In this document: positions 1 through 64,000 of the stretch, one piece after another
How positions within the stretch are numbered: position 1 is the stretch's first letter
How the letters are laid out: the number at the start of each line of letters is the position of its first letter
From: Candidatus Chloroploca sp. Khr17
GTDB taxonomy: Bacteria > Chloroflexota > Chloroflexia > Chloroflexales > Chloroflexaceae
Direction of reading: 5' to 3'
Length of the DNA stretch: 64,000 nucleotides
NCBI RefSeq assembly: GCF_004138165.1
Contig: NZ_RYFF01000028.1
Location: 1-64,000 of the forward strand
The notes under the pieces: generated by a model
What the model was told of the DNA's origin: nothing
What the model saw: only the letters and a program-made list of their open reading frames with translations
Databases searched by the model: none
Position numbers and translations under genes: made by a program

Positions 1-2225
1 TGGGTGGAGGGGGTGGTATTCCAGAGTTCGATCCATTCCGGGTCGTCACTAGGGGCGAGTTCGTTGAGCCGGATGTCGCCCAGCCTGAGGGCTGGCGTTG
101 GGGTGGGCGTGCTGGCGGTGGCGGTACTGATAGCCGTGCTGGTCGGCGCGGTGGTGCTCGTGGCGGTGGCAGTTGGGGTGCTGGTATGCGTGGCGGTGGC
201 AGTTGGCGTACTGGTATGCGTGGCGGTCGCGGTTGGGGTGCTGTTTGGCGCGGCAGTTGGTGTCGTGGTGGCCGTATTGGTGGGTACGGGCGTGGCGGTG
301 CTGGTGGGCGTGGGTGTGGCGGCGGTGGTTGGGATGCTGCTTGGTCTGGCGGTTGGAATGCTGGTGGGCGTAACGGTCGGCGTACTGGTACTGGTATCCG
401 TGGCGGTGGCGCTTGGCGTGCTGGTCTGCGTGGCGGCGGTGATGGGTGTGTTGCTTGGCATGCTGCTTGGCGTGGCAGTTGGCGTTTTGGTAGCCGTGTT
501 AGTGGGTACGGGCGTGCTGGTCGGCGTAGCAGTAGCGGTTGGGGTGCTGGTCGGCGTGGCCGTCGGGGTGCTGGTGGGCACGGGGAGGCGATTCGCTTCG
601 CCGGGGGACGGTGGGGCGAGGGTGGTCCAGGTGGTGGCATCCAGGCGGGCATAGACGCTGCTGCCGGTGAGGGCGGGATAGGTGACGGGGACGTCCATGA
701 CGGTGCCGTTGGCATCACGCAGGCTGAGGGTGGCCCCGGCATTGGGGAGCGTGCTACGGCTGAGGGTGAGCACGACGAACTGATGCGGTGCGAGGAGGAG
801 ATCCGGCAAGAGCCGGGTGATCGTCTGGGTCGCCGAACTACGCACGAGGGTCCAGCCAGCGAGGGTCTGGGTGGAGGGGGTGGTATTCCAGAGTTCGATC
901 CATTCCGGGTCGTCACTAGGGGCGAGTTCGTTGAGCCGGATGTCCCCTATGCTGAGGGCTGGCGTTGGGGTGCTGCTTGGCGTGGTGGTTGGCGTCTTGG
1001 TGGGCGTGCTGGTGTTGGTGGCGGTGGCGGTCGGTGTGGTGGTGGGCGTGGCGGTGGGCGTGGCGGTGGCGGTGGGCGTCTTGGTGGCCGTGCTGGTGGG
1101 TACGGGCGTGCTGGTGTTGGTGGCGGTACTAGTGGCCGTGCTGGTGGGCAACGGCGTGCTGGTGTTGGTGGCGGTACTAGTGGCCGTGCTGGTGGGCAAC
1201 GGCGTGCTGGTGTTGGTGGCGGTGACGGTCGACGCACTGGTCGGCGTGGCGGTGGCGGTGGGCGTCTTGGTGGCCGTGCTGGTGGGTACGGGCGTGCTGG
1301 TGTTGGTGACGGTTGCCGTGGGTGTGCTGGTGGGCGTTGCCGTCGGGGTGCTGGTGTTGGTGGCGGTACTAGTGGCCGTGCTGGTGGGCAGCGGCGTGCT
1401 GGTCGGCGAGGTGGAGCTCGTGGCGGTTGGGGTGCTGGTATGCATGGCAGTCGCACTTGGCGTACTGGTATGCGTGGCGGTGGCGATTGGGGTGCTGGTA
1501 TGCGTGGCGGTGGCGGTTGGGGTGCTGCTTGGTGCGGCAGTTGGTGTCTTGGTGGCCGTGTTGGTGGGTATGGGCGTGCTGGTATGCGTTTCGGTTGGGG
1601 TCGGGGTCTTGGTGGGTACGGGCGTGCTCGTACTGGTGGGCGTGGCCGTGGCCGTGCTGGTATTGGTTGGCGTGTTGGTTGGCGTCTCGGTCGGGGTCGG
1701 GGTCTCGGTTGGCGTTTCGGTCGGGGTCTCGGTCGGAGTGGGGGTCTCGGTTGAGGCTACTTCACCGTTTGGCTCGCCGCGGGTCGGTGGCCCAATGATC
1801 CAGGTGTCACCACTATCAGGCCAGCGTGCGTAGCTCTCGCTGGCACGACTGTTGCTATAGGTGTAGCTGTCAATAATGCTTTCGCCCGGGGCAATAAGCT
1901 GGATCGTGTCACCGCTGTTATTGAGCATACTGGCGCTCCATTCGATGACATAGCGCTCGCCAGGTTCCAGGACGGTGCCAGTTGGGATCAGCACTTTGAT
2001 GCTGTTGGTAGGTAAATCGTCATCGATCCGCCAGCCACTCAGATCAACGGTAACCTCCCCGCTATTCAGTAATTCAGCCCATTCGCCTGAGCCAAGCGGG
2101 GCGGGCATAAATTCGTTGATCAGGATGACTTCGGTCTGCGCCTGTGCGGTCATATTGAAGGCCAGGCTGTTGCCAATGATAAGCGCGATCAGCAGAACTG
2201 ATAGGGTTTGATGGAATCTGCGCAC
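1..2225 (-). CDS. Secreted multi-lamin-tail-domain surface protein (3' end outside window)
   Basis: The protein is probably exported and surface-exposed; no enzymatic role is visible. A GTG start at 2225 follows a GGGAGG ribosome site with 5-nt spacing. A hydrophobic signal segment (about residues 8-20, LSVLLIALIIG) ends near the AQAQT signal-peptidase-like site. The first lamin-tail (LTD) domain starts at VILINEFMPAP and runs to about residue 150. A Thr/Pro/Ser-rich linker follows (window 1750-960), then a second LTD (about 960-590, NELAPSDDPEWIELWN), a second linker, and a third LTD entering at 1-100 that is almost identical to the second. All three domains are in one uninterrupted frame, checked by codon phase at 932 and 65. 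The complementary strand shows Val/Gly-rich shadow frames that should not be annotated. No stop is reached, so full length is unknown. Confidence 0.85.
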   Translation of the reverse strand, partial: MRRFHQTLSVLLIALIIGNSLAFNMTAQAQTEVILINEFMPAPLGSGEWAELLNSGEVTVDLSGWRIDDDLPTNSIKVLIPTGTVLEPGERYVIEWSASMLNNSGDTIQLIAPGESIIDSYTYSNSRASESYARWPDSGDTWIIGPPTRGEPNGEVASTETPTPTETPTETPTETPTPTETPTNTPTNTSTATATPTSTSTPVPTKTPTPTETHTSTPIPTNTATKTPTAAPSSTPTATATHTSTPIATATHTSTPSATAMHTSTPTATSSTSPTSTPLPTSTATSTATNTSTPTATPTSTPTATVTNTSTPVPTSTATKTPTATATPTSASTVTATNTSTPLPTSTATSTATNTSTPLPTSTATSTATNTSTPVPTSTATKTPTATATPTATPTTTPTATATNTSTPTKTPTTTPSSTPTPALSIGDIRLNELAPSDDPEWIELWNTTPSTQTLAGWTLVRSSATQTITRLLPDLLLAPHQFVVLTLSRSTLPNAGATLSLRDANGTVMDVPVTYPALTGSSVYARLDATTWTTLAPPSPGEANRLPVPTSTPTATPTSTPTATATPTSTPVPTNTATKTPTATPSSMPSNTPITAATQTSTPSATATDTSTSTPTVTPTSIPTARPSSIPTTAATPTPTSTATPVPTNTATTTPTAAPNSTPTATATHTSTPTATATHTSTPTATATSTTAPTSTAISTATASTPTPTPALRLGDIRLNELAPSDDPEWIELWNTTPST
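90..590 (-). repeat. Thr/Pro-rich coding minisatellite linker 2
   Basis: Imperfect short repeats encode TPTATPTSTP-type residues on the minus strand between the second and third lamin-tail domains. The repeat is in frame with the surrounding gene and is probably a rigid, glycosylatable spacer. Confidence 0.7.
960..1750 (-). repeat. Thr/Pro-rich coding minisatellite linker 1
   Basis: A longer linker of the same kind separates the first and second lamin-tail domains. It contains near-identical sub-blocks, for example around 1100-1150, 1140-1210 and 1340-1400, which suggest recent slippage or unequal crossing-over. Confidence 0.7.
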
Positions 2226-2306
2226 GGGAGCCTCCCGGAAGATACTGGTACTTGACCATGTACCGTCCAGGTGGGCAAAAAGTAACGCGGGTTGCGGGTG
2301 GATCCG

Positions 2307-3407
2307 TTATGGTCCGGCGGGGAGCGCCTGGCTTTCGCCGATGGGCCATCCTGCACCACCGCTGGAAGGTGTGGTGAGGCGCAGGCCACTGGCATCAAAG
2401 GGGACATCAAAGAGAATGGGCATGCTGCGCATGCCGCTCGACGGTTCGAGTGGTTCTTCGAGGGCGAGATCGCCGTGCTGCCCGCGTTGATACAGGGTGA
2501 GATAGATGGTCGAGGCTTGGGGCACTGGGCTATAGGTGCGCCCTTGATCATCCCGCAAGGCAAAGAAGGTTGGGGGAAGAATGCGCGTTTCAGCGCTGTT
2601 ATTGCTGACGGCAACCACTGCGAGCACAAAGCGGCCATTAGGGGCGAGATCCCCCAGACTGCCGTCGAGCACCACGGCATAGTCTGGCCGCAGGAGGGTT
2701 GCGCTCCAGCCATCGTGGTCGAGAATGCTCCCCAGCGGCAATTCGGTGATCGTCGTTGGGCTTGGTTCGGCTGACGCCACAGGGATCGCCGTAGCCGTCG
2801 GCTCGACGGGGGTGAGCGTGGGCACTGGGGTTGCGGTCGTGCGTGCCGTCGCCGTTGCCTGAAGCGTTGGCGGGAGACTAGTTGGGCTGGGCGATGCTGC
2901 CGTGGGGTTAGGTATCTCGACTGATGGGTTGACTGGATTGGCTGTCGCTGGTGCTGAGGATTGCTGGGCAAACGGGTTTGTTTGCATCACATTGCGTCCG
3001 ATGATTACACCGATTGCGCCAAGTAACAGCACAATCACGAGCATTGCCAGCACGTTGAGTAACGGAAACGCGGTGCGCTGGTCGTCAGGCTGAGCCTGGG
3101 TCGCCAGTTGTTCGGGTGGAGGAGCAACAGGTGCGGCTACTGGCTCGTGGTGCGGCGACGGCGGCTCATCAGCGTGACCTGCCTGAGGCAAAACATCTTC
3201 CGCCGGGGAAGGCGTCGGGTCTGGTGGAGGACCGGTTAATTCAGCGAGCAGCAACCAGACCCGTGGCTCATCGGGGTACTCCTGAGACAGCGCCTGCAAG
3301 ACACGCTGAGCAGCCTGAAGCCTCCCTTTGCTGCTGGCCTGCTGGGCAATCTGAAGCAGTTGATCAAGCTCGGAGGATGGCGATGGCTGATCTGGAGGTG
3401 TTGTCAC
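2307..3407 (-). CDS. TPR-like / single-TM / DUF4352-like envelope protein
   Basis: A 366-residue membrane-anchored protein of unknown function. The N-terminus (about 10-60) is a TPR-like helical pair (LQIAQQASSKGRLQAAQRVL then YPDEPRVWLLLAEL). A Pro/Ala-rich stretch follows, then one transmembrane helix near 130-150 (FPLLNVLAMLVIVLLLGAIG), a Thr/Pro-rich linker, and a C-terminal beta domain (about 220-350) with the pattern 'D..G....NGRFV...V...N.......PP.FF.L.D..GR.Y'. This resembles DUF4352-type extracellular domains and is paralogous to the C-terminus of the next gene upstream, at 3456-4781. The two genes are 48 nt apart, co-directional and probably share a promoter. No catalytic motif is visible. 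Confidence 0.7.
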   Translation of the reverse strand: MTTPPDQPSPSSELDQLLQIAQQASSKGRLQAAQRVLQALSQEYPDEPRVWLLLAELTGPPPDPTPSPAEDVLPQAGHADEPPSPHHEPVAAPVAPPPEQLATQAQPDDQRTAFPLLNVLAMLVIVLLLGAIGVIIGRNVMQTNPFAQQSSAPATANPVNPSVEIPNPTAASPSPTSLPPTLQATATARTTATPVPTLTPVEPTATAIPVASAEPSPTTITELPLGSILDHDGWSATLLRPDYAVVLDGSLGDLAPNGRFVLAVVAVSNNSAETRILPPTFFALRDDQGRTYSPVPQASTIYLTLYQRGQHGDLALEEPLEPSSGMRSMPILFDVPFDASGLRLTTPSSGGAGWPIGESQALPAGP

Positions 3408-3426
3408 AGGTAAACAGGAGAACTAA

Positions 3427-3445
3427 GGGAGGGCTAGGCCCTCCC
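3427..3445 (-). terminator. Perfect 8-bp hairpin between the two paralogues
   Basis: GGGAGGGC-TAG-GCCCTCCC is a perfect inverted repeat just downstream of the stop of the 3456-4781 gene on the minus strand. No clear T-tract follows, so it could be an attenuator or an mRNA-stability element rather than a full terminator. Confidence 0.45.
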
Positions 3446-3455
3446 ATGAGCGACG

Positions 3456-4781
3456 TTACACACTGCGCAAGACAAGCCAACCCTGGCTCGGATTACTGCG
3501 GGCAAAGAAGACCAGGTCGGTTGCATCAAGCGCGACATCAAACACGATCGCCACGCTGCGTGTCAGCCCATCGGGGGGCATCGCCTGCGTATGGGCCAGG
3601 TCGGCATTGACGCCAGGCACCACATAGGCTTCAGAGACGTCGGGGCGGGCTTCCCACACGCGGCCCTGAGCATCTTTGATGACAAAGAACTCGGCTGGAA
3701 TGGATTGACTGACACCGGTACTATTCACCGCATAGGCGAGGATGACCACAAAGCGGCCATTTTGCGGGCTAAACTGGCGAATATCACCAATCACCGATGC
3801 TGCAAAGGTTGGTTGATTGAAATCATAGAGCCAGCCTTCACTCGACAAAGGCGTATTGGCAGGTAGAATGATCGGGTTGGCACCCGAGACATCAGCCGGA
3901 GGTGGCGGCGGCTCAACTGGTTGCTCTGGCTCGGATGGTTGGCCGGGGTCGGTACCGGGTTGGCCGGGGTCGGTACCGGGTTGGCCGGGGTCGGTACCGG
4001 GTTGGCCGGGGTCGGTCGTTGGCTCCCCCCCAATAATTGGATTTTCGGCGAGGGCCGTTGCGGTTGCGGCAACAATAGCCTGCTGGGTCGCATTTGGCTC
4101 AGCGACCTGCGTACCGCCGAAGAAATCAGAGAAGAGGAACGCGAGCAACAGCCCGACAAGGCCAAGCCCGACGAGGAAGAGCAACAGCGCGAGCAGCGGA
4201 CTAAAGCCGCGACGCGGTTCTTCATACTCATCGCTATAAACCGCCGAACGGCGACTCCTTGCAGATTCGTCTTCATCGCGACGGCGCTGTGATGTCGCAG
4301 CGAGCATGGCGGCGCGATCAGCGGCAAGCTTCTCGTCCTGCGGGTCGGTATGATGAGGCACGCCTTCAGCCCGACGCACTGGACCAGACGTATCGGCACT
4401 GATGGCATCGGCGAGGTTATCGAGTTCAGCGAAGGGATCGTCATCGAACGCATCATCAGTGATCGCCTCAGTCGGTGCTGGCGGCGTTGGTGGGGGCGGC
4501 GGTACTTCGTGAATGCCTGCGCGCATGGTCGTACTGGGACGGACACCCAGGGCATTGAGGCCCTTGATCGCCATTTCATTCTGAGGATCGAGGGTCAGAA
4601 CACGTTCAAGCGCATTCTGGCGTTCTTCACGATTCTCAGCGACACCAGCAAGCCAGAGCCACCCCTGGGCGTTCTCAGGCTCTTGGCGGGTGAGCAAGCG
4701 AAAGAGTTGACGGGCTTCATCTTTTTTGCCCTCGCGTGCGGCTTCGATGCCCAGCTGCAAAATGCTTTCCGGCTCCGCCAT
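3456..4781 (-). CDS. TPR / single-TM / DUF4352-like envelope protein, paralogue
   Basis: A 441-residue protein if translation starts at the ATG at 4781, which has GAGGAAGG 7 nt upstream; an ATG at 4805 in the same frame has no ribosome site. TPR-like repeats occupy about residues 5-75 (ILQLGIEAAREGKKDEARQL, then ENAQGWLWLAGVAENREERQ, ALERVLTLDPQNEMAIKGL). An acidic linker and a transmembrane helix (about 195-220, LLALLLFLVGLGLVGLLLAF) follow, then four copies of a DPGQPGT heptapeptide and a C-terminal beta domain like that of the downstream gene. The topology suggests an inner-membrane anchor with a cytoplasmic TPR and an exposed beta domain. Function is unknown. Confidence 0.72.
   Translation of the reverse strand: MAEPESILQLGIEAAREGKKDEARQLFRLLTRQEPENAQGWLWLAGVAENREERQNALERVLTLDPQNEMAIKGLNALGVRPSTTMRAGIHEVPPPPPTPPAPTEAITDDAFDDDPFAELDNLADAISADTSGPVRRAEGVPHHTDPQDEKLAADRAAMLAATSQRRRDEDESARSRRSAVYSDEYEEPRRGFSPLLALLLFLVGLGLVGLLLAFLFSDFFGGTQVAEPNATQQAIVAATATALAENPIIGGEPTTDPGQPGTDPGQPGTDPGQPGTDPGQPSEPEQPVEPPPPPADVSGANPIILPANTPLSSEGWLYDFNQPTFAASVIGDIRQFSPQNGRFVVILAYAVNSTGVSQSIPAEFFVIKDAQGRVWEARPDVSEAYVVPGVNADLAHTQAMPPDGLTRSVAIVFDVALDATDLVFFARSNPSQGWLVLRSV
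3945..4015 (-). repeat. 21-bp in-frame tandem repeat (DPGQPGT x4)
   Basis: Four near-perfect 21-bp units containing GGTACCGGGTTGGCCGGGGT (plus strand) encode repeated DPGQPGT in the extracytoplasmic linker of the 3456-4781 gene. Confidence 0.8.
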
Positions 4782-4855
4782 GAACAATCCTTCCTCTTGT
4801 GCCACTGTGGGCAGGAACGATAGAACAAACAGATCGTCTCTGTTACTCGGTGCCT

Positions 4856-4884
4856 ATTCTAGCACACGTCGTAATGAGGGTCAA
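4856..4884 (-). promoter_or_regulatory. Sigma70-type promoter for the TPR/DUF4352 genes
   Basis: Reading the minus strand, TTGACC (4884-4879), a 17-nt spacer and TAGAAT (4861-4856) lie about 75 nt upstream of the ATG at 4781. The rest of the 4782-5092 gap shows no gene. Confidence 0.75.
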
Positions 4885-5092
4885 CAGTTTTTCTGCGTAG
4901 GATGGCGCTATCACGGTCTAGCTGCCACATACCCTGCGCAAAAGTGCAAAGAGTTTTCTGCCTGCTAGCGCCACTTGTGGGCCAGAAGGTTGCAAAGAAG
5001 CTGAACCCTTGTCACCGGGAGAGGGTCGGGTGCGATCCCCGCTCGGGAAGGTGCAACTACGTTCGGATGTCAAAGGAGCAGGTACAGCGTCC

Positions 5093-5443
5093 TTACTGGT
5101 CTTGAGGGGCAAAGCCCTCGGCGGTTGATGGGCCTGACGTGGTTGTCGAAGGATCGGCTTCTTGTGCGGGGGCCACGCTCGTTTCGGTGAACACAGGGTG
5201 TTCACCATAGACAAAGCCTGCGCGTTCAGCAACGAGGGAGAGGGTCTTTTGCGTTGAGCGATGCGGTTTGTGAATGCCCGTTTCCCATTCGCTGATCGTT
5301 TGTTGGCGCACTTCCAATTCATCAGCCATTTGTTGTTGCGTCATGCCCATGTGCTCACGCAGGGCACGAATGCGTTGGGGCCCCCACTCTTGCCGTGATG
5401 TGCGCTTGGATTTTGCTGGTGGATACTGGTATTCGTCGTTCAT
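5093..5443 (-). CDS. XRE-family (Cro/CI-type) HTH transcriptional regulator
   Basis: A 116-residue protein from the ATG at 5443 (MNDEYQYPP), preceded by GAGAAG. An open frame extends upstream to 5581 but runs through an inverted repeat and is unlikely to be coding. The helix-turn-helix is at about residues 22-60 (RIRALREHMGMTQQQMADEL, then VRQQTISEWETG), the classic XRE pattern in which Q-Q-x-x-S/T-x-W-E marks the recognition helix. The C-terminal 40 residues are low-complexity (Thr/Ser/Pro). It is divergent from the methyltransferase at 5691 and the spacer holds palindromes, so it may regulate itself and that gene (inference). Confidence 0.8.
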   Translation of the reverse strand: MNDEYQYPPAKSKRTSRQEWGPQRIRALREHMGMTQQQMADELEVRQQTISEWETGIHKPHRSTQKTLSLVAERAGFVYGEHPVFTETSVAPAQEADPSTTTSGPSTAEGFAPQDQ

Positions 5444-5521
5444 ACGGCTTTTCTTCTCAGGTAGGCTTCTTTCTTCTCGCTTCCGGGCTGGTGCTGGGGG
5501 TTGCTTCCCTAAACCTGGTTT

Positions 5522-5559
5522 CTGGTGCTGGCAAGAGGCGAGCTTCTTGCCAGCACCAG
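5522..5559. repeat. Perfect 15-bp inverted repeat upstream of the XRE gene
   Basis: CTGGTGCTGGCAAGA (5522-5536) and its exact reverse complement (5545-5559) flank an 8-nt loop. It could be an operator for the adjacent XRE regulator or an RNA hairpin in its leader. Confidence 0.6.
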
Positions 5560-5598
5560 GAAAATGCCTGTTGCGCAGCAAAGTACAGGTTTACAAAG

Positions 5599-5637
5599 CG
5601 TGTTACAGTTACTCTTGTCTCTTTATATTGTAACACG
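5599..5637 (+). promoter_or_regulatory. Promoter overlapped by a 9-bp inverted repeat
   Basis: A plausible promoter for the methyltransferase is TTACAG (5603-5608), a 17-nt spacer and TATTGT (5626-5631). Inverted arms CGTGTTACA (5599-5607) and TGTAACACG (5629-5637) cover the -35 and -10 elements, a geometry typical of repressor binding. Confidence 0.55.
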
Positions 5638-5690
5638 AGACCGGATAGGATCAAGCCCGTGCGAATGGGATCTTTGGAAGGATGTGTTCT

Positions 5691-6497
5691 ATGCTTGACG
5701 AGAGGGGTGCGCAACACGAGGATCTCAAGGCACTGGTGCAGGCTCAATTTGCCCCCGTTGCCCAAGCGTATGTGACCAGTCGCACGCACGCGCTGGGGGG
5801 TGATCTGGCGCGTCTGGTTGCACTGGCCGCCTTGACGGGTGACGAAGTCGTTCTTGATGTGGCGACCGGTGGGGGGCATATGGCGCTTGCGCTTGCGCCG
5901 TTTGTGCGTCACGTGATTGCGTCTGATTTGACCTTGGCAATGCTGCATGCGGCGCGTGATCACCTGGTGGCACAGGGCTTTGACCGGGTGAGTTACGTGC
6001 GTTGTGAGGCTGAGCGTTTGCCGTGTGCGCCTGCGTCGCTCGATCTGGTCTGTTGCCGTGTGGCTGCCCATCATTTTGCTGATGTGCAGGCTTTTGTGAC
6101 CGGGGCGGCGCAGGCGTTACGCGCTGGGGGGCGGTTGCTCATTTCTGATCATATTGGTCTGGAAGATCCTGAACTCGATGCTTTTATGGATCGCTTCGAG
6201 CGCTGGCGTGATCCCAGCCATGTCCGGGCCTATTCGTATCGTGCCTGGCACTCATTTTGTGCCACGGCGGGGCTTGAGGTGGTGCATCAAGAAGATGACC
6301 CCCGTGAACCATATCAGTTTGCCGAGTGGACGGCACGGATTGGCATGCCTGTTGCCGAGCGCGAGGCACTTGAGCACTGGTTGCTTGCGGCCCCGGCTCG
6401 TTTGCGCGAACCGTTTGCCCTGACGGTGGAGGATGGCCGGGTCGTTTCACTGCGTGGGCATTTCGGGTTGATTATGGCGCGCAAGCCTTTCATTTGA
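5691..6497 (+). CDS. Class I SAM-dependent methyltransferase (UbiE-like)
   Basis: A 268-residue protein from the ATG at 5691, with GGAAGG 9 nt upstream. An ATG at 5682 in frame lies too close to that site. Motif I is VVLDVATGGGHMALAL (about 50-65). Motif II/post-I is VIASDLTLAML, followed by 'VRCEAERLPCAPASLDLVCC' (acidic plus PF-like motif) and LRAGGRLLISDH (motif III/IV). This layout is typical of Methyltransf_11/UbiE-type enzymes acting on small molecules. The substrate cannot be told from sequence. The gene stands alone, divergent from an XRE regulator. Confidence 0.85.
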   Translation: MLDERGAQHEDLKALVQAQFAPVAQAYVTSRTHALGGDLARLVALAALTGDEVVLDVATGGGHMALALAPFVRHVIASDLTLAMLHAARDHLVAQGFDRVSYVRCEAERLPCAPASLDLVCCRVAAHHFADVQAFVTGAAQALRAGGRLLISDHIGLEDPELDAFMDRFERWRDPSHVRAYSYRAWHSFCATAGLEVVHQEDDPREPYQFAEWTARIGMPVAEREALEHWLLAAPARLREPFALTVEDGRVVSLRGHFGLIMARKPFI

Positions 6498-6525
6498 TTT
6501 GACGCAAAGACGCAAAGGCGCAAAG
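6498..6525. repeat. Dispersed 'GACGCAAAGGCGCAAAG' repeat
   Basis: TTTGACGCAAAGACGCAAAG begins just after the methyltransferase stop. Related copies occur at 32240 (TTTGACGCAAAGGCGCAAAG), 14535 and 56822 in this window. It is a dispersed intergenic family. Confidence 0.6.
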
Positions 6526-6547
6526 AACGTACGTTTCCTGGCATGCT

Positions 6548-6583
6548 GGAGTGCCGGCTTTAGTCGGCTGAAGCCGGCACTCC
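6548..6583. repeat. REP-like palindrome, family A copy 1
   Basis: GGAGTGCCGGCTT and AAGCCGGCACTCC form 13-bp arms around a 10-nt loop. Related palindromes are at 12654, 17634 and 32436. All are intergenic or at gene edges, as for REP elements. Confidence 0.75.
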
Positions 6584-6621
6584 CTTTGGCAGCAGAGCAA
6601 GAAACGTCGTTGACAGATTAT

Positions 6622-7095
6622 TTAGCTGCCGAAACGCATTGTTGGTGGCAACTGAACCGCGACGACTTCGCCGCGTACGCAGATGGCGTTGTCGGCGATG
6701 ATCCAGGCTTCGATGATCACTTTGCGCCCTTTGACCTCTTTGACGCGTCCGCGGATTTCGAGGGGGTTGCCGAGTGGCGTTGGCCGGAGGTAGTCAACGT
6801 GCAGTGAGGCGGTGACATAACGGAGGGGCGGTTCACTGCCCATTGGTCGCCCTGCGACTTGGTAGCCGGCTGCGGCTGCCGTGCCGGTGCCGTGACAGTC
6901 GATCAATGAGGCGAGCAAGCCGCCATAGACGTACCCGGGGATGGCGGTGTGTTCAGGTCGCGGCGTAAAAAAAGCCACCGACTCGTCGCCGTCCCAGTGG
7001 CTCTTGAGCTGGAGCCCATCTTCGTTGAGGCGGCCACAGCCATAACAGTGGCTCAATTCATCGGGATAGTAGTCTTGAAAGGCTGGTTTGTTCAT
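6622..7095 (-). CDS. Hotdog-fold thioesterase (PaaI/4HBT-like)
   Basis: A 157-residue protein from the ATG at 7095; the frame is open to 7308 but that part overlaps the WD40 gene. The hotdog core is 'AIPGYVYGGLLASLIDCHGTGTAAAA' (about residues 50-75), where the helix-borne acidic D and preceding GG match the active-site helix of PaaI-type acyl-CoA thioesterases. 'YVTASLHVDYLRPTPLG' follows. An N-terminal CYGCGRLNEDGLQL segment is characteristic of the PaaI-like subgroup. It starts 7 nt after the WD40 gene, so translation is probably coupled. The expected activity is hydrolysis of a small acyl- or aryl-CoA; the exact substrate is unknown. Confidence 0.82.
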   Translation of the reverse strand: MNKPAFQDYYPDELSHCYGCGRLNEDGLQLKSHWDGDESVAFFTPRPEHTAIPGYVYGGLLASLIDCHGTGTAAAAGYQVAGRPMGSEPPLRYVTASLHVDYLRPTPLGNPLEIRGRVKEVKGRKVIIEAWIIADNAICVRGEVVAVQLPPTMRFGS

Positions 7096-7102
7096 CTCAG
7101 GT

Positions 7103-9412
7103 TTATGCTTTCCAGATGCGTACGGTGCCATCGCGTGACCCGCTGATAAGATGTTGCTGGGTTGCATTATAAAGCAGGTGCTCGATTGCGCCTGCATGGG
7201 CATGAACAAGATTCGTGCGTCGGGGCCGCCAGTTGCGCTGGGTGATGCGCCAGAAGTGGAGGCGCCCCTCGGCATCGCCTGCCACCAGGGTGTGATCTCC
7301 TCCGGCAAAGGTCAGACTGGTCACGGCGCTTTCGATCCCTTCGAGCATCCCGAGGGTGCGGTGTTCCTGCCGATGCCAGAGCTGGATCGTGCCTTCGCTG
7401 CTGCCGATGGCGAGCAGGCGTCCATCGAGACTGGTGCCCAGGCTGCGAATGTCGTCGCTCTGGCAGGGGAGATGTTGGCTGCCCCGTTCTTGTTCTGCTT
7501 CAAGATCGTTGAGGTGCCAGATCTGGATGGCGCTTTCGTCAGTGGCAACAAGAATGGCCTGACTTTGAGCATCGAAGCGGATCAGGCGTGGCCGCCCTTG
7601 GAGACCACGCAAGACGCGCCAGAACTGACCTCCCGCTGCCGTTTCGCCGGGTGTGATGCGCCAGAGTTGTACCGTGCCGGTACCGTCGGTGCAGGCAAGA
7701 AGGCGCCCGTTGGACGCAAGGCACGCAACGCGATTGCTGCCGTGCGTCTGCCACAAAATGCGCGAGGCTCCCGTCGTGGTGGTACAAGCACGAATCGTGC
7801 GATCACTCGCAGCGGTAATGAGATGATCCGGTTCGTAAAAGGCGGCACTGATGATCGGCCCGACATGATCCTGCTGACGAATGCGCGTGCCGCCTTCGGC
7901 GGTCAACTCGTGGATCGTCACAGCCCCTTCACTGCTCCCGAGGGCAAGCAGCGTGCCTTCGGCGTTCAACGTCAGGCTGGTGACGCGGCCACTCAAGGGG
8001 CGCAGGCTGGTGACATGCGTGCTGCTTGCCGTCTGCCAGACATGCAAGCGATTATCTTCGCCGAGGCTCGCGATCAGGCTTCCATCGGGGCTAAAAGTCG
8101 TGCTGGTCAGGGGGTTTTGATGCTGACCAACGATCCTGAGCAACGCCCCGGTGGCCGTCTGCCAGAGGCGCAAGGTTCCATCGGTCGCCCCGGTGGCGAG
8201 CATCTCGCCGGTTGGCGCGAAGGCGAGCGTCTCAACGGCCCCCTCGTGGCCTTCGAGGGTCACGCGGAGCTTCCAGGTTGCTGTTTCCCAGAGGCGGACG
8301 CGGCGGCCACGCGAACCTGCGGCAAGCAGGGTCTTATCGGGGCTAAAGGCCAGTGCTTCAACCGTGCCACCGTGCCCGGTCAGCGTTTGGATCAGCACGC
8401 GGTCAAAGGTGCGCCAGATGCGGACACTCTGATCGGCGCTGCCGGTTGCCAGCAACGTGCCATCGGCGTTGAACGCCAGGGCGGTCACGGTATCGCTATG
8501 CTCGGGCAAGGTTGCGAGCACCACCGGTTGGCCTGCGCTGAGCCGCCAGAGCCGCACCCGACGATCGCGACCCCCTGAAGCAATCAGCCGTTCATCAGGG
8601 GCAAAAGCCAGACTCTGGATCATCCCGGTATGACCACTGCAGATGCTGTGCAACTGCCCGTTTGCGAGTTCCCAGAGCATAATTCTGGTTCCGGCAGCGA
8701 GGGCCAGCAACTGGCCGTTTGGGCTGAGGCTTGCACAATGGGTCGGATGATCAATTGCCCAGCGTGGGGTTCCATCGCCGAGCGCGAGCAAAACTGGGCC
8801 ACCACCTGAAATGACGAGGGCGTGTGCTTGATCGATCAGGAAGACCGCACGTGGCACACCGCGCCCAAGCCGTCGGAGCAAGCCATGTTCCTCAAGTTCA
8901 TCGAGTGCAAAGCTACCTTCGGGGACAAGGGCCGGATGTGAGGGCACAGCCGGCGTTTCTGGTGCCGTGACAGGGGGTGGGGTGGTGGTGGCTGCAAGGT
9001 GGTTGTGGAGCATCTCACGGAAGCGCTCGTAGCTGCGTGCGCTGAAGAGATCGAGCGTAGGCGTCGCCCTGAGACTTGCCGGAAGCGTACAACTGGTTAA
9101 CTTAAGGGTTACAATGAAGCGGTCAGGGGCGGGGGTCAGGTTGAGCAACTCGGTCAGACTGGTCACAAGTGAGGGTGGTTGGTCATTGGGCATGCTGCGT
9201 CGCGAGAGGCACAAGACCACGGCTCTTGCCTGGGCCAGCGTCTCACGCCAGAGGCGTGGTGAAGCACCGAGATCAGGCAGTTGAGTCACCAGCGTGATGG
9301 CGAAACCATCGATCTGCAGGCGACTGATCACCCCCTGTACGACAGGGAGATCCTCGGGTACGGCGATGAAGAGCAGGTTTGCCTCAACGTCAGTTGCCTG
9401 AGAAGGTGTCAT
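7103..9412 (-). CDS. TIR-like domain plus two-propeller WD40 protein
   Basis: A 769-residue protein. Residues about 10-130 look like a diverged TIR/STIR-type domain (LFIAVPEDLPVVQGVISRLQ, ARAVVLCLSRRSM). The Glu expected for TIR NADase activity is not evident; the equivalent position seems to be Pro or non-acidic, by manual alignment only. A linker follows, then about 13-14 WD40 blades to the C-terminus, with clear GH...V..LAFSPD...LA.GS.D..VRLW signatures between about 240 and 480 and degenerate blades after. This would make two seven-bladed propellers, probably a protein-interaction scaffold. Similar TIR-WD40 combinations occur in Chloroflexota and cyanobacteria. The ATG at 9412 lies just after AGGGAGC. 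It is followed closely by the thioesterase gene. Confidence 0.8.
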   Translation of the reverse strand: MTPSQATDVEANLLFIAVPEDLPVVQGVISRLQIDGFAITLVTQLPDLGASPRLWRETLAQARAVVLCLSRRSMPNDQPPSLVTSLTELLNLTPAPDRFIVTLKLTSCTLPASLRATPTLDLFSARSYERFREMLHNHLAATTTPPPVTAPETPAVPSHPALVPEGSFALDELEEHGLLRRLGRGVPRAVFLIDQAHALVISGGGPVLLALGDGTPRWAIDHPTHCASLSPNGQLLALAAGTRIMLWELANGQLHSICSGHTGMIQSLAFAPDERLIASGGRDRRVRLWRLSAGQPVVLATLPEHSDTVTALAFNADGTLLATGSADQSVRIWRTFDRVLIQTLTGHGGTVEALAFSPDKTLLAAGSRGRRVRLWETATWKLRVTLEGHEGAVETLAFAPTGEMLATGATDGTLRLWQTATGALLRIVGQHQNPLTSTTFSPDGSLIASLGEDNRLHVWQTASSTHVTSLRPLSGRVTSLTLNAEGTLLALGSSEGAVTIHELTAEGGTRIRQQDHVGPIISAAFYEPDHLITAASDRTIRACTTTTGASRILWQTHGSNRVACLASNGRLLACTDGTGTVQLWRITPGETAAGGQFWRVLRGLQGRPRLIRFDAQSQAILVATDESAIQIWHLNDLEAEQERGSQHLPCQSDDIRSLGTSLDGRLLAIGSSEGTIQLWHRQEHRTLGMLEGIESAVTSLTFAGGDHTLVAGDAEGRLHFWRITQRNWRPRRTNLVHAHAGAIEHLLYNATQQHLISGSRDGTVRIWKA

Positions 9413-9642
9413 GCTCCCTATTCTACCACCTCAGCGCATCATCAGTGGTAGATAGAATCGAAAAGATCTGCGCGTGGCACCTACGTCCCTCCATCCTGCT
9501 CTGGTCTACACACCCGTGGACGTACCCGTAGGGGTGAAGCAGCCCATGCGCATTCCTCAACCGCCACGCCCTGCTCATCGCTGCTGCGGCTTTCATTGGC
9601 TTGCGGGCGTTTGCGCGCAATGCGGCAGGGCGAGCGATCGCC

Positions 9643-10494
9643 TCACCCAACCTCAAATGAGGTGATGCCATACGTCTGCGCTGCATTGATGTCAGGAACT
9701 TGATGGTTGTACATGCGTGCCGTCTCAAAGGCAACGGTCATGTGGGCGCGTGCCGCCAACGCAACGGCGTTGGCATTGATTTCTGGAACATCAAGAAAGA
9801 TCGGCTCCGCTGGATCAACCTTCGCTTTCAGTTCAAGAAATAATACCTCGGCAAGCGCTGAATTATTGGCAAACAATGGGCCGATCTTATACCCCGTGCG
9901 ACACGAGCGCAGCACGCCATACCCAGCAAGGCGATGGTCATCCAAGATGCCGTAGGCATACGAGTGCGGTTGATTGATCCACTCCTTCAGAAAACCGGAA
10001 CGATCAGCCGGAAAAAAGGCCTTGCTGTAGGCGCTGACCACGGCAAAAGGAAGCGACGACAACGGGACGATCGCTGCACTTCCTGACGCCGCCCCTCCCC
10101 CACGTCCTGCAAAGCGTAGGTTTCGGTAGGCAAGCGTGAAGCCTGACTTCTGGTAGTTTTCCTGCTGCGCGACCACGCCATCCAAGCCGATGTTTCGGCC
10201 TTCAAGGTAGTTCAACCCGGCCTTCCAGAGCTGAAGGCCATACCCCTTGCCACGGTGTTGAGGGTGGACAAGATAGAAACCGAGAAAGCCGAACGAGGCA
10301 CCGTATCTGACGACGGAGAGCGTAGCAACCGGCGTATCCCCAAGCAAGCCCACGAGAAAGCCCGTGGGATCGGCGGCATAATAGCAGTGGGCATCATACC
10401 AACCAGGATTCCATCCCTCTTGCGCGGCCCACTCAATCGCAAGATCAAGCTCATCACGCGTCATAGTCCTGATGCGATAGTGTGTATCACGCAT
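9643..10494 (-). CDS. GNAT acetyltransferase with C-terminal YitH/DUF1248-like domain
   Basis: A 283-residue protein from the ATG at 10494, with AAGGATC upstream; the frame is open to 10548 without a better start. The GNAT core is in the first 140 residues, with the acetyl-CoA loop in 'FYLVHPQHRGKGYGLQLWKA' (Q/R-x-x-G-x-G/A) and 'YQKSGFTLAYRN' as the last core strand. The remaining 140 residues match the second domain often found after GNAT in the YitH-type family (VVSAYSKAFFPADRSGFL, then GYGVLRSC). The acceptor substrate is unknown. The 9413-9642 gap before it carries no recognisable gene. Confidence 0.82.
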   Translation of the reverse strand: MRDTHYRIRTMTRDELDLAIEWAAQEGWNPGWYDAHCYYAADPTGFLVGLLGDTPVATLSVVRYGASFGFLGFYLVHPQHRGKGYGLQLWKAGLNYLEGRNIGLDGVVAQQENYQKSGFTLAYRNLRFAGRGGGAASGSAAIVPLSSLPFAVVSAYSKAFFPADRSGFLKEWINQPHSYAYGILDDHRLAGYGVLRSCRTGYKIGPLFANNSALAEVLFLELKAKVDPAEPIFLDVPEINANAVALAARAHMTVAFETARMYNHQVPDINAAQTYGITSFEVG

Positions 10495-10560
10495 AGAGAT
10501 GATCCTTCTTTTCGACAGTACAGCGTGCTGCTGCGCATATTGTAGCACGCACTGATTTTT

Positions 10561-12870
10561 CTAAAACGGTTCAAGCGGGGGGCGATTGAACGCCATCGCC
10601 AACATCCACACTTCGAGCGTGCGCCAGGCAAGATAGGCGAGGGCCGTGCCCGTCATCAATTGCCCTGCCCAGCCCCGCCGACGGTACTGGATGACCGCAA
10701 TGGTTGCGCCAACGGTCAGCGCCCAGCCGACAAAGGTGACCCAGCGGGTCGTAATCGTTGAGAGCGTGATGAGCGGCAGTACAGCCTGTGAGAGACCGAG
10801 GCCAAAGGTCAGCCAGATCAGGATGAGCAAACTGCCTCGCCGCCGGTAGGGGTTGAGCGTGAGGATGAGCGCTCCGGCAAGACCAAGCGGCACTAGGAAA
10901 AAGCCGTTGAGCGTGAGCATCCCGTCTTGCCACAATGAACCAAGCCAGGCCTGGCGTGCGAGTGGCTCGCGGTCAGTCACGTTGGCCATGCCGCCCTCGG
11001 TGAAGCTCGCGGCATGGCCGAGGATCAGATCGCTGTAGCGGCTGTAGAAAAAGATCAGCACAAAGCTGAGGGCAATGACCCACGCCCAGAGCAAGTGCCG
11101 TGCTGCGGCCCGTTCTTCCCCCGAACGGGCTTGCAGCCAGAGCAGAGGTACAGCGGCAACGACTACAGCACTGACATTGATAAACGATCCAATATGACCA
11201 AGAAAAACAAGGGTTAATAAGATAGGAAGCCACCCAAGCCCGGGGAGTCGGGTTTTGTTATGCGGGCCTTGCCCCCATTGCGCATAACCAGGCCAGGTCA
11301 GCACCAGCAGGGCCATCACGAGAATGCTGAGCATCTGGGCACCGATTTGGGCCTGAAATGACCACCAGATATTCTGCATCGGGATCGGGCTGATGCCATA
11401 AATCACCGCACCGATGAGGCCACCGTAGGTACTGCCAGTCAGGCGTGTCAGCAGCACAAAGAAGATCAGGATCGTTGCAACTTCGGCCAGGGCTGCCGTG
11501 CCCCAAAGCAAGGTGTAGAATGGGAGGCCAGTCAGGGAGAGGGGCGCAATCAGCAGGTACCACCCACCCGGATAGGGTGCAACGAGACCGCGATGGCGCA
11601 TCACCAGCGTCAAATTGCCCGTGAGGGCCTCGATAAAGCGATTGGTGTGGAACTGAATATCGCCGGGCATCGCGGCAGGATGCAACCGCCCGGCATATTT
11701 GGCGACAACCGTGAGCACCAGCACCAACAGCAACCAGCGCATGATCGTCGCACGCGGGGCCACCGCAAAGCGTCGCAGCAGCGGCGGTACCACGATCTGC
11801 GCCGCCGCTGCGCTGAGCAAGGCGATCCCCGCTGCCTGCGCCATCCAGGGATGCATTGCCCCCATACGCGGCGGGGCCAGCGCCGTCAAGCCGAGCAGCA
11901 CGATGGCGAGACTGCTCAATAATGTGGTGGCGGTACGTTGCGAGAAGCCCATCAACCCGAGCGCCGCCCAAATCAGCACGAGCGTCAACGCAGAGCCGGC
12001 CATCAGTGAACGACCCGGCCAGACGATGCCAGGCTGCACATTGTTGGTAAGCCTAAACGCATTGCCGAGGGCAAGACCAATTTCACCTCTTCTGTCCTGA
12101 GGGTTTTGCCATGCGTTGATCTTCAGACGTAGATGAAGGGTTCCATCTTCGAGGGCCGAAGAAGGAACATAGATCGCATAGGTGCTTACATTGAGGCGTA
12201 AGGGTATCTCAACAGGCGCAGATGTTCCAGCTATTAATTGCAAGACAGGCTGGCCCGTTTCTGGTTGCCATTGTTGCTGGTGTGAAATAACGGTAAAACG
12301 AATGGCGAGTGGTTGTTCACCTACACCGGGCACCGTCACCGTGGCGGACGGTCGCGTCCACCGCCACGTCTGTACCCCAGGCACGCCCTCGGCATCGAGA
12401 AACCCCGTGAGAAAGGGGCGGTCAGTGCCGATGCCCTGGTCAATGCCCACCTGAAACGCGTAGTGGAAGGGACGCTGGTAAATCGCGAGCAACCCGATCA
12501 TGGCGAGCATCACCAGCAACCAGAGCCGCCAGGCAACGATCCAGCGGCCAATCTCGGCAACCCTGGGAACGAGGGCGTCCCGCCCTCGGAGTGCGTCCGA
12601 GCGCGGGACGCCCTCACGCTGAGAGGCTGTCTGAAAAATCAACGGTTTGCTTCGGAGTGCCGACTTTAGCCAGCTAAAGCCGGCACTCCAAGGGTCTACC
12701 ACGTGGTGGCGAGCGATGCTGACACTCTTTTCAGACAGCTTCTCAGGCAAGATTGGTAGACCCCTAACTAGTCTGTCAACTAAATGTCCTGATGCGTTGC
12801 CCCCCGGGAACGCGGGCAGGACGCCCGCGCTCCCGGGGAAGCCAGAAACCTTATGCGCGGCAATCTGCAA
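10561..12870 (-). CDS. Polytopic membrane protein (GT-C/YfhO-like); true start uncertain
   Basis: The open frame gives 769 residues, but only the part from about 12560 downwards looks native. It starts with a membrane helix (WRLWLLVMLAMIGLLAIY) and a roughly 150-residue extracytoplasmic beta domain. About ten further transmembrane helices follow, with loops such as RLHPAAMPGDIQFHTNRFIE that resemble membrane glycosyltransferase-like (GT-C) or YfhO-like proteins. The first ~100 codons of the frame (12870-12565) translate a cluster of dispersed palindromes and a MITE-like element. There is no convincing ribosome site: the frame opens with TTG at 12870, and the first ATG in the native part, at 12510, would cut the first helix. 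The 5' end may therefore have been remodelled by repeat insertion. Confidence 0.6.
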   Translation of the reverse strand: MQIAAHKVSGFPGSAGVLPAFPGGNASGHLVDRLVRGLPILPEKLSEKSVSIARHHVVDPWSAGFSWLKSALRSKPLIFQTASQREGVPRSDALRGRDALVPRVAEIGRWIVAWRLWLLVMLAMIGLLAIYQRPFHYAFQVGIDQGIGTDRPFLTGFLDAEGVPGVQTWRWTRPSATVTVPGVGEQPLAIRFTVISHQQQWQPETGQPVLQLIAGTSAPVEIPLRLNVSTYAIYVPSSALEDGTLHLRLKINAWQNPQDRRGEIGLALGNAFRLTNNVQPGIVWPGRSLMAGSALTLVLIWAALGLMGFSQRTATTLLSSLAIVLLGLTALAPPRMGAMHPWMAQAAGIALLSAAAAQIVVPPLLRRFAVAPRATIMRWLLLVLVLTVVAKYAGRLHPAAMPGDIQFHTNRFIEALTGNLTLVMRHRGLVAPYPGGWYLLIAPLSLTGLPFYTLLWGTAALAEVATILIFFVLLTRLTGSTYGGLIGAVIYGISPIPMQNIWWSFQAQIGAQMLSILVMALLVLTWPGYAQWGQGPHNKTRLPGLGWLPILLTLVFLGHIGSFINVSAVVVAAVPLLWLQARSGEERAAARHLLWAWVIALSFVLIFFYSRYSDLILGHAASFTEGGMANVTDREPLARQAWLGSLWQDGMLTLNGFFLVPLGLAGALILTLNPYRRRGSLLILIWLTFGLGLSQAVLPLITLSTITTRWVTFVGWALTVGATIAVIQYRRRGWAGQLMTGTALAYLAWRTLEVWMLAMAFNRPPLEPF
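12571..12615. repeat. GC-rich palindromic repeat
   Basis: GAGGGCGTCCCGCCCTCGGA and TCCGAGCGCGGGACGCCCTC are imperfect inverted arms around a 5-nt loop. It lies at the 5' edge of the membrane-protein gene. Confidence 0.7.
12620..12746. mobile_element. MITE-like element with 18-bp terminal inverted repeats
   Basis: The left end TGAGAGGCTGTCTGAAAA (12620-12637) and right end TTTTCAGACAGCTTCTCA (12729-12746) are inverted with one mismatch. The 127-bp element carries no gene and encloses a family A REP palindrome (12654-12689). The ends resemble insertion-sequence termini. No clear target duplication was found. Confidence 0.6.
12654..12689. repeat. REP-like palindrome, family A copy 2
   Basis: GGAGTGCCGACTTTAGCC and its near reverse complement ending CCGGCACTCC. 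It lies inside the MITE-like element. Confidence 0.7.
12802..12838. repeat. GC-rich palindromic repeat
   Basis: CCCCGGGAACGCGGGC and GCCCGCGCTCCCGGGG form inverted arms around AGGAC. It is the third palindrome within 270 bp. Confidence 0.7.
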
Positions 12871-12896
12871 TCCAAAATCTGCAATCTGAAATGGGA

Positions 12897-14462
12897 TTAC
12901 AACTTCTCGCTGATTAGCTTGGCCTGAGTAAAGAGGGCGACATAGTCAGGGCCACCGGCTTTGCTGTCGGTACCCGACATATTGAAACCGCCGAAGGGTT
13001 GGACGCCCACGAGCGCACCGGTACACTTGCGGTTGATATAGAGATTGCCGACGTGAAATTCGTCGTAGGCGCGTTCGATCCGCTCGATATCACGCGAGAA
13101 GATCGCCCCCGTCAGACCATATTCGGTATTATTCGCGATCTCCATCGCGTGCTCAAAATCACGCGCCTTGATGATCGCCAGCACCGGCCCGAAGATCTCC
13201 TCTTGAGCGAGGCGGGCATCGGGGGCGATATCGGCAAAGACGGTGGGGTTGATGAAATAGCCCCCATCCTTGAGCAATTCGTGGTCAACGACTTCGCCAC
13301 CCGCGACCAGGCGACCCTCTTCTTGCCCGATGGCAATATAGCTACTGATTTTATCGAAAGCAGCCCGATCAATCACGGCCCCCATAAAGGTATCGGGCTG
13401 GGTCGGATTGCCGAGTTTGACGGCTTTGGTACGCTCGACAATGCGGGAGACCATCGTATCGTAGACATCGGCGACAATGATGGCCCGCGAGCAGGCGCTG
13501 CACTTCTGACCCTGAAAGCCAAAGGCCGAACCAACAATCGCATCAGCAGCAGCTTCGAGATCGGCGGTCTCATCAACAATGATACCATCCTTGCCCCCCA
13601 TCTCCAGCACCGTCCGTTTGATCCAGATCTGGCCGGGCTGACGCACACTGGCGCGTTCGTGGATGCGCAGGCCCACCTCTTTGGAACCAGTGAAATTGAC
13701 GAAGCGGGTCTGTGGATGATCAACGAGCAGATCGCCGATCTCGCTGCCTGACCCGGGCACATAGTTGATGACTCCTGGGGGCAGGCCGGCTTCTTCAAGG
13801 ATTTCGACCAGTTTGGCTGCGATGATCGGGGTAGCGCTGGCTGGCTTGAGCACCATCGTATTGCCGGCCACAATCGGGGCCACCACCAGACCGGTGGTGA
13901 TTGCCAGGGCGAAATTCCACGGGGGAATCGCCACCCCCACCCCAAGGGGAATATACTTCAGCGTATTGTTTTCGCCCGCCCACGGATAGAGCGGCTGCGC
14001 GGTGCCTTGCAGTTTGAGCGCCTGGCGAGCGTAGTATTCGATGAAATCAATCGCCTCAGCGACATCCGCATCGGCCTCGCCCCAGCTTTTGCTCACCTCA
14101 TAGACGAGCCATGCGCCCAGTTCCTCTTTGTGGCGACGCATCAAGGCACTCGCCCGCAGCAAGACCCTGGCGCGGGCCTCAACGGGCACCTTGCGCCACG
14201 TGGCAAACGCCGCCGTCGCGGCTTCAATTGCCTTGACGGCATGTTCAGCGCTTGCCTTGCTTGCATAGCCCACAACTGTTTTTGGCTCAGAAGGATTGAG
14301 CGAAGCAATCTTATCTTCGGTCAGAATGCGTTCGCCACCAATAATTAAGGGGTAGGTTGTCCCAAACTGCCCGGCCACGGTGCGCAACGCACGCTGCATC
14401 ATCGCTCGTCGCTCTGAGCTTGAAAAATCGCCAAAGGGTTCATTCTGGTATTCTGGTAACAT
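12897..14462 (-). CDS. rocA: L-glutamate gamma-semialdehyde (P5C) dehydrogenase
   Basis: A 521-residue NAD-dependent aldehyde dehydrogenase that oxidises 1-pyrroline-5-carboxylate/glutamate semialdehyde to glutamate in proline and arginine catabolism. The ATG at 14462 has GAGGAG 7 nt upstream; an open extension to 14747 covers only palindromic repeats. The N-terminus (YQNEPFGDF, then [10 protein letters not shown]) matches RocA-type enzymes of about 515 residues. The general base is E287 in [10 protein letters not shown] and the nucleophile is C321 in [10 protein letters not shown]. The cofactor fold shows [10 protein letters not shown], and the C-terminal [20 protein letters not shown] is typical of this subfamily. 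It is a monofunctional type, without the proline dehydrogenase domain of PutA. No proline dehydrogenase gene is in the window. Confidence 0.93.
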
Positions 14463-14816
14463 CTCCTGGCTCCTCATAGTAAGGCTTGTTGCCGCATATT
14501 GTACCAGATTGAGCCAGGCCGTTGTTCTGCTAAGCTCACGCGAAGACGCGAAGACGCGAAGGGTTAAGCTCAACCAGCGTCGCAAACGGCGGCACCCGGC
14601 AACCACGGGGCGGGCACCCGCAAGGGGTGCCCCTACAAGGCCGGGGGCAGGGCCCGGTGTACGGGCACCCCTTGCGGGTGCCCTGGTGGGGTCGAGCGGA
14701 TTCATTTCGTCAACCAATGCGCTCCCAGGTTCTGGCTTCTGGCTCAAAGTGCCAGCACAGCAGCAAGCAAGAATGGTATCATACTAAGAGAGACACGTAA
14801 TCAACCGTTACCTATC
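14463..14816. repeat. Intergenic repeat region with a 21-bp inverted pair
   Basis: No gene is seen in this 354-bp gap. It holds a 'CGCGAAGACGCGAAGACG' run near 14540. It also holds the pair GGGCACCCGCAAGGGGTGCC (14612) and GGGCACCCCTTGCGGGTGCC (14663), each 21 bp and exact reverse complements, each itself partly palindromic. Confidence 0.65.
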
Positions 14817-16247
14817 ATGATGAGCGCTATGAATCATTTGTTGCGTAGCGTTATGCTACTCTTGATCATACTTGGGTTGCTGACCGGATGTACGCCGATG
14901 CCCTGGGCGGGGCTTAGCCCGACGCCGGTGCCACCTTCGCCGGTGCCGCCTTCGCCGACGGCGACGCTGCAACCTTCGCCCGAGCCGACGGCAACGCTGC
15001 GGCCAACTGAAACCCCGTTGCCTTCGCCGACCTTTGAACCCTTGCCGCCGACGCCGACGCTTGCGCCGGTGGGGGCTGCGTCGCGTCTGCAGATCTTTGA
15101 GCGAACCTGGGAACTGGTGCGCGATAACTATGTCTATGAAGATTATCGTGGGGTCGATTGGGATGAGGTGCGCCGCTCGTTTACGCCGCGGGTCGCTGCG
15201 GCTGAAGAGCCTGAAGTCTTCTATGCGCTGATGCGCGAGTTGATCGATCTGCTCGATGACGACCATTCACGCTTTGAGTCACCCCAAGAGGTCGCGGCTC
15301 AGCAGGCCGAGTTTCGCGGTGAGCTGCGTTATGGTGGCATTGGTGCGCAGATCCGTACGCTTGATGAGGGCGGGTTGATCACCGGTACCGCCCCCGACGG
15401 CCCTGCTGAACGGGCTGGCATTCAGTTGAACGATCTCATCGTGGCGGTCAATGGCATCCCCTTTACCAATACCGAGGCGTTTGGTCCCGATGGGCCAATT
15501 GGCACGGTGCGCGGTGAACCAGGAACGCCGGTGACGCTGACGATCCGCACGAGCAACCAGGCTCCACGCGAGGTCATCGTGTTCCGCGAAACCGTCGCGA
15601 TGGACGCTTTCAATCAGGTGCAGAGCCGCTTCCTTCCCGATCTGCCGGTTGGGGTGGTGACGATTCCTAGTTTTTATGTTGATGAACTTGATACCAAGGT
15701 GCGTGTGGCAATTGAGGAGTTGCTGGCCGAGCAACCGCTGGCTGGCTTGATCATTGATGTGCGTGAAAATGCCGGTGGGTACGTGCATCTGATGCGCAAT
15801 ACCGTGGCGCTTTTTCATGATGGGGGCAGCATTGGGAGCACCGCTGGCCGCACCACGAGTGAAGAGCAGCGCATTCCAGAGGGCAAGACGATCCCGGGGC
15901 TTGAAGATGTGCCTGTTGCCATCTTGATCGGCCCCGGCTCGGCGAGCGCCACCGAGATGTTTGCCGCCGGGATGCAGGTGCTTGGCCGGGCGCGCGTCGT
16001 CGGCGAACCGAGTGCTGGCAATACGGAAAATCTGTACGGTTACAACTTTGACGATGGTTCGCGCTTGCTGTTGGCCCAGGTCGCCTATCGTTTACCGGAT
16101 GGGACGCTGATCGAAGAACGGGGCGTGATCCCTGATCGCCTCGTTGACGTGGAATGGTGGCGTTATCCACCGGATGACGATCCCCAACTCCGCGCTGCGG
16201 TGGAAGAGTTAGGGTTTGCGCAGCGCCCTGCGAGTACTTTGCCATAA
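14817..16247 (+). CDS. S41-family (CtpA/Tsp-like) lipoprotein with altered catalytic dyad
   Basis: A 476-residue exported protein. A lipoprotein signal ends in LLTGC (Cys about residue 25), followed by a Pro/Thr linker to about 80. An N-terminal helical segment, a PDZ domain (about 170-255, YGGIGAQIRTLDEGGLITG and GIQLNDLIVAVNG) and an S41 protease core follow. The nucleophile position is S377 in GSASATE. Twenty-five residues on, where C-terminal processing peptidases have the general-base Lys, there is N402 (GEPSAGNTE), and the usual Gln four residues later is Leu. It is therefore either catalytically altered or uses a tricorn-like mechanism. The ATG at 14817 has no strong ribosome site; 14829 is an alternative. 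Confidence 0.83.
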   Translation: MMSAMNHLLRSVMLLLIILGLLTGCTPMPWAGLSPTPVPPSPVPPSPTATLQPSPEPTATLRPTETPLPSPTFEPLPPTPTLAPVGAASRLQIFERTWELVRDNYVYEDYRGVDWDEVRRSFTPRVAAAEEPEVFYALMRELIDLLDDDHSRFESPQEVAAQQAEFRGELRYGGIGAQIRTLDEGGLITGTAPDGPAERAGIQLNDLIVAVNGIPFTNTEAFGPDGPIGTVRGEPGTPVTLTIRTSNQAPREVIVFRETVAMDAFNQVQSRFLPDLPVGVVTIPSFYVDELDTKVRVAIEELLAEQPLAGLIIDVRENAGGYVHLMRNTVALFHDGGSIGSTAGRTTSEEQRIPEGKTIPGLEDVPVAILIGPGSASATEMFAAGMQVLGRARVVGEPSAGNTENLYGYNFDDGSRLLLAQVAYRLPDGTLIEERGVIPDRLVDVEWWRYPPDDDPQLRAAVEELGFAQRPASTLP

Positions 16248-16278
16248 CGATTGGCCCTGAAAAGTCAAGAGGCTCACT

Positions 16279-16758
16279 GTGAGTACGTCGTTGTATGGTC
16301 GTGTGGTGCAAATTAATGTGAACCCACGGGGTGGGGTGCCGAAATATGCCGTGCCAAGTGCCGAAATTATGCTCAATGGCGTGCTTGGCGATAAACAGCG
16401 CGACCATCGCTATCACGGCGGGGTTGAACGCGCGGTCAGTCTCTATGCCCTCGAACGCATCGAAGCATTGCGTGCCGAGGGCCACCCGATTGGCCCTGGT
16501 ACCACGGGCGAAAATTTGACCCTCGCCGGGATCGATTGGGCGCGCTTGAAGATCGGTGATCATCTGCTCATCGGTGAATGGGTCGAGCTCGAGTTGACTG
16601 GCTTTGCGGTACCTTGTAGCACCATCAGTGACTCGTTTCGCAACGGTGAGTTCAAACGCATGGCCGAGAAATTGCATCCCGGCTGGAGCCGCTTCTATGC
16701 CCGCGTGCGCGCTGAGGGCATTGTTCGTACTGATGATCGTGTCATTGTCAATAGTTAG
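16279..16758 (+). CDS. MOSC-domain protein
   Basis: A 159-residue protein starting at GTG 16279 behind AAGAGG. It is a stand-alone MOSC domain as in YiiM-type proteins: VPKYAVPSAEIMLNGVLGD, then the conserved 'H..GG...AVSLYA' segment, 'GTTGENLTLAGI' and 'LELTGFAVPCSTI', where the near-terminal Cys is the residue thought to contact sulfur or the molybdenum cofactor. MOSC domains bind pterin-Mo/sulfur groups; an exact reaction cannot be assigned. It lies 31 nt after the S41 gene and is probably co-transcribed. Confidence 0.85.
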   Translation: MSTSLYGRVVQINVNPRGGVPKYAVPSAEIMLNGVLGDKQRDHRYHGGVERAVSLYALERIEALRAEGHPIGPGTTGENLTLAGIDWARLKIGDHLLIGEWVELELTGFAVPCSTISDSFRNGEFKRMAEKLHPGWSRFYARVRAEGIVRTDDRVIVNS

Positions 16759-16796
16759 CCCTCGGCAATTATTCTTGCAAGGTTATGAAATAGTTG

Positions 16797-16847
16797 TTTA
16801 CAGTTATGGTACTTACCCATAACTGATCTCCAGAAGTATGTTATAGT
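16797..16847 (+). promoter_or_regulatory. Promoter region of the hdr-mvh operon with 9-bp palindrome
   Basis: TTTACA (16797-16802) with TAACTG 17 nt on, or an extended -10 TGTTATAGT ending at 16847, are candidate promoters. A perfect palindrome CAGTTATGG-TACTTAC-CCATAACTG (16801-16825) overlaps them and is a likely operator. A roughly 180-nt leader runs to the hdrC start at 17030. Confidence 0.5.
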
Positions 16848-17029
16848 CCCCGCAACCAATCCCTTACTGATCAGTTTGATCGCCAACCCAAACCCTTATG
16901 CACGCTTCTCCTGGCCAGAGAAGCCTAGCGTTATACCGCTGCACTGCCGCAGCCGTCCTCCCAAGCATGGTGCTATGACGAGCCTGAGATCTGGACTATC
17001 CAGGTGCGGTTCGCAAGGAGGAGCGATCT

Positions 17030-17611
17030 ATGAGTGCTTCAAAGAAGCCTGCGCGTGGCTCGGTTTTTTTTCACGAGGTCGTTGGTGCTACGGCGGTTGA
17101 TCCGCATCTTGAGGCTTGCCTGCAATGCGGTACCTGTGGTGGCTCGTGCCCCTCGGGCAACGACATGGAACACACGCCCCGTACCCTTTTTGCGATGATT
17201 GCCGCCGGGATGCGCGAAACCGTTCTGCGTAGCAATACGCCCTGGTATTGTGTTTCGTGTTATTACTGCACAGAGCGTTGCCCGCAAGAGGTGCATATCA
17301 CCGATGTGATGTATACCCTCAAGCGCCTCGCGATCAAAGAGGGCTTCTCGCGGCAGTCGAGCGCGGCCCAGGCCCCGGCGTTTTCGGAAACCTTTATGGA
17401 GCATGTCGAGCGGTATGGCCGTAGCTTTGAGTTGGGTTTGATCACGCGCTATTTCTTGCGCCATCGCCCCCTCGATACGGTCAAGATTGCCCCGATCGGG
17501 GCCGGTATGCTTCGCCGCAAGCGCTTCGATCTCACGCCGCGTAAGATCCGTCAGATCGATCAGCTTCAGGCGATTCTTGCCCGGGCCGATGAACTGGAGC
17601 GCAGTCCTTAA
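17030..17611 (+). CDS. hdrC: Heterodisulfide reductase-like subunit C
   Basis: A 193-residue iron-sulfur protein that relays electrons between HdrA and HdrB. The ATG at 17030 follows CAAGGAGGAGCGATCT. Two [4Fe-4S] motifs are visible: C30-x2-C33-x2-C36-x3-C40 (CLQCGTCGGSCPSG) and C74-x2-C77-x2-C80-x3-C84. No membrane helices are present, so this is the soluble HdrABC type, not HdrDE. It is the first gene of the operon hdrC-hdrB-hdrA-mvhD-mvhG-mvhA-protease-cNMP protein. In methanogens this set reduces CoM-S-S-CoB; here the disulfide substrate is unknown. Confidence 0.93.
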   Translation: MSASKKPARGSVFFHEVVGATAVDPHLEACLQCGTCGGSCPSGNDMEHTPRTLFAMIAAGMRETVLRSNTPWYCVSCYYCTERCPQEVHITDVMYTLKRLAIKEGFSRQSSAAQAPAFSETFMEHVERYGRSFELGLITRYFLRHRPLDTVKIAPIGAGMLRRKRFDLTPRKIRQIDQLQAILARADELERSP

Positions 17612-17633
17612 TGGTTTTTAGGCATTGCATCAG

Positions 17634-17685
17634 GGAGTGCCGACTTCAGTCGGCTTCCGGGTTCGCCGACTGAAGTCGGCACTCC
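17634..17685. repeat. REP-like palindrome, family A copy 3
   Basis: GGAGTGCCGACTTCAGTCGG C and its exact reverse complement give 21-bp arms around a 10-nt loop between hdrC and hdrB. As an intra-operon hairpin it could tune mRNA stability or differential expression. Confidence 0.8.
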
Positions 17686-17834
17686 GGTTCGCCCGATGTC
17701 ATGTTTCATCACGATGAGCGCAATGCTCGTGTGTCGTCGTTGCACGCTTTTGCGGCCTTGATTATACGATATATCTTTCGTCCTTCTTGACTGGCGACTC
17801 CGGATCAAGCAAGGGTGGAGAAGGAGTCCCTGCT

Positions 17835-18860
17835 ATGCAGTATGGCTATTATCCGGGCTGCTCGCTGGAGCGCAATGCCGGTGCGTATCACGACTCGACG
17901 ATGGCGGTGGCAGGCGTCTTGGGCCTCCAGTTTACCGAAGTTGATGATTGGAATTGTTGTGGTGCGACCGAGTTCTTTTCGGTGCATCAGATGCAGGCGT
18001 ATGCGCTGACCGGGCGTAATCTGGCCCTTGCCGCCGATCAGTTTGCACCGAAAGCTGCGCTGCCGGTTATTCCGGTGGAGGCTGCCGAAACCCCCCAGCT
18101 TGTGGCGCCCTGTAGCGCCTGTTACCTCAATTTGAGCAAGGTTGATCGGTATCTCGCCAGTTCGCCTGAGCTTGCCGCAAAAGTCAATACGGCCCTTGAT
18201 GCGGGTGGGTTGCACTATGATCCCGGCAGTTTGCGCGTACGCCATTTGCTGGATGTGGTCGTGAATGATGCTGGCTATGACGCGATTGCCGCCCGTGTGC
18301 AGCGGGCGCTGACTGGCCTGCGCGTCGCGCCCTACTATGGCTGCCTTGTGGTGCGGCCGGGCTTCCAGGGGCAGTTTGATGACCCCGAGTATCCGACGAC
18401 CCTCGATAAGCTGATGCGCGTGCTCGGGGCGAAAGTGGTTGATTTTCCCCTCAAGGCGCACTGCTGTGGCGGCCATATGACCCAGATTAGCGAGGATGTT
18501 GCGCTTGAGTTGCTGCGTCGGTTGCTCAAGAATGCCGCTGAGTATCAGGCCGATGTTATTGTGACCCTCTGCCCAATGTGTCAACTCAATCTTGATGTCT
18601 TTCAGAGTGCGGTCAATCGGCGCTTTGGTACCAATTTCAATCTGCCCGTCCTCTTTTTTACGCAGTTGATGGGCCTCGCCTTTGGCCTTGCCCCCGAGCG
18701 GTTGGGCATTGGCAAGGAGTTTGTCGCTTCCCGGCCTGCTCTCGCCAAAATTGGTACGTCGGGCGAAGTAGAGCAGGAACGCGCGGTTGGCAAGCGGGCG
18801 AAACGACGCAATGATCAGAGCTTGCCCATGCCTTATATGCCTGAGGAGGAAGAGCGATGA
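17835..18860 (+). CDS. hdrB: Heterodisulfide reductase-like subunit B (two CCG domains)
   Basis: A 341-residue protein with both cysteine-rich CCG domains intact: C9, C41-C42, C93, C96, and C169, C209-C210, C245, C248. In methanogen HdrB these bind the two non-cubane [4Fe-4S] clusters that cleave the disulfide. The start is the ATG at 17835, with AAGGAG 8 nt upstream, rather than the further open codons at 17787. The C-terminal ~40 residues are Lys/Arg/Glu-rich and extend beyond typical HdrB. It overlaps hdrA by 4 nt (ATGA). A 223-nt gap to hdrC carries a REP palindrome. Confidence 0.93.
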   Translation: MQYGYYPGCSLERNAGAYHDSTMAVAGVLGLQFTEVDDWNCCGATEFFSVHQMQAYALTGRNLALAADQFAPKAALPVIPVEAAETPQLVAPCSACYLNLSKVDRYLASSPELAAKVNTALDAGGLHYDPGSLRVRHLLDVVVNDAGYDAIAARVQRALTGLRVAPYYGCLVVRPGFQGQFDDPEYPTTLDKLMRVLGAKVVDFPLKAHCCGGHMTQISEDVALELLRRLLKNAAEYQADVIVTLCPMCQLNLDVFQSAVNRRFGTNFNLPVLFFTQLMGLAFGLAPERLGIGKEFVASRPALAKIGTSGEVEQERAVGKRAKRRNDQSLPMPYMPEEEER

Positions 18861-20908
18861 GCAATGATCAGGATCAGATCCCTCCCATATCTCCACCGCA
18901 CGCTTCGCCTGATGAGGAACGCGTTGGCGTCTATGTCTGCCATTGTGGCAGCAATATTGCCAGGACGATCGCGGTTGAGGATGTGGCTGTCTGGGCTGAG
19001 CAGCAGGAGCATGTGGTTGTTGCCCGCGATTATAAGTTTATGTGTTCGAGCCTCGGTCAAGAGTTGATCGAACAGGATATTCAGGCGAAGGGTCTCAGCC
19101 GAGTTGTCGTGGCCGCATGTTCGCCCCATATGCACGAGCGTACCTTTCGTGGTGCCTGTCAGCGCGCCGGGCTCAATCCCTATCTTTTTGAGATGGCAAA
19201 TATCCGCGAGTTGACCTCGTGGGCGACTGATGACCGCGAAGCGGCGACGAGCAAGGCGAAAGCGCAGGTCAAGGGGGCGATCGAGCGTGCGGTGCTGCAA
19301 GAGCCGCTCGAGCCGCTCTTTGTGGATATTAATCCCAATACGCTTGTGGTTGGTGGGGGCATTGCTGGCCTAACGGCGGCGCTTGAACTGGCCGATTCGG
19401 GGTACCACGTCTATCTGGTTGACCGCGATTCGTCGATTGGTGGTCAGATGGCGAAACTCGATAAAACCTTTCCAACCCTCGACTGCGCGGCCTGCATCCT
19501 TACCCCTAAAATGGTTGATGCGGCCAACCATCCCAATATTACCCTCATGACCTGGAGTGAGGTGGTGGCGGTGGATGGCTTTGTCGGCAATTTCAGCGTG
19601 CAGGTGCGCCACAAGCCGCGTTATATCATCGAGGATCTCTGTACCGGGTGCGGTACTTGTATCGAGAAGTGCCCTTCGCGGGTGCTTGATCAGCATTTCG
19701 AGGTTGGCCTGGGCTATCACAAGGCGATTGATCGCAATTTCCCCCAGGCGGTTCCAAAATATCCGGTGATTGATACCACGCATTGCATCTATTTTCAGCG
19801 TGGCAAATGCCGGGCCTGTCAGGTTGTTTGCCCAACCAATGCGATTGATTTTACCCAGAAGGAGACCTTCGAGCAGCTTGAGGTCGGCAATATTATTCTC
19901 GCCACAGGCTATGAGCAGTTTGATGCCCGTCGCGTGCCGCAGTATGGCTACGGTCGCCTCGCGAATGTCTTTACGAGTATGGAGTTTGAGCGCATGGTCA
20001 ATGCCGCCGGGCCCACCAGCGGTCAGGTCGTGCTGCGCGATGGCGTGTCAGCCCCGCAGTCGGTGGGCATTATTCATTGCGTCGGCTCGCGTGACAAGAA
20101 CTATAACGAGTATTGCTCGCGCGCGTGTTGCATGGCTGCGCTCAAGTTTGCCCATCTGGTGCATGAACGGGTGCCCGACGCCGAGGTCTATAACTTTTAT
20201 ATTGACATCCGCGCTGCCGGCAAGCACTACGAAGAGTTCTATCATCGGGTGTTGGAAGAGGGTACGCACTTTATTCGTGGGCGGGTGGCCGAGGTGACCG
20301 ATGCGGCGCGTGGTCCCGGCGAAGAGGGCAAGTTGATTATCCAGGCCGAGGATACGCTGATCGGTAAACAACGCCGCATTCCGGTTGATATGGTGGTCTT
20401 GATGGTGGGAATGGAAGCCCGCCACGATTCGCGCAATGTTGCCTCTACCTTCGGGCTTGGCTGCGATTTCGAGGGCTGGTTTACCGAGCGCCACGCCAAA
20501 CTCGATCCGGTCGTCACCATGACCGAGGGCATTCTGATCGCCGGGGCCTGCCAGGGACCCAAGGCCATCCCCGAGTCGGTCGCCCAGGGTTCCGCTGCGG
20601 CGGCGCGGGTGGCCGGGCTGATTGGTCGGCGCACGATCAAACTCGAGCCGGTGCGCGCAAGCATTGAGGCGGCGGCTTGTTCGGGGTGCCGTATTTGCAA
20701 TAATGTCTGCCCCTATCACGCGATCGTCTTCCACGAAGCGATCAAGATCTCCGAGGTGATCACGGCCCTTTGTCAGGGGTGTGGCGCGTGTGTGGCAGCT
20801 TGCCCAAGCGCGGCCATCACCGGTGCGCACTTCACGCGTGAGCAGGTGCTCTCGCAGATCGATGGGTTGCTCTGGGATATGCAACCCGGTGTGCTGGTGC
20901 TCGCCTGA
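18857..20908 (+). CDS. hdrA: Heterodisulfide reductase-like subunit A (FAD, bifurcating)
   Basis: A 683-residue flavin and iron-sulfur protein that in methanogens bifurcates hydrogenase electrons between ferredoxin and the disulfide. The N-terminal HdrA domain has cysteines in VYVCHCGSNIA, FMCSSLGQ and VAACSPHMHE. The FAD-binding Rossmann fold is VVGGGIAGLTAALELADSGY (about 158-178), followed by the HdrA-specific CAACILTPKM. A ferredoxin-type insert has CTGCGTCIEKCPSR and CRACQVVCP. Two C-terminal [4Fe-4S] motifs are CSGCRICNNVCPYHA and CQGCGACVAACPSA. All cluster ligands look intact, so a functional electron-bifurcating subunit is expected. Its ATG overlaps the hdrB stop. Confidence 0.94.
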   Translation: MSNDQDQIPPISPPHASPDEERVGVYVCHCGSNIARTIAVEDVAVWAEQQEHVVVARDYKFMCSSLGQELIEQDIQAKGLSRVVVAACSPHMHERTFRGACQRAGLNPYLFEMANIRELTSWATDDREAATSKAKAQVKGAIERAVLQEPLEPLFVDINPNTLVVGGGIAGLTAALELADSGYHVYLVDRDSSIGGQMAKLDKTFPTLDCAACILTPKMVDAANHPNITLMTWSEVVAVDGFVGNFSVQVRHKPRYIIEDLCTGCGTCIEKCPSRVLDQHFEVGLGYHKAIDRNFPQAVPKYPVIDTTHCIYFQRGKCRACQVVCPTNAIDFTQKETFEQLEVGNIILATGYEQFDARRVPQYGYGRLANVFTSMEFERMVNAAGPTSGQVVLRDGVSAPQSVGIIHCVGSRDKNYNEYCSRACCMAALKFAHLVHERVPDAEVYNFYIDIRAAGKHYEEFYHRVLEEGTHFIRGRVAEVTDAARGPGEEGKLIIQAEDTLIGKQRRIPVDMVVLMVGMEARHDSRNVASTFGLGCDFEGWFTERHAKLDPVVTMTEGILIAGACQGPKAIPESVAQGSAAAARVAGLIGRRTIKLEPVRASIEAAACSGCRICNNVCPYHAIVFHEAIKISEVITALCQGCGACVAACPSAAITGAHFTREQVLSQIDGLLWDMQPGVLVLA

Positions 20909-20963
20909 GCGCCGCTGGGACAACGACTATGCACGCGACAAACGCACGAAGGAGACCATCACT

Positions 20964-21437
20964 ATGGCAGAGCCAACAACGTTTAACCCGGTGATCATCG
21001 GCTTTCTCTGCAACTGGTGCTCGTACCGGGCTGCTGACCTGGCGGGAACGGCGCGCACGCACTATGCGCCGACGATGCGTCCGATCCGGGTGATGTGTAC
21101 GGCCCGCGTTGAACCCGAGTTTGTGCTCAAGGCATTGCGTTCGGGGGCCGATGGGGTGTTGATTGCCGGCTGTCATCCCGGCGAATGCCACTATGTTGAA
21201 GGCAATATCAAGGCGCTGCGACGCTTTCTGTTGCTCAAACGGATGCTCACGCAGTTTGGCATCGAACCGCAGCGTGTCCAGCTTGTCTGGGCCGCCGCCT
21301 CGGAAGGCCATCACTTGGCCGCTGCGGTTGACCGTATGACCGAAGAGTTACGTGCGCTTGGCCCCTTGCACTGGCAACAGACGGTGTTGCGTGCGAAGGC
21401 CGATATTCCGCTGATCAAGCTTGAGGTTGGTGGGTAG
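20964..21437 (+). CDS. mvhD: F420-non-reducing hydrogenase delta subunit
   Basis: A 157-residue [2Fe-2S] protein that docks hydrogenase to HdrA. The start is ATG 20964 with AGGAG 9 nt upstream; the open frame above it overlaps hdrA. Conserved cysteines occur in FLCNWCSYRAADLAG, VMCTARV and IAGCHPGECHY, the MvhD/FlpD pattern. Its position between hdrA and the hydrogenase genes matches the MvhADG-HdrABC complex of methanogens. Confidence 0.92.
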   Translation: MAEPTTFNPVIIGFLCNWCSYRAADLAGTARTHYAPTMRPIRVMCTARVEPEFVLKALRSGADGVLIAGCHPGECHYVEGNIKALRRFLLLKRMLTQFGIEPQRVQLVWAAASEGHHLAAAVDRMTEELRALGPLHWQQTVLRAKADIPLIKLEVGG

Positions 21438-21446
21438 GAAGATACC

Positions 21447-22466
21447 ATGAGCAAAGCGACCTTTGCGATGTACTGGGCGGCGTCATGCGGGGGGTGCGAG
21501 ATTTCGTTGCTCAATATTGGCAATGATATTCTCGCCGTTGATGAGGCCTTCGAGGTGCTCTTCTGGCCGTGTATCGCCGATTTCAAATACCACGATGTCG
21601 AGCAGTATGCCGATGGCGCGATTGATCTCTGCCTCTTCAATGGGGCCATTCGCAATAGTGAAAATGAAGAACTCGCCCGCTTGCTCCGCCGGAAGTCCAA
21701 AATCCTGGTGGCCTTTGGTTCTTGCGCCTCAGAAGGCTGCATCCCGGGTCTCGCTAATTTGACCAGTTCGTCGGCGATCTTCAATGCGGCCTATGCCGAC
21801 TGTTTGACGACGGATGGCTCGCGGACGCAATTGCCCCAGATGGTGACGCTGGTGCCTGAAGGTGAGATCCGTATCCCCCGCTTTTACGAGACGGTGCGCA
21901 CGCTTGACCAGGTGGTGCCGGTCGACTATGTGATCCCGGGCTGCCCGCCCGAGGCGCATCAGATTGCCGCTGTCATCAAGGCGATTATCAGTGGTGCGCC
22001 GTTGCCCGCCCCTGGCAGAACCGTGATCGGGGCGAGCAAGACGGCGGTCTGCGAAGAGTGCCCGCTGACGAAGGATGTTAAGCAGATTACGCGTTTTTAC
22101 CGTCCGTATGAGCTTATTCCCGACCCGACGATCTGCTTGCTCGAGCAGGGCCTGCTCTGTATGGGACCGGCGACGCGAGGTGGATGCGGTGCCCTCTGCC
22201 CGCAGGTGGGGATGCGCTGCGAGGGTTGTTATGGCCCGTTGGAAGGGCAGGATCAAGGCGCACGCATGCTGTCGGCGGTTGCCTCGGTGGTGGCCGTGGG
22301 CAAACCGGGTGACGAAGAGGCTGCGCTCGAGGCGGCGATTGACAACGTGATGGCGACGCTGGTCGATCCGGCGGGCACGTTCTATCGCTTTAGCTTGGCC
22401 CGTTCGTTGCTTCAGCGTTCGCGGGTCACTGACCCAGCGCAGCAGAGTGCGGAGGAAGCACGATGA
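21447..22466 (+). CDS. mvhG: [NiFe]-hydrogenase small subunit (group 3c-like)
   Basis: A 339-residue iron-sulfur subunit. Proximal cluster ligands are in 'AASCGGCEISLL' (C-x2-C), 'AFGSCASEGCIPG' and 'VIPGCPPEAHQI'. A C-terminal ferredoxin-like cysteine set (CEECPLT, CLLEQGLLCMGPATRGGCGA, CEGCYGPL) supplies the other clusters. There is no Tat signal, so the enzyme is cytoplasmic. It begins 9 nt after mvhD and overlaps the mvhA start by 4 nt. It runs longer at the C-terminus (about 40 residues) than the cysteine core requires. Confidence 0.92.
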   Translation: MSKATFAMYWAASCGGCEISLLNIGNDILAVDEAFEVLFWPCIADFKYHDVEQYADGAIDLCLFNGAIRNSENEELARLLRRKSKILVAFGSCASEGCIPGLANLTSSSAIFNAAYADCLTTDGSRTQLPQMVTLVPEGEIRIPRFYETVRTLDQVVPVDYVIPGCPPEAHQIAAVIKAIISGAPLPAPGRTVIGASKTAVCEECPLTKDVKQITRFYRPYELIPDPTICLLEQGLLCMGPATRGGCGALCPQVGMRCEGCYGPLEGQDQGARMLSAVASVVAVGKPGDEEAALEAAIDNVMATLVDPAGTFYRFSLARSLLQRSRVTDPAQQSAEEAR

Positions 22467-23959
22467 AGAAGATCAGCATTGATCCCGTCACTAGGCTCGA
22501 AGGGCATGGTCGCATTGACCTTTTTCTCAACGACGAAGGCGATCTCGCCAACGCCTATTTCATTATCCCCGAGTTGCGCGGCTTCGAGCAGTTTTGTGTC
22601 GGGCGTCCCGCCGAAGAGATGCCGCGCATCACGGATCGCATCTGCGGCGTGTGCCCCGAGGCGCACCATATCGCCTCGACTAAGGCGCTTGATGCGCTCT
22701 TCCACGCCGATCCGCCCCGCGTCACCAAAAAGCTGCGCGAGATGTTCTATTCGGCCTTTTTTGTGGCTGATCATACGACCCATTTCTATGCGCTCGGTGG
22801 GCCTGATTTTGTGCTTGGCCCTGATGCGCCGCCAGCCGAGCGCAATATCCTCGGGGTGATCCGCAAAGTTGGCGTCGAAGTCGGCAAACAGGTGATTGAT
22901 GCGCGGGTACGCAATCACCATGTGATCAAAATGCTTGGCGGGCGTGGTGTCCATCCGGTGGCCGGGCTGCCGGGCGGCTGGAGCAAGGCGGTCTCGCCCG
23001 AAGAGCGTGAGGTGATCGAGGCCACGGCGCGCAAAAATGTCGATTTTGCCCTCTTTAGCCTCAAGCTCTTTGCCGATGTGGTGCTCAGCAATAGCCAATA
23101 TACTGACATGATCTTTTCGGACGCCTTTACCAACCAGACCTACTCGATGGGCACGGTTGATGCCGATAATTGCGTCAATTTCTATGATGGCATGATCCGC
23201 GTCGTTGACCCCGAAGGCGTTGAGTTGGTCAAATACCATCCGAAGACGTATGCCCATCACCTAGCCGAGCATTCTGAACCCTGGACGTATCTCAAATTTC
23301 CGTACCTCAAACAGATCGGCTGGCAGGGCTTTGTGGATGGCAAAGCGAGTGGCGTCTATTGTGCCACGCCGCTTTCGCGGCTTAATGCCGCCGATGGCAT
23401 GGCAACACCGCGTGCGCATGCGGCCTTTGAGGAGTTTTATACCACGCTGGGCAGTAAAAAGGTTAACGGGCGTTACCAACCTGTTCACCATCGCCTGGCG
23501 ACCCACTGGGCGCGGCTGGTCGAGTTGCTTTTTGCGGCTGAACGGATGCTGGAACTATCGCTCGATCCCGAGATTACCGACCCGAATGTGCGCACGCCGA
23601 TCACCGCCACGCCGACCGAAGGCGTTGGCTCGGTAGAAGCGCCGCGCGGCACGCTGACCCATCACTACTGGACTGACGAAAACGGCATGCTCACCAGGGT
23701 CAACCTGATTGTCGGCACAACCAATAACTATGCCCCAATGGCGATGTCGATCAAAAAAGCCGCCCAGAGTCTGATCCAAAAGGGCACGGTCGTCACCGAG
23801 GGTCTCTTGAATCGCATTGAGATGGCGTTTCGTTCGTACGACCCATGTTTCGGGTGCGCCACGCACGCCTTACCTGGTCAGATGCCCCTCGAAGTCGTCA
23901 TCCGCGATGCTCAGGGGGGCGAAGTGCAACGCCTGAGTCAGTATCTTGGAGAGACCTAG
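22463..23959 (+). CDS. mvhA: [NiFe]-hydrogenase large subunit (group 3c-like)
   Basis: A 498-residue catalytic subunit. The L1 motif RICGVCPEAHH supplies C61 and C64. The L2 motif DPCFGCATH supplies C462 and C465, with H468 near the C-terminus. The four cysteines are the Ni-Fe ligands. Thirty residues follow the L2 His (LPGQMPLEVVIRD), which the protease encoded next may or may not remove. Together with mvhD and mvhG and hdrABC it should form a cytoplasmic H2:ferredoxin/disulfide oxidoreductase. No hyp maturation genes lie in the window. Confidence 0.94.
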   Translation: MKKISIDPVTRLEGHGRIDLFLNDEGDLANAYFIIPELRGFEQFCVGRPAEEMPRITDRICGVCPEAHHIASTKALDALFHADPPRVTKKLREMFYSAFFVADHTTHFYALGGPDFVLGPDAPPAERNILGVIRKVGVEVGKQVIDARVRNHHVIKMLGGRGVHPVAGLPGGWSKAVSPEEREVIEATARKNVDFALFSLKLFADVVLSNSQYTDMIFSDAFTNQTYSMGTVDADNCVNFYDGMIRVVDPEGVELVKYHPKTYAHHLAEHSEPWTYLKFPYLKQIGWQGFVDGKASGVYCATPLSRLNAADGMATPRAHAAFEEFYTTLGSKKVNGRYQPVHHRLATHWARLVELLFAAERMLELSLDPEITDPNVRTPITATPTEGVGSVEAPRGTLTHHYWTDENGMLTRVNLIVGTTNNYAPMAMSIKKAAQSLIQKGTVVTEGLLNRIEMAFRSYDPCFGCATHALPGQMPLEVVIRDAQGGEVQRLSQYLGET

Positions 23960-23960
23960 C

Positions 23961-24488
23961 ATGGCAACGCTGGTGCTTGGCCTGGGCAATCCCATTCTGA
24001 CTGATGACGCCGTGGGCATCCGTGCTGCCGAAGCGGTACAGGCAGCGCTTGCGCAACGTGCCGATGCCCTGCCACTGGCCGAGGTCGCCACCGCCAGTGT
24101 GGGTGGCCTGGCGCTGATGGAAGCGATGATCGGCTACGAGCGGGTTGTCTTGATTGATGCCTTCTGTTGTCGGGAACCTTCACCGGGTCGCATTCATCGT
24201 CTCACCTTAGCTGATCTTGAGGCCAACCGTGCAACGGTGCATAGTGCTTCGTCACACGATACGCGTTTTGAGACCGCGCTGGCCCTGGGGCGGCAAATGG
24301 GCTTTGCGCTACCCGATGAGATTATTATCTATGCAATTGAGGTTGCAAACGTTATTGATTTCAGTGAGCAGATCACTCCTGCTGTTGCCTGCGCTATACC
24401 GCAGACAGCACATGCTGTCATGAGTGAACTGTTACCGTCAAAGCTGATCAGAAGGTCAACCGAGGAGGCCCATTATGGTTTCGCCTGA
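23961..24488 (+). CDS. Hydrogenase maturation protease (HyaD/HycI-like)
   Basis: A 175-residue endopeptidase expected to trim the C-terminus of the hydrogenase large subunit after nickel insertion. The N-terminus VLGLGNPILTDDAVGIRAAE carries the GNP and the first metal-binding Asp. 'VVLIDAF' holds the second Asp, and 'SSHDTRFETALAL' supplies the conserved His. It starts one base after the mvhA stop (ATG 23961) and its end overlaps the next gene by 14 nt. A start 15 nt upstream at 23946 is possible but less likely. Confidence 0.92.
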   Translation: MATLVLGLGNPILTDDAVGIRAAEAVQAALAQRADALPLAEVATASVGGLALMEAMIGYERVVLIDAFCCREPSPGRIHRLTLADLEANRATVHSASSHDTRFETALALGRQMGFALPDEIIIYAIEVANVIDFSEQITPAVACAIPQTAHAVMSELLPSKLIRRSTEEAHYGFA

Positions 24489-24972
24489 GTTGCTGCGCCG
24501 GTACCCCTTTTTTGCGCGTCTGTCGCTTGAGCACCTAACGGCTCTGGCTAATTTGTCTGAAGAACGCACGTTTGCGCAAGGGGAGCGCTTTTTTCGCGAG
24601 GGTCAGATCTTGACCCACCTCTATCTGGTGTTGCAAGGCCAGATTGCGCTCACGCTCAAGCTTCCGGTACAGGGCAATCGCGCCGTTGGCCCTGAGTTGA
24701 GCGCACAGCAACGCGAGGTTGTGCTTGCCACCATCAGTGCGGGTGAGCTTTGCGCCTGGTCGGCAGTCGTACCGCCCTATGAAGCGACCTCGAATGGTCA
24801 GGCTGTGACCGATGGGCGCCTGGTCGAAATTGACTGTGTCACCCTGCGCACCCTCTTTGATCGTGATCCCGTCTTTGGCTTTGCCTTTACCCTGCAGATT
24901 GCGCAGGTGATGCGTGACCGTATTCGTGATCTCCATAACGAATCACTTGCCGATCTGTTGGAACGTGCGTAA
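24475..24972 (+). CDS. Cyclic-nucleotide-binding (Crp-type sensor) domain protein lacking HTH
   Basis: A 165-residue protein with a GAGGAGG ribosome site at 24462-24468. It consists only of the beta-roll sensor and dimer helix of the Crp/Fnr family: 'YPFFARLSLEHLTALANLSE', 'FAQGERFFREGQILTHLYLV' (G-E-x-x-F-x-E-G core), 'ISAGELCAWSAVVPP', and a terminal helix IAQVMRDRIRDLH. The DNA-binding winged helix is absent and the stop is followed at once by the operon terminator, so this is not a transcription factor by itself. It could act as an allosteric ligand- or redox-sensing partner of the hydrogenase complex (inference). Confidence 0.85.
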   Translation: MVSPELLRRYPFFARLSLEHLTALANLSEERTFAQGERFFREGQILTHLYLVLQGQIALTLKLPVQGNRAVGPELSAQQREVVLATISAGELCAWSAVVPPYEATSNGQAVTDGRLVEIDCVTLRTLFDRDPVFGFAFTLQIAQVMRDRIRDLHNESLADLLERA

Positions 24973-24975
24973 ACG

Positions 24976-25035
24976 AAGCGTTTCTTCGGTAAAAAAACGC
25001 CAGCTATGCTGGCGTTTTTTACCGAAGAAACGCTT
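24976..25035. terminator. Long bidirectional terminator
   Basis: AAGCGTTTCTTCGGTAAAAA through the reverse-complementary TTTTTACCGAAGAAACGCTT forms a near-perfect ~28-bp stem with a short TAT loop and A/T tracts on both sides. It separates the convergent hydrogenase operon and CoA-disulfide reductase gene. Confidence 0.92.
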
Positions 25036-25036
25036 T

Positions 25037-26377
25037 TTACCGGCGAGCGAGATTGGCTGCCACCAAGACGGGGTCCCAGACCGGCGCAAAGGGTGGGGCA
25101 TAACTCAGGTCAAGTTCACCGAGCTCGTCAACTGTCCAGCCACCGTGGAGGGCGGCGGCGATGACATCAATGCGCTTGGCGACCCCCTCGCTGCCGACCA
25201 TCTGTCCACCGAGCAGCCGACGGGTTTCGGCTTCATAGACCAATTTGACATGGATTGGCTGGTGGCCAGGCATATAGTGGGCGCGTGAACTCGCCGTCGC
25301 GCTGACCGCCTCAACGATGTAGCCCTCGGCGCGGGCACGGGCCTCCGAGAGCCCACTGCTAGCGGCTTCATAGTCAAAGGCCTTGACCACGGCGGTACCA
25401 ACGATGCCCTTGAAGGTCGCATTGCCCCCGCCAACATTTTCGCCAGCGACGCGGCCCTGCTTGTTCGCCGTTGTCCCGAGGGGGATCCATGCTGGGCGTC
25501 CCGTGACGCGATGCAACGCCTCGGCGACATCGCCGGCGGCCCAGATGCCTGGTACATTGGTGCGCTGGTGCGCATCCACCGCAATCGCCCCGGTCGGCCC
25601 GAGCGCAATGCCAGCCTCGCGGGCGAGAGCAACACCTGGCCTGATCCCGACCGACAAAATGACAATATCGGCAGGAATATGTTGCCCACCGGCGATCACC
25701 TCGCGGACGCCGTTGACATCGCCGGCAAAGCCTTCCACTGCGTGTTCTAACCAGACCGAGACATGCTGCCGTTCGAGTTCAGCCTGCACATGGGCGGCGA
25801 TCTCGTGATCCAGATTGGGCAGTACCTGGGGCAACCGTTCGATCAAGGCGAGCCCGATCCCATAGGCGGCGAGGGCCTCGGCCATTTCGAGACCAATATA
25901 GCCCCCACCGACAATCACGCCACGCTGCGGCTTCTTTGTCTCGATCCATTCCCGGATCGCCAGGGCGTCCTCGACGGTACGCAGGGTAAAGACACCGGGC
26001 AGATCAAGCCCGGGCAGCGGTGGGCGAATTGAAGCCCCCCCGGTCGTCATGACGAGGTGATCCCACTGATCGCGGAATTCGCTGCCATCGGGGCGGCGTA
26101 CCAGCACGCTCTTGGTAGCTGGATCAACCGCGAGCACCTCGTGACCGACGTGAACTTTGATGCCCTGTTTGGCAAACTGCTCGGGGGTACGCACCACAAC
26201 ATCACGCACCTGAGGAATTTCGCCCTTGATCGCATAGGGAAAGCCGCAGGCCCCATAACTCACATAGCCTGAGCGTTCATACACCACAAGTTCAAGCTCT
26301 GAATTCATCCGGCGCGCTTTTGAGGCTGCACTCATTCCGGCTGCCACGCCGCCTACCACAATCACCCGTTCACTCAT
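25037..26377 (-). CDS. CoA-disulfide reductase-like FAD/NAD(P)H oxidoreductase
   Basis: A 446-residue pyridine nucleotide-disulfide oxidoreductase of the single-cysteine family (CoADR, NADH oxidase/peroxidase). FAD motif VIVVGGVAAGMSAASKARR is at 5-23. The redox-active single Cys is C44 in SYGACGFPY, as in CoADR. The NAD(P)H-binding fold is GVIVGGGYIGLEMAEALA, the second FAD motif GIWAAGDVAE, and a dimerisation domain is C-terminal. It reduces CoA-disulfide or a related persulfide/peroxide with NAD(P)H. It faces the Hdr-hydrogenase operon end to end, which invites the idea of linked disulfide metabolism, but transcription is separate. AAGGAG lies upstream of the ATG. Confidence 0.88.
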   Translation of the reverse strand: MSERVIVVGGVAAGMSAASKARRMNSELELVVYERSGYVSYGACGFPYAIKGEIPQVRDVVVRTPEQFAKQGIKVHVGHEVLAVDPATKSVLVRRPDGSEFRDQWDHLVMTTGGASIRPPLPGLDLPGVFTLRTVEDALAIREWIETKKPQRGVIVGGGYIGLEMAEALAAYGIGLALIERLPQVLPNLDHEIAAHVQAELERQHVSVWLEHAVEGFAGDVNGVREVIAGGQHIPADIVILSVGIRPGVALAREAGIALGPTGAIAVDAHQRTNVPGIWAAGDVAEALHRVTGRPAWIPLGTTANKQGRVAGENVGGGNATFKGIVGTAVVKAFDYEAASSGLSEARARAEGYIVEAVSATASSRAHYMPGHQPIHVKLVYEAETRRLLGGQMVGSEGVAKRIDVIAAALHGGWTVDELGELDLSYAPPFAPVWDPVLVAANLARR

Positions 26378-26471
26378 ACCAAACTCCTTTTTTTCCTTGA
26401 CAAATGCGGGCTCGTCTCGTTATAGTTCTCTTCATTGTGCCTGGCTACCGTACGAACAAGAAATGCTCTGA

Positions 26472-26516
26472 TGCTGGCCCAAACGGCCAGCGAAGCTGGG
26501 GCCGTTTGGGCCAGCA
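26472..26516. repeat. 17-bp-arm palindrome in a 337-bp gap
   Basis: TGCTGGCCCAAACGGCC and GGCCGTTTGGGCCAGCA flank an 11-nt centre that is itself CCAGC/GCTGG paired. The core AAACGGCCAGC...GCTGG(C)CGTTT recurs in the terminator at 32360. Nothing else is recognisable in 26378-26714. Confidence 0.7.
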
Positions 26517-26714
26517 CTCTATGCTTAGATGCAGTGGCAAGCCAAAAGGTTTGCCTGTCGTGCAAGAATTATACTCTATGCACCAACAATCTCGCTCAGC
26601 GAGCGCCGTTGTACGCGTTTAGCCCAAGGAGGTGGCCTCATTCGTTTGCTTGGATGTCGGACGTGACCGTGTTGGCGCAGGATCAGGCGTATACCACAAG
26701 GAGGTGGCTCCACT

Positions 26715-27359
26715 ATGCTCATGCTCGATTTGAAACATCAGCCGGAAGAGGTCGCAAATACGCTGACCCATGGTCTTGGGGCGATTGCGGGTGCCATTGG
26801 GGGCATTATCATCGTCGCTTTAGCGGCCCGCTCGGCGGACGTCTGGCAAGTGACGGGTGCGGTTGTCTACAGCCTCGCCCTGGTGTTGCTCTACGCTGCT
26901 TCGACGTTGTTTCATTGGGAGCAGGATAGCCGGATCAAGCGCCGGTTCGAAATTCTGGATCACTGTGCGATCTATGTCTTGATTGCGGGAACGTATACGC
27001 CCTTTCTGCTGGTGACGCTGCGGGATAGCATCGGGCCGGTGCTGCTCGCTGTCATCTGGACATTGGCGGTGGCGGGGATTATCTTCAAGCTGATCTTCAA
27101 AACCCGCTTTCGCCTGACCTCAACCTTGCTCTACATTGCGATGGGGTGGCTGATCGTTGTTGCGGCCGGACCAATGATCAATGCGTTGCCGCTCTCGGTG
27201 CTCTTCTTGTTGCTCTTTGGTGGCATCGCCTATACCGTTGGAACCTATTTCTTCTGTAACGAACGCCTGCCCTACACCCATACGATCTGGCACATCTTTG
27301 TGCTGGTTGGCAGTGTCTGCCATTTTGTCGCGGTCGCGACGCAGGTGGTGCCGAGTTAG
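26715..27359 (+). CDS. Haemolysin-III/PAQR-family membrane protein
   Basis: A 214-residue protein with seven predicted membrane helices, after an AAGGAGG ribosome site. The family signatures are 'EVANTLTHGLGAIAGAIGG' near the N-terminus (the first conserved His), 'STLFHWEQDSRIKRRFEILDH' after helix 3 (S-x3-FH and D-H), and 'THTIWHIFVLVGSVCHFVAV' in the last helix (H-x3-H). These are the metal-binding residues of the Hly-III/adiponectin-receptor (CREST) superfamily. Enzymatic function in bacteria is unknown and haemolysis need not be its role. It is convergent with the USP gene across a bidirectional terminator. Confidence 0.9.
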   Translation: MLMLDLKHQPEEVANTLTHGLGAIAGAIGGIIIVALAARSADVWQVTGAVVYSLALVLLYAASTLFHWEQDSRIKRRFEILDHCAIYVLIAGTYTPFLLVTLRDSIGPVLLAVIWTLAVAGIIFKLIFKTRFRLTSTLLYIAMGWLIVVAAGPMINALPLSVLFLLLFGGIAYTVGTYFFCNERLPYTHTIWHIFVLVGSVCHFVAVATQVVPS

Positions 27360-27384
27360 ACGGTTGCGGCCATCGGTCGCTCGC

Positions 27385-27427
27385 GTTCGTTTCGTTTTGG
27401 CGGCACAGCCGTCAAAACGAAACGAAC
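27385..27427. terminator. Bidirectional terminator
   Basis: GTTCGTTTCGTTTTGGCGG and CCGTCAAAACGAAACGAAC form 19-bp arms with one mismatch and a CACAG loop. The element lies between two convergent genes. Confidence 0.88.
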
Positions 27428-27437
27428 CAAAAACGCA

Positions 27438-29186
27438 TTATCGACAGATCAAGACCGGAAGTTGGCTCTGGCGCAAGACGTGATCCACCGTACTGCCGAT
27501 GACAATCTCGACTTCAGGGCGAACACTGTAGCCACCAATGAAGATCAGGTTCGAGCCATGTTCGCTGGCGGCACGAAGAATGGCTTCGGCAGCGGGGTGG
27601 CTGTCGATGACATAGCCCGCTTGAATGCCCCGCTCTTCGAGGTAGGCTTGCGCTCGGCCAATCGTCAGCCGCAGGTCATCGTTGGGCTCGCGGGCCGTGA
27701 CGACGACCAACGAGAGTTGGTCGCGCAGCGCAAGATAAGCGGCCAGCATCAGGGCTTCATCGGCACGCGGGCTGCCATCATAGGCCACTAACCCGCGCTT
27801 GAGTGGCGAAATGTCGTCGGGCACCGTCAGCACTGGCTGCGGCGAGCGCTGAATAAGATCGCGTAATCCCGAGCGCAGGCGGCCAAAGGGCTCGTCAGGG
27901 GTAGGATGGGCGAGACTCATCACCACCAGATCCGCCCAGCGCGCACGGGCACAGATCTGTCGGGCGATGACCCCGTGATCGACCATGAGTTTGCCCACGA
28001 GTCCCTCTTCGGCGCAGCGTTGTTCAAACCGGTCGCGTATTGTTGCGATGACGCGCTCATCGGGCTCTTCGTGATCCGGCGGGATCACGTGCAGGCCATA
28101 CAATGAGCCGCCGTCACGATGGGCCACGACGATGGCCTGTTCGAGGGCGCGCCAACTCTCGGCCTCGCCATTGATTGGTACCAGGATGGTATGAAAGAGT
28201 TGCTTGGTGCGTTCGTCGGCCAGGCGTTGTCGCCGCCAGACGCCCGGTGGTGGCCCGTCACGCATCTTTTCAGGCACAAAGGTCTTGACGAGGCGCTCAC
28301 GCGCACGGGCAAAGATATGCTTGGGGCGTTGCCCACGTTGACGGGTCAGATCGGCGGCGGCGGCGTTCAGGCCTACCGACCAGCCCACACTTGCCTCGAG
28401 CGCCTTCTGGTGACGGGCAATCCAGACATACAAGTCCGTTTCGCTCCGTCCTGGAAAGTCACGCAACAGACCGCGACTCTCAATGAGATCAATTGCCGGC
28501 AGATAGATCCGCTCGTACCACGAAACGGCAGCCTCTTCGAGCGCCGGGGCCGTTGTTGTCCGCAAGGCAATGCGATGACGTTCCTGTTCCATCTGCTCGG
28601 CAATCAGTTGGTAGGCCCCTGGCGCACTAACCCGCAGATCAAGTTCTGGATAGAACATATCCAGACGGGTTGCCTCCATCAACTTGGTATATTCACTCGC
28701 GATAATCAGATCATCGGGCGTCACATCGGGGGTGAGCGTCACCCGTGAGGGCACCTCGGTGACGTGGGCGAGCAGATGGTCAATGCCAAGCTCACGGGCC
28801 ACCGAGACCCGGTGATTGCCGTCTTTGACAAAATAGACGCCGCCAAGCTCATAGACATCAATGGGGGGCAAGAGTTTGCCTTCGCCCATGGCTGCTCGGA
28901 CATTGGCCCAGCGGGTTTCGTGGGAATGCTGGCGCGGCAAAAAATGGCGCGTAAAATCGTGGTACCTTCCCACACTACCGACAATCGCCTCGATGGGAAT
29001 GTCACGCAGGCCGCGTACCGCCCAACCCTGTTCCCCAATGCGGCGATGCACCTCTTCGAAGTCGAGCAGATCGTCTGGTTCACCCGTCATCCAGGCCAGC
29101 AAATCATCAATCAGGGCACGGCGGCGTGCCCGCCGAAACTCTTCAATCGCGGCCAGTCGCTGCTGTTCGCGCTCCTCCAGTCGCAT
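27438..29186 (-). CDS. ParB-like domain fused to two universal stress (UspA) domains
   Basis: A 582-residue protein from the ATG at 29186, with AGAGAGG 6 nt upstream. Residues about 60-150 form a ParB/sulfiredoxin-like fold: 'LLPPIDVYELGGVYFVKDGN' followed by HRVSVARELG, the P-I-x-V...DGNHR-x-x-x-A signature of the catalytic or CTP/ATP-binding loop. A helical linker occupies 150-330. The first UspA domain (about 335-470) starts with FHTILVPING and the second (about 472-582) with KRGLVAYDGS. The second ends with GSTVDHVLRQSQLPVLI, an ATP-binding G-x2-G-x9-GS-like motif. The fusion is uncommon. A role in ATP-dependent stress response or DNA association is inference. Confidence 0.82.
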   Translation of the reverse strand: MRLEEREQQRLAAIEEFRRARRRALIDDLLAWMTGEPDDLLDFEEVHRRIGEQGWAVRGLRDIPIEAIVGSVGRYHDFTRHFLPRQHSHETRWANVRAAMGEGKLLPPIDVYELGGVYFVKDGNHRVSVARELGIDHLLAHVTEVPSRVTLTPDVTPDDLIIASEYTKLMEATRLDMFYPELDLRVSAPGAYQLIAEQMEQERHRIALRTTTAPALEEAAVSWYERIYLPAIDLIESRGLLRDFPGRSETDLYVWIARHQKALEASVGWSVGLNAAAADLTRQRGQRPKHIFARARERLVKTFVPEKMRDGPPPGVWRRQRLADERTKQLFHTILVPINGEAESWRALEQAIVVAHRDGGSLYGLHVIPPDHEEPDERVIATIRDRFEQRCAEEGLVGKLMVDHGVIARQICARARWADLVVMSLAHPTPDEPFGRLRSGLRDLIQRSPQPVLTVPDDISPLKRGLVAYDGSPRADEALMLAAYLALRDQLSLVVVTAREPNDDLRLTIGRAQAYLEERGIQAGYVIDSHPAAEAILRAASEHGSNLIFIGGYSVRPEVEIVIGSTVDHVLRQSQLPVLICR

Positions 29187-29487
29187 GCTCAACCTCTCTT
29201 GACAGATTCTTCACTGAATCTGGCACTCTGCGTTATACTATAGCCAGACGCTAGGCGACATTGCCTCAGCGCTGGCACGCGCTTGTTGTTATAGTAGTAT
29301 GATACACGGTTCGTGCAACCATTCAAGCCCCACACGTTGTGGTTTGCCATGTGGCAAAAAGATGCGAATCGGTGTAGTATCCTAAGCAGTGAAATGTATG
29401 CCCATCACCGACGGAACGGCAACCATCGGATCGAATGAACAGTATGTGTTATAGGCATAGCCCTGGCGTAGGGGAGGGTTGGTGCTT
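29187..29487. other. Divergent intergenic region, no gene seen
   Basis: 301 bp between the USP gene (minus) and V4R gene (plus). It is AT-richer than its surroundings and has a TTGACA at 29199 and TATACT near 29234, but not in consensus spacing with each other. No RNA gene or repeat was recognised. Confidence 0.4.
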
Positions 29488-30144
29488 ATGACAGGAGGAT
29501 CAGGTACGGCCATGAGCAACATCGACCAATTTCGCGGCCTCACCTTCATGAATAAGATTGGCTATCTCTACTATCTCTCGCTTGAAGAGGTGATGGGAGC
29601 CAATGGGGTGAAGGCCGTCCTTCGTTTAGGCAATCAACCTCAGTATCTCGATGCCTACCCGCCGAGTGATTTCAAACGGGCGTATCCTTTTGAGGCACAG
29701 GCCGCGACATCGCAAGCACTTCATACGATGTACGGCCCGCGGGGTGCCCGTGGCCTCGAGTTGCGCGCTGGTCGGGTTGCCTTCAATCTTGGCCTCCGAG
29801 AGTTTGGCCCGCTGCTCAGTGTCTCTGATCTCGCGATGAAATTGATGCCTCCTTCAATGAAGCTGAAGATCATTTTGAATGCGGTGACCCAGGTTTTTGA
29901 TCGGTTTACCGATCTCAAACCGCATATCAAAGAGGAAAAGACCGAGTTTATCTACCACATTACCCAGTGCTCGAACTGCATTGCCCGTGATCCTGCACCG
30001 AATTTTTATCTTGCCCGTGGCATTCTCGAAGAGTCGGCGGCCTGGGCGAGTGGTGGCAAGCGCTTTCAGGTTGAACAGTGTACGTGTATGGGCCAGGGCG
30101 CGGAAACCTGTGCCTTTAAAATTGGTAAAGAACCACTCACGTAA
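29488..30144 (+). CDS. V4R (4-vinyl reductase) domain sensor-like protein
   Basis: A 218-residue protein. The ATG at 29488 has GGAGGG 9 nt upstream; ATG 29512 is an alternative start with a more distant AGGAGG. The C-terminal ~100 residues fit the V4R domain, with clustered cysteines in 'ITQCSNCIARDPAPNFYLAR' and 'VEQCTCMGQGAETCAFKIG'. V4R domains bind small hydrophobic molecules or metals and occur in BchJ and phenol-sensing regulators. No DNA-binding domain is present. It lies immediately upstream of the aldehyde:ferredoxin oxidoreductase, with an intervening promoter and leader, so it may be an accessory or ligand-delivery protein. Confidence 0.85.
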   Translation: MTGGSGTAMSNIDQFRGLTFMNKIGYLYYLSLEEVMGANGVKAVLRLGNQPQYLDAYPPSDFKRAYPFEAQAATSQALHTMYGPRGARGLELRAGRVAFNLGLREFGPLLSVSDLAMKLMPPSMKLKIILNAVTQVFDRFTDLKPHIKEEKTEFIYHITQCSNCIARDPAPNFYLARGILEESAAWASGGKRFQVEQCTCMGQGAETCAFKIGKEPLT

Positions 30145-30149
30145 TTGTA

Positions 30150-30179
30150 TTGACAACCCTGGCTTGCATAAGGCATAAT
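30150..30179 (+). promoter_or_regulatory. Promoter of the AOR gene
   Basis: TTGACA (30150-30155), an 18-nt spacer and CATAAT (30174-30179). It would give a ~210-nt leader before the ATG at 30396. Confidence 0.65.
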
Positions 30180-30199
30180 TAGCACTACACGCGAAGTAT

Positions 30200-30300
30200 T
30201 ATCGTCTGGCACTGCCGCATCTTGAAGATGCCTGTGGTGTTGGGAAAGGCGACCAGCCTTGTTGACTTGGTTTCCTGGGACAACGCCGGGTCTTTCAGGT
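30200..30300 (+). ncRNA. Structured 5' leader; candidate cis-regulatory RNA
   Basis: Nested pairings are visible: GGTGTTG (30236-30242) with CAACGCC (30281-30287), GGAAA (30243-30247) with TTTCC (30271-30275), and a local hairpin GCATCT-TGA-AGATGC (30217-30231). An alternative pairing AAGGC/GCCTT (30246-30260) competes with the second stem. This is more structure than expected by chance in a leader. A molybdenum/tungsten-cofactor riboswitch is a hypothesis suggested by the downstream gene; it was not matched to a consensus. Confidence 0.4.
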
Positions 30301-30395
30301 TATGCATCGTTTGCTGTAGATGAGATCGCGTTTGGCATGATGTAACCGATAGCGCGGTTGCTGTCACGTGGTTACAAGATTCAAGGAGGAATTGT

Positions 30396-32210
30396 ATGCT
30401 TGGAGGGTTTGCCAATCGGATCGCCCACGTTGACCTCACGCATCGTACCGTCGAATATCGCCCCATTCCTCATGATTGGGCCCGTCTCTATATCGGTGCT
30501 CGTGGCCTCGCTGTCCGCTATCTGTTTGAGAATGGCCCCGAGGTGGAGCCGTTTAGTCCCGAGAATATGCTCTGCTTTATGAATGGGCCGCTCACCGGTA
30601 CCGATGCGAATATGAGCGGGCGTCAGGCTGTGGTGACCAAGTCGCCCCTCACCGGCACCGTGACCGATAGCCATATCGGTGGCTGGTCGGCGGCACGGAT
30701 GCGCTGGGCAGGCTTTGATGGCTTTGTGATCACGGGCAAGGCTGATACGCCGGTCTATCTCTATGTGGAGAACGGTGAGGTTTCGATCCGCGATGCCAGC
30801 GATCTCTGGGGTAAGGGTATTCACACGGTGATCCCGATGCTCAAAGAGCGGTACGGCGAGAAGGATCTGAGCGTGATGGCGATCGGCCAGTCAGGCGAGA
30901 ATCTTATCCGCTATGCCGGCTGGGTCAATGAGAATGACCGTGCGGCTGGCCGCGGTGGTACCGGGGCGGTCGGTGGCAGTAAACACCTCAAGGCGATTGT
31001 GATCAAGGCTGCTCGGGCGATCCCCAAGGCCGATGATCGTGAGGCCTGGAAGGTCGCCCATAAGCGTGCGCTCGCGACGATTATGGACGAGAAGAATATT
31101 ACGAGCCCCCGCAAGGGTGGTCTTTCGGTCTATGGTACCAATGTGTTGATGAATATCACCAATACAATAGGGGCCTTGCCTGCTTTTAATAGCCAGAAAA
31201 CCTCCTTTGGCAACCGTGCCGAATTGATCAGCGGTGAGTATGTCAATGACAATATTCTCGTTGATAACCCAACTTGCCACGCCTGCCCGGTTGCGTGCAA
31301 GAAAGAGGTCGAGATCAAGGAAGGTCCGTGGAAGGGCCTGCGCATGGAGAGTGTCGAGTATGAGCCGGCCTGGGCCGTCGGGGCCAACTGTGGCCTCGAT
31401 GATATCAATACGGTCGCCAAGTTGATCGATCTCTGTAATGACCATGGGATGGATCCGATTGAGCTCGGCAATGTCTTCTCGTGTTATATGGAGTGCTGCG
31501 AGCGCGGCTATGCCAATGACGGCGGCCCGCTGCTCTGGGGCGACGCGATGGCGATGGTCGAGATGACGACGAAGATTGCGCTCCGCCAGGAGGTTGGCGA
31601 TGTGCTTGCTGAGGGTACCGCCCGCGTGGCCGCCCACTACAACCATCCCGAGTTGAGCATGACCGTCAAGGGCCAGGCCATTCCGGCCTATGACCCCCGT
31701 GGGCTCAAGGGCATGGGCATTGCCTACGCGACGAGCAACCGCGGTGCCTGTCACCTGCGCGCCTATACCCCCGCCAGTGAGCTTGGCGTTATTCCGCTCA
31801 AGACCGACCCGCTGGCATGGAAGGGCAAGGGTGAACTCACCAAGCTCTTCCAGGATCTGCACGCCTTCTCGGATAGCCTCGATCTCTGCAAGTTCAGTGC
31901 GTTTGCTGAGGGTGCCGAGGAGTATGCCGCCCAATATTCGGCTTATGCCGGGATTCCGTTCACGGTCGAGGATGTGCTGGTCGCCGGCGAGCGCATCTAT
32001 AACCTCGAGCGCCGCTTTAATAACCTCGCCGGGATCGCCGAGGGCAGCGACTATCTGCCTGATCGCTTCACGAAAGAGCCTTCGACCTCGCCTGGTTCCG
32101 AAGGCCACGTCTGCGAGCTTGATCTGATGCTCGAAGAGTACTACACCGCCCGTGGCTGGGTCAATGGTGTGGTGCCCGAGGCCAAGCTGCAGCAGTTGCA
32201 GGTCGTCTAA
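30396..32210 (+). CDS. aor: Aldehyde:ferredoxin oxidoreductase (tungstopterin, AOR family)
   Basis: A 604-residue enzyme oxidising aldehydes to carboxylates with ferredoxin, or the reverse. AAGGAGG lies 6 nt before the ATG. N-terminal domain signatures are 'GARGLAVRYLFE', 'GPLTGTDANMSGRQAVVTKS' and 'GFDGFVITGKA'. The [4Fe-4S] ligands are C294-x2-C297-x3-C301 (CHACPVAC) and C498 (LDLCKFS). Pterin-binding motifs are 'GANCGLDDINTV' and 'AYDPRGLKGMGIAYATSNRG'. The length matches archaeal and bacterial AOR (about 600). Ferredoxin links it functionally to the Hdr-hydrogenase operon 6 kb upstream. A MoaD-like gene for pterin cofactor synthesis lies just beyond. Confidence 0.94.
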   Translation: MLGGFANRIAHVDLTHRTVEYRPIPHDWARLYIGARGLAVRYLFENGPEVEPFSPENMLCFMNGPLTGTDANMSGRQAVVTKSPLTGTVTDSHIGGWSAARMRWAGFDGFVITGKADTPVYLYVENGEVSIRDASDLWGKGIHTVIPMLKERYGEKDLSVMAIGQSGENLIRYAGWVNENDRAAGRGGTGAVGGSKHLKAIVIKAARAIPKADDREAWKVAHKRALATIMDEKNITSPRKGGLSVYGTNVLMNITNTIGALPAFNSQKTSFGNRAELISGEYVNDNILVDNPTCHACPVACKKEVEIKEGPWKGLRMESVEYEPAWAVGANCGLDDINTVAKLIDLCNDHGMDPIELGNVFSCYMECCERGYANDGGPLLWGDAMAMVEMTTKIALRQEVGDVLAEGTARVAAHYNHPELSMTVKGQAIPAYDPRGLKGMGIAYATSNRGACHLRAYTPASELGVIPLKTDPLAWKGKGELTKLFQDLHAFSDSLDLCKFSAFAEGAEEYAAQYSAYAGIPFTVEDVLVAGERIYNLERRFNNLAGIAEGSDYLPDRFTKEPSTSPGSEGHVCELDLMLEEYYTARGWVNGVVPEAKLQQLQVV

Positions 32211-32359
32211 GCCTGCTTCTTTGCAAAGAAGGTGGTTTTTTGACGCAAAGGCGCAAAGGCGCAACGTTTTTAGCGTAGATGCGCTAACCCTTGGCGGCTT
32301 GGTGTGAGCTTATTTGCAAGGTATTGCGTCTGAGCCCTCTTCTCTTCGCACAGGTTTCC

Positions 32360-32390
32360 ACAAAACGGCCAGCAACGCTGGCCGTTTTGT
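32360..32390. terminator. Hairpin terminator
   Basis: ACAAAACGGCCAGC-AAC-GCTGGCCGTTTTGT is a perfect 14-bp stem with A/T-rich ends, placed between convergent transcription units. Confidence 0.85.
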
Positions 32391-32435
32391 CATGGAAGCA
32401 TAAGGCTTCAGGGTGCTTTCGCGTTTACGCTCAGC

Positions 32436-32487
32436 GGAGTGCCGACTTCAGTCGGCTGAGCGCTCAGCCGACTGAAGTCGGCACTCC
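32436..32487. repeat. REP-like palindrome, family A copy 4
   Basis: GGAGTGCCGACTTCAGTCGG CTGAGC and its exact reverse complement form a perfect 26-bp palindrome with essentially no loop. It is the most perfect copy of the family. Confidence 0.8.
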
Positions 32488-32522
32488 GCGTCGAGGGTAG
32501 AGCCAAAGATGTTTTATGCTGT

Positions 32523-32789
32523 TTAGCCCCCGCCGCGGGTTTGGAGTTTCACTGTTAGGCCCTCGCGGATTGGTTGCAGCGCGTTGGTGTCGCCCTCAAA
32601 CGCGATGTAGACTTGCCCGATCCGGAGCGAACCGACCTCGTAGTCATGCAGTTGGGTCAAGTAGGCATACCAGTTCGCGCCACGTACGGCGTAATCGCCT
32701 TCCAACGTACCTCCAAGTTCTTCGAGATAGGCACGCAACAGCCAGAGTGGGACGGCACGAATTGGTTCTTCAAAATTGATGGTATTCAA
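32523..32789 (-). CDS. Small conserved-looking protein coupled to MoaD
   Basis: An 88-residue protein not recognised with confidence. Translation probably starts at a TTG (32789) immediately after the MoaD stop, with AGGAGG four bases before it. This is an unusual start, but the only one that keeps the plausible N-terminus NTINFEEPIRAVPLWLL. The sequence is a compact alpha/beta domain (LRAYLEELGGTLEGDY, then GQVYIAFEGD). The tight coupling suggests a role with MoaD in pterin cofactor synthesis or sulfur transfer, possibly a domain that is fused to MoaD elsewhere. That is inference. Confidence 0.6.
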   Translation of the reverse strand: MNTINFEEPIRAVPLWLLRAYLEELGGTLEGDYAVRGANWYAYLTQLHDYEVGSLRIGQVYIAFEGDTNALQPIREGLTVKLQTRGGG

Positions 32790-33068
32790 TCATCCTCCTG
32801 CCACCGCCGGGAAGACATCAATGACATCTGCGGCAGTGATGGTCGCGTCCATCCCCCCGTCGCGGTAGGGCGCATCGCGCCCGTTGACAAAGACGTGGAC
32901 ATGTTGATAGAGTTCGCCGTGCTCATCGAGCAGTTGCTCGCGCAGGGGCGGCCAGCGTACCACAAGGTGCGTGACTAGTTCGCGTACCGTGACACCCTCC
33001 TCCAGCGGTAGTTCCACCGTGCGTCCGCCCACAATTGGACGCAGCGTTGCGTAGAAGTTAATTTTCAT
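32790..33068 (-). CDS. moaD: MoaD/ThiS-family sulfur-carrier protein
   Basis: A 92-residue ubiquitin-like protein ending in Gly-Gly (AVAGG), the residue pair that is adenylated and thiocarboxylated. The fold signature is 'MKINFYATLRPIVGG', then 'VTVRELVTHLVVRWPPL', 'VFVNGRDAPYRDGG' and 'ITAADVIDVFPAVAGG', the typical 'D.i.ifPpvaGG' MoaD end. It should donate sulfur for molybdopterin/tungstopterin synthesis. AOR-associated MoaD copies are common, and an AOR gene lies 0.6 kb away in convergent orientation. No MoaE is in the window. Confidence 0.88.
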   Translation of the reverse strand: MKINFYATLRPIVGGRTVELPLEEGVTVRELVTHLVVRWPPLREQLLDEHGELYQHVHVFVNGRDAPYRDGGMDATITAADVIDVFPAVAGG

Positions 33069-33134
33069 TGATCCTCTCCAAAAACTCAGCGTAGGGTGTA
33101 ACGTCGATTTCCCAGTGTTTTGCGAACCTGCGTT

Positions 33135-33210
33135 GCCCCCTCCCCAACCCTCTCCCGCTGGGGGAGGGAGCCGGACGCCTCCCCCCAGCGGGGGAAGGTT
33201 GGGAGGGGGC
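33135..33210. repeat. C/G-rich palindromic repeat
   Basis: GCCCCCTCCCCAACCCTC and a reverse-complement-like GGTTGGGAGGGGGC flank CCCGCTGGGGGAGG / CCTCCCCCCAGCGGGG arms. It is followed by the dispersed tail TTGTTGACAGACTA, also found at 6609 and, inverted, at 12772. Confidence 0.65.
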
Positions 33211-33242
33211 GGAAAGAGCAGAAAACTTTGTTGACAGACTAC

Positions 33243-33581
33243 TTATGCGGATGGTGCTGCAGCCACGATGGCTGCCACCAGATTGGTAAGCTCCTGTTCC
33301 CAGAGATGCCGAACTGGATCGGTCATGGTGCGTCCGCGTGTATTGACTCGGAAGATGACGGTGATTACGGCGGTTCCGGGTTGTTGTGGAAGAACCTCGA
33401 CCTCGACCCTGACTGACCACTGGTCGAGTGATGGTTCGGCGCTGAGCAACTGGCGCTGATCGCGTGCAAAGCTATTCCCCCACCAGTTGCGCCGATACCC
33501 CGCGTTGCGCAGATAGGCAACAGCCCGTCGATAGGCCACTGGTGCAGGCATGGGCAATTCACGGATGGTGAGGATTTCCAT
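33243..33581 (-). CDS. Hypothetical protein, possibly beta-rich
   Basis: A 112-residue protein with no motif recognised. It starts MEILTIRELPMPAPVAYRRA and has an alternating strand pattern in the middle (SVRVEVEVLPQQPGTAVITV, then IFRVNTRGRTM). A terminal amphipathic helix (LWEQELTNLVAAIVAAA) follows. No signal peptide or membrane helix is present. It is divergent from the MFS gene by 63 nt, and a repeat separates it from moaD. Confidence 0.6.
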   Translation of the reverse strand: MEILTIRELPMPAPVAYRRAVAYLRNAGYRRNWWGNSFARDQRQLLSAEPSLDQWSVRVEVEVLPQQPGTAVITVIFRVNTRGRTMTDPVRHLWEQELTNLVAAIVAAAPSA

Positions 33582-33644
33582 CGGCGGGTCTTTTCTGGTA
33601 CGATCCTATCCTGTTTATCTATTATACCTGGATCGCTCACGTAT

Positions 33645-34928
33645 ATGCAGCTTCATCGTGCCGCTCGACGTTATTTGCTCGCGACTGCCTTGCTCACCAC
33701 GGGTCTCGCGATTCGGATGCTCTTTTTGAATCTGTTGCTGGTCGAGCTTGGGTATGATCGCCAAACGGTGGCCTTGCCGCTGATCAGCGATCTGCCGTTG
33801 CTCGGGCTATTCAACAGTCTCCCGGTACTGACGGGGGTCTTGAGCAGCTTGCCGCTCTGGTGGCTGGTCACCCGTACCGGCCCAGTGGTGGGGCTCTTTG
33901 GTGGTGGGGTGCTCTATGCAATGTCGCTCGTGCTGACGGCGAGTTCGACGGCGCCGCTACCGCTGGCGCTGGGGTTAGCGCTGGCTGGTCCGGCGTCGGT
34001 GCTGGCGACGGTCAGCGCGGCCCCGTTTATGATGCGCTACAGTGCTGATGCAACAGGGCGCAACCGGCTCTTTGCGCTCAATGCCGGTTTTGCGCTTGGC
34101 TTTGCCGGTTTGGGCAGCCTGGTGGGCGGTTTGCTGCCCGGGTTTGCGGCGATCCTGCTCGCTCTTCCCCAACAGAGCGCGGCGGCATATCAGGCCACCT
34201 TTGTTGTGGCGAGCATCATTGGGGTGATCGGGGTCTGGCCGCTTGCCTTGAATCTGCGTGAAGGTGAAGCGGAGGCTACGCACGAACGTGCGGCAGAGGT
34301 GAGCCCAGGTACAGGGCGACCTTCCCCCAGGTTGGAGGGGATGCGAACTGAAGCGCGAACCTTCTTGACGGCAGGCCGCTATGCGTTGCCCTTCCTTATC
34401 TCGCCACTGCTCATTTCAACAGGCGCGGCCCTGCTGATCCCCTTTCTCAACCTCTACTTTCGCCAGCAATTTGGCGCCTCCGACGCAGTGCTCGGCTTCA
34501 TCTTTGCCTTGATTGGCATCGTCACCGGCATGGCTACCCTGGGTGCGCCCTGGTTGGTGCGGTACCTGGGGCAGATGGGGAGTGTCATTGCGACACAGTT
34601 GCTGGCGATCCCATGCCTGATCATGCTTGGCCTGGCCCCGACGCTTGCGCTGGCCTTTGCGGTTGCGCTGGTGCGAGCCGCCCTGATGAATATGGCCGCG
34701 CCACTCTACGATGTCTATGCGATGGAGCGCACCCCCGAAGCGGCGCGGCCCATCGTCATTGGCCTGATCAAAGGGGCGCTCTCGGCTGGCTACCTCTTTG
34801 GGCCACCGCTCAGCGCCCAGGTGCAGCGCGACTACGGTTTCGGGCCGCTCTTCACTGCCACGGCGATCCTCTACGCCTGCGCGGCTCTTGTCAATCTGGG
34901 CTTGATGCGCTCGCGGGTGCATGGCTGA
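33645..34928 (+). CDS. Major facilitator superfamily transporter
   Basis: A 427-residue protein with 12 predicted membrane helices in two halves, split by a hydrophilic loop around residues 205-245 (EGEAEATHERAAEVSPGTGR). The A-motif-like loop after helix 2 is weak. Helices such as 'LALGLALAGPASVLATVSAA' and 'FIFALIGIVTGMATLGAPWL' fit MFS. There is no strong ribosome site before the ATG at 33645, and TATTATACC lies just upstream, so a short or absent leader is possible. Substrate unknown. It is divergent from a hypothetical gene. Confidence 0.83.
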   Translation: MQLHRAARRYLLATALLTTGLAIRMLFLNLLLVELGYDRQTVALPLISDLPLLGLFNSLPVLTGVLSSLPLWWLVTRTGPVVGLFGGGVLYAMSLVLTASSTAPLPLALGLALAGPASVLATVSAAPFMMRYSADATGRNRLFALNAGFALGFAGLGSLVGGLLPGFAAILLALPQQSAAAYQATFVVASIIGVIGVWPLALNLREGEAEATHERAAEVSPGTGRPSPRLEGMRTEARTFLTAGRYALPFLISPLLISTGAALLIPFLNLYFRQQFGASDAVLGFIFALIGIVTGMATLGAPWLVRYLGQMGSVIATQLLAIPCLIMLGLAPTLALAFAVALVRAALMNMAAPLYDVYAMERTPEAARPIVIGLIKGALSAGYLFGPPLSAQVQRDYGFGPLFTATAILYACAALVNLGLMRSRVHG

Positions 34929-35081
34929 CGCGTGTTGGTGCAGCGGCGCAGCGGCGCGAAGGGGCGCACCATAAATGGAATTGAGCAAGCCGCATCGGTC
35001 GTACTACCAAAGCGCATGGGAAGGCTATGTTGGGTAATGCATAAGCGTTATTATATAGGCATAATCTACAAGGAGAGGCTT

Positions 35082-35804
35082 ATGCAACGGAGTCGACGAT
35101 TCAGCCTTGTTGGACAAAGCCTGACGCAGTATGCGCTGATTGTGGCGCTTATGGCGGTGGGCATTGTGCTGATCCTTCAGGTGACGGGGGTGGAAGTTGC
35201 AGATGTCTATTGCCAGGTGCAGACGGCATTTTCCAGCAATGCTGATTGTTCTCAGGAACAGTTGTGCATGGATGATTTTGCGGCTGATGCTGGGAATTGG
35301 ACGACATCTAGGGGCGATTTTGAGATGGAGAATGGGCAATTATGTATGTCTGGTAAATCGATGATCTTTAACCAATGCTCGCAGAGTCTAGATCAGCCGG
35401 ATTATGTGATCAATCTGAACAGTGCCGAACTGACGCAAGGCCCTGGCTATGGTGTCTTTTTCCGAACCTCGAATACTGAGCCGGATCGGTATGGGTATGT
35501 TTACCAGAATGGCTATTCGTTCCAGTATGACCCTGGGTATGGGGGCTTCGTCTTTGAACGGTGGGTACGCGGCAACCACATCTATCCTCCGATGGCTGCC
35601 GTGCGAACCCGTGGTTACGATTGGTATAACCAACCTCGGGATATCCAAGTAGTCGTGGAGGGCGATACGTTTTCTGCGTATGTGGATGGCACCCTTGTGC
35701 TGACTGCCCAGGATTCGTCGTATGCAGAGGGTGACATCGGTTTGCGCTCATGGGGTGACTCGGAGGTTTGTTTTGATAACTTCGGCGTTGAAGCGGCACC
35801 GTAG
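35082..35804 (+). CDS. Class III signal-peptide (pilin-like) protein with beta-sandwich cargo domain
   Basis: A 240-residue protein. The ATG at 35082 follows AAGGAG with 6-nt spacing; the frame is open upstream to 34932 without support. The N-terminus SLVGQSLTQYALIVALMAVG matches a class III or Flp-type prepilin: a short positive leader, cleavage after G11 and a hydrophobic helix. The remainder (about 55-238) is a LamG/DUF1080-like beta-sandwich with 'MDDFAADAGNWTTSRGDFEM', 'GYGVFFRTSN', 'VVVEGDTFSAYVDGTLVL' and 'GDIGLRSWGDSEVCFDNFGV'. It is probably displayed on a pilus-like structure or anchored in the membrane and may bind glycans (inference). Confidence 0.8.
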   Translation: MQRSRRFSLVGQSLTQYALIVALMAVGIVLILQVTGVEVADVYCQVQTAFSSNADCSQEQLCMDDFAADAGNWTTSRGDFEMENGQLCMSGKSMIFNQCSQSLDQPDYVINLNSAELTQGPGYGVFFRTSNTEPDRYGYVYQNGYSFQYDPGYGGFVFERWVRGNHIYPPMAAVRTRGYDWYNQPRDIQVVVEGDTFSAYVDGTLVLTAQDSSYAEGDIGLRSWGDSEVCFDNFGVEAAP

Positions 35805-35976
35805 TGCGCTTATGGAATTCAAATAGGAGTACTATAACAATCCTAACGGGTTTGCAAAAGCGGTTGTTTGCTCGCGGCTGTGCTGCTCATCGCTTTTGCC
35901 TTCATCGGACGGCACCTCATCTTGCGCGAAGAGCAGCAATGATCCATGTAAGCTCATTCTTCGGAAAGCTTTGCTT

Positions 35977-36609
35977 ATGAAAATCAAGCGCATCCTTTTT
36001 GAGACCATTGCTATAACTGCTATTACTCTGTTGGGAATGCTGCTCATCCCGTCGGCAAAAACATTGTTTGCGCTTGTACCGGTTGCGTATCTGCTGATCG
36101 AGCGCCATCTGCGTAGGCGTACCTGGGGAGAATTAGGCTTTAACCTCCACACGTTTTGGGATGATTTGCGCGCCAATTGGATGCTATTCATCCTATTGGG
36201 CTTTGTAATCCAACCGCTAGTTGCCCTGTGGGCAAAGGCATACTTCCCATCTTTTTTGGCGCATGTCCAGGCTCGCCTGCCCTTTGAAACGGGAATCGCT
36301 TGGGGTGTTTTGCTGCCATTGTTGGCATTTTCCCTGATCGGCGAGGAGATGACCTACCGGACGCTCATTCAGGGCAGGCTGACCCCATTTATCGGAACTC
36401 CAGCCGCAATCGGGGTGGCTTCGCTCCTCTTTGGATTGGCGCATTTTGCCCCCGGGCCGGGACTCATCGTTTTGACGGACATCGGCCTAATTATTGTCGA
36501 TTCGATTTTGTATGGCATCATGTTTGCCCGCCGTCATAACCTCTGGGTGGTCTGGCTGGCGCACCTGCTGGGCGATATCTTTGGGCTTTTCGTGTTGATG
36601 TCCGTGTGA
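35977..36609 (+). CDS. CPBP (Abi/CAAX) intramembrane metalloprotease
   Basis: A 210-residue membrane protein from the ATG at 35977. Motif 1 is EEMTYR (E-E-x3-R) in 'LIGEEMTYRTLIQGRLTPF', motif 2 is FGLAHF (F-x3-H), and motif 3 is HLLGD near the C-terminus. These are the glutamate and histidine metal ligands of the CPBP glutamic/metallo family. Six to seven membrane helices are expected. Roles in this family include processing of prenylated or secreted peptides, bacteriocin immunity and abortive infection. The gene ends at the left edge of the CRISPR-Cas island. Confidence 0.9.
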   Translation: MKIKRILFETIAITAITLLGMLLIPSAKTLFALVPVAYLLIERHLRRRTWGELGFNLHTFWDDLRANWMLFILLGFVIQPLVALWAKAYFPSFLAHVQARLPFETGIAWGVLLPLLAFSLIGEEMTYRTLIQGRLTPFIGTPAAIGVASLLFGLAHFAPGPGLIVLTDIGLIIVDSILYGIMFARRHNLWVVWLAHLLGDIFGLFVLMSV

Positions 36610-36626
36610 GGCGAGCATGATGACGG

Positions 36627-36683
36627 GTGAGTGATCGTTTGCGCCTCGATGTGGTGGCGTTGCTTGCGCTGCTCGCCCTTACC
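36627..36683 (+). pseudogene. Orphan 57-bp fragment of the SLC13 permease gene
   Basis: GTGAGTGATCGTTTGCG starts a 57-bp stretch matching 54968-55024 inside the intact SLC13 gene with 55 of 57 identities, in the same orientation. The match stops abruptly at 36683 and is followed by unrelated sequence leading to the array. It is a direct repeat that brackets the CRISPR-Cas island. Confidence 0.85.
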
Positions 36684-36802
36684 TTCCCCCCCCGCGCGGT
36701 TTCATCCTTGTGTGCCGAGCGCATATGCGCGCACTTGCGTCAACAAACCGTCGTTATGTTCAGGGTCGTCGTCGCGGCAGCGGCGTCGCTGCGTTGTGTT
36801 GA

Positions 36803-39800
36803 GCCCAACCCTCCAGTGCGGATTTCTTTGTCTTCGAAGCTTATGGATTGCGCGGCAACGGGCGACGAGTAGGGTGTTTCAATCCGCAGTGCGGATTTCT
36901 TTGTCTTCGAAGTCTCCACTTCCAGGGCATCAGGACGATCAGAAATGGGGTTTCAATCCGCAGTGCGGATTTCTTTGTCTTCGAAGCCGGGCGAGCGGAC
37001 AGGCGCTTGAGGGCAGTTGGCTAGTTTCAATCCGCAGTGCGGATTTCTTTGTCTTCGAAGCGTACAGGCACACTACCGATGCTTGCGCATTGACATGTTT
37101 CAATCCGCAGTGCGGATTTCTTTGTCTTCGAAGTGCAACAGAATCCGGCGTGCCATTTCTTCAATCAAGTTTCAATCCGCAGTGCGGATTTCTTTGTCTT
37201 CGAAGGCCCATCAAAGGGCGTGGATGCGGAGCCTAGAGTCGGTTTCAATCCGCAGTGCGGATTTCTTTGTCTTCGAAGTGGGCCTATAACAGTAATGCTC
37301 CTGCTCCTCTGCAGTTTCAATCCGCAGTGCGGATTTCTTTGTCTTCGAAGTCAGCATGCCGCGCTCACGACATTGATCAATCGCAAGTTTCAATCCGCAG
37401 TGCGGATTTCTTTGTCTTCGAAGGCGAACTCCTGTAGTATAAGAACGACCCTCTTTGCGAGTTTCAATCCGCAGTGCGGATTTCTTTGTCTTCGAAGGCC
37501 AGTGTTTACGAGGTGTCAAAGAAGAAGCTGGACGTTTCAATCCGCAGTGCGGATTTCTTTGTCTTCGAAGAGGTACGAACCCCCCCCATAATTGGGTCTT
37601 CCGAACGTTTCAATCCGCAGTGCGGATTTCTTTGTCTTCGAAGTCAGCATGCCGCGCTCACGACATTGATCAATCGCAAGTTTCAATCCGCAGTGCGGAT
37701 TTCTTTGTCTTCGAAGCTGTTGCGCCGCCGTCGCCCAGGGCCCTTGCCACAGGTTTCAATCCGCAGTGCGGATTTCTTTGTCTTCGAAGTAGAGTGGGTT
37801 TTATACGCACCGACACTGTATCTGTTTCAATCCGCAGTGCGGATTTCTTTGTCTTCGAAGGGCCTCAACGTACGATCTCAGAAAGTACATTGATAGGTTT
37901 CAATCCGCAGTGCGGATTTCTTTGTCTTCGAAGCCACAGCGTCGCACGGAACCATTCGAGCCCGTCCCAGAGTTTCAATCCGCAGTGCGGATTTCTTTGT
38001 CTTCGAAGCAGGCAGAAGAGCAGCGACCAGAGAGCAGACATGATGTTTCAATCCGCAGTGCGGATTTCTTTGTCTTCGAAGTAGAGGAACTATCGGCCCG
38101 CCTTGAGAGGGAAAAAAGTTTCAATCCGCAGTGCGGATTTCTTTGTCTTCGAAGTGGCACGAACCGCACGGATCGTTAAGCGGGTCAAGTTTCAATCCGC
38201 AGTGCGGATTTCTTTGTCTTCGAAGCACACCTGTCGAAGTCACACGCCCAACGTTGCTTGGTTTCAATCCGCAGTGCGGATTTCTTTGTCTTCGAAGGGG
38301 CAAGCGTGGCGGAGTAAGCGCCACGGGAAGGATGAGTTTCAATCCGCAGTGCGGATTTCTTTGTCTTCGAAGTCAGTGGTTGATGATTTAAAAAACTGTA
38401 CAATTGGTTTCAATCCGCAGTGCGGATTTCTTTGTCTTCGAAGGAGTGGCGCTTGCAGATCCTCAACAAACTGCTTGCCGTTTCAATCCGCAGTGCGGAT
38501 TTCTTTGTCTTCGAAGTGCACAAACCAAGTTCAGCTTCAGGCGCATCAAACAGTTTCAATCCGCAGTGCGGATTTCTTTGTCTTCGAAGGCAGGTGATAG
38601 CCTGCCGTGGCCGCCAGCGCCCCAGTTTCAATCCGCAGTGCGGATTTCTTTGTCTTCGAAGTGACGGCGCAGATTGCGTCCGCTCGGGCCGCAGGCGAGT
38701 TTCAATCCGCAGTGCGGATTTCTTTGTCTTCGAAGAGCGGTTCCGCCATCGCCATTGGCACCTCGGGCGGGTTTCAATCCGCAGTGCGGATTTCTTTGTC
38801 TTCGAAGGAGCACCATCCTCAGTACGGCGCTGAAGGGCGTCAAGTTTCAATCCGCAGTGCGGATTTCTTTGTCTTCGAAGTACGTCGGTCGCAGTATCCC
38901 TACCCTGGCACCTCAGGTTTCAATCCGCAGTGCGGATTTCTTTGTCTTCGAAGCCTTCGTGCCCTTCGCCCCTTCAGCCTTCCACAGGTTTCAATCCGCA
39001 GTGCGGATTTCTTTGTCTTCGAAGGCGGTTGTTGGCGGATGCGGTTGCTGCGTTTCGTCAGGTTTCAATCCGCAGTGCGGATTTCTTTGTCTTCGAAGCC
39101 AATCCCACCAATCCCACGGGCACAGCCTCCATTTTGTTTCAATCCGCAGTGCGGATTTCTTTGTCTTCGAAGGTTGCTGATCTCGCTTGTTTCACTGAGG
39201 TAGAGATAGTTTCAATCCGCAGTGCGGATTTCTTTGTCTTCGAAGTCAAAGGCCAGGAGGGCCGCCGCTACCCGTTACTCGGTTTCAATCCGCAGTGCGG
39301 ATTTCTTTGTCTTCGAAGTCATTTCCGCAACCTCCTCGCGTTCGGTGTCACGTGTTTCAATCCGCAGTGCGGATTTCTTTGTCTTCGAAGTAGCAGCCCG
39401 CTGCGGAACCGAGATCGTTTGAGCAAGGTTTCAATCCGCAGTGCGGATTTCTTTGTCTTCGAAGGCTCAATCCCTTCGGGCCGGTTCAGGTAGTAGTGAG
39501 GTTTCAATCCGCAGTGCGGATTTCTTTGTCTTCGAAGGCGGCGCTTTCCGCTAATCGAATGCCTGTCACAAACAGGTTTCAATCCGCAGTGCGGATTTCT
39601 TTGTCTTCGAAGTCAGCAGTCGGGACAGGCTTGTCAAACGAAATGGGCGGTTTCAATCCGCAGTGCGGATTTCTTTGTCTTCGAAGTACGTTGGCACGGG
39701 CGGATCACCGTAGACGGTAGCGTTTCAATCCGCAGTGCGGATTTCTTTGTCTTCGAAGCAGGTCAGGCTAGCGCCTGTAGCGCCTAGAGCGTGCCGTTTC

Positions 39801-42686
39801 AATCCGCAGTGCGGATTTCTTTGTCTTCGAAGTTTTCGAATCTCCGCCGGATTCGAACGAATAGCCTTGCTGTTTCAATCCGCAGTGCGGATTTCTTTGT
39901 CTTCGAAGCTTTCAGCATGTGTCTCTGGTATGTAATGCAGCCGAGAGTTTCAATCCGCAGTGCGGATTTCTTTGTCTTCGAAGCTGTCAAGTCAAGCGCC
40001 ACAAGCGAGAATCCTTCTTGTTTCAATCCGCAGTGCGGATTTCTTTGTCTTCGAAGTAGACCTACCTGGTACGGCTACCAGGTCTCTAGACCGTTTCAAT
40101 CCGCAGTGCGGATTTCTTTGTCTTCGAAGTCGATGCATCATTTGTTCTTGCCAACATGGCGATGAGTTTCAATCCGCAGTGCGGATTTCTTTGTCTTCGA
40201 AGACATACTAGCTTCAAATGATGCTAGCTTTTTGCTGTCGTTTCAATCCGCAGTGCGGATTTCTTTGTCTTCGAAGTCGCTGGATCTGATTCCTTCACCC
40301 ATCCGAGAGAATGTTTCAATCCGCAGTGCGGATTTCTTTGTCTTCGAAGCTGACGGCTGGCGCTTCACCTTTGCTGACGAACCGCGGTTTCAATCCGCAG
40401 TGCGGATTTCTTTGTCTTCGAAGCTGGAGCGGCGTCGTTGGCATATTGACAAAAGCCGCGTTTCAATCCGCAGTGCGGATTTCTTTGTCTTCGAAGTGTG
40501 GTTACTCCTTCCTACATACCAGATCGCTCCTAGTTTCAATCCGCAGTGCGGATTTCTTTGTCTTCGAAGACCCTGTCCACCCATCAGCAGCCAGATTGGT
40601 ATTAAGTTTCAATCCGCAGTGCGGATTTCTTTGTCTTCGAAGTCCTTGCTTGACTTCTTCTCTCTGTGACTAGTATACGTTTCAATCCGCAGTGCGGATT
40701 TCTTTGTCTTCGAAGGGTGAACGAAACCTCCATCCTCGATCTCTGAGCGTAGTTTCAATCCGCAGTGCGGATTTCTTTGTCTTCGAAGGAAGAGTTTGGG
40801 GATGCCAAGCTGCTGGCGGCAATGGTTTCAATCCGCAGTGCGGATTTCTTTGTCTTCGAAGCATTGGACGCCAGAGCTTGAGCTAGAGACTCAGCTCGTT
40901 TCAATCCGCAGTGCGGATTTCTTTGTCTTCGAAGCGCGCCCTAGCAGCCCGAGCAGAAGTTACGCTTTTGTTTCAATCCGCAGTGCGGATTTCTTTGTCT
41001 TCGAAGTGTTCGTAGCGGTGCGAGTCGGCGTGCTCGTTAGGTTTCAATCCGCAGTGCGGATTTCTTTGTCTTCGAAGTGCTGCGTTTCACCTGCCGATCT
41101 ATTGGTAAACAACAGTTTCAATCCGCAGTGCGGATTTCTTTGTCTTCGAAGGCGGAGTGACATTGCGACCACCCCGCTGAACGACATGTTTCAATCCGCA
41201 GTGCGGATTTCTTTGTCTTCGAAGGATGCTGCCCGCGCAAAACGCCGTCACGTTGCGCCGGTTTCAATCCGCAGTGCGGATTTCTTTGTCTTCGAAGGGC
41301 TCGGCAACAAGTCCCGCGACGCTCGCACAATCGTTTCAATCCGCAGTGCGGATTTCTTTGTCTTCGAAGTGCTCGATCTGGAAGGTTTGCGCCGCAAAGG
41401 CATTGTTTCAATCCGCAGTGCGGATTTCTTTGTCTTCGAAGCACGTATGAATATAGCAACAGCCTGATTGAGTACGTGGTTTCAATCCGCAGTGCGGATT
41501 TCTTTGTCTTCGAAGCCGGGCGCTGAACTGGCGGTCAATGCCTTTGCGGCGGTTTCAATCCGCAGTGCGGATTTCTTTGTCTTCGAAGGAGGTTGGCGCG
41601 GTACACCGTTGCCAGATCCGGATCAGTTTCAATCCGCAGTGCGGATTTCTTTGTCTTCGAAGGACAGCTTCACCTGCTCACTTGCCAGTTGCTGCTGCGT
41701 TTCAATCCGCAGTGCGGATTTCTTTGTCTTCGAAGGGCTCAAAGCGGCGGCCATCGGGCGCCGTCGGGTCGTTGTTTCAATCCGCAGTGCGGATTTCTTT
41801 GTCTTCGAAGACGCCAGTGCCGAGAGCATTGCGACGCGCCTGCTGTGTTTCAATCCGCAGTGCGGATTTCTTTGTCTTCGAAGCCTTTGCAGGGACGGAC
41901 TATTTGCACTTATTCTAGGTTTCAATCCGCAGTGCGGATTTCTTTGTCTTCGAAGTCAGAAAGCCATGAAAGCACTGTACCAATAATGGCTAAGTTTCAA
42001 TCCGCAGTGCGGATTTCTTTGTCTTCGAAGGAATCCATCGTATGGCGGCTATTGGTATGCGTATTTGTTTCAATCCGCAGTGCGGATTTCTTTGTCTTCG
42101 AAGCCAGGATCGCGCCGCTGCCTGACGCCAGCGAACGCACGTTTCAATCCGCAGTGCGGATTTCTTTGTCTTCGAAGTGTCGTGTCCTTTGTCTATCAAT
42201 TACTTGCTCTTCAGTTTCAATCCGCAGTGCGGATTTCTTTGTCTTCGAAGGCATTGCCTTCTCAACCGCCGACTGGCGACAAAGCCGTTTCAATCCGCAG
42301 TGCGGATTTCTTTGTCTTCGAAGGACCTACGGGGCATTCAGGTGCAATTAGGCCATAGCAGTTTCAATCCGCAGTGCGGATTTCTTTGTCTTCGAAGCGA
42401 ACCGCTAACCAAAAAGGCCATAGGCGCTATCGAGTTTCAATCCGCAGTGCGGATTTCTTTGTCTTCGAAGGCGTTACCATCCGCACCTTAGAGGGCGAGC
42501 GGGAGTTTCAATCCGCAGTGCGGATTTCTTTGTCTTCGAAGCTGTTTAGATATCCTCATTGCGCGATACGAAGCGAGTTTCAATCCGCAGTGCGGATTTC
42601 TTTGTCTTCGAAGAGCTCGAACGTGCCACGCCTGAGCGCTTGAAGCGCTGTTTCAATCCGCAGTGCGGATTTCTTTGTCTTCGAAG
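36803..42686 (-). CRISPR. Type I-D CRISPR array, 81 repeats / 80 spacers
   Basis: The 37-bp repeat reads (plus strand) GTTTCAATCCGCAGTGCGGA... and ends ...TTTGTCTTCGAAG. I counted 81 copies from 36803 to 42650; spacers are 34-39 bp, mostly 36. On the minus strand the repeat begins CTTCGAAG, carries the hairpin ATCCGC-ACT-GCGGAT and ends ATTGAAAC, the usual crRNA 5' handle. The leftmost copy (36803-36839) is degenerate in 11 bases at its plus-strand 5' end, marking the leader-distal end. A leader with promoter is at the right. Two spacers are identical (37351-37386 and 37644-37679). The long open frames across the array are translation artefacts of the repeat. Confidence 0.99.
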
Positions 42687-42893
42687 CCCGCCACTCGTGA
42701 CCGCATCAGGAAGGGATAGAATGGCTCTGGTGCGAGAGCCTGCTTGCTGGGGATGTCTTGATGTGGTTGGGTTGCGCATATATGGAAGTGTAGCATAGTC
42801 TGGATGGCTTTGCAATCAGTAATCTCTTCATGCGAGTGACTCCTGGGGTTTTTGCTGATCCTTCGCTGCTCGATTCTTGCAAGGGTCTGCCCT
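42687..42893 (-). promoter_or_regulatory. CRISPR leader with promoter
   Basis: Between the first repeat and cas2. On the minus strand, TTGCAA (42815-42810), a 17-nt spacer and TACACT (42792-42787) form a good promoter pointing into the array, about 100 nt before the first repeat. Confidence 0.75.
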
Positions 42894-43187
42894 CTAAAGA
42901 ATAACCGTTATGGGATCGTGTGGAGGCGAACCTCCAATGGTGATCGCTTTACTCTGGCATGCTCCACAGAGTGGGTAGAGCCTGATGCTGTCGCGGTCTT
43001 TGTTGAGGTGTGGCGCGAGTTTTGCCTGTAGCTCGAGCAGTTGGCGCCGTGTTAGCCAACATTCAAAGAGAGAGTATTGAGTCCACGCTCCGTATCCACA
43101 AAGGGTTTTATGGATTTTGGTACGCCGTTTGTTGTCAGGTATGTCGTAGGCGATGATGTAGAGCATGCTTTCGCTGCTTATTGCCAT
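42894..43187 (-). CDS. cas2: CRISPR-associated endonuclease Cas2
   Basis: A 97-residue protein from the ATG at 43187 (AGGAAGTC upstream); the longer open frame to 43349 overlaps cas1 and is not needed. 'MLYIIAYDIPDNKRRTKIHK' has the ferredoxin-fold first strand and the conserved Asp of Cas2. 'YGAWTQYSLFECWLTRRQLL' follows, then 'DSIRLYPLCGAC'. It forms the spacer-integration complex with Cas1. It is the last cas gene, adjacent to the leader. Confidence 0.95.
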   Translation of the reverse strand: MAISSESMLYIIAYDIPDNKRRTKIHKTLCGYGAWTQYSLFECWLTRRQLLELQAKLAPHLNKDRDSIRLYPLCGACQSKAITIGGSPPHDPITVIL

Positions 43188-43272
43188 GATGACTTCCTGT
43201 CCAATAAGCTGATGCAAATGTATTAGGCGCAACGATGCGAGCATACAATGTTGCGCCATTGCATCAGCGACA

Positions 43273-44310
43273 TCATCGTACCGTAAAAGGCACGTAATTG
43301 GCAATTTCGCCCTGAGCATGTTTGGCAAAGATGCGTGCCTGTAGTTCAATGCAGCGTCGGTAACTGACCTTGTAACCGAATTGGGGGTGCTGGATCTGTT
43401 CGCTAAGCCGTGCTTCGATCTTTTCGATGTAGCTTCGCCGTGCGCTGTCGCTTAGTCGGTAGGCTCCTAGCTCGTTGGCAAAGTCGCCAGGGGTGATTTG
43501 GCCGGTGTTGAGCATGGTGACGACGACTGAGTCAATAATGATGGGGCGAAAGGTTTCGACCAGATCAAGCGCTAAGGCTGGTTTGCCAAAGCCGGGTTGG
43601 TGCAAGACGCCTAGCCCTGGGTCGAGCCCGACGCTGTGGATGAGTGAGACGACCTGGTTGGTCAGCACGGTATAGCCGAAGGAGAGCAGTGCATTGACCG
43701 GGTCAGTTGGTGGGCGTTTGACGCGCCCAGGAAAGCGCCATTCGCCTTTAAGGATGGCTTCAAAGACACTATAGTATGCGGCACTGCCACTTCCTTCCAG
43801 ACCCAACAGCGGCCCAAGCCCATGCATGCGGTCACTTGTTATCTCGGGTGGCTTTAGGCGCGCTAGTTCGCGCAGGCAGCGTTTGATCGTTTGCGCCGCA
43901 TCCTGTAGGTTTTCGCTTGTTTCGCGTCCACGCGCATAGCGAAGCAGCAAGGTGCGCATGTTGAGGAGCTTGCCAGCAACACATTGGCGTGCGACTTCAA
44001 AGCTGCGCTCTACGTCGCGGCAGAGAGCATACTGCGCCAGACGTACCCCACTATTTTTGCCCCAGTCGGCGAGCAAGGCACCATGCGATTTGCCACGCGC
44101 ACTCATATAATGAATGCCAATGCGTCGTTCAAGGAGTGCATGCAATGCGGGCGTGGTCAGGGTGATATCGCCCAGGACAATGACTTGCTCGATTTTGTTC
44201 AGCGGAACGCGGATCACTGTCCCGTTTTTGCCGCCAGCCGCCTGGACGCGCAAGGCTTCGCCTTCGAGTTTGACCAGACTGTATTGCTCGGTTAGATATA
44301 AGGTCGCCAT
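43273..44310 (-). CDS. cas1: CRISPR-associated integrase Cas1
   Basis: A 345-residue integrase from the ATG at 44310, with GGTGGAG 6 nt upstream. The N-terminal beta domain (MATLYLTEQYSLVKLEGEAL, VIVLGDITLTTPALHALLER) is followed by the helical catalytic domain. The metal ligands are Glu in 'LLGLEGSGSAAYYSVF', His in 'GVLHQPGFGKPALALDLVE' and Asp in 'PIIIDSVV'. With Cas2 and Cas4 it selects and inserts new spacers at the leader end. Confidence 0.96.
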   Translation of the reverse strand: MATLYLTEQYSLVKLEGEALRVQAAGGKNGTVIRVPLNKIEQVIVLGDITLTTPALHALLERRIGIHYMSARGKSHGALLADWGKNSGVRLAQYALCRDVERSFEVARQCVAGKLLNMRTLLLRYARGRETSENLQDAAQTIKRCLRELARLKPPEITSDRMHGLGPLLGLEGSGSAAYYSVFEAILKGEWRFPGRVKRPPTDPVNALLSFGYTVLTNQVVSLIHSVGLDPGLGVLHQPGFGKPALALDLVETFRPIIIDSVVVTMLNTGQITPGDFANELGAYRLSDSARRSYIEKIEARLSEQIQHPQFGYKVSYRRCIELQARIFAKHAQGEIANYVPFTVR

Positions 44311-44338
44311 CAGCATCTCCACCCCTTCACCAAGAATT

Positions 44339-44959
44339 TCAACCACGCTCCTCTCCTTCCCATCCGGTCACGTCGGCCAGTCGCCGCAGTTCATCAGGCA
44401 GGCAGAGCGGCTCAAGTGAGCAGTCACGGCATTTCGCACGCTTGTCAGTTGGCGGCGGCAGCACACCCAGCGCTGCGAGGCGATGTGCCTCAGCGGTGAG
44501 TTGCTCAACCTCAGTACGCAGTTCACAAGTAAAGATAACTTCTTCCCGTCGGCGCGTGGCAAACGAAAAAATATATCCTTTTTCGATCTTTGTACCAGTG
44601 CGCTCTTCAAGACACATTGCTTGGGCGCAAAGCTGAATATGATCGTTGCGCCAACGGCCCGGACGACCTTTTTTATACTCGACCGGATAGAGTGTACCAT
44701 CCTTGAACTCAACCAGATCGCAAAAGCCAGCCACGCTCAAGCGCTCGCTCCACACATAGACGCGGCGTTCTTGCACGGCTTCGCTAAGCCAGGTCGTGCC
44801 GCCGAGGTCAACACCCTGATGGCGTAGCAATCCTTCGACGACATGTTCGTTGTACAGCATTTCAGCCTGAATAAACTCATAGCCGAAACGACGTGGGCAA
44901 TACGCCAGCGCATTGAGCATCGCCAACGGAATATGCTCAGGCGGCCCAATTATGCTCAT
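44339..44959 (-). CDS. cas4: CRISPR-associated exonuclease Cas4
   Basis: A 206-residue RecB-like nuclease with an iron-sulfur cluster. It has Cys in 'NALAYCPRRFGYEF', 'FCDLVEFKDG' (Asp ligand), 'PVEYKKGRPG' (E-x-K motif), 'QLCAQAMCLEE' (QxxxY-like motif with the usual Tyr not evident) and the C-terminal cluster 'CRDCSLEPLCLP'. It trims prespacers and helps define PAM orientation. GAGAGG precedes the ATG. It overlaps the cas6 stop by 4 nt. Confidence 0.95.
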   Translation of the reverse strand: MSIIGPPEHIPLAMLNALAYCPRRFGYEFIQAEMLYNEHVVEGLLRHQGVDLGGTTWLSEAVQERRVYVWSERLSVAGFCDLVEFKDGTLYPVEYKKGRPGRWRNDHIQLCAQAMCLEERTGTKIEKGYIFSFATRRREEVIFTCELRTEVEQLTAEAHRLAALGVLPPPTDKRAKCRDCSLEPLCLPDELRRLADVTGWEGEERG

Positions 44960-45783
44960 CGTATTGCCTCTCGCTCAAATAAGCGGCGACACAACCCCAT
45001 GCCACGTGCGGTCTTCATGCCAACACCAAGAAAAAGGGCTGCATCGGCCAGCAAACAGAGCAAGCGCGCCTGCGCGGGGTCACGCGGCAACTCATAGGCA
45101 CAGACACCAACAAAGCCCTTTTGCGGCCCTTTGCCCAGATCAATCTCGGTTGACTCAGCGTGATACCGCGTCACAACCGTCTCATTGATTGCCAGCTTGA
45201 GCAACGCTAGATCAAGCTCAAGCGGCGCAGGAGCCAATTCGTTCCACCGTTTCGCCAGACTAGGAAAGATCAGGGCCGGATCGGGCAACAGCGCAAGGCG
45301 AGGTCGGCCATCGGCGCGGCTACCCTGACCGATCACGGTTGCACTGGCAAATTCCAGGATAACCGTATGGGCTGGCTCAGCACGCGAATGAAGCTCGGCA
45401 AAGCTACTATAGCCAGCCCAGGAATGGCCCTTCGGAGCAGGCGTGCCAATGACATCGCCAAGGCGCAGACGAGCCTGACCAAGCCGCAACGGAGCCTCAC
45501 CGGGCATCTGGCGCAACAACGCCTGCACAAATGGCTGGAACAGCTCCGCCTGCAACAGCGAAACCCGCAACTCCACGGGCACGCGCTGACCACGCGACAG
45601 CAACGCAACCGTATACGGCTTACTTTTCGCTTCAGCGTGCAACTGCACCGCCAATTCTGGCTCAACCTGGCGCACCAGATCCAGAAACAGCGCCTGCGCG
45701 CCGTGACCCTGCGGTCGCAGCGACGACCCGCCCTCGGGGTAAAGTGTCATAACAAAAGCGTAGAGGTCGGGAAAGTCGTTCAT
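44956..45783 (-). CDS. cas6: CRISPR RNA endoribonuclease Cas6
   Basis: A 275-residue RAMP protein that cuts the pre-crRNA at the base of the repeat hairpin. The C-terminal glycine-rich loop 'FLGVGMKTARGMGLCRRLFE' is diagnostic. 'GHSWAGYSSFAELHS' lies in the middle region. Candidate catalytic His residues are near the N-terminal domain (HGAQ at about 27 and QLHAEAKSK at about 48). It sits between cas3' and cas4; in standard I-D loci it follows csc1 directly. Confidence 0.92.
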   Translation of the reverse strand: MNDFPDLYAFVMTLYPEGGSSLRPQGHGAQALFLDLVRQVEPELAVQLHAEAKSKPYTVALLSRGQRVPVELRVSLLQAELFQPFVQALLRQMPGEAPLRLGQARLRLGDVIGTPAPKGHSWAGYSSFAELHSRAEPAHTVILEFASATVIGQGSRADGRPRLALLPDPALIFPSLAKRWNELAPAPLELDLALLKLAINETVVTRYHAESTEIDLGKGPQKGFVGVCAYELPRDPAQARLLCLLADAALFLGVGMKTARGMGLCRRLFEREAIR

Positions 45784-45792
45784 TGTAAATTC

Positions 45793-48165
45793 CTATAAAA
45801 TGATAGCATCACACGATGCTTGACGATCACGCATCTGAAAATGGCCGCGAAGAAGTGCATCAGCATGCCAGACAGCAGAGCCGATCACAGCACTGTATAA
45901 AACACTACTTCCATCAGCAAAAATAATATCAATAGGAATACTATATATTGACGTATTACGTATAGAGGAAATCAGGGCACCTAAGTCATCTTTTGGGACA
46001 ATTAACAACGTTAAATAGAGTTGATATATAGCTTCACGCAACGTAGGTAACATAGGTTCATAGTCGCCGCCTTTTTGTTTAGCGGCAAGTTTCAGTCCAC
46101 ATAACGCAACAGGTCTACGACAGTACAGACGCTCGAAGCCACTTTTCTCAATTGATCCAAGCCCAGTTTCTTCAAGCTTAAGTGAAAATTCAATATTCAA
46201 ACGGGCTGTACGACGTCGCTGAAGTTGTATATAGAAATCACCTTTTAAATCAGTATTGCCACAGCGAAGAAAATCGCCTCGATCAGCAAAGACATGAAAG
46301 TGATAATTTGCAATCAAATGGAGAATATCATACGTATTAAACATCTGACTGGAGAAGAGACGATCAGGATCATAAATTACAGCGACAGGGCCACTAAATG
46401 AGTCACGGAAAGCAAAGAGCGATTTAGTCAGATAATACTGACTCAAGATGAATTTATTTAATCCAGCGCGACGAGTTGGGTCATTAACAACTGCATCGAT
46501 AAACTCATGCGCATATTGCGGAGTGCATGAGATTTGCTTGCCAGCAGACGATTGAAGCTGTGAGAAATAATTCGCCAGATTCGCCACTAGTGTTTTCCTA
46601 TGCCAGCCATTTTTGTCCCATTTCTCGCTATCTTTTGCAAGCACCCATCGCTCACGCGCCTCAAATGAATAAGCAAAGATCTGTAGACTTTTGATTCCTT
46701 GCCGATTATTTGGTGCAAAGACGCTTCTCATACGTTCGACAAGCCGTTCGATCTCCTCGGTCTGTTGCTCTGGTGAAAGCATCTGGCTTAGTTTGTAGAC
46801 AGGATAAAAGGCCTCAACCATACCGTGAATGCGCATATACGACCCAAGTGAATGTTTGGGTGGCAGCGTATCAAGTCCATTGAGTACATCGCGAAAGCTA
46901 CGACGTGATAGAGTTTGCCCATCATATATTTGCAGTGATTGGGCTACATCTAGACTTACCAGTGCCACGGCATGGCTGAGATGATAGCATTCGGGCTTTC
47001 CCAGAATTCGCCCTGCGCGACCAATTCGCTGGATCAGTTCATCACGATAGCGACACTCACACACTATGAAGTCAATATTTTGACGTGGTTTATCGCGATC
47101 AAAGTTATAGCCGATATCTACCACTGGTGTAGCCAGCAACAATTGATGGCGCAATGCCTGTATTCGTTGTGCAGATGGCTCTGGCCCGGTAATACGGCAT
47201 ATATCCAACCCTCGGAGCAGATCAAACACTTCATTAATCCGCGCCAGACTGTTGCTGATAATCGCACCATCATAATTAGCCTGTAACCACTGCTCCAACT
47301 GAGAGCGATGCTGGCTGAGCCATTCGTCAAGTGATGAACTAGAGATCTCTAGCTCAAGCTCTGATAAAGTCTGTACTGACTGATAAGCACCGCTTTCATC
47401 AACTTCATTGTCAGGACTGACATGAATCCAACGATTACCAAGGACAGTTGTCAAGTATGACTCAACCTGGGGATTGGGTGTTGCCGATAGAATGCAAACT
47501 TTGCGGCCTTGATCAAAATAACCAAACTCCTGCCAGAAAGTCAGGAAGCAGAGAAATGAGACCAGTTGTTTCTCATCATAGTAATGAAACTCATCAATGA
47601 CCACATACCAAAAAGTCTGGAGCGTCGCGATAAAGAGATTACGCCTATCGTGGTTTCCATAGTAAAAGAACAGCATGTAATGGAAGATGTCCGGGTTGAC
47701 GACGATAATAAATGGCAAATTGCGCTGATCATCGGGAGAAATTCCAAGCTCACGACAAAACTCTAGTGGATTCTGCAAGAGTCGATAAAGTTTCTCGCCA
47801 TTTCGATCAGGTATAGCTAGATCTACTCCAAGGCTTCTTATAACCTTCGCATTGACTTCGATTATTCGAAAGCACAGGTTATGTTGAGTGACAAAAGCCT
47901 GAATATCATCAACATGCTGGTGGATAAGCGCGTTTGTGGGAGCAATAAAGAGCACATTATGATGATGGCCGTTTATTGCGAAAAGATGAAGTAAGCTGGC
48001 CCGTGTCTTCCCAGTGCCTGTGTTGTAGCTATTCACGACCAACGAGGCCTGTTCTAAAGCGATTGCTGTACGCAGTTGATGGTAGAGCAACTGTGTTCCT
48101 GGCAGCGGCCCGAATGCCTCCTTGGGAGCCAGTTTTTCAAATTGGGCGCTAAGATGAATAGTCAT
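45793..48165 (-). CDS. cas3: Type I-D CRISPR helicase Cas3' (no HD domain)
   Basis: A 790-residue superfamily 2 helicase. Motif I is NTGTGKTRAS, motif Ia 'VLFIAPTNALIHQH', motif II 'VVIDEFHYYDE' (D-E-F-H), motif III 'CILSATPNP' and motif VI 'QRIGRAGRILGKPE'. No HD nuclease domain is present, as expected for type I-D where HD is in Cas10d. The ATG overlaps the csc1 stop (ATGA). Its place between csc1 and cas6 departs from the usual I-D order, where cas3' precedes cas10d. It is visibly AT-richer than the flanking chromosome, suggesting a different origin. Confidence 0.93.
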   Translation of the reverse strand: MTIHLSAQFEKLAPKEAFGPLPGTQLLYHQLRTAIALEQASLVVNSYNTGTGKTRASLLHLFAINGHHHNVLFIAPTNALIHQHVDDIQAFVTQHNLCFRIIEVNAKVIRSLGVDLAIPDRNGEKLYRLLQNPLEFCRELGISPDDQRNLPFIIVVNPDIFHYMLFFYYGNHDRRNLFIATLQTFWYVVIDEFHYYDEKQLVSFLCFLTFWQEFGYFDQGRKVCILSATPNPQVESYLTTVLGNRWIHVSPDNEVDESGAYQSVQTLSELELEISSSSLDEWLSQHRSQLEQWLQANYDGAIISNSLARINEVFDLLRGLDICRITGPEPSAQRIQALRHQLLLATPVVDIGYNFDRDKPRQNIDFIVCECRYRDELIQRIGRAGRILGKPECYHLSHAVALVSLDVAQSLQIYDGQTLSRRSFRDVLNGLDTLPPKHSLGSYMRIHGMVEAFYPVYKLSQMLSPEQQTEEIERLVERMRSVFAPNNRQGIKSLQIFAYSFEARERWVLAKDSEKWDKNGWHRKTLVANLANYFSQLQSSAGKQISCTPQYAHEFIDAVVNDPTRRAGLNKFILSQYYLTKSLFAFRDSFSGPVAVIYDPDRLFSSQMFNTYDILHLIANYHFHVFADRGDFLRCGNTDLKGDFYIQLQRRRTARLNIEFSLKLEETGLGSIEKSGFERLYCRRPVALCGLKLAAKQKGGDYEPMLPTLREAIYQLYLTLLIVPKDDLGALISSIRNTSIYSIPIDIIFADGSSVLYSAVIGSAVWHADALLRGHFQMRDRQASCDAIIL

Positions 48166-48923
48166 GGCAGTTTGTCTACTCCAAAATGCATATCAGCTGG
48201 CAGCAAAACGCCACCAGTAAGCTTGTATCCACGACATGCAATACGGGCATTTCGTGCTAACTGAGCAGGCGGCACATTAAGCAGATCACAGGCAATTAGA
48301 CGTACATCAGGCGGCAAATCAGCAATAGTGAGCAAGCCACAAAACCCACTGCTAGCCTCTGCATCTCTGATAAAGTGGTGCTCTGTTGTAATACGTGCTT
48401 TGCTCATAAACTTGCCCAATCGGATATAGCTTGGTAGTGCTACTTCGTTCGTGCTGATAACATAAAATGTCGCTTGGGTGCCAATACCTAGCATACGGAT
48501 GCGCCCTACCTGCGGACGGTTCTCGACCCGAACCTTGCGCCCGCGTTCGCCCTCACGTTCAACAATAAACCATGCAGCAGAGCGTTTTTCAGCCCACGCC
48601 CCATCTGGCTTTGTCACCAGCGCATTGTTGCCCATCGCATACCAATAGGTATCTGGTTGAGCATTAAACCAACCCACTACAAAGCGCGGTTCACCTACAA
48701 TTGCAGCTGGAGTTACGTAGATGCCTCGTTCATTCAATTTGCCTAAGTCAACCTTATAGTGGATGCTACCATCATTAAAATAAGGCGACTGGCAAAATTG
48801 CAAGGCATAGGTTAGCGCATAGTTGCCGATGAATGGCTCGGTTTGGTAGAAGTTGCTGATCTCGCGGGAACTAAAAAAGGTGTTCTCCAGCAGCGTCAGC
48901 TCACAACGGTAAATATGCGGCAT
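48162..48923 (-). CDS. csc1: Type I-D Cascade subunit Csc1 (Cas5d)
   Basis: A 253-residue RAMP protein. The N-terminus 'MPHIYRCELTLLENTFFSSR' and 'FIGNYALTYALQF' are typical of Csc1. The C-terminal half carries 'VALPSYIRLGKFMSKARI' and 'DVRLIACDLLNVPPAQL'. It is expected to hold the crRNA 5' handle and cap the Cas7 filament. AGAGG lies 5 nt before the ATG. It is 8 nt downstream of csc2. Confidence 0.92.
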   Translation of the reverse strand: MPHIYRCELTLLENTFFSSREISNFYQTEPFIGNYALTYALQFCQSPYFNDGSIHYKVDLGKLNERGIYVTPAAIVGEPRFVVGWFNAQPDTYWYAMGNNALVTKPDGAWAEKRSAAWFIVEREGERGRKVRVENRPQVGRIRMLGIGTQATFYVISTNEVALPSYIRLGKFMSKARITTEHHFIRDAEASSGFCGLLTIADLPPDVRLIACDLLNVPPAQLARNARIACRGYKLTGGVLLPADMHFGVDKLP

Positions 48924-48931
48924 GGCAACCT

Positions 48932-49912
48932 CTATGCATTATTTGGAAGACCACGACCATAACTGAGTATCGTTTCGCGCAAATCATTGCGAAGCGTCTC
49001 TTCATTACCATAGAGATCGCCTAATTCTGCGACTATACTGCTCACTGTATCGGCATCAAGCATCGTCACCTGCCCAAGCACACGCTTACGGAGTGCCTGA
49101 GCTGCATCACGCACTGCTTGCACTGCTGTTGTGTCATGCAATGGGAAATCAAGATCAGCGTTGCCACCACGCAGCAGATCATAGCTCTGTTGGGTCAGTT
49201 CCAAGTTACTGAAAAGCTCACAATCGCTGAAAGCAATGCCTACAAGTAGGTTGCGCACCTTTCCGATCCGCGAAGAAATTGCCCCATAGCGAGTAGAGCG
49301 AAGCACATTGCCTAGAGCGTAACGAAATTCACCTGGGGTCAGGTCACGCATTGTCTCAATATCGAGAAAGAGCGATTCGGGCCGAACATATTCATCAGAA
49401 CCCAGCCCCGTCATGCGTTTGCCCTGCTCACTATAGGGCGTACTGTTATCAAAAGGCGCATTAAACATCTTGGTATCAGTAATCAGCTGAGCTGGATGCA
49501 GGCTAAAGGCATCATCAGTGATAATTCGCGAGCGTTGCGCACCGCCGCCACCTGCTGCATACCCGTAAATCATACAATCCATACACTTCTCGCACGGGTT
49601 GTTCGTGTTTAGTGAGCAGACACCGTCCTTAGTAGCAAAGAGCAGATCGAAACGGCGCAACAATTCGCGACCTGTACGCCGTTCAACAGCAGTCTGTTTA
49701 CGCTTACTGATAACTACACGTTGCACTACCGGACTATCGGCATTACCGCCTGCATGTACGAATTCTTTATTGAGTGGTTCACCACTGCCCTCAGTACGAA
49801 AGATTGCTTCAGATTCAACTCGACGAACGATGAGCAGGCTAACGTACTTACCTCGTGGGCTGTTGCTATAGCTCTGGAGCAGGTGATCAGCGTAGCGATT
49901 GAGAGTATTCAT
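48932..49912 (-). CDS. csc2: Type I-D Cascade backbone subunit Csc2 (Cas7d)
   Basis: A 326-residue RAMP protein that polymerises along the crRNA. A zinc-binding-like cysteine cluster 'NPCEKCMDCMIYGYAAGGGG' and 'FVHAGGNADSPVVQRVVISK' match Csc2. 'SLFLDIETMRDLTPGEFRYA' and 'RYGAISSRIGKVRN' fit the palm and thumb of Cas7d. GGGAG lies 8 nt before the ATG. It is 25 nt after cas10d. Confidence 0.93.
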   Translation of the reverse strand: MNTLNRYADHLLQSYSNSPRGKYVSLLIVRRVESEAIFRTEGSGEPLNKEFVHAGGNADSPVVQRVVISKRKQTAVERRTGRELLRRFDLLFATKDGVCSLNTNNPCEKCMDCMIYGYAAGGGGAQRSRIITDDAFSLHPAQLITDTKMFNAPFDNSTPYSEQGKRMTGLGSDEYVRPESLFLDIETMRDLTPGEFRYALGNVLRSTRYGAISSRIGKVRNLLVGIAFSDCELFSNLELTQQSYDLLRGGNADLDFPLHDTTAVQAVRDAAQALRKRVLGQVTMLDADTVSSIVAELGDLYGNEETLRNDLRETILSYGRGLPNNA

Positions 49913-49937
49913 TGAGCGGACTCCCTTCTAAGATAGG

Positions 49938-52838
49938 CTAGGCATCTCCATTGTCGGCATCGGCGGGAATATTTGTAAGCTCACCTTTATCAGCAGTTTC
50001 ACTAATTTTGCGAGGAATCTGCTCACGCATGTAAAACATGTAAGTCGAACGGAGCAATTTTTCATCGCTCAGTAGACGCGCCGGACTGTTACCATATACA
50101 TTGGCATATATACCAGTGTAAAAAACATCGACGAACTCTTTAATCGCCTCCCACTTGGTACGTCCGGGCTTATAGTGCTCATCAGCAACTCGCTCTAAAT
50201 ACGCAAAAATATCTTCCACAGTCGCCGCCTTTAAGGCTTCCGTATCATGCTCTGTGGCTTTGCTACGCTGCGCAAATTTACGCAAAACTTCATCAAGCGC
50301 TGTCATGAGTGAATGTTTAGTGAGTGTACGACCAATGAGCCGGTGCTTCCATGCAATCTGCGCCAGATGACGCATATGAGTACTAAGTTGCTCCATAAAC
50401 CCTGTTCCTTTGCTATGTGCCAGGCGTTCAACTGCATGAAACACCTCCCGTGATATATTGATCAGCATCCATTCGGCATTGTGAGAATCTCGAGCATGAC
50501 CCTCGATTAGCTTCTCTGTTGCGTAAAAAATTCCAAGTGGATGATAAGCTAGTGCTTCCACTAATGACAGTAGTGGATCATCTTTGCCGCCTCCTGTTTG
50601 CCGTTTGATCGTGTACAGATCTTGCATTTGCTCCCAAAGCAGCTTTAGCGAGGCCTGACCAGTCTTAGGAAACTGATAATAGCTTGTGGCCTCAATAAGC
50701 CCTCGACAAGCTAATGGAGTCATATCAGTTGTCAGATCTCCTATGCTATCCTGACTAAATGGAACCACTGAATTAGCGCTAAGGATCACACGACAACCAA
50801 AATAGCGTTGAAGAATGAGTGCATACTCCAAGGCAAAGAGGAAGCGCTCAGTATCAGTTTTACCCGCCGGATTGAGCGGAAAGATTAACAGGTTACCCAG
50901 CAAGGCTTCAGCATAACTGGGCAGATAGACGCCGAAAGTATGAGGCTTTTCGGCTTTGGTACGAGTCAGCATAGGTGCTGTGATGCGTTGCTCTGTTGTA
51001 TAACGACGCATTGCTCGGTCGCCATCAAGCCAGAGCGCTCGACTATCTTCCCGCTTCAACTCTTTTAGCACTTGTCGCAAACCCTCGATAAACGGCTTGG
51101 TGAAAAAGGTGTACGGATATAAATGTAAGTAGACTGTATGCTCGCCGCGAATCTCTTCATAGCTGAGCCGCTCAACCAGATACTGTGTCTGGCAGAGCAC
51201 ACAGATATTTTTCTTTGGCTCGCCTTGCCCCCCACGCAACCGGTTCGAAAAAGTCTGCACTGAAATATCCGAGCGCACATCCGCTGACATCCAGGGCATT
51301 GTCGGAAAATCATCACTGCACTGAACGCACTGTTTATGCTGATGTGCCACATAGCGCATCAGACTACCCGCATCACTCCCCTCGCGACCCTGTGAACCAA
51401 ACAATGCATGTCGCTCTAGATATGTAGTAAATATTGGTACACGCGGATCATCGCTGGATCTATCAGCAAGCAAGATCTGTCCATCTTTTAACAAATTTGT
51501 CTTGACAATCTCTTCACTCAGAGGCAGATCGCGTGCTAGTACATATGCACGATCCATGCGCGCATCAAAGAAAGCCAGGACGCGACGCTGTTCGGCTGAG
51601 ATTTCGAGTACATCGTAAATTCGCTCCCAGGGTTGTGGGATGGCTTTGGCAAAATGATCGTTCAGGAAGATAAAATAGCTACGAATGAGTTCGCCAATGC
51701 GCAGTTGAGCGTCACTTTGTGCGATGGGATGTCCTTCAAGCAATGCTTCAACATCGGGTACAGCCTCAGGGAACTGAGCAGCGTTTTTGGTAAAACCAGT
51801 TTTCGTTCGCAATCTTGCTTTCTGTGCTAGTTCCTCAGGCTTAAAGGTTCGCCGCTGCACGATGGCATAGATGGCATTCCAGATGTCAGAGAATGAGAGG
51901 CCCAAAGCAAGGCATTTGGCATCGACTTTGATCCCTAGCGGACGAACTTCGATGAATTCATCGAACTTAATACCTGTCATACGTACTAGTTCGTCAACTG
52001 CACGAGCCGCTATGCGCAATCGATCTCCATTATCAATCCGTGGCTCTTTCCCCCGTTGCACCAGATAAACAACTCCTTCAGGATAGATTAAAAGCGGGAG
52101 CAGACCATAACGCTCATTCAACTCTATACTAATTGCATTGTGCAGCATATTGGTTAATGCTCCACGCGATTCGTCGAGACGGTGTGTAAAAAACGTATAT
52201 TGAACTTCATAATTTAATGCAAAAGCATTGAGTTGAGAAAGAAAGCTTTGTTTATGATGTTGCTCATCAAGTGTGTGTGAGAGATCAAGGATGTCAACGG
52301 CTTTAATTAATTGTAATAACGTTAACACTCGCTCAAGCCCCAAACCATAGTGAGCGCTATCACGCACAATTAGAGTCTCACCATGCACTGGTGTATGCCC
52401 TCCATGCCCACGAGCAAGCGTAGTAACATCGCTTAGATACTCGCGATACTGCAAAAAAAACTGATCCAGTCCAAAGCGAGTAATCTGTGCAACTACTTGC
52501 TCAGGAACGGCATCCCGATTTAAACCCTGACTATTGTCCAGAAGCTTATTAATGTCATGAATTGTATAAGCAGTAAAAAGAACTTTTACCTCATGCTCAG
52601 GCAAGCTAAAAAGATGAGCTAGCTGATCCAGTACAAAAATTCCATCAAGAATATGTGCATAGAGACTTTGTCCAAGTTTATTTCCATACTGTAAATACCG
52701 ATCCTCTTTTAAGATTATTAGATGCTGATTTGCCACCATTTTGAGAAAGTCAGTAAGGGTATTAGACTGACTGCGTCCGAGCACAGCGTCGAGCATAGCC
52801 AGCAGATCGAGTTCATCTTGAGGAGGAGGTTTATTCAT
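49938..52838 (-). CDS. cas10d: Type I-D large subunit Cas10d (Csc3) with HD nuclease
   Basis: A 966-residue effector from the ATG at 52838. An HD domain is N-terminal, with H62 (SLYAHILDG), the H94-D95 pair (TAYTIHDINK) and HGGH near 145. Two CxxC knuckles (KQCVQCSDD and ICVLCQTQ) form a zinc finger in the middle. The palm-like region shows no GGDD cyclase motif, as in I-D. This subunit supplies both PAM reading and the nuclease partnered with Cas3'. The upstream GTG at 52880 overlaps a TATAAT box and is not favoured. No strong ribosome site is visible. Confidence 0.94.
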   Translation of the reverse strand: MNKPPPQDELDLLAMLDAVLGRSQSNTLTDFLKMVANQHLIILKEDRYLQYGNKLGQSLYAHILDGIFVLDQLAHLFSLPEHEVKVLFTAYTIHDINKLLDNSQGLNRDAVPEQVVAQITRFGLDQFFLQYREYLSDVTTLARGHGGHTPVHGETLIVRDSAHYGLGLERVLTLLQLIKAVDILDLSHTLDEQHHKQSFLSQLNAFALNYEVQYTFFTHRLDESRGALTNMLHNAISIELNERYGLLPLLIYPEGVVYLVQRGKEPRIDNGDRLRIAARAVDELVRMTGIKFDEFIEVRPLGIKVDAKCLALGLSFSDIWNAIYAIVQRRTFKPEELAQKARLRTKTGFTKNAAQFPEAVPDVEALLEGHPIAQSDAQLRIGELIRSYFIFLNDHFAKAIPQPWERIYDVLEISAEQRRVLAFFDARMDRAYVLARDLPLSEEIVKTNLLKDGQILLADRSSDDPRVPIFTTYLERHALFGSQGREGSDAGSLMRYVAHQHKQCVQCSDDFPTMPWMSADVRSDISVQTFSNRLRGGQGEPKKNICVLCQTQYLVERLSYEEIRGEHTVYLHLYPYTFFTKPFIEGLRQVLKELKREDSRALWLDGDRAMRRYTTEQRITAPMLTRTKAEKPHTFGVYLPSYAEALLGNLLIFPLNPAGKTDTERFLFALEYALILQRYFGCRVILSANSVVPFSQDSIGDLTTDMTPLACRGLIEATSYYQFPKTGQASLKLLWEQMQDLYTIKRQTGGGKDDPLLSLVEALAYHPLGIFYATEKLIEGHARDSHNAEWMLINISREVFHAVERLAHSKGTGFMEQLSTHMRHLAQIAWKHRLIGRTLTKHSLMTALDEVLRKFAQRSKATEHDTEALKAATVEDIFAYLERVADEHYKPGRTKWEAIKEFVDVFYTGIYANVYGNSPARLLSDEKLLRSTYMFYMREQIPRKISETADKGELTNIPADADNGDA

Positions 52839-52865
52839 AGGAGTCTCGTGATAGATTATTACAAC

Positions 52866-52871
52866 ATTATA
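52866..52871 (-). promoter_or_regulatory. TATAAT -10 box upstream of cas10d
   Basis: A perfect -10 hexamer on the minus strand 28 nt before the cas10d ATG. No good -35 element is seen 16-18 nt further up. Confidence 0.4.
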
Positions 52872-53016
52872 GAGGATCACCCAACGCCCGATACGTCTCC
52901 AACTGATGCTGTGAGAGCTTCCAGTCCGGCGGCAAGCGCTCGGCTAGTTTTGTTTCAGCTGCAACCTCTGTCGGATCAGCAAGTTTAGAGTGGACTGGAA
53001 GCGTTGTAATCTGCAT
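52867..53016 (-). pseudogene. 49-codon N-terminal remnant of a second type I-D cas3'
   Basis: A short open frame from the ATG at 53016 to TAA at 52869-52867. It reads MQITTLPVHSKLADPTEVAA and then LPPDWKLSQHQLETYRALGD-PL before stopping. The 'LP..W.LS.HQ..T..AL' pattern matches the region just before helicase motif I of Cas3' proteins, compare 'LPGTQLLYHQLRTAIAL' in the intact Cas3' at 45793-48165. Its position directly upstream of cas10d is the standard site of cas3' in I-D loci. The stop overlaps the TATAAT sequence used by the cas10d region, suggesting a deletion fused the remnant to cas10d. It could also be a short expressed peptide. Confidence 0.6.
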
Positions 53017-53177
53017 GGGAATTGCTCACTACGATGATACAAAAAGCAAGGTAAAGCTTCGGTAGTAATTTATTGGGTTGGGCACACCCCAATTATATCG
53101 GTGGCATCCCATACGCCCATGCGCCATGGCTTTATGCCAGTTACAGCTTGCACCATAGCCTGACTCTACTCTAGCAC

Positions 53178-53206
53178 GCTACCCTGCAAAATAGCTGCAG
53201 GGTAGC
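53178..53206 (-). terminator. Hairpin downstream of the WYL gene
   Basis: GCTACCCTGCA and TGCAGGGTAGC are perfect 11-bp arms around a 7-nt loop, 24 nt after the WYL stop. A T-tract is lacking. Together with the remnant ORF it occupies the 52839-53229 gap. Confidence 0.65.
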
Positions 53207-53229
53207 ATCGATCATAAGTGTTCAGGCAG

Positions 53230-54195
53230 TTAGGTATATTGTGCAAGGGTGGCGGCACATTCTCTCCGGAGATCATCAACAAGTGATGCTGGTGCTTTGG
53301 CAATGGCATGACGACCAAATGACATAACCCACCGGCGAATTTCGGCTAATGCACCGCTCTGAAAACGTAGGGTCATTGAACCATCGTTGTGTTCTTCGAT
53401 CTGCTGTGTGGGATGCCAGGTACGCCCACGCATGTAGTTCGACTGATAGGCGTCAAACCAGATCTCGATCGGTTCAGCACGATCGCCTCGTTCAGCGAGA
53501 AAACTTGTGTTGAGGTATTCTGCCGGGGAAAACGTGGGATCACGGGTGAAGCGCTCGCTTTTGCACACATTCCAGGCTTCAATTCGGCTGACAGAAAACT
53601 GTCGCATCTGCGTGCGATGATGATCAAAAGCAACAACTTGCCAATTGCCACGAACATTGAATAGATGGTAAGGCTCAATGATGCGCTCTCTCCGCTCGCC
53701 AGTACTGGCCGTAAGATAGAGAACCTTCACCGGCCAGCGTTCCTGCATGGCTTCGAAGAGGGCGAGCAATAATTCAGGATCAACCGTAGACGTTGCTCCA
53801 GGCTGAAAGGTATAATGCTGGGTCAAATCGTTCAAGCTGACCCGTAGCTCGACCGGTAAGCTTTCAGCAAGGCGATCAACAGCGTTGCGGAGTGGTCGTT
53901 CAAAGGCGGTACCTAGATAACGATGAACCAGTTCTACACTGAGGAAAAAGGCCATCAACTCACCCTCACTCATCATCATCGTTGGTAACTGCCAGGCCGG
54001 ATCAGTGTAATAGTAGCCTCGTCGTGATCGATCATATTTGAGGGGCGCATTGAAACGCTCTTGAAAAAAGGCGATGTCGGCCCGGATGGTTCGCTCACTT
54101 ACTTCAAAACGCTGCATAAAACTGGCTACATTTGGATATGCTCCACTGCGAATAGCGGTATCCATCGCAAGCATACGCTCTAGTCGTACAGACAT
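53230..54195 (-). CDS. WYL-domain transcriptional regulator of the CRISPR locus
   Basis: A 321-residue DeoR-like regulator with GAGGAG before the ATG. The N-terminal winged helix (about 1-60) contains 'FMQRFEVSERTIRADIAFFQ'. The WYL domain (about 140-220) has 'IEPYHLFNVRGNWQVVAFDH' (the WYL-equivalent is NWQVV) and 'MRQFSVSRIEAWNV'. A WCX-like C-terminal extension follows (IEIWFDAYQSNYMRGRTWHP). WYL regulators commonly sit upstream of I-D cas genes, where ligand binding controls expression. It lies 10 nt after a small HTH gene. Confidence 0.92.
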   Translation of the reverse strand: MSVRLERMLAMDTAIRSGAYPNVASFMQRFEVSERTIRADIAFFQERFNAPLKYDRSRRGYYYTDPAWQLPTMMMSEGELMAFFLSVELVHRYLGTAFERPLRNAVDRLAESLPVELRVSLNDLTQHYTFQPGATSTVDPELLLALFEAMQERWPVKVLYLTASTGERRERIIEPYHLFNVRGNWQVVAFDHHRTQMRQFSVSRIEAWNVCKSERFTRDPTFSPAEYLNTSFLAERGDRAEPIEIWFDAYQSNYMRGRTWHPTQQIEEHNDGSMTLRFQSGALAEIRRWVMSFGRHAIAKAPASLVDDLRRECAATLAQYT

Positions 54196-54205
54196 GATAG
54201 ACTCC

Positions 54206-54493
54206 TCATTCTCCTCTCACCCTACCGCTGGCGCACCGGTGCATTCCAATTCCAGCTTCCCACCACCCCGATGGCCGAGCGTGCTGCTTCGGTGCCGAGG
54301 CCCCAAACGACGAGGGCGAGGCAGGCAACACGGGAATGCCGTTGTCGATCATGCCTTGCACCAGGCGTCCAATGGTTGAACGATGCACTTCGCAGCGACG
54401 GGCTATTTCCGCCTGCGAAAGCGGCACGCGACTCGTCAATAACAACCGCTCTACCTGTCCTATGCGATCTGATTTGGCAAATGCTCGTGTCAT
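54206..54493 (-). CDS. Small HTH protein, probably truncated regulator
   Basis: A 95-residue protein from the ATG at 54493, with AGGAGAG 4 nt upstream. Residues 1-50 form a winged-helix (MTRAFAKSDRIGQVERLLLT, SQAEIARRCEVHRSTIGRLV), the type that starts two-domain WYL regulators. After 'GMIDNGIPVL' the sequence becomes compositionally odd (PASPSSFGASAPKQHARPSG) and stops, so the effector domain is missing. Either it is a decayed paralogue of the neighbouring WYL regulator or a small DNA-binding partner of it. A 10-bp inverted repeat lies upstream. Confidence 0.65.
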   Translation of the reverse strand: MTRAFAKSDRIGQVERLLLTSRVPLSQAEIARRCEVHRSTIGRLVQGMIDNGIPVLPASPSSFGASAPKQHARPSGWWEAGIGMHRCASGRVRGE

Positions 54494-54910
54494 GGTTCTC
54501 TCCTGCAATTGAGCATACCATATGCCTGCGACCAAAATTGCAACAAGACGGTGGCATGAGCATAAGAAAGAGCAGATGATCTTGTTGCAGGATGCGTCAC
54601 CACCGTTGCTTGCTGCCAAACATTGCAACCCCTCCTGTGTGCGCATTATGTCTGCTGTGCTCACCGTACCAGGGGGCTGTTGCAGGTAGTGCAACACCGC
54701 TTGAGCCGAGGTGCGCTCTTGGCGCCTTGGCGTCAAATCACGGTGCAAAGATGGCCGCAACGTACTCGTCTCACGGGCACATGTGCGCCAGGTGGCGTGG
54801 CGATACTGCGCGGCATTACCATGGCTTTTACCGATGAGCCCATGCCCTCCTTGCAACGCAAACCTGCTATACTGGCACGCGGAAAAGCCTTTTGTCAATG
54901 GAAGCAGCGC
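54494..54910. promoter_or_regulatory. Divergent control region of HTH gene and SLC13 gene
   Basis: 417 bp without a convincing gene. Inverted arms TGCAACAAGA (54539-54548) and TCTTGTTGCA (54580-54589) precede the HTH gene. Further TTGCAAC/GTTGCA motifs recur near 54625, 54675-54690 and 54850. An extended -10 element TGCTATACT (54865-54873) points towards the SLC13 gene. Confidence 0.5.
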
Positions 54911-56770
54911 ATGACCGGTGACATTCTCATTGTCCTCAGTATTCTTTTGGCAACGATCATTCTTTTTGTGAGTGATCGTTTGCGGCTCGATGTGGTGGCG
55001 CTGCTTGCGCTGCTCGCCCTTACCCTGACTGGTATCCTGACCCCGGCCGAAGCCTCGGCAGGTTTTGGTGATACGGTCGTGATCCTGATTGCGGCCCTTT
55101 TTGTGGTTGGTGAGGCGTTGTTGCAGACGGGGGTGGCGGCTTCGATTAGCCGTTGGCTCGGGCGGGTTGCCGGGACGAGTGAGTTGCGCATTATGGTGAT
55201 GTTGATGGTGGTGGTGGCCCCGCTTTCGGCCTTTATCAGTTCGACCGGGACGGTGGCGATTATGCTGCCGGTGGTGGTTGCGCTGGCCCGGCGCGCTCGC
55301 ATCAGCCCCTCGCGTTTGCTGATCCCGATGGCGTATGCGGCGCTCATCGGGGGTATGTTGACGCTTATTGGAACTCCACCCAATCTTGTTGCGAGTGAGG
55401 CTCTGGCCAATGCCGGTCGTGCTCCGTTTGGTTTCTTTAGCTTTACCCCGCTTGGCCTGCTCGTTCTGGGTGTGGCGGTCATCTTTATGGCCCTCGTCGG
55501 GCGTCATCTGCTTCCGACCCGAGTTCAGCCGCCTGCAGATGCGCCGGATGCACGCAATGATGCGCTCACATCGGCTGAATTGATCGATGCGTATGCCGTG
55601 AAGGACGATCTCGTCTCGCTGCGTGTTCGGCCAACGTCGCCCTTGATTGGCAAGAGTGTCGTCGAGAGCACGTTGAGCACGGCGTATGATGTGACGTTGC
55701 TGGCTTCGTATCCGTGGCAGCTTGATCGTGAAGCGCCAGGCAAGGCCCGGGCAGTCAATGCCAATACACGGTTTGCGGCAGGCGACCTGCTGGATCTGCA
55801 AGCTCCGACGGCACAGGCCGAGCGGATGGCGACTGAACTTGAGCTCGATGTATTGCCTTCGCCCCTCGAGAGCGGCCATTTGAACACAGGGTTGCTGGTC
55901 GTCGAGGTAGCCCTGACGCCGCGTTCGAGCTTTCTTGGGCGCTCGGTGGTGGATCTGGCGGTACGCAGTCGTTTCGGGGTCAATGTGCTTGGCGTGCAAC
56001 GCCTGGGGCAACCACTTAAGGATGCGTTTGCTCAGGAACCACTGCGTTTCGGGGATACGTTGCTGGTCGCCGGGCCGATGCCAACGCTCGCCCCGCTTGT
56101 GCGTGACCAGCGCTACTACGGTGATTTTGTAATTGCGGCGGTGCCACCCCAACTCGAGGCTGAACAAGAGACGACCATGGCATCGCAGGCCCCTGTTGCG
56201 ATCATCATTACCCTCTTGATGCTGATCGTGATGGCTGGAGGATGGGTGCCGACGATGACGGCTGCGTTGCTTGCCGCCGTGGCCCTGGTGCTGACGGGTT
56301 GCGTTAAAGTCACAGAGGTCTACAAACGCATGAGTTGGGAGAGTCTGGTCTTGATTGCGGCGATGTTGCCGATGGCAACGGCGTTGAACAAGACGGGGGG
56401 GACGGCGCTGATTGCCGGGGGCATTGTCGAGACGATCGGCCCCCTTGGGCCACTGGCGCTGATCGCAGGGATGTTCTTGCTCACCACTATCTTTAGTCAG
56501 TTCATCTCGAATACGGCGACGGCGGTGCTGATGATGCCAATTGCCCTCGAAGCCGCCAGCAAGCTTGGCGTTGGCCCTGAACCGCTCTTGATGACCGTCG
56601 CGATTGCCGCCTCGACCGCCTTTGCCACCCCGATCGCTTCACCCGTCAATACCCTCATATTAACCCCGGGTGGATATCGTTTTGCCGACTATGCACGGGC
56701 CGGCCTTCCGTTGCAAATGCTCGTGCTGGTGATCTGCATGATCTTTGTGCCACTTCTGTTTCCGTTTTAG
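54911..56770 (+). CDS. SLC13-family permease with two TrkA-C (RCK_C) domains
   Basis: A 619-residue membrane transporter from the ATG at 54911 (GGAAGC upstream). Two six-helix halves of the DASS/CitM-like fold flank a cytoplasmic region (about 215-395) with two TrkA-C domains: 'LVSLRVRPTSPLIGKSVVES' and 'VVEVALTPRSSFLGRSVVDL'. Signature loops are 'SSTGTVAIMLPVVVALARRA' with 'LTLIGTPPNLVASEAL' in the first half and 'FISNTATAVLMMPIALEAAS' with 'ASTAFATPIASPVNTLIL' in the second (SNT-type motif). The substrate is probably an anion such as sulfate or a dicarboxylate and is not certain. Bases 54968-55024 are duplicated at 36627. Confidence 0.9.
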   Translation: MTGDILIVLSILLATIILFVSDRLRLDVVALLALLALTLTGILTPAEASAGFGDTVVILIAALFVVGEALLQTGVAASISRWLGRVAGTSELRIMVMLMVVVAPLSAFISSTGTVAIMLPVVVALARRARISPSRLLIPMAYAALIGGMLTLIGTPPNLVASEALANAGRAPFGFFSFTPLGLLVLGVAVIFMALVGRHLLPTRVQPPADAPDARNDALTSAELIDAYAVKDDLVSLRVRPTSPLIGKSVVESTLSTAYDVTLLASYPWQLDREAPGKARAVNANTRFAAGDLLDLQAPTAQAERMATELELDVLPSPLESGHLNTGLLVVEVALTPRSSFLGRSVVDLAVRSRFGVNVLGVQRLGQPLKDAFAQEPLRFGDTLLVAGPMPTLAPLVRDQRYYGDFVIAAVPPQLEAEQETTMASQAPVAIIITLLMLIVMAGGWVPTMTAALLAAVALVLTGCVKVTEVYKRMSWESLVLIAAMLPMATALNKTGGTALIAGGIVETIGPLGPLALIAGMFLLTTIFSQFISNTATAVLMMPIALEAASKLGVGPEPLLMTVAIAASTAFATPIASPVNTLILTPGGYRFADYARAGLPLQMLVLVICMIFVPLLFPF

Positions 56771-56950
56771 ATAGGGTGACACCATGCGGCATACGCAACG
56801 GTACATGCTATAAGACGGGCTGTTTGACGCAAAGGCATTGACGAAAACGAGACGGGATCGATGTCAGTGCGCCAATCGGGTGTGCTACAATGACCTGCGC
56901 AAAGATGGGCTGGGTTGTGGTTCAATTGCCCCGTTGCGGTAGGATGTTGC

Positions 56951-58336
56951 ATGGAACAGGATACAATCGTAGCCATCGCGACCCCGCCCGGTGAGGGTGG
57001 CCTTGGGGTGGTGCGCATGAGTGGCCCCGAGGCAATTGCGTTTGCGTCCCGTCTTTTTCGCCCGGTGCGCCCCGGGCCGCTCTGCAGCTATCGGTTGCGG
57101 TATGGGCATGTGGTCGATCCGACAAGCGGCCTGGTCATTGATGAGGCGCTGCTGGCGGTGATGCGCGCACCCCAGAGTTTTACCCGCGAAGATGTGGTTG
57201 AGTTTTCGTGCCACGGGGGGCCGTTGCCGGTGCAACAGACGTTGCAAGGTTGCCTCGATGCCGGGGCGCGCCTCGCTCGCCCCGGTGAGTTTACGCTGCG
57301 GGCGTTTCTCAACGGGCGCATCGATCTTTCGCAGGCCGAGGCGACGCTTGATGTTATTCGGGCGCAGACTGATGCTGGTCTGGCGCTGGCGCAGGCGCAA
57401 CTTGGTGGCTGGCTCGCCCGTGAGGTGCGAGCCGTACGTGCCGTGTTGCTTGAACTGCTTGCCTATGTGACGGTGCTTGTTGATTTTCCCGAAGATGAGG
57501 TTGAACCGCAAGATATCGGGCCGCGCCTTCGCACGAGCCTTCAGACCGTCACCTCGTTGCTGGAAGGGGCGAACCAGGGCTTGGTCTATCGCCACGGGGC
57601 GCGGGTGGCGATTGTCGGGCAACCCAATGTCGGCAAGTCGAGCCTGCTCAATGTGCTGCTGCGGAGCGACCGGGCGATTGTGACGCCGATTCCCGGTACG
57701 ACCCGCGATACGCTTGAAGAGACGGCCAATCTCAACGGCATTCCGGTGGTCTTGATTGATACCGCAGGCATTCACGCGAGTAATGATCTTGTTGAGCGGC
57801 TGGGCATTGAGCGTTCACGGGCAGCCCTTGCCCAGGCCGATGTGGCCCTGCTGGTCATTGATGCCTCGCGCCCTGTCGAGGATGAGGATCTGCTGATCGC
57901 CCGGCTGACCGCCGACAAGCCGACGCTGCTTGTCTGGAATAAGCTTGACCAGCGAGACCCTGCTGCGCCCTCGCTCGCCAGCCTTGCCGAATACCTTGAC
58001 CATCCCCGGCTCGCGGCTACCGTCGCTACCTCGGTGGCAACCGGCGAAGGCCTTGAGACCTTGGTCCAAGGCCTTGTCCAGGTGCTCCTTGGCGGCCATG
58101 CACCCCTTGCCGCCGGCGAAGCTCGCCTGGTGAGCAATCCCAGGCATCACGATGCCCTGCGCCGCGCCCATGAATACCTGGCCGCCGCCTTGGCCGGCTG
58201 GGACGCCAATGATCCCACCGATCTGCTCGGGGGCGATCTGCTGGCGGCGCTCAATGCGCTTGGTGAAATCACGGGCGAGAGCGTTGGTGATGATTTGCTC
58301 GATCTGATCTTTTCGCAATTTTGCATTGGCAAATAG
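56951..58336 (+). CDS. mnmE: tRNA modification GTPase MnmE (TrmE)
   Basis: A 461-residue GTPase that with MnmG forms 5-carboxymethylaminomethyl-uridine at tRNA wobble position 34. The N-terminal folate-binding domain starts [20 protein letters not shown]. The G domain has G1 [11 protein letters not shown]2 [10 protein letters not shown]3 DTAG and G4 NKLD. The C-terminal FCIGK carries the catalytic Cys. All motifs are intact and the length is normal. The ATG at 56951 follows AGGA. It overlaps a possible TTG start of the next gene. Confidence 0.97.
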
Positions 58337-58346
58337 TAGTACCTGT

Positions 58347-59729
58347 ATGATCGCCTTTTTGCGCTGGCTTGCTCGTCATCTTATCGGTCTGGATTTTGTT
58401 GCGGTGGCGGCAGTGGCCGCGCTCAGTGTCGCGACCGAGCAGGTCTTTCCGCTGGCGCTCGGTGTCGCCCTCGCGGGCCTCGCGTTGCGCTGGTTTGCCC
58501 TGGGGGTGCCGAGTGTGCGCACGCCCGCCGATCTCACGATCCTGGCCCTTGCCTCGATGGCCCTCTTTAGCCTGACGATCTCGGAGCAGCCGGCGATCAC
58601 AGAGGTTCAGGTGATGCGCCTGCTGCTTGGCATGGCGCTCTTTTATGCGCTGGTCAATTGGGCCGTGAGCCATTTCCACTTTGGCCTCCTTACCTTTGGC
58701 CTCATGCTCACCGGGGTGGTCTTGACCCTAGGCGCTACCATTAGTGTGACATGGATGTCAACCAAGTTGCCGTTCATTCCCCCCGAGGTCTATGGACAAC
58801 CTTCCGATGCGCCCTACGAGCTTGATCTGACGGTGGTGGCCAATTATCTGAATGAGCGCATTCCACCTGAGGTCGCGCCGTTGCTTGAAGATAGTGTCAA
58901 TCCCAATGTGATGGCCGGCTATCTGGCGGTGCTCTTCCCCGTGATCGCAGCCCCGCTCTTCTTCAACCTGCGCGGGCTCTGGTGGCTGAGTTTGCCCTGG
59001 TTGGCCATTCTGGCCCCAATTGGCGCGATGCTCTTGCTCACTCAGTCACGGGGGGCGTTGCTTGGGCTTGGCGCGGCGCTGGTCGTCTTGCTGATGCTCT
59101 ATCTCTATGCGCGCCGCCTCGTCTTTGCCGGGATGATCGTGCTCTTCTTTGTGGTGATGGTCGGCCAGGGTCGCTTGATCGAGGTCTATGGGGCACCTGA
59201 TCAGATCCCGTATCGCGAACTGATCACGGCGCAAATTCCTGATGTTGATCGCGTGACTGATCGTGATCTCCCCGCCCGGATAGAGCTCTGGGATCGAGCG
59301 ATCCGCTTGATCCGCGATTTTCCCGTCACTGGGGTCGGGATGGGACTCTATTACCCTGCCGTAGAGCAGTATTATCCTTTTGAAAAGGTAGAGGTACAGG
59401 ATCATGCCCATAATCTGGTGCTCCAGGTCGGCGTCGATCTTGGCATCCCGGGCTTGCTCGCCTGGTTAGCGACACTCTTTGTGGTGATCGGCGCGGCGTT
59501 GCATGCTTTTCAGCGCGCCATTGATGTCAATGATCGCTTTGCCACCGGCTTTGCCGCCGGGCTCATTGCCGCCCAGGCTGCCATGCTTGTCCACGGGATC
59601 TTTGATGCCGTCACCTGGGGGATGGTGCGCCCCGCCATTCTGATCTGGGTGCTCTGGGGGGCCGCCATTGCCGTACTGCGCTTAACCTTTGCGCGCCCGC
59701 CGCAAGCTGCGACTGCTGATGGTGCATAA
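58347..59729 (+). CDS. O-antigen ligase/polymerase-like (Wzy/WaaL) membrane protein
   Basis: A 460-residue polytopic protein from the ATG at 58347; a TTG at 58326 overlapping mnmE is possible. About 10-12 helices are predicted. The family-typical features are 'LLLTQSRGALLGLGAALVVL' (S-R-G in a helix start), a large periplasmic loop (about 295-360), and 'DFPVTGVGMGLYYPA' followed by HAHN-L (DHAHNLVLQVGVDLGIPGLL). The H-x-H-N motif after a G-x-G-loop is characteristic of O-antigen ligases and related polymerases. It is probably involved in surface polysaccharide or glycoprotein assembly. Confidence 0.87.
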   Translation: MIAFLRWLARHLIGLDFVAVAAVAALSVATEQVFPLALGVALAGLALRWFALGVPSVRTPADLTILALASMALFSLTISEQPAITEVQVMRLLLGMALFYALVNWAVSHFHFGLLTFGLMLTGVVLTLGATISVTWMSTKLPFIPPEVYGQPSDAPYELDLTVVANYLNERIPPEVAPLLEDSVNPNVMAGYLAVLFPVIAAPLFFNLRGLWWLSLPWLAILAPIGAMLLLTQSRGALLGLGAALVVLLMLYLYARRLVFAGMIVLFFVVMVGQGRLIEVYGAPDQIPYRELITAQIPDVDRVTDRDLPARIELWDRAIRLIRDFPVTGVGMGLYYPAVEQYYPFEKVEVQDHAHNLVLQVGVDLGIPGLLAWLATLFVVIGAALHAFQRAIDVNDRFATGFAAGLIAAQAAMLVHGIFDAVTWGMVRPAILIWVLWGAAIAVLRLTFARPPQAATADGA

Positions 59730-59809
59730 AGGTCGCCCCCGGTCGGCAGCATACCGCGTACCCCCGATGGCAAGCAATGCAAGCCATATGCTTGCGGTAT
59801 ACTGTACCT

Positions 59810-60562
59810 ATGCATACACATCCTTTACTCCGTGGCGCATGGATTCCTAAACATCTCTTTGCGCTCACGATCTTTATCACCCTCGTAAGCCTTGGTATCT
59901 GGCAGTTGCTGCGCCTCGACGAACGCCGTAGTGCCAATGCCGAACGCATTGCCTTGCTCGATCAGGCTCCTCTGACCATCACCGGTACCGAACCCGACCT
60001 CGCAGCGCTGATCGGCCGCAAAGTACGGGTCACAGGAACCTATCGCAATGAAGAGAGTGTCGTGCTCAGAGGGCGGCGCTCAGACAGTGGGGTTGATGGA
60101 GTCCACTTGCTCACCCCACTCCAACTCAGTGGCAACGAAGCGGCTATTCTTGTTGACCGGGGCTGGCTGCCGAGCAACCAGCGGAGTCCGAGTGACCTGG
60201 CGGGCTATGCGGTCGCTCGTGAAGTCACACTCGAAGGATTTGCCTGGGCACCGCAGGTACGCCCCGACTCGCCGCTTGCCCCACGCGACTTGCCCTTGCC
60301 AGGTGAAACACGGGTTGAAGCTTGGGTACGCGTTGATGTCGCCGGTCTCCAACAACAGGTTGGCATACCACTGCTCCCGCTCTACATCGAAGTCCTCCCC
60401 ACGGCTGACGCAGCGACCCTCCCGCGCCCCCCCGATCCCCGCCAGCTCGACGAAGGGCCACACCTCGGCTATGCCCTGCAATGGTTCACCTTCGCCGGAA
60501 TGATGATCGTGGTCTACACCATCTTGATCCGCCAGGAATTGCAGCGCTACGCGACAACATAG
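59810..60562 (+). CDS. SURF1-family cytochrome oxidase assembly protein
   Basis: A 250-residue protein from the ATG at 59810, with no ribosome site; TATACT lies just upstream, so the mRNA may be nearly leaderless. Two terminal membrane helices (LFALTIFITLVSLGIWQLLR and FTFAGMMIVVYTILIRQEL) flank a periplasmic domain with 'VRVTGTYRNEESVVLRGRRS', 'AILVDRGWLPSNQ' (the conserved RGW) and 'GPHLGYALQWFTFA'. SURF1 helps insert haem into cytochrome oxidase subunit I. It implies an aerobic or microaerobic respiratory chain. Confidence 0.92.
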   Translation: MHTHPLLRGAWIPKHLFALTIFITLVSLGIWQLLRLDERRSANAERIALLDQAPLTITGTEPDLAALIGRKVRVTGTYRNEESVVLRGRRSDSGVDGVHLLTPLQLSGNEAAILVDRGWLPSNQRSPSDLAGYAVAREVTLEGFAWAPQVRPDSPLAPRDLPLPGETRVEAWVRVDVAGLQQQVGIPLLPLYIEVLPTADAATLPRPPDPRQLDEGPHLGYALQWFTFAGMMIVVYTILIRQELQRYATT

Positions 60563-60620
60563 ACGCCTGCGGCCTCGGCACCTTCACCGTGGGTGAGGGA
60601 TTGGCGCCGCTGGTGTCCGA

Positions 60621-60790
60621 CCCCGTCACCGGGTGGGCGCGGCTGGGCCGCTGGTGCCCGACCCCGTCACCGGGTGGGCGCGGCTGGGCCGCTGGTGCCC
60701 GACCCCGTCACCGGGTGGGCGCGGCTGGCCGCTGGTACCCGGGCCCGTCACCGGGTGGGCGCGGCCAAAGGTACCCGGGCCCGTCACCGG
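60621..60790. repeat. Tandem repeat, about 41-bp unit, five copies
   Basis: Units starting CCCCGTCACCGGGTGGGCGC occur at 60621, 60662, 60703, 60743 and 60779, with periods of 41, 41, 40 and 36. The later two are shortened. Each unit contains a GGTGCCCGACCCC...CACCGGGT partial palindrome. No coding function is evident. Confidence 0.85.
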
Positions 60791-60829
60791 GTGTGAGGGG
60801 TTGGTGCCGTAGGCACCAGCCCCTCACAC
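60791..60829 (-). terminator. 18-bp-stem hairpin at the end of the tandem repeat
   Basis: GTGTGAGGGGTTGGTGCC and GGCACCAGCCCCTCACAC pair with one G-U-type mismatch and a GTA loop. It overlaps the last codons of the inositol-monophosphatase-like gene and would form just at its stop. Confidence 0.65.
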
Positions 60830-61612
60830 ACATGCAATATACCCAAGGAGTTTGTCGATCAACTGGGGCGGGGCCAGGATAATTGGCTCGGGTAGGCGGT
60901 GTTGCACCAGGAGCGCCGGCACATCGACGGGTGCGCCACTGAGGCCCATTACTACCGCACCAGCGGCACGCAGAATCGCAAAACCCGCCGCCAGATCCCA
61001 GAGGTTCGCACGCCCGATCAATGCCCCAACCGAACTCCCACGGGCAACATAACAACAATCAGCCGCGACACTGCTCAACACCCGCGTTTTGCCAGGAAAA
61101 CAGAGCCGAAATTGGCGATGCACATACGATGAAACGCTCATCCAGTCGTTGGGATCAATCGAGGTCACCTGACTGACGGTGATCGGCAACTCGTTGCGAA
61201 ACGCGGGGCCAGTGGCATCAGCCCAGTAGCAATCACCGAGAATCGGTAACAAAATGACCCCGAGGTAGGGTTGACCATGGCGCAGCAGCCCGACCGAGAC
61301 ACACCAGGTCGGCAGGCCCGCCACAAAAGCCCCCGTGCCATCAATCGGATCAAGGCACCAGACATACTCGCGATCAGTGTCCCCGCTCCCATGCTCTTCG
61401 CCAATAATGCCATGATCAGGATACCGAGCCGTAATGCGCTCACGCAGCATATGCTCAATCTCAAGATCTGCCTGGGTCACCAGGCTCAGATCAGCTTTCC
61501 GCTGGGCCTGCACATTATTAAAGTAACTCATTGCAAGGACACCAGCTTCAGCCACCCACTCACGTACCGCATCGATGGCAATCTCACTCACAGTGCGCTC
61601 ACTTTCAGGCAA
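60824..61612 (-). CDS. Inositol monophosphatase-family phosphatase
   Basis: A 262-residue Mg2+/Li+-type phosphatase (SuhB/HisN/CysQ relatives). Metal-site motifs are 'IIGEEHG' (about 70), 'WCLDPIDGTGAF' (D-P-I-D-G-T, about 88) and 'NLWDLAAGFAILRAAGA' (W-D-x-A-A-G, about 205). The start is TTG 61612, or a GTG at 61591 that would give 255 residues; neither has a strong ribosome site. It could dephosphorylate inositol phosphate, histidinol phosphate or PAP. The context, next to surE, does not decide. Confidence 0.9.
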   Translation of the reverse strand: MPESERTVSEIAIDAVREWVAEAGVLAMSYFNNVQAQRKADLSLVTQADLEIEHMLRERITARYPDHGIIGEEHGSGDTDREYVWCLDPIDGTGAFVAGLPTWCVSVGLLRHGQPYLGVILLPILGDCYWADATGPAFRNELPITVSQVTSIDPNDWMSVSSYVHRQFRLCFPGKTRVLSSVAADCCYVARGSSVGALIGRANLWDLAAGFAILRAAGAVVMGLSGAPVDVPALLVQHRLPEPIILAPPQLIDKLLGYIACV

Positions 61613-61646
61613 GCCTTTTTATGCGAAGGGAAGGTTCCAGGCTCCT

Positions 61647-62462
61647 TTAACTCCTGCCTCTTGGCTCAGATGTCAAGTCTTGCAGCGCAGCCGACAGATC
61701 GAAACAGGCTGCCGTTGTCGGGGTCAAGGGTGTGACCGAAACATACCCCTCGCGAACCGCGCCATCGTCGCTCGAGGGGGCAAACGCAGGCACCCGCTCA
61801 CGCACAAACCGTATGCCAAGATGGCGCTCTTCGGGAGTATCAACGGGTACGGCGACATCTAATTCAACCACATCGCCATAGAAAAAAGCCGACAACTCCG
61901 TCTGGCGAAACCCACGTACATCAGCCAGGTCATGCACGTGGGGCACGTTGACATTCAGTACCAGTGGCCCTTGCCCACGGACACGCTCAAGCAACGGAAA
62001 GGTCTGCACCGCCGCCCACGTCGCGGTTGCCCAGGGCATCGGTGCGTCACCGATGAACATCTGCGAAACCGCCAGAGCGGGCATGCCCCAGAAGGCCGCA
62101 AACATCGCCGCGCCAACTGTGCCACTCAGCAAGACATTGGTACCTGTATTGAGCCCACGGTTGATTCCCGAGACGACCACGTCAGGGCCATCACCAGGGA
62201 AAGCTCGTACTCCGGCGAGCACACAACCGACTGGTGTGCTATTCACTGTGTACGCCGCAATACCAGCGTATTCAGGGGCAAGGGGTTGCGCAGGCTTCAT
62301 CGTCAACTCGCGCTGCATCGGCAACGCCATACTCGTCCCGCTCTGCTCAACCTCAGGGGCCACAATCGTGACGCTGCCCAAGCCGGCATCACGCAGGGCC
62401 GCAGCGAGCATCCACAGACCGACGCTCGCGATGCCATCATCATTCACCACCAGTATCTGCAT
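61647..62462 (-). CDS. surE: 5'/3'-nucleotidase SurE
   Basis: A 271-residue metal-dependent nucleoside monophosphatase. 'MQILVVNDDGIASVGLWMLA' holds the Asp-Asp metal ligands (D8, D9). 'VVAPEVEQSGTSMALP' contains the conserved Q-S-G-x-S. 'VVVSGINRGLNTGTNVLLSG' contains the S-G-I-N-x-G and N-x3-S-G-T-V-G motifs. The ATG at 62462 follows GGAGGGCA. It may act in stress survival and nucleotide salvage. Confidence 0.96.
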   Translation of the reverse strand: MQILVVNDDGIASVGLWMLAAALRDAGLGSVTIVAPEVEQSGTSMALPMQRELTMKPAQPLAPEYAGIAAYTVNSTPVGCVLAGVRAFPGDGPDVVVSGINRGLNTGTNVLLSGTVGAAMFAAFWGMPALAVSQMFIGDAPMPWATATWAAVQTFPLLERVRGQGPLVLNVNVPHVHDLADVRGFRQTELSAFFYGDVVELDVAVPVDTPEERHLGIRFVRERVPAFAPSSDDGAVREGYVSVTPLTPTTAACFDLSAALQDLTSEPRGRS

Positions 62463-62567
62463 TGCCCTCCGCTCCTTCTGGTGAAGAAAAAACAAAATGC
62501 ACGCCAAGGTAGCACCTCGGCGTGAACCTCTTCCTATAATACCGCGTTCTGTCTGTAAGCGCTACTA

Positions 62568-62596
62568 TTGCCTCAAAGAGATCGGCATGCTATACT
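62568..62596 (+). promoter_or_regulatory. Promoter of the DtxR-family gene
   Basis: TTGCCT (62568-62573), a 17-nt spacer and TATACT (62591-62596), about 150 nt before the ATG at 62749. Confidence 0.7.
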
Positions 62597-62748
62597 AAAA
62601 GTAGTTTGAAGCCGAAACACTACAGCGCGAGCGATCCCTCCGCTCTGGCTACCGGCATCGATCCAGGCGGGCATATGTGCAGGCTGTGGAAGCTGTCGAT
62701 CCGCAGATGAGTCAAGTATTCGGCACGCACCGCTGGAAGGAAGCAATT

Positions 62749-63474
62749 ATGGGAGATCCTGCGATGGCGAAACGTGCGCATCAGCGCACGCGCACGTTAG
62801 CCAGTTCTGGCGGGCCGACTGATAAAGAGCGCGACTATCTCGAGCTTATTTATGCACTCACCCAGAGTGATGAGCCCGTCATTGCCGCTTCACTCGGTCG
62901 TCGGCTTGGCGTGCAACCGCCCACGGTGAGCCACGCGCTCCAACAACTGGTTGACAAGGGCTTCATTCTGCGTGACGAACGCAACCAGATCACCCTCACG
63001 AGCCAGGGCCAGAAACTGGCCGAAGAGATTGTCCAGCGCCAGCGGGTGCTTGAACACTTTCTCGCGAGTGTGGTCGGCATCCCCTGGCATCTGCTCTATG
63101 TTGAAGCCGCCCGCCTTGAGCGCGTGCTCTCGCCCATTCTGGCCGAGCGCGTTTTTAGCCTCGTTGGGCCAGTGACGAGCTGCCCACACGGTAACCCCAT
63201 CCCAGGGCGCAGTCAGACCTACGTTGGTGATGTACGGCTTGATACGGCCACTGTCGGTACGATGTTTACGATCCAGCGCATTGCTGAAGAAGCTGAAGCT
63301 CAGGTTGATCTGATGCGTTACCTCGAACTCAACAGCCTCACCCCCGGAACCCAGTGTTTCATCCCCGATACGTCACCGGTTTATGGCGTCACGTTACGGC
63401 GCTGCAACCAGAATATCACCGTCTCACCCGAGGTAGCCGCCGTCGTCTGGGGTGACAGTGCCTTGATTACATGA
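62749..63474 (+). CDS. DtxR/MntR-family metal-dependent regulator
   Basis: A 241-residue protein from the ATG at 62749, with AAGGAAG upstream. The winged helix (about 25-80) has 'DYLELIYALTQSDEPVIAAS' and 'GVQPPTVSHALQQLVDKGFI'. The dimerisation/metal domain has 'EEIVQRQRVLEHFLASVVGI' and E-x2-R-L-E (VEAARLERVLSPILAERV), then 'SCPHGNPIPG', the conserved C-P-H-G-x-P-I-P signature whose Cys and His bind metal. A C-terminal FeoA/SH3-like domain is present. It probably senses Fe2+ or Mn2+ and represses uptake genes, none of which lie in the window. Confidence 0.93.
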   Translation: MGDPAMAKRAHQRTRTLASSGGPTDKERDYLELIYALTQSDEPVIAASLGRRLGVQPPTVSHALQQLVDKGFILRDERNQITLTSQGQKLAEEIVQRQRVLEHFLASVVGIPWHLLYVEAARLERVLSPILAERVFSLVGPVTSCPHGNPIPGRSQTYVGDVRLDTATVGTMFTIQRIAEEAEAQVDLMRYLELNSLTPGTQCFIPDTSPVYGVTLRRCNQNITVSPEVAAVVWGDSALIT

Positions 63475-63486
63475 ACAATTTCAGAT

Positions 63487-63523
63487 GGTTCGGTTGGGGC
63501 AGCAAAGCTGCCCCAACCGAACC
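63487..63523. terminator. Bidirectional terminator
   Basis: GGTTCGGTTGGGGCAGC-AAA-GCTGCCCCAACCGAACC is a perfect 17-bp stem with a 3-nt loop between convergent genes. Confidence 0.92.
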
Positions 63524-63531
63524 ACCAAAAC

Positions 63532-63735
63532 TTATTTACGCGAGCCGGTGCGAATGCCGAACGGCAGGTAGAGTGGGCAGAAGCTGATCACACTCGTTGC
63601 GACAAAGACCACGGCCAGGATGCCGAGGATAATTGCCAGCCAACCGCTGATCTGACCAGTGACAATTAAGAGACCAACAACAACCGCTAGCGCGACCCGA
63701 ATTCCACGATCAATCGTTCCCATATTCTGTTGCAT
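63532..63735 (-). CDS. DUF2892 small membrane protein
   Basis: A 67-residue protein from the ATG at 63735, with AGGAG 7 nt upstream. The start 'MQQNMGTIDRGIRVALAVVV' and end 'ISFCPLYLPFGIRTGSRK' match the DUF2892 family (N-x-G-x-x-D-R...C-P-x-Y), with two membrane helices. Members are often linked to rhodanese and sulfur or redox genes. Its promoter carries a Fnr/Crp-like palindrome and a Crp/Fnr-type regulator gene lies immediately upstream. Confidence 0.88.
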   Translation of the reverse strand: MQQNMGTIDRGIRVALAVVVGLLIVTGQISGWLAIILGILAVVFVATSVISFCPLYLPFGIRTGSRK

Positions 63736-63772
63736 CAACGTGCTCCTTCTCTTTTGTATGCTTGTGAGGATG

Positions 63773-63814
63773 AGTATACACCCACGCCTCCTCATCTGTC
63801 AGTGACAATGTCAC
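63773..63814 (-). promoter_or_regulatory. Promoter with Crp/Fnr-type palindrome near -42
   Basis: On the minus strand, CTGACA (63802-63797), an 18-nt spacer and TATACT (63778-63773). The palindrome GTGAC-ATT-GTCAC (63814-63802) is centred about 42 nt before the expected transcription start, the class II activator position. Confidence 0.55.
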
Positions 63815-63867
63815 CGAAGGAGCCCCATTCCGCAGATTCGTTGGCCTTGCGCCGATGCTCATCTTCC

Positions 63868-64000
63868 TCAATTCGCCTCAGCCCGTTCGGCCAGGGCCTG
63901 GCGATCAAGAATCGTCACACTCCCCCGGGCGACCCGAACCATGCGGTCGTCAACAAAATCGGCCAGAATACGACTAACGACCTCACGCGAGGTGCCAAGC
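63868..64000 (-). CDS. Crp/Fnr-family regulator, C-terminal HTH (5' end outside window)
   Basis: Forty-three complete codons to a TGA at 63870-63868. They read LGTSREVVSRILADFVDDRM, then VRVARGSVTILDRQALAERA. The first part is the recognition helix of Crp/Fnr proteins (G-T/R-x-x-E-x-V/T-S-R) and the rest the wing and end helix. The sensor domain is off the window, so ligand or cluster type is unknown. It is upstream of and co-directional with the DUF2892 gene. Confidence 0.8.
   Translation of the reverse strand, partial: LGTSREVVSRILADFVDDRMVRVARGSVTILDRQALAERAEAN

Follow-up and report, generated by a model that had tools for sequence, protein, structure and literature searches.

A conserved cas3' fragment at the probable seam of an effector-module swap in a type I-D CRISPR-Cas locus of Candidatus Chloroploca

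Introduction

The type I-D CRISPR-Cas locus of Candidatus Chloroploca sp. Khr17 raises the question of why a frame of 49 codons, resembling the beginning of cas3', stands in front of cas10d in an operon that holds a complete cas3' at another place. The locus was analysed in a stretch of 64,000 nucleotides (NCBI RefSeq assembly GCF_004138165.1, contig NZ_RYFF01000028.1, positions 1 to 64,000), hereafter the window. An earlier note on this DNA had described the frame as the apparent stump of the original cas3'. It had proposed that the helicase was replaced, with the ancestral gene being reduced to a stump and a divergent Cas3' taken up downstream, or else that the gene was duplicated and its first copy disappeared. 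Shuffling of modules is the generally accepted view of how CRISPR-Cas systems evolve; to our knowledge, the exact seams of such exchanges are seldom seen.

Results

The frame in front of cas10d is a fragment of Cas3'

The frame and its surroundings comprise the following features.

52867..53016, minus strand: 49-codon ATG frame, 5' end of a standard type I-D cas3' and left seam of the probable module swap
52839..52866, minus strand: 28-nt gap from the fragment stop to cas10d, perhaps the decayed tail of the cas3' segment
53230..54195, minus strand: WYL-domain regulator upstream of the operon, by profile match

The translation of the frame is MQITTLPVHSKLADPTEVAAETKLAERLPPDWKLSQHQLETYRALGDPL and its stop lies 28 nt before the cas10d ATG (52838). 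The PADLOC Cas3d profile PDLC02028 aligned with residues 1-45 of the frame over profile positions 1-48 of 685 (E 0.0019). A search of 41 genomes from the same family with the 49 residues as query matched the N-terminal 45-48 residues of full-length standard Cas3' in 15 of them, with identities of 63-74% and E values from 1.2e-15 to 3.5e-10, and one other short frame, in genome G001 (84%, E 3.1e-17). No match was obtained in NCBIfam (including TIGR03158), Pfam or PDB. In the alignment, the end of the frame falls between the Q motif (LSQHQLETYRAL) and Walker A (TAMTGDGKS); the N-terminal Cas3' region with the Q motif and 15 of 15 invariant positions is present, and Walker A, the DEAD/DEFH box and the helicase C-terminal motifs are absent. 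The profile match, the matches in 15 genomes and the alignment rule out an unrelated small gene, and they bear out the earlier note in its comparison with the type I-D Cas3' N-terminus up to just before Walker A. Judged by its sequence, the frame is a fragment of the type I-D Cas3' family and not a helicase. Past its stop, the 28-nt gap shows a weak, out-of-frame resemblance to the next cas3' codons (NVVI; P about 0.03-0.06).

In the predicted structure of a standard Cas3' (genome G003, mean pLDDT 77), residues 1-46 form a beta-hairpin, with strands at 2-5 and 8-12 and a block pLDDT of about 90, as well as the Q-motif helix at 34-44, while the strand preceding Walker A (50-53) lies outside the fragment. 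The 49-residue peptide itself was modelled with a pLDDT of 74.8, which is of middling confidence; the folding alignment held 11 rows.

Two type I-D lineages differ in the place of cas3'

Standard loci of the family have the gene order cas3'-cas10d-csc2-csc1-cas6-cas4-cas1, and cas3' was verified to lie directly upstream of cas10d in Synechocystis pSYSA, as the earlier note had it. A second lineage, here called variant, has the order cas10d-csc2-csc1-cas3'-cas6-cas4-cas1. Within the limits of their flanks, all loci that a model of the variant Cas3' matched in the phylum have this order, and it was also found on cyanobacterial plasmids of Nostoc, Leptolyngbya and Pseudanabaena; cas3' lies between csc1 and cas6 in every examined variant locus showing both neighbours. 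In the Cas3' tree, standard and variant proteins are split by the longest branch with 100% support, and the intact Cas3' of the window falls in the variant clade. As the position between csc1 and cas6 is native to the variant lineage, no separate recruitment of cas3' is needed in the window. In type I-D systems, the effector genes have been described as shuffled and the adaptation genes and/or cas6 as conserved, with the position of cas3' varying between groups (PMC10212523).

Whether all loci of the variant order carry a small ORF, as the earlier note had asked, was answered in the negative: a Cas3'-like fragment stood before cas10d in 0 of the 8 other variant loci with upstream sequence. Two variant loci, L033 of genome G022 (39-284, plus strand) and L035 of genome G021 (9449-9631, plus strand), have a small conserved MNENHDAYDQARLL ORF about 120 nt upstream of cas10d, for which we found no clear family and detected no relation to Cas3'. 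In the same way, no relation to Cas3' was detected for a 55-aa coiled-coil-like protein before cas10d in Pseudanabaena ABRG5-3.

Two further observations were made in the variant loci. Both cas10d and cas3' of G021 (L035 9756-16875) and the cas3' of G022 (L033 5173-7541) are each split over two frames, by frameshifts or assembly errors. On cyanobacterial plasmids, a nucleotidyltransferase and DUF86 pair lies within the variant I-D locus or next to it (L104 3253-4124, L105 3108-3999), possibly a toxin-antitoxin pair carried with the CRISPR locus.

The locus of the window is a hybrid of the two lineages

The remaining genes and the array of the locus are as follows.

49938..52838, minus strand: cas10d (csc3), variant lineage; start at ATG 52838, not GTG 52880
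48932..49912, minus strand: csc2 (cas7d), variant lineage, by profile matches and locus comparison
48162..48923, minus strand: csc1 (cas5d), variant lineage, by profile matches and locus comparison
45793..48165, minus strand: cas3' helicase, 790 aa, complete, variant lineage, between csc1 and cas6; Walker A NTGTGKT
45784..45792, minus strand: right seam, 9 nt from the cas3' stop to the cas6 ATG
44956..45783, minus strand: cas6, standard Chloroflexaceae I-D type, by profile matches, identities and trees
44339..44959, minus strand: cas4, standard type, by profile match, identities and trees
43273..44346, minus strand: cas1, standard type, by profile match, identities and trees
42894..43187, minus strand: cas2, start placed by inspection at MAISSES, resembling the cas2 region of G001
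36876..42686, unstranded: CRISPR array, 80 exact copies of a 37-nt repeat

The intact cas3' that the earlier note placed between csc1 and cas6 was confirmed. Its 790-aa product scored 184 bits with TIGR03158 (cut-off 69), matched Pfam DEAD and ResIII, and shows the helicase motifs NTGTGKT, DEFH, SATP and QRIGRAGR by inspection. The cas6 product scored 51 against an NCBIfam cut-off of 59 and was matched by PADLOC Cas6d.

The effector genes and the remaining genes of the locus belong to different lineages. The window csc2 is 57-61% and csc1 52-55% identical to most variant loci of the same order, compared to 30-43% for both genes with standard loci, and cas10d and cas3' likewise match variant loci. 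In contrast, identities to most standard loci exceed those to variant loci for cas6 (63-76% against 39-49%), cas4 (72-82% against 56-71%) and cas1 (70-81% against 51-68%). The repeat has the ATCCGC..GCGGATTGAAAC arm of the local standard loci, unlike the repeat of the variant locus L033. The fragment in front of cas10d sides with the standard half, with scores of 128-164 against local standard Cas3' and of 31 against the window's own Cas3'.

The same hybrid mixture, with the same short frame in front of cas10d, is present in G001, which belongs to another genus of the same family. As G001 is an independent assembly (JAAXUL010000090.1) with the same arrangement, an assembly artefact of the window contig is excluded. 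The seams are closely similar in both genomes: the left one lies in cas3' just before Walker A, with the G001 fragment ending about 11 nt before cas10d, and the right one leaves 9 nt (window) or 10 nt (G001) between the cas3' stop and cas6. The two effector modules are each other's nearest relatives (cas10d 75% identical, next best 44%). Searches of 158 genomes from the class, of a sample of 400 from the phylum and of contigs of species genomes revealed no further hybrid locus, and viral contigs yielded no relatives, so that the window and G001 are the only two hybrids carrying the frame across the searched genomes.

The spectrum of identities and the two seams point very strongly to a hybrid that arose by the swap of a whole effector module, cas10d-csc2-csc1-cas3' of the variant lineage. 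The exchange would have occurred by recombination at conserved sequence in the 5' end of cas3' and near cas6. In G001, cas1 and cas4 group with those of its congener G003, a genome with a standard locus; cas6 clusters with that of a third genus. The G001 locus has thus undergone further recombination, and a full-length gene could have served to renew its fragment. The WYL regulator of the window (53230-54195) has no detectable similarity to the WYL gene before cas3' in the local standard loci and G001, so the upstream flank of the window may have been exchanged too.

An apparent reverse hybrid was also observed. Locus L046 (G018:C145) has cas10d, csc2 and csc1 of standard type (62-68%), and its cas6 and cas4 group with those of the variant-effector loci of G021 and G022 (bootstrap 83 and 82); its contig begins inside cas3', and the visible part excludes the left seam.

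A second swap in the family broke cas3' in the same part

Genomes G039 and G040, of one genus, are 96-97% identical in the DNA of cas6-cas4-cas1 and 91% identical in that of the 3' half of csc1, but their effector genes are unlike. On the left side, the DNA is 84% identical from a point ahead of the cas3' start as far as about codon 67, where the similarity is lost; between the proteins, identity drops from 82% in Cas3' residues 1-66 to 33% in the rest. The Cas3' body of G040 is 75% identical to that of G032. In AU tests, a grouping with G039 was rejected for the Cas3' body (p 6e-38) and weakly favoured for the N-terminal part (0.82 versus 0.18). By these comparisons, this is an independent swap, and it broke cas3' on the left in the same 5' region as in the window. 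The module that came into G040 starts with cas3', which yielded a chimeric but complete gene, whereas that of the window starts with cas10d, which left the old cas3' 5' end orphaned.

G040 and G032 (L036 397-2451, L037 5509-7572) represent a second standard-type effector, with a chimeric Cas3' and a step near Walker A: compared with the local Cas3', residues 1-66 are 67-82% identical and the body 30-33%. A breakpoint between G003 and G033 hinted at by GC3 was not confirmed, the pair being about equally similar along the whole operon.

The fragment is conserved at the protein level

Over 43 aligned codons, the differences between the window and G001 fragments comprise 9 at first, 0 at second and 21 at third positions, which corresponds to pS 0.70, pN 0.082 and a dN/dS of about 0.04. 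The same 30 changes placed randomly gave a mean of 18 amino-acid differences and a minimum of 8 in 200,000 trials, compared to 6 observed. A stop-free frame is expected by chance in 30% of neutral trials, and the absence of stops alone is therefore uninformative. Both fragments keep all 15 positions invariant in the 15 full-length proteins, with 2 and 0 private residues, and the flanks of the two genomes have no alignable sequence before the ATG or after codon ~46. The effector modules of the two genomes are near saturation at synonymous sites, and the fragment pair has the lowest pN among all synonymously saturated pairs. The fragment tree does not unite the two fragments, with AU p values of 0.40-0.69 for one shared versus two origins.

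Subject to these AU values and to a sample of two genomes, the substitution pattern indicates purifying selection on the amino acids of the fragment. A function deduced from selection needs either one swap common to both hybrids or old swaps; with two separate swaps, each more recent than ~0.05 neutral substitutions per site, the conservation would be a legacy of the complete genes. The similar seams and the nearest-relative modules favour a single swap. On balance, we consider continuing selection on the fragment to be probable, and the fragment is probably a retained small protein. Its conservation as a protein in a second genus does not fit the decay that the word stump in the earlier note implies.

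Discussion

We favour, with roughly two chances in three, the explanation that an effector module was swapped and that the orphaned cas3' 5' end was then kept under selection at the protein level. The starting point would be a standard Chloroflexaceae I-D locus, cas3'-cas10d-csc2-csc1-cas6-cas4-cas1-cas2, whose effector module was replaced, presumably by recombination, by the cas10d-csc2-csc1-cas3' of a distant I-D lineage. The left joint would have fallen in the 5' part of the old cas3', immediately ahead of the Walker A codons, and the right joint ~9 nt before cas6. What remained of the old gene would be its first 46-48 codons, an orphaned frame that opens the operon and keeps a start codon of its own. 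Selection on the protein sequence, as its presence in two genera indicates, would then have retained the frame. A peptide of ~49 residues, made up of the Cas3' N-terminal hairpin and the Q-motif helix, would be the first product of the operon and may bind a partner that the N-terminus of full-length Cas3' normally touches; as a guess, this could be the HD face of Cas10d or one of the proteins encoded in the standard half that was kept (Cas6, Cas4-Cas1-Cas2).

The most serious competitor, which we consider clearly less probable, is that the fragment is a non-functional left-over of two separate, very recent swaps, or has been renewed by recombination with a full-length cas3'. Swaps do recur at this place of cas3' in the family, as G039 and G040 illustrate, and the fragment tree leaves the two fragments ununited. 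The G001 fragment differs from the congener cas3' by a pS of 0.35, as genus-level divergence predicts, its GC3 is flank-like, and G001 has the upstream WYL gene in common with the congener. However, separate swaps would have to bring in closely related modules at nearly the same two seams, and each would have to be younger than ~0.05 neutral substitutions per site per lineage, whereas the modules are near synonymous saturation and the fragment pair has the low pN given above. It is improbable that the 5' end was kept for the start region of the operon and for translation coupling to cas10d, the peptide itself being inert. The fragment is indeed the first frame of the operon and ends 28 nt (window) or ~11 nt (G001) before cas10d, but the constraint lies on amino acids, with 21 of 43 third positions and no second position changed, and the upstream sequence is not conserved between the two genomes.

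The explanations of the earlier note, a cas3' deleted with recruitment of a divergent Cas3' downstream or a duplicated cas3' with its first copy lost, retain only a very slight probability. They account for a fragment that is a cas3' 5' end and for a divergent intact Cas3', and part of the helicase replacement stands, namely that the ancestral standard cas3' lay before cas10d and that the working Cas3' is of another lineage. The recruitment of the helicase alone does not: all four effector genes are of the variant lineage, arrived together and stand in their native order. Duplication is strongly disfavoured by the 100% split in the Cas3' tree and by the far closer resemblance of the fragment to local standard Cas3' than to that of the window. 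Effector-gene lineage, variant-locus order and Cas3' tree led us to reject both duplication and the recruitment of cas3' alone.

The window displays the two seams of an exchange between deeply separated I-D lineages, and the second case in the family, with its left breakpoint in the same part of cas3', suggests that exchange favours this site. Should the fragment function as a peptide, its small set of retained residues hints at the contacts of the Cas3' N-terminus. Cas3' is reported to interact with Cas10d, the HD domain being the likely dock, and that study goes no further on the contacts of Cas3' (PMC10212523). We put forward only tentatively, and with some doubt, that the Cas3' N-terminal hairpin and Q-motif helix might have become an independent accessory Cas protein, which remains with the adaptation half when effectors are exchanged. 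This would imply either that the Cas3' N-terminus makes a contact, so far unrecognised, with Cas6 or Cas4-Cas1-Cas2 or that Cas3' recruitment has a regulator of its own.

Comparison with known systems

Compared with standard I-D systems (Synechocystis pSYSA, and Chloroflexaceae loci such as L040), the window has the same gene set, and within the family its cas6, cas4, cas1, repeats and fragment are of the standard type; it differs in having no full-length cas3' before cas10d and in its effector genes, which come from another lineage. With the variant-order loci, in full cas10d-csc2-csc1-cas3'-cas6-cas4-cas1-cas2, of Herpetosiphonaceae and of the plasmids of Nostoc sp. UHCC 0302 and Pseudanabaena sp. 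ABRG5-3, the window shares the lineage and order of cas10d, csc2, csc1 and cas3', whereas those loci have no Cas3'-like fragment before cas10d, and their cas6, cas4, cas1 and repeats differ from those of the window. The process is the same as the shuffling of I-D effector modules already described (PMC10212523), but in the window both seams are located, the left one inside cas3', and the fragment at this seam is conserved as a protein.
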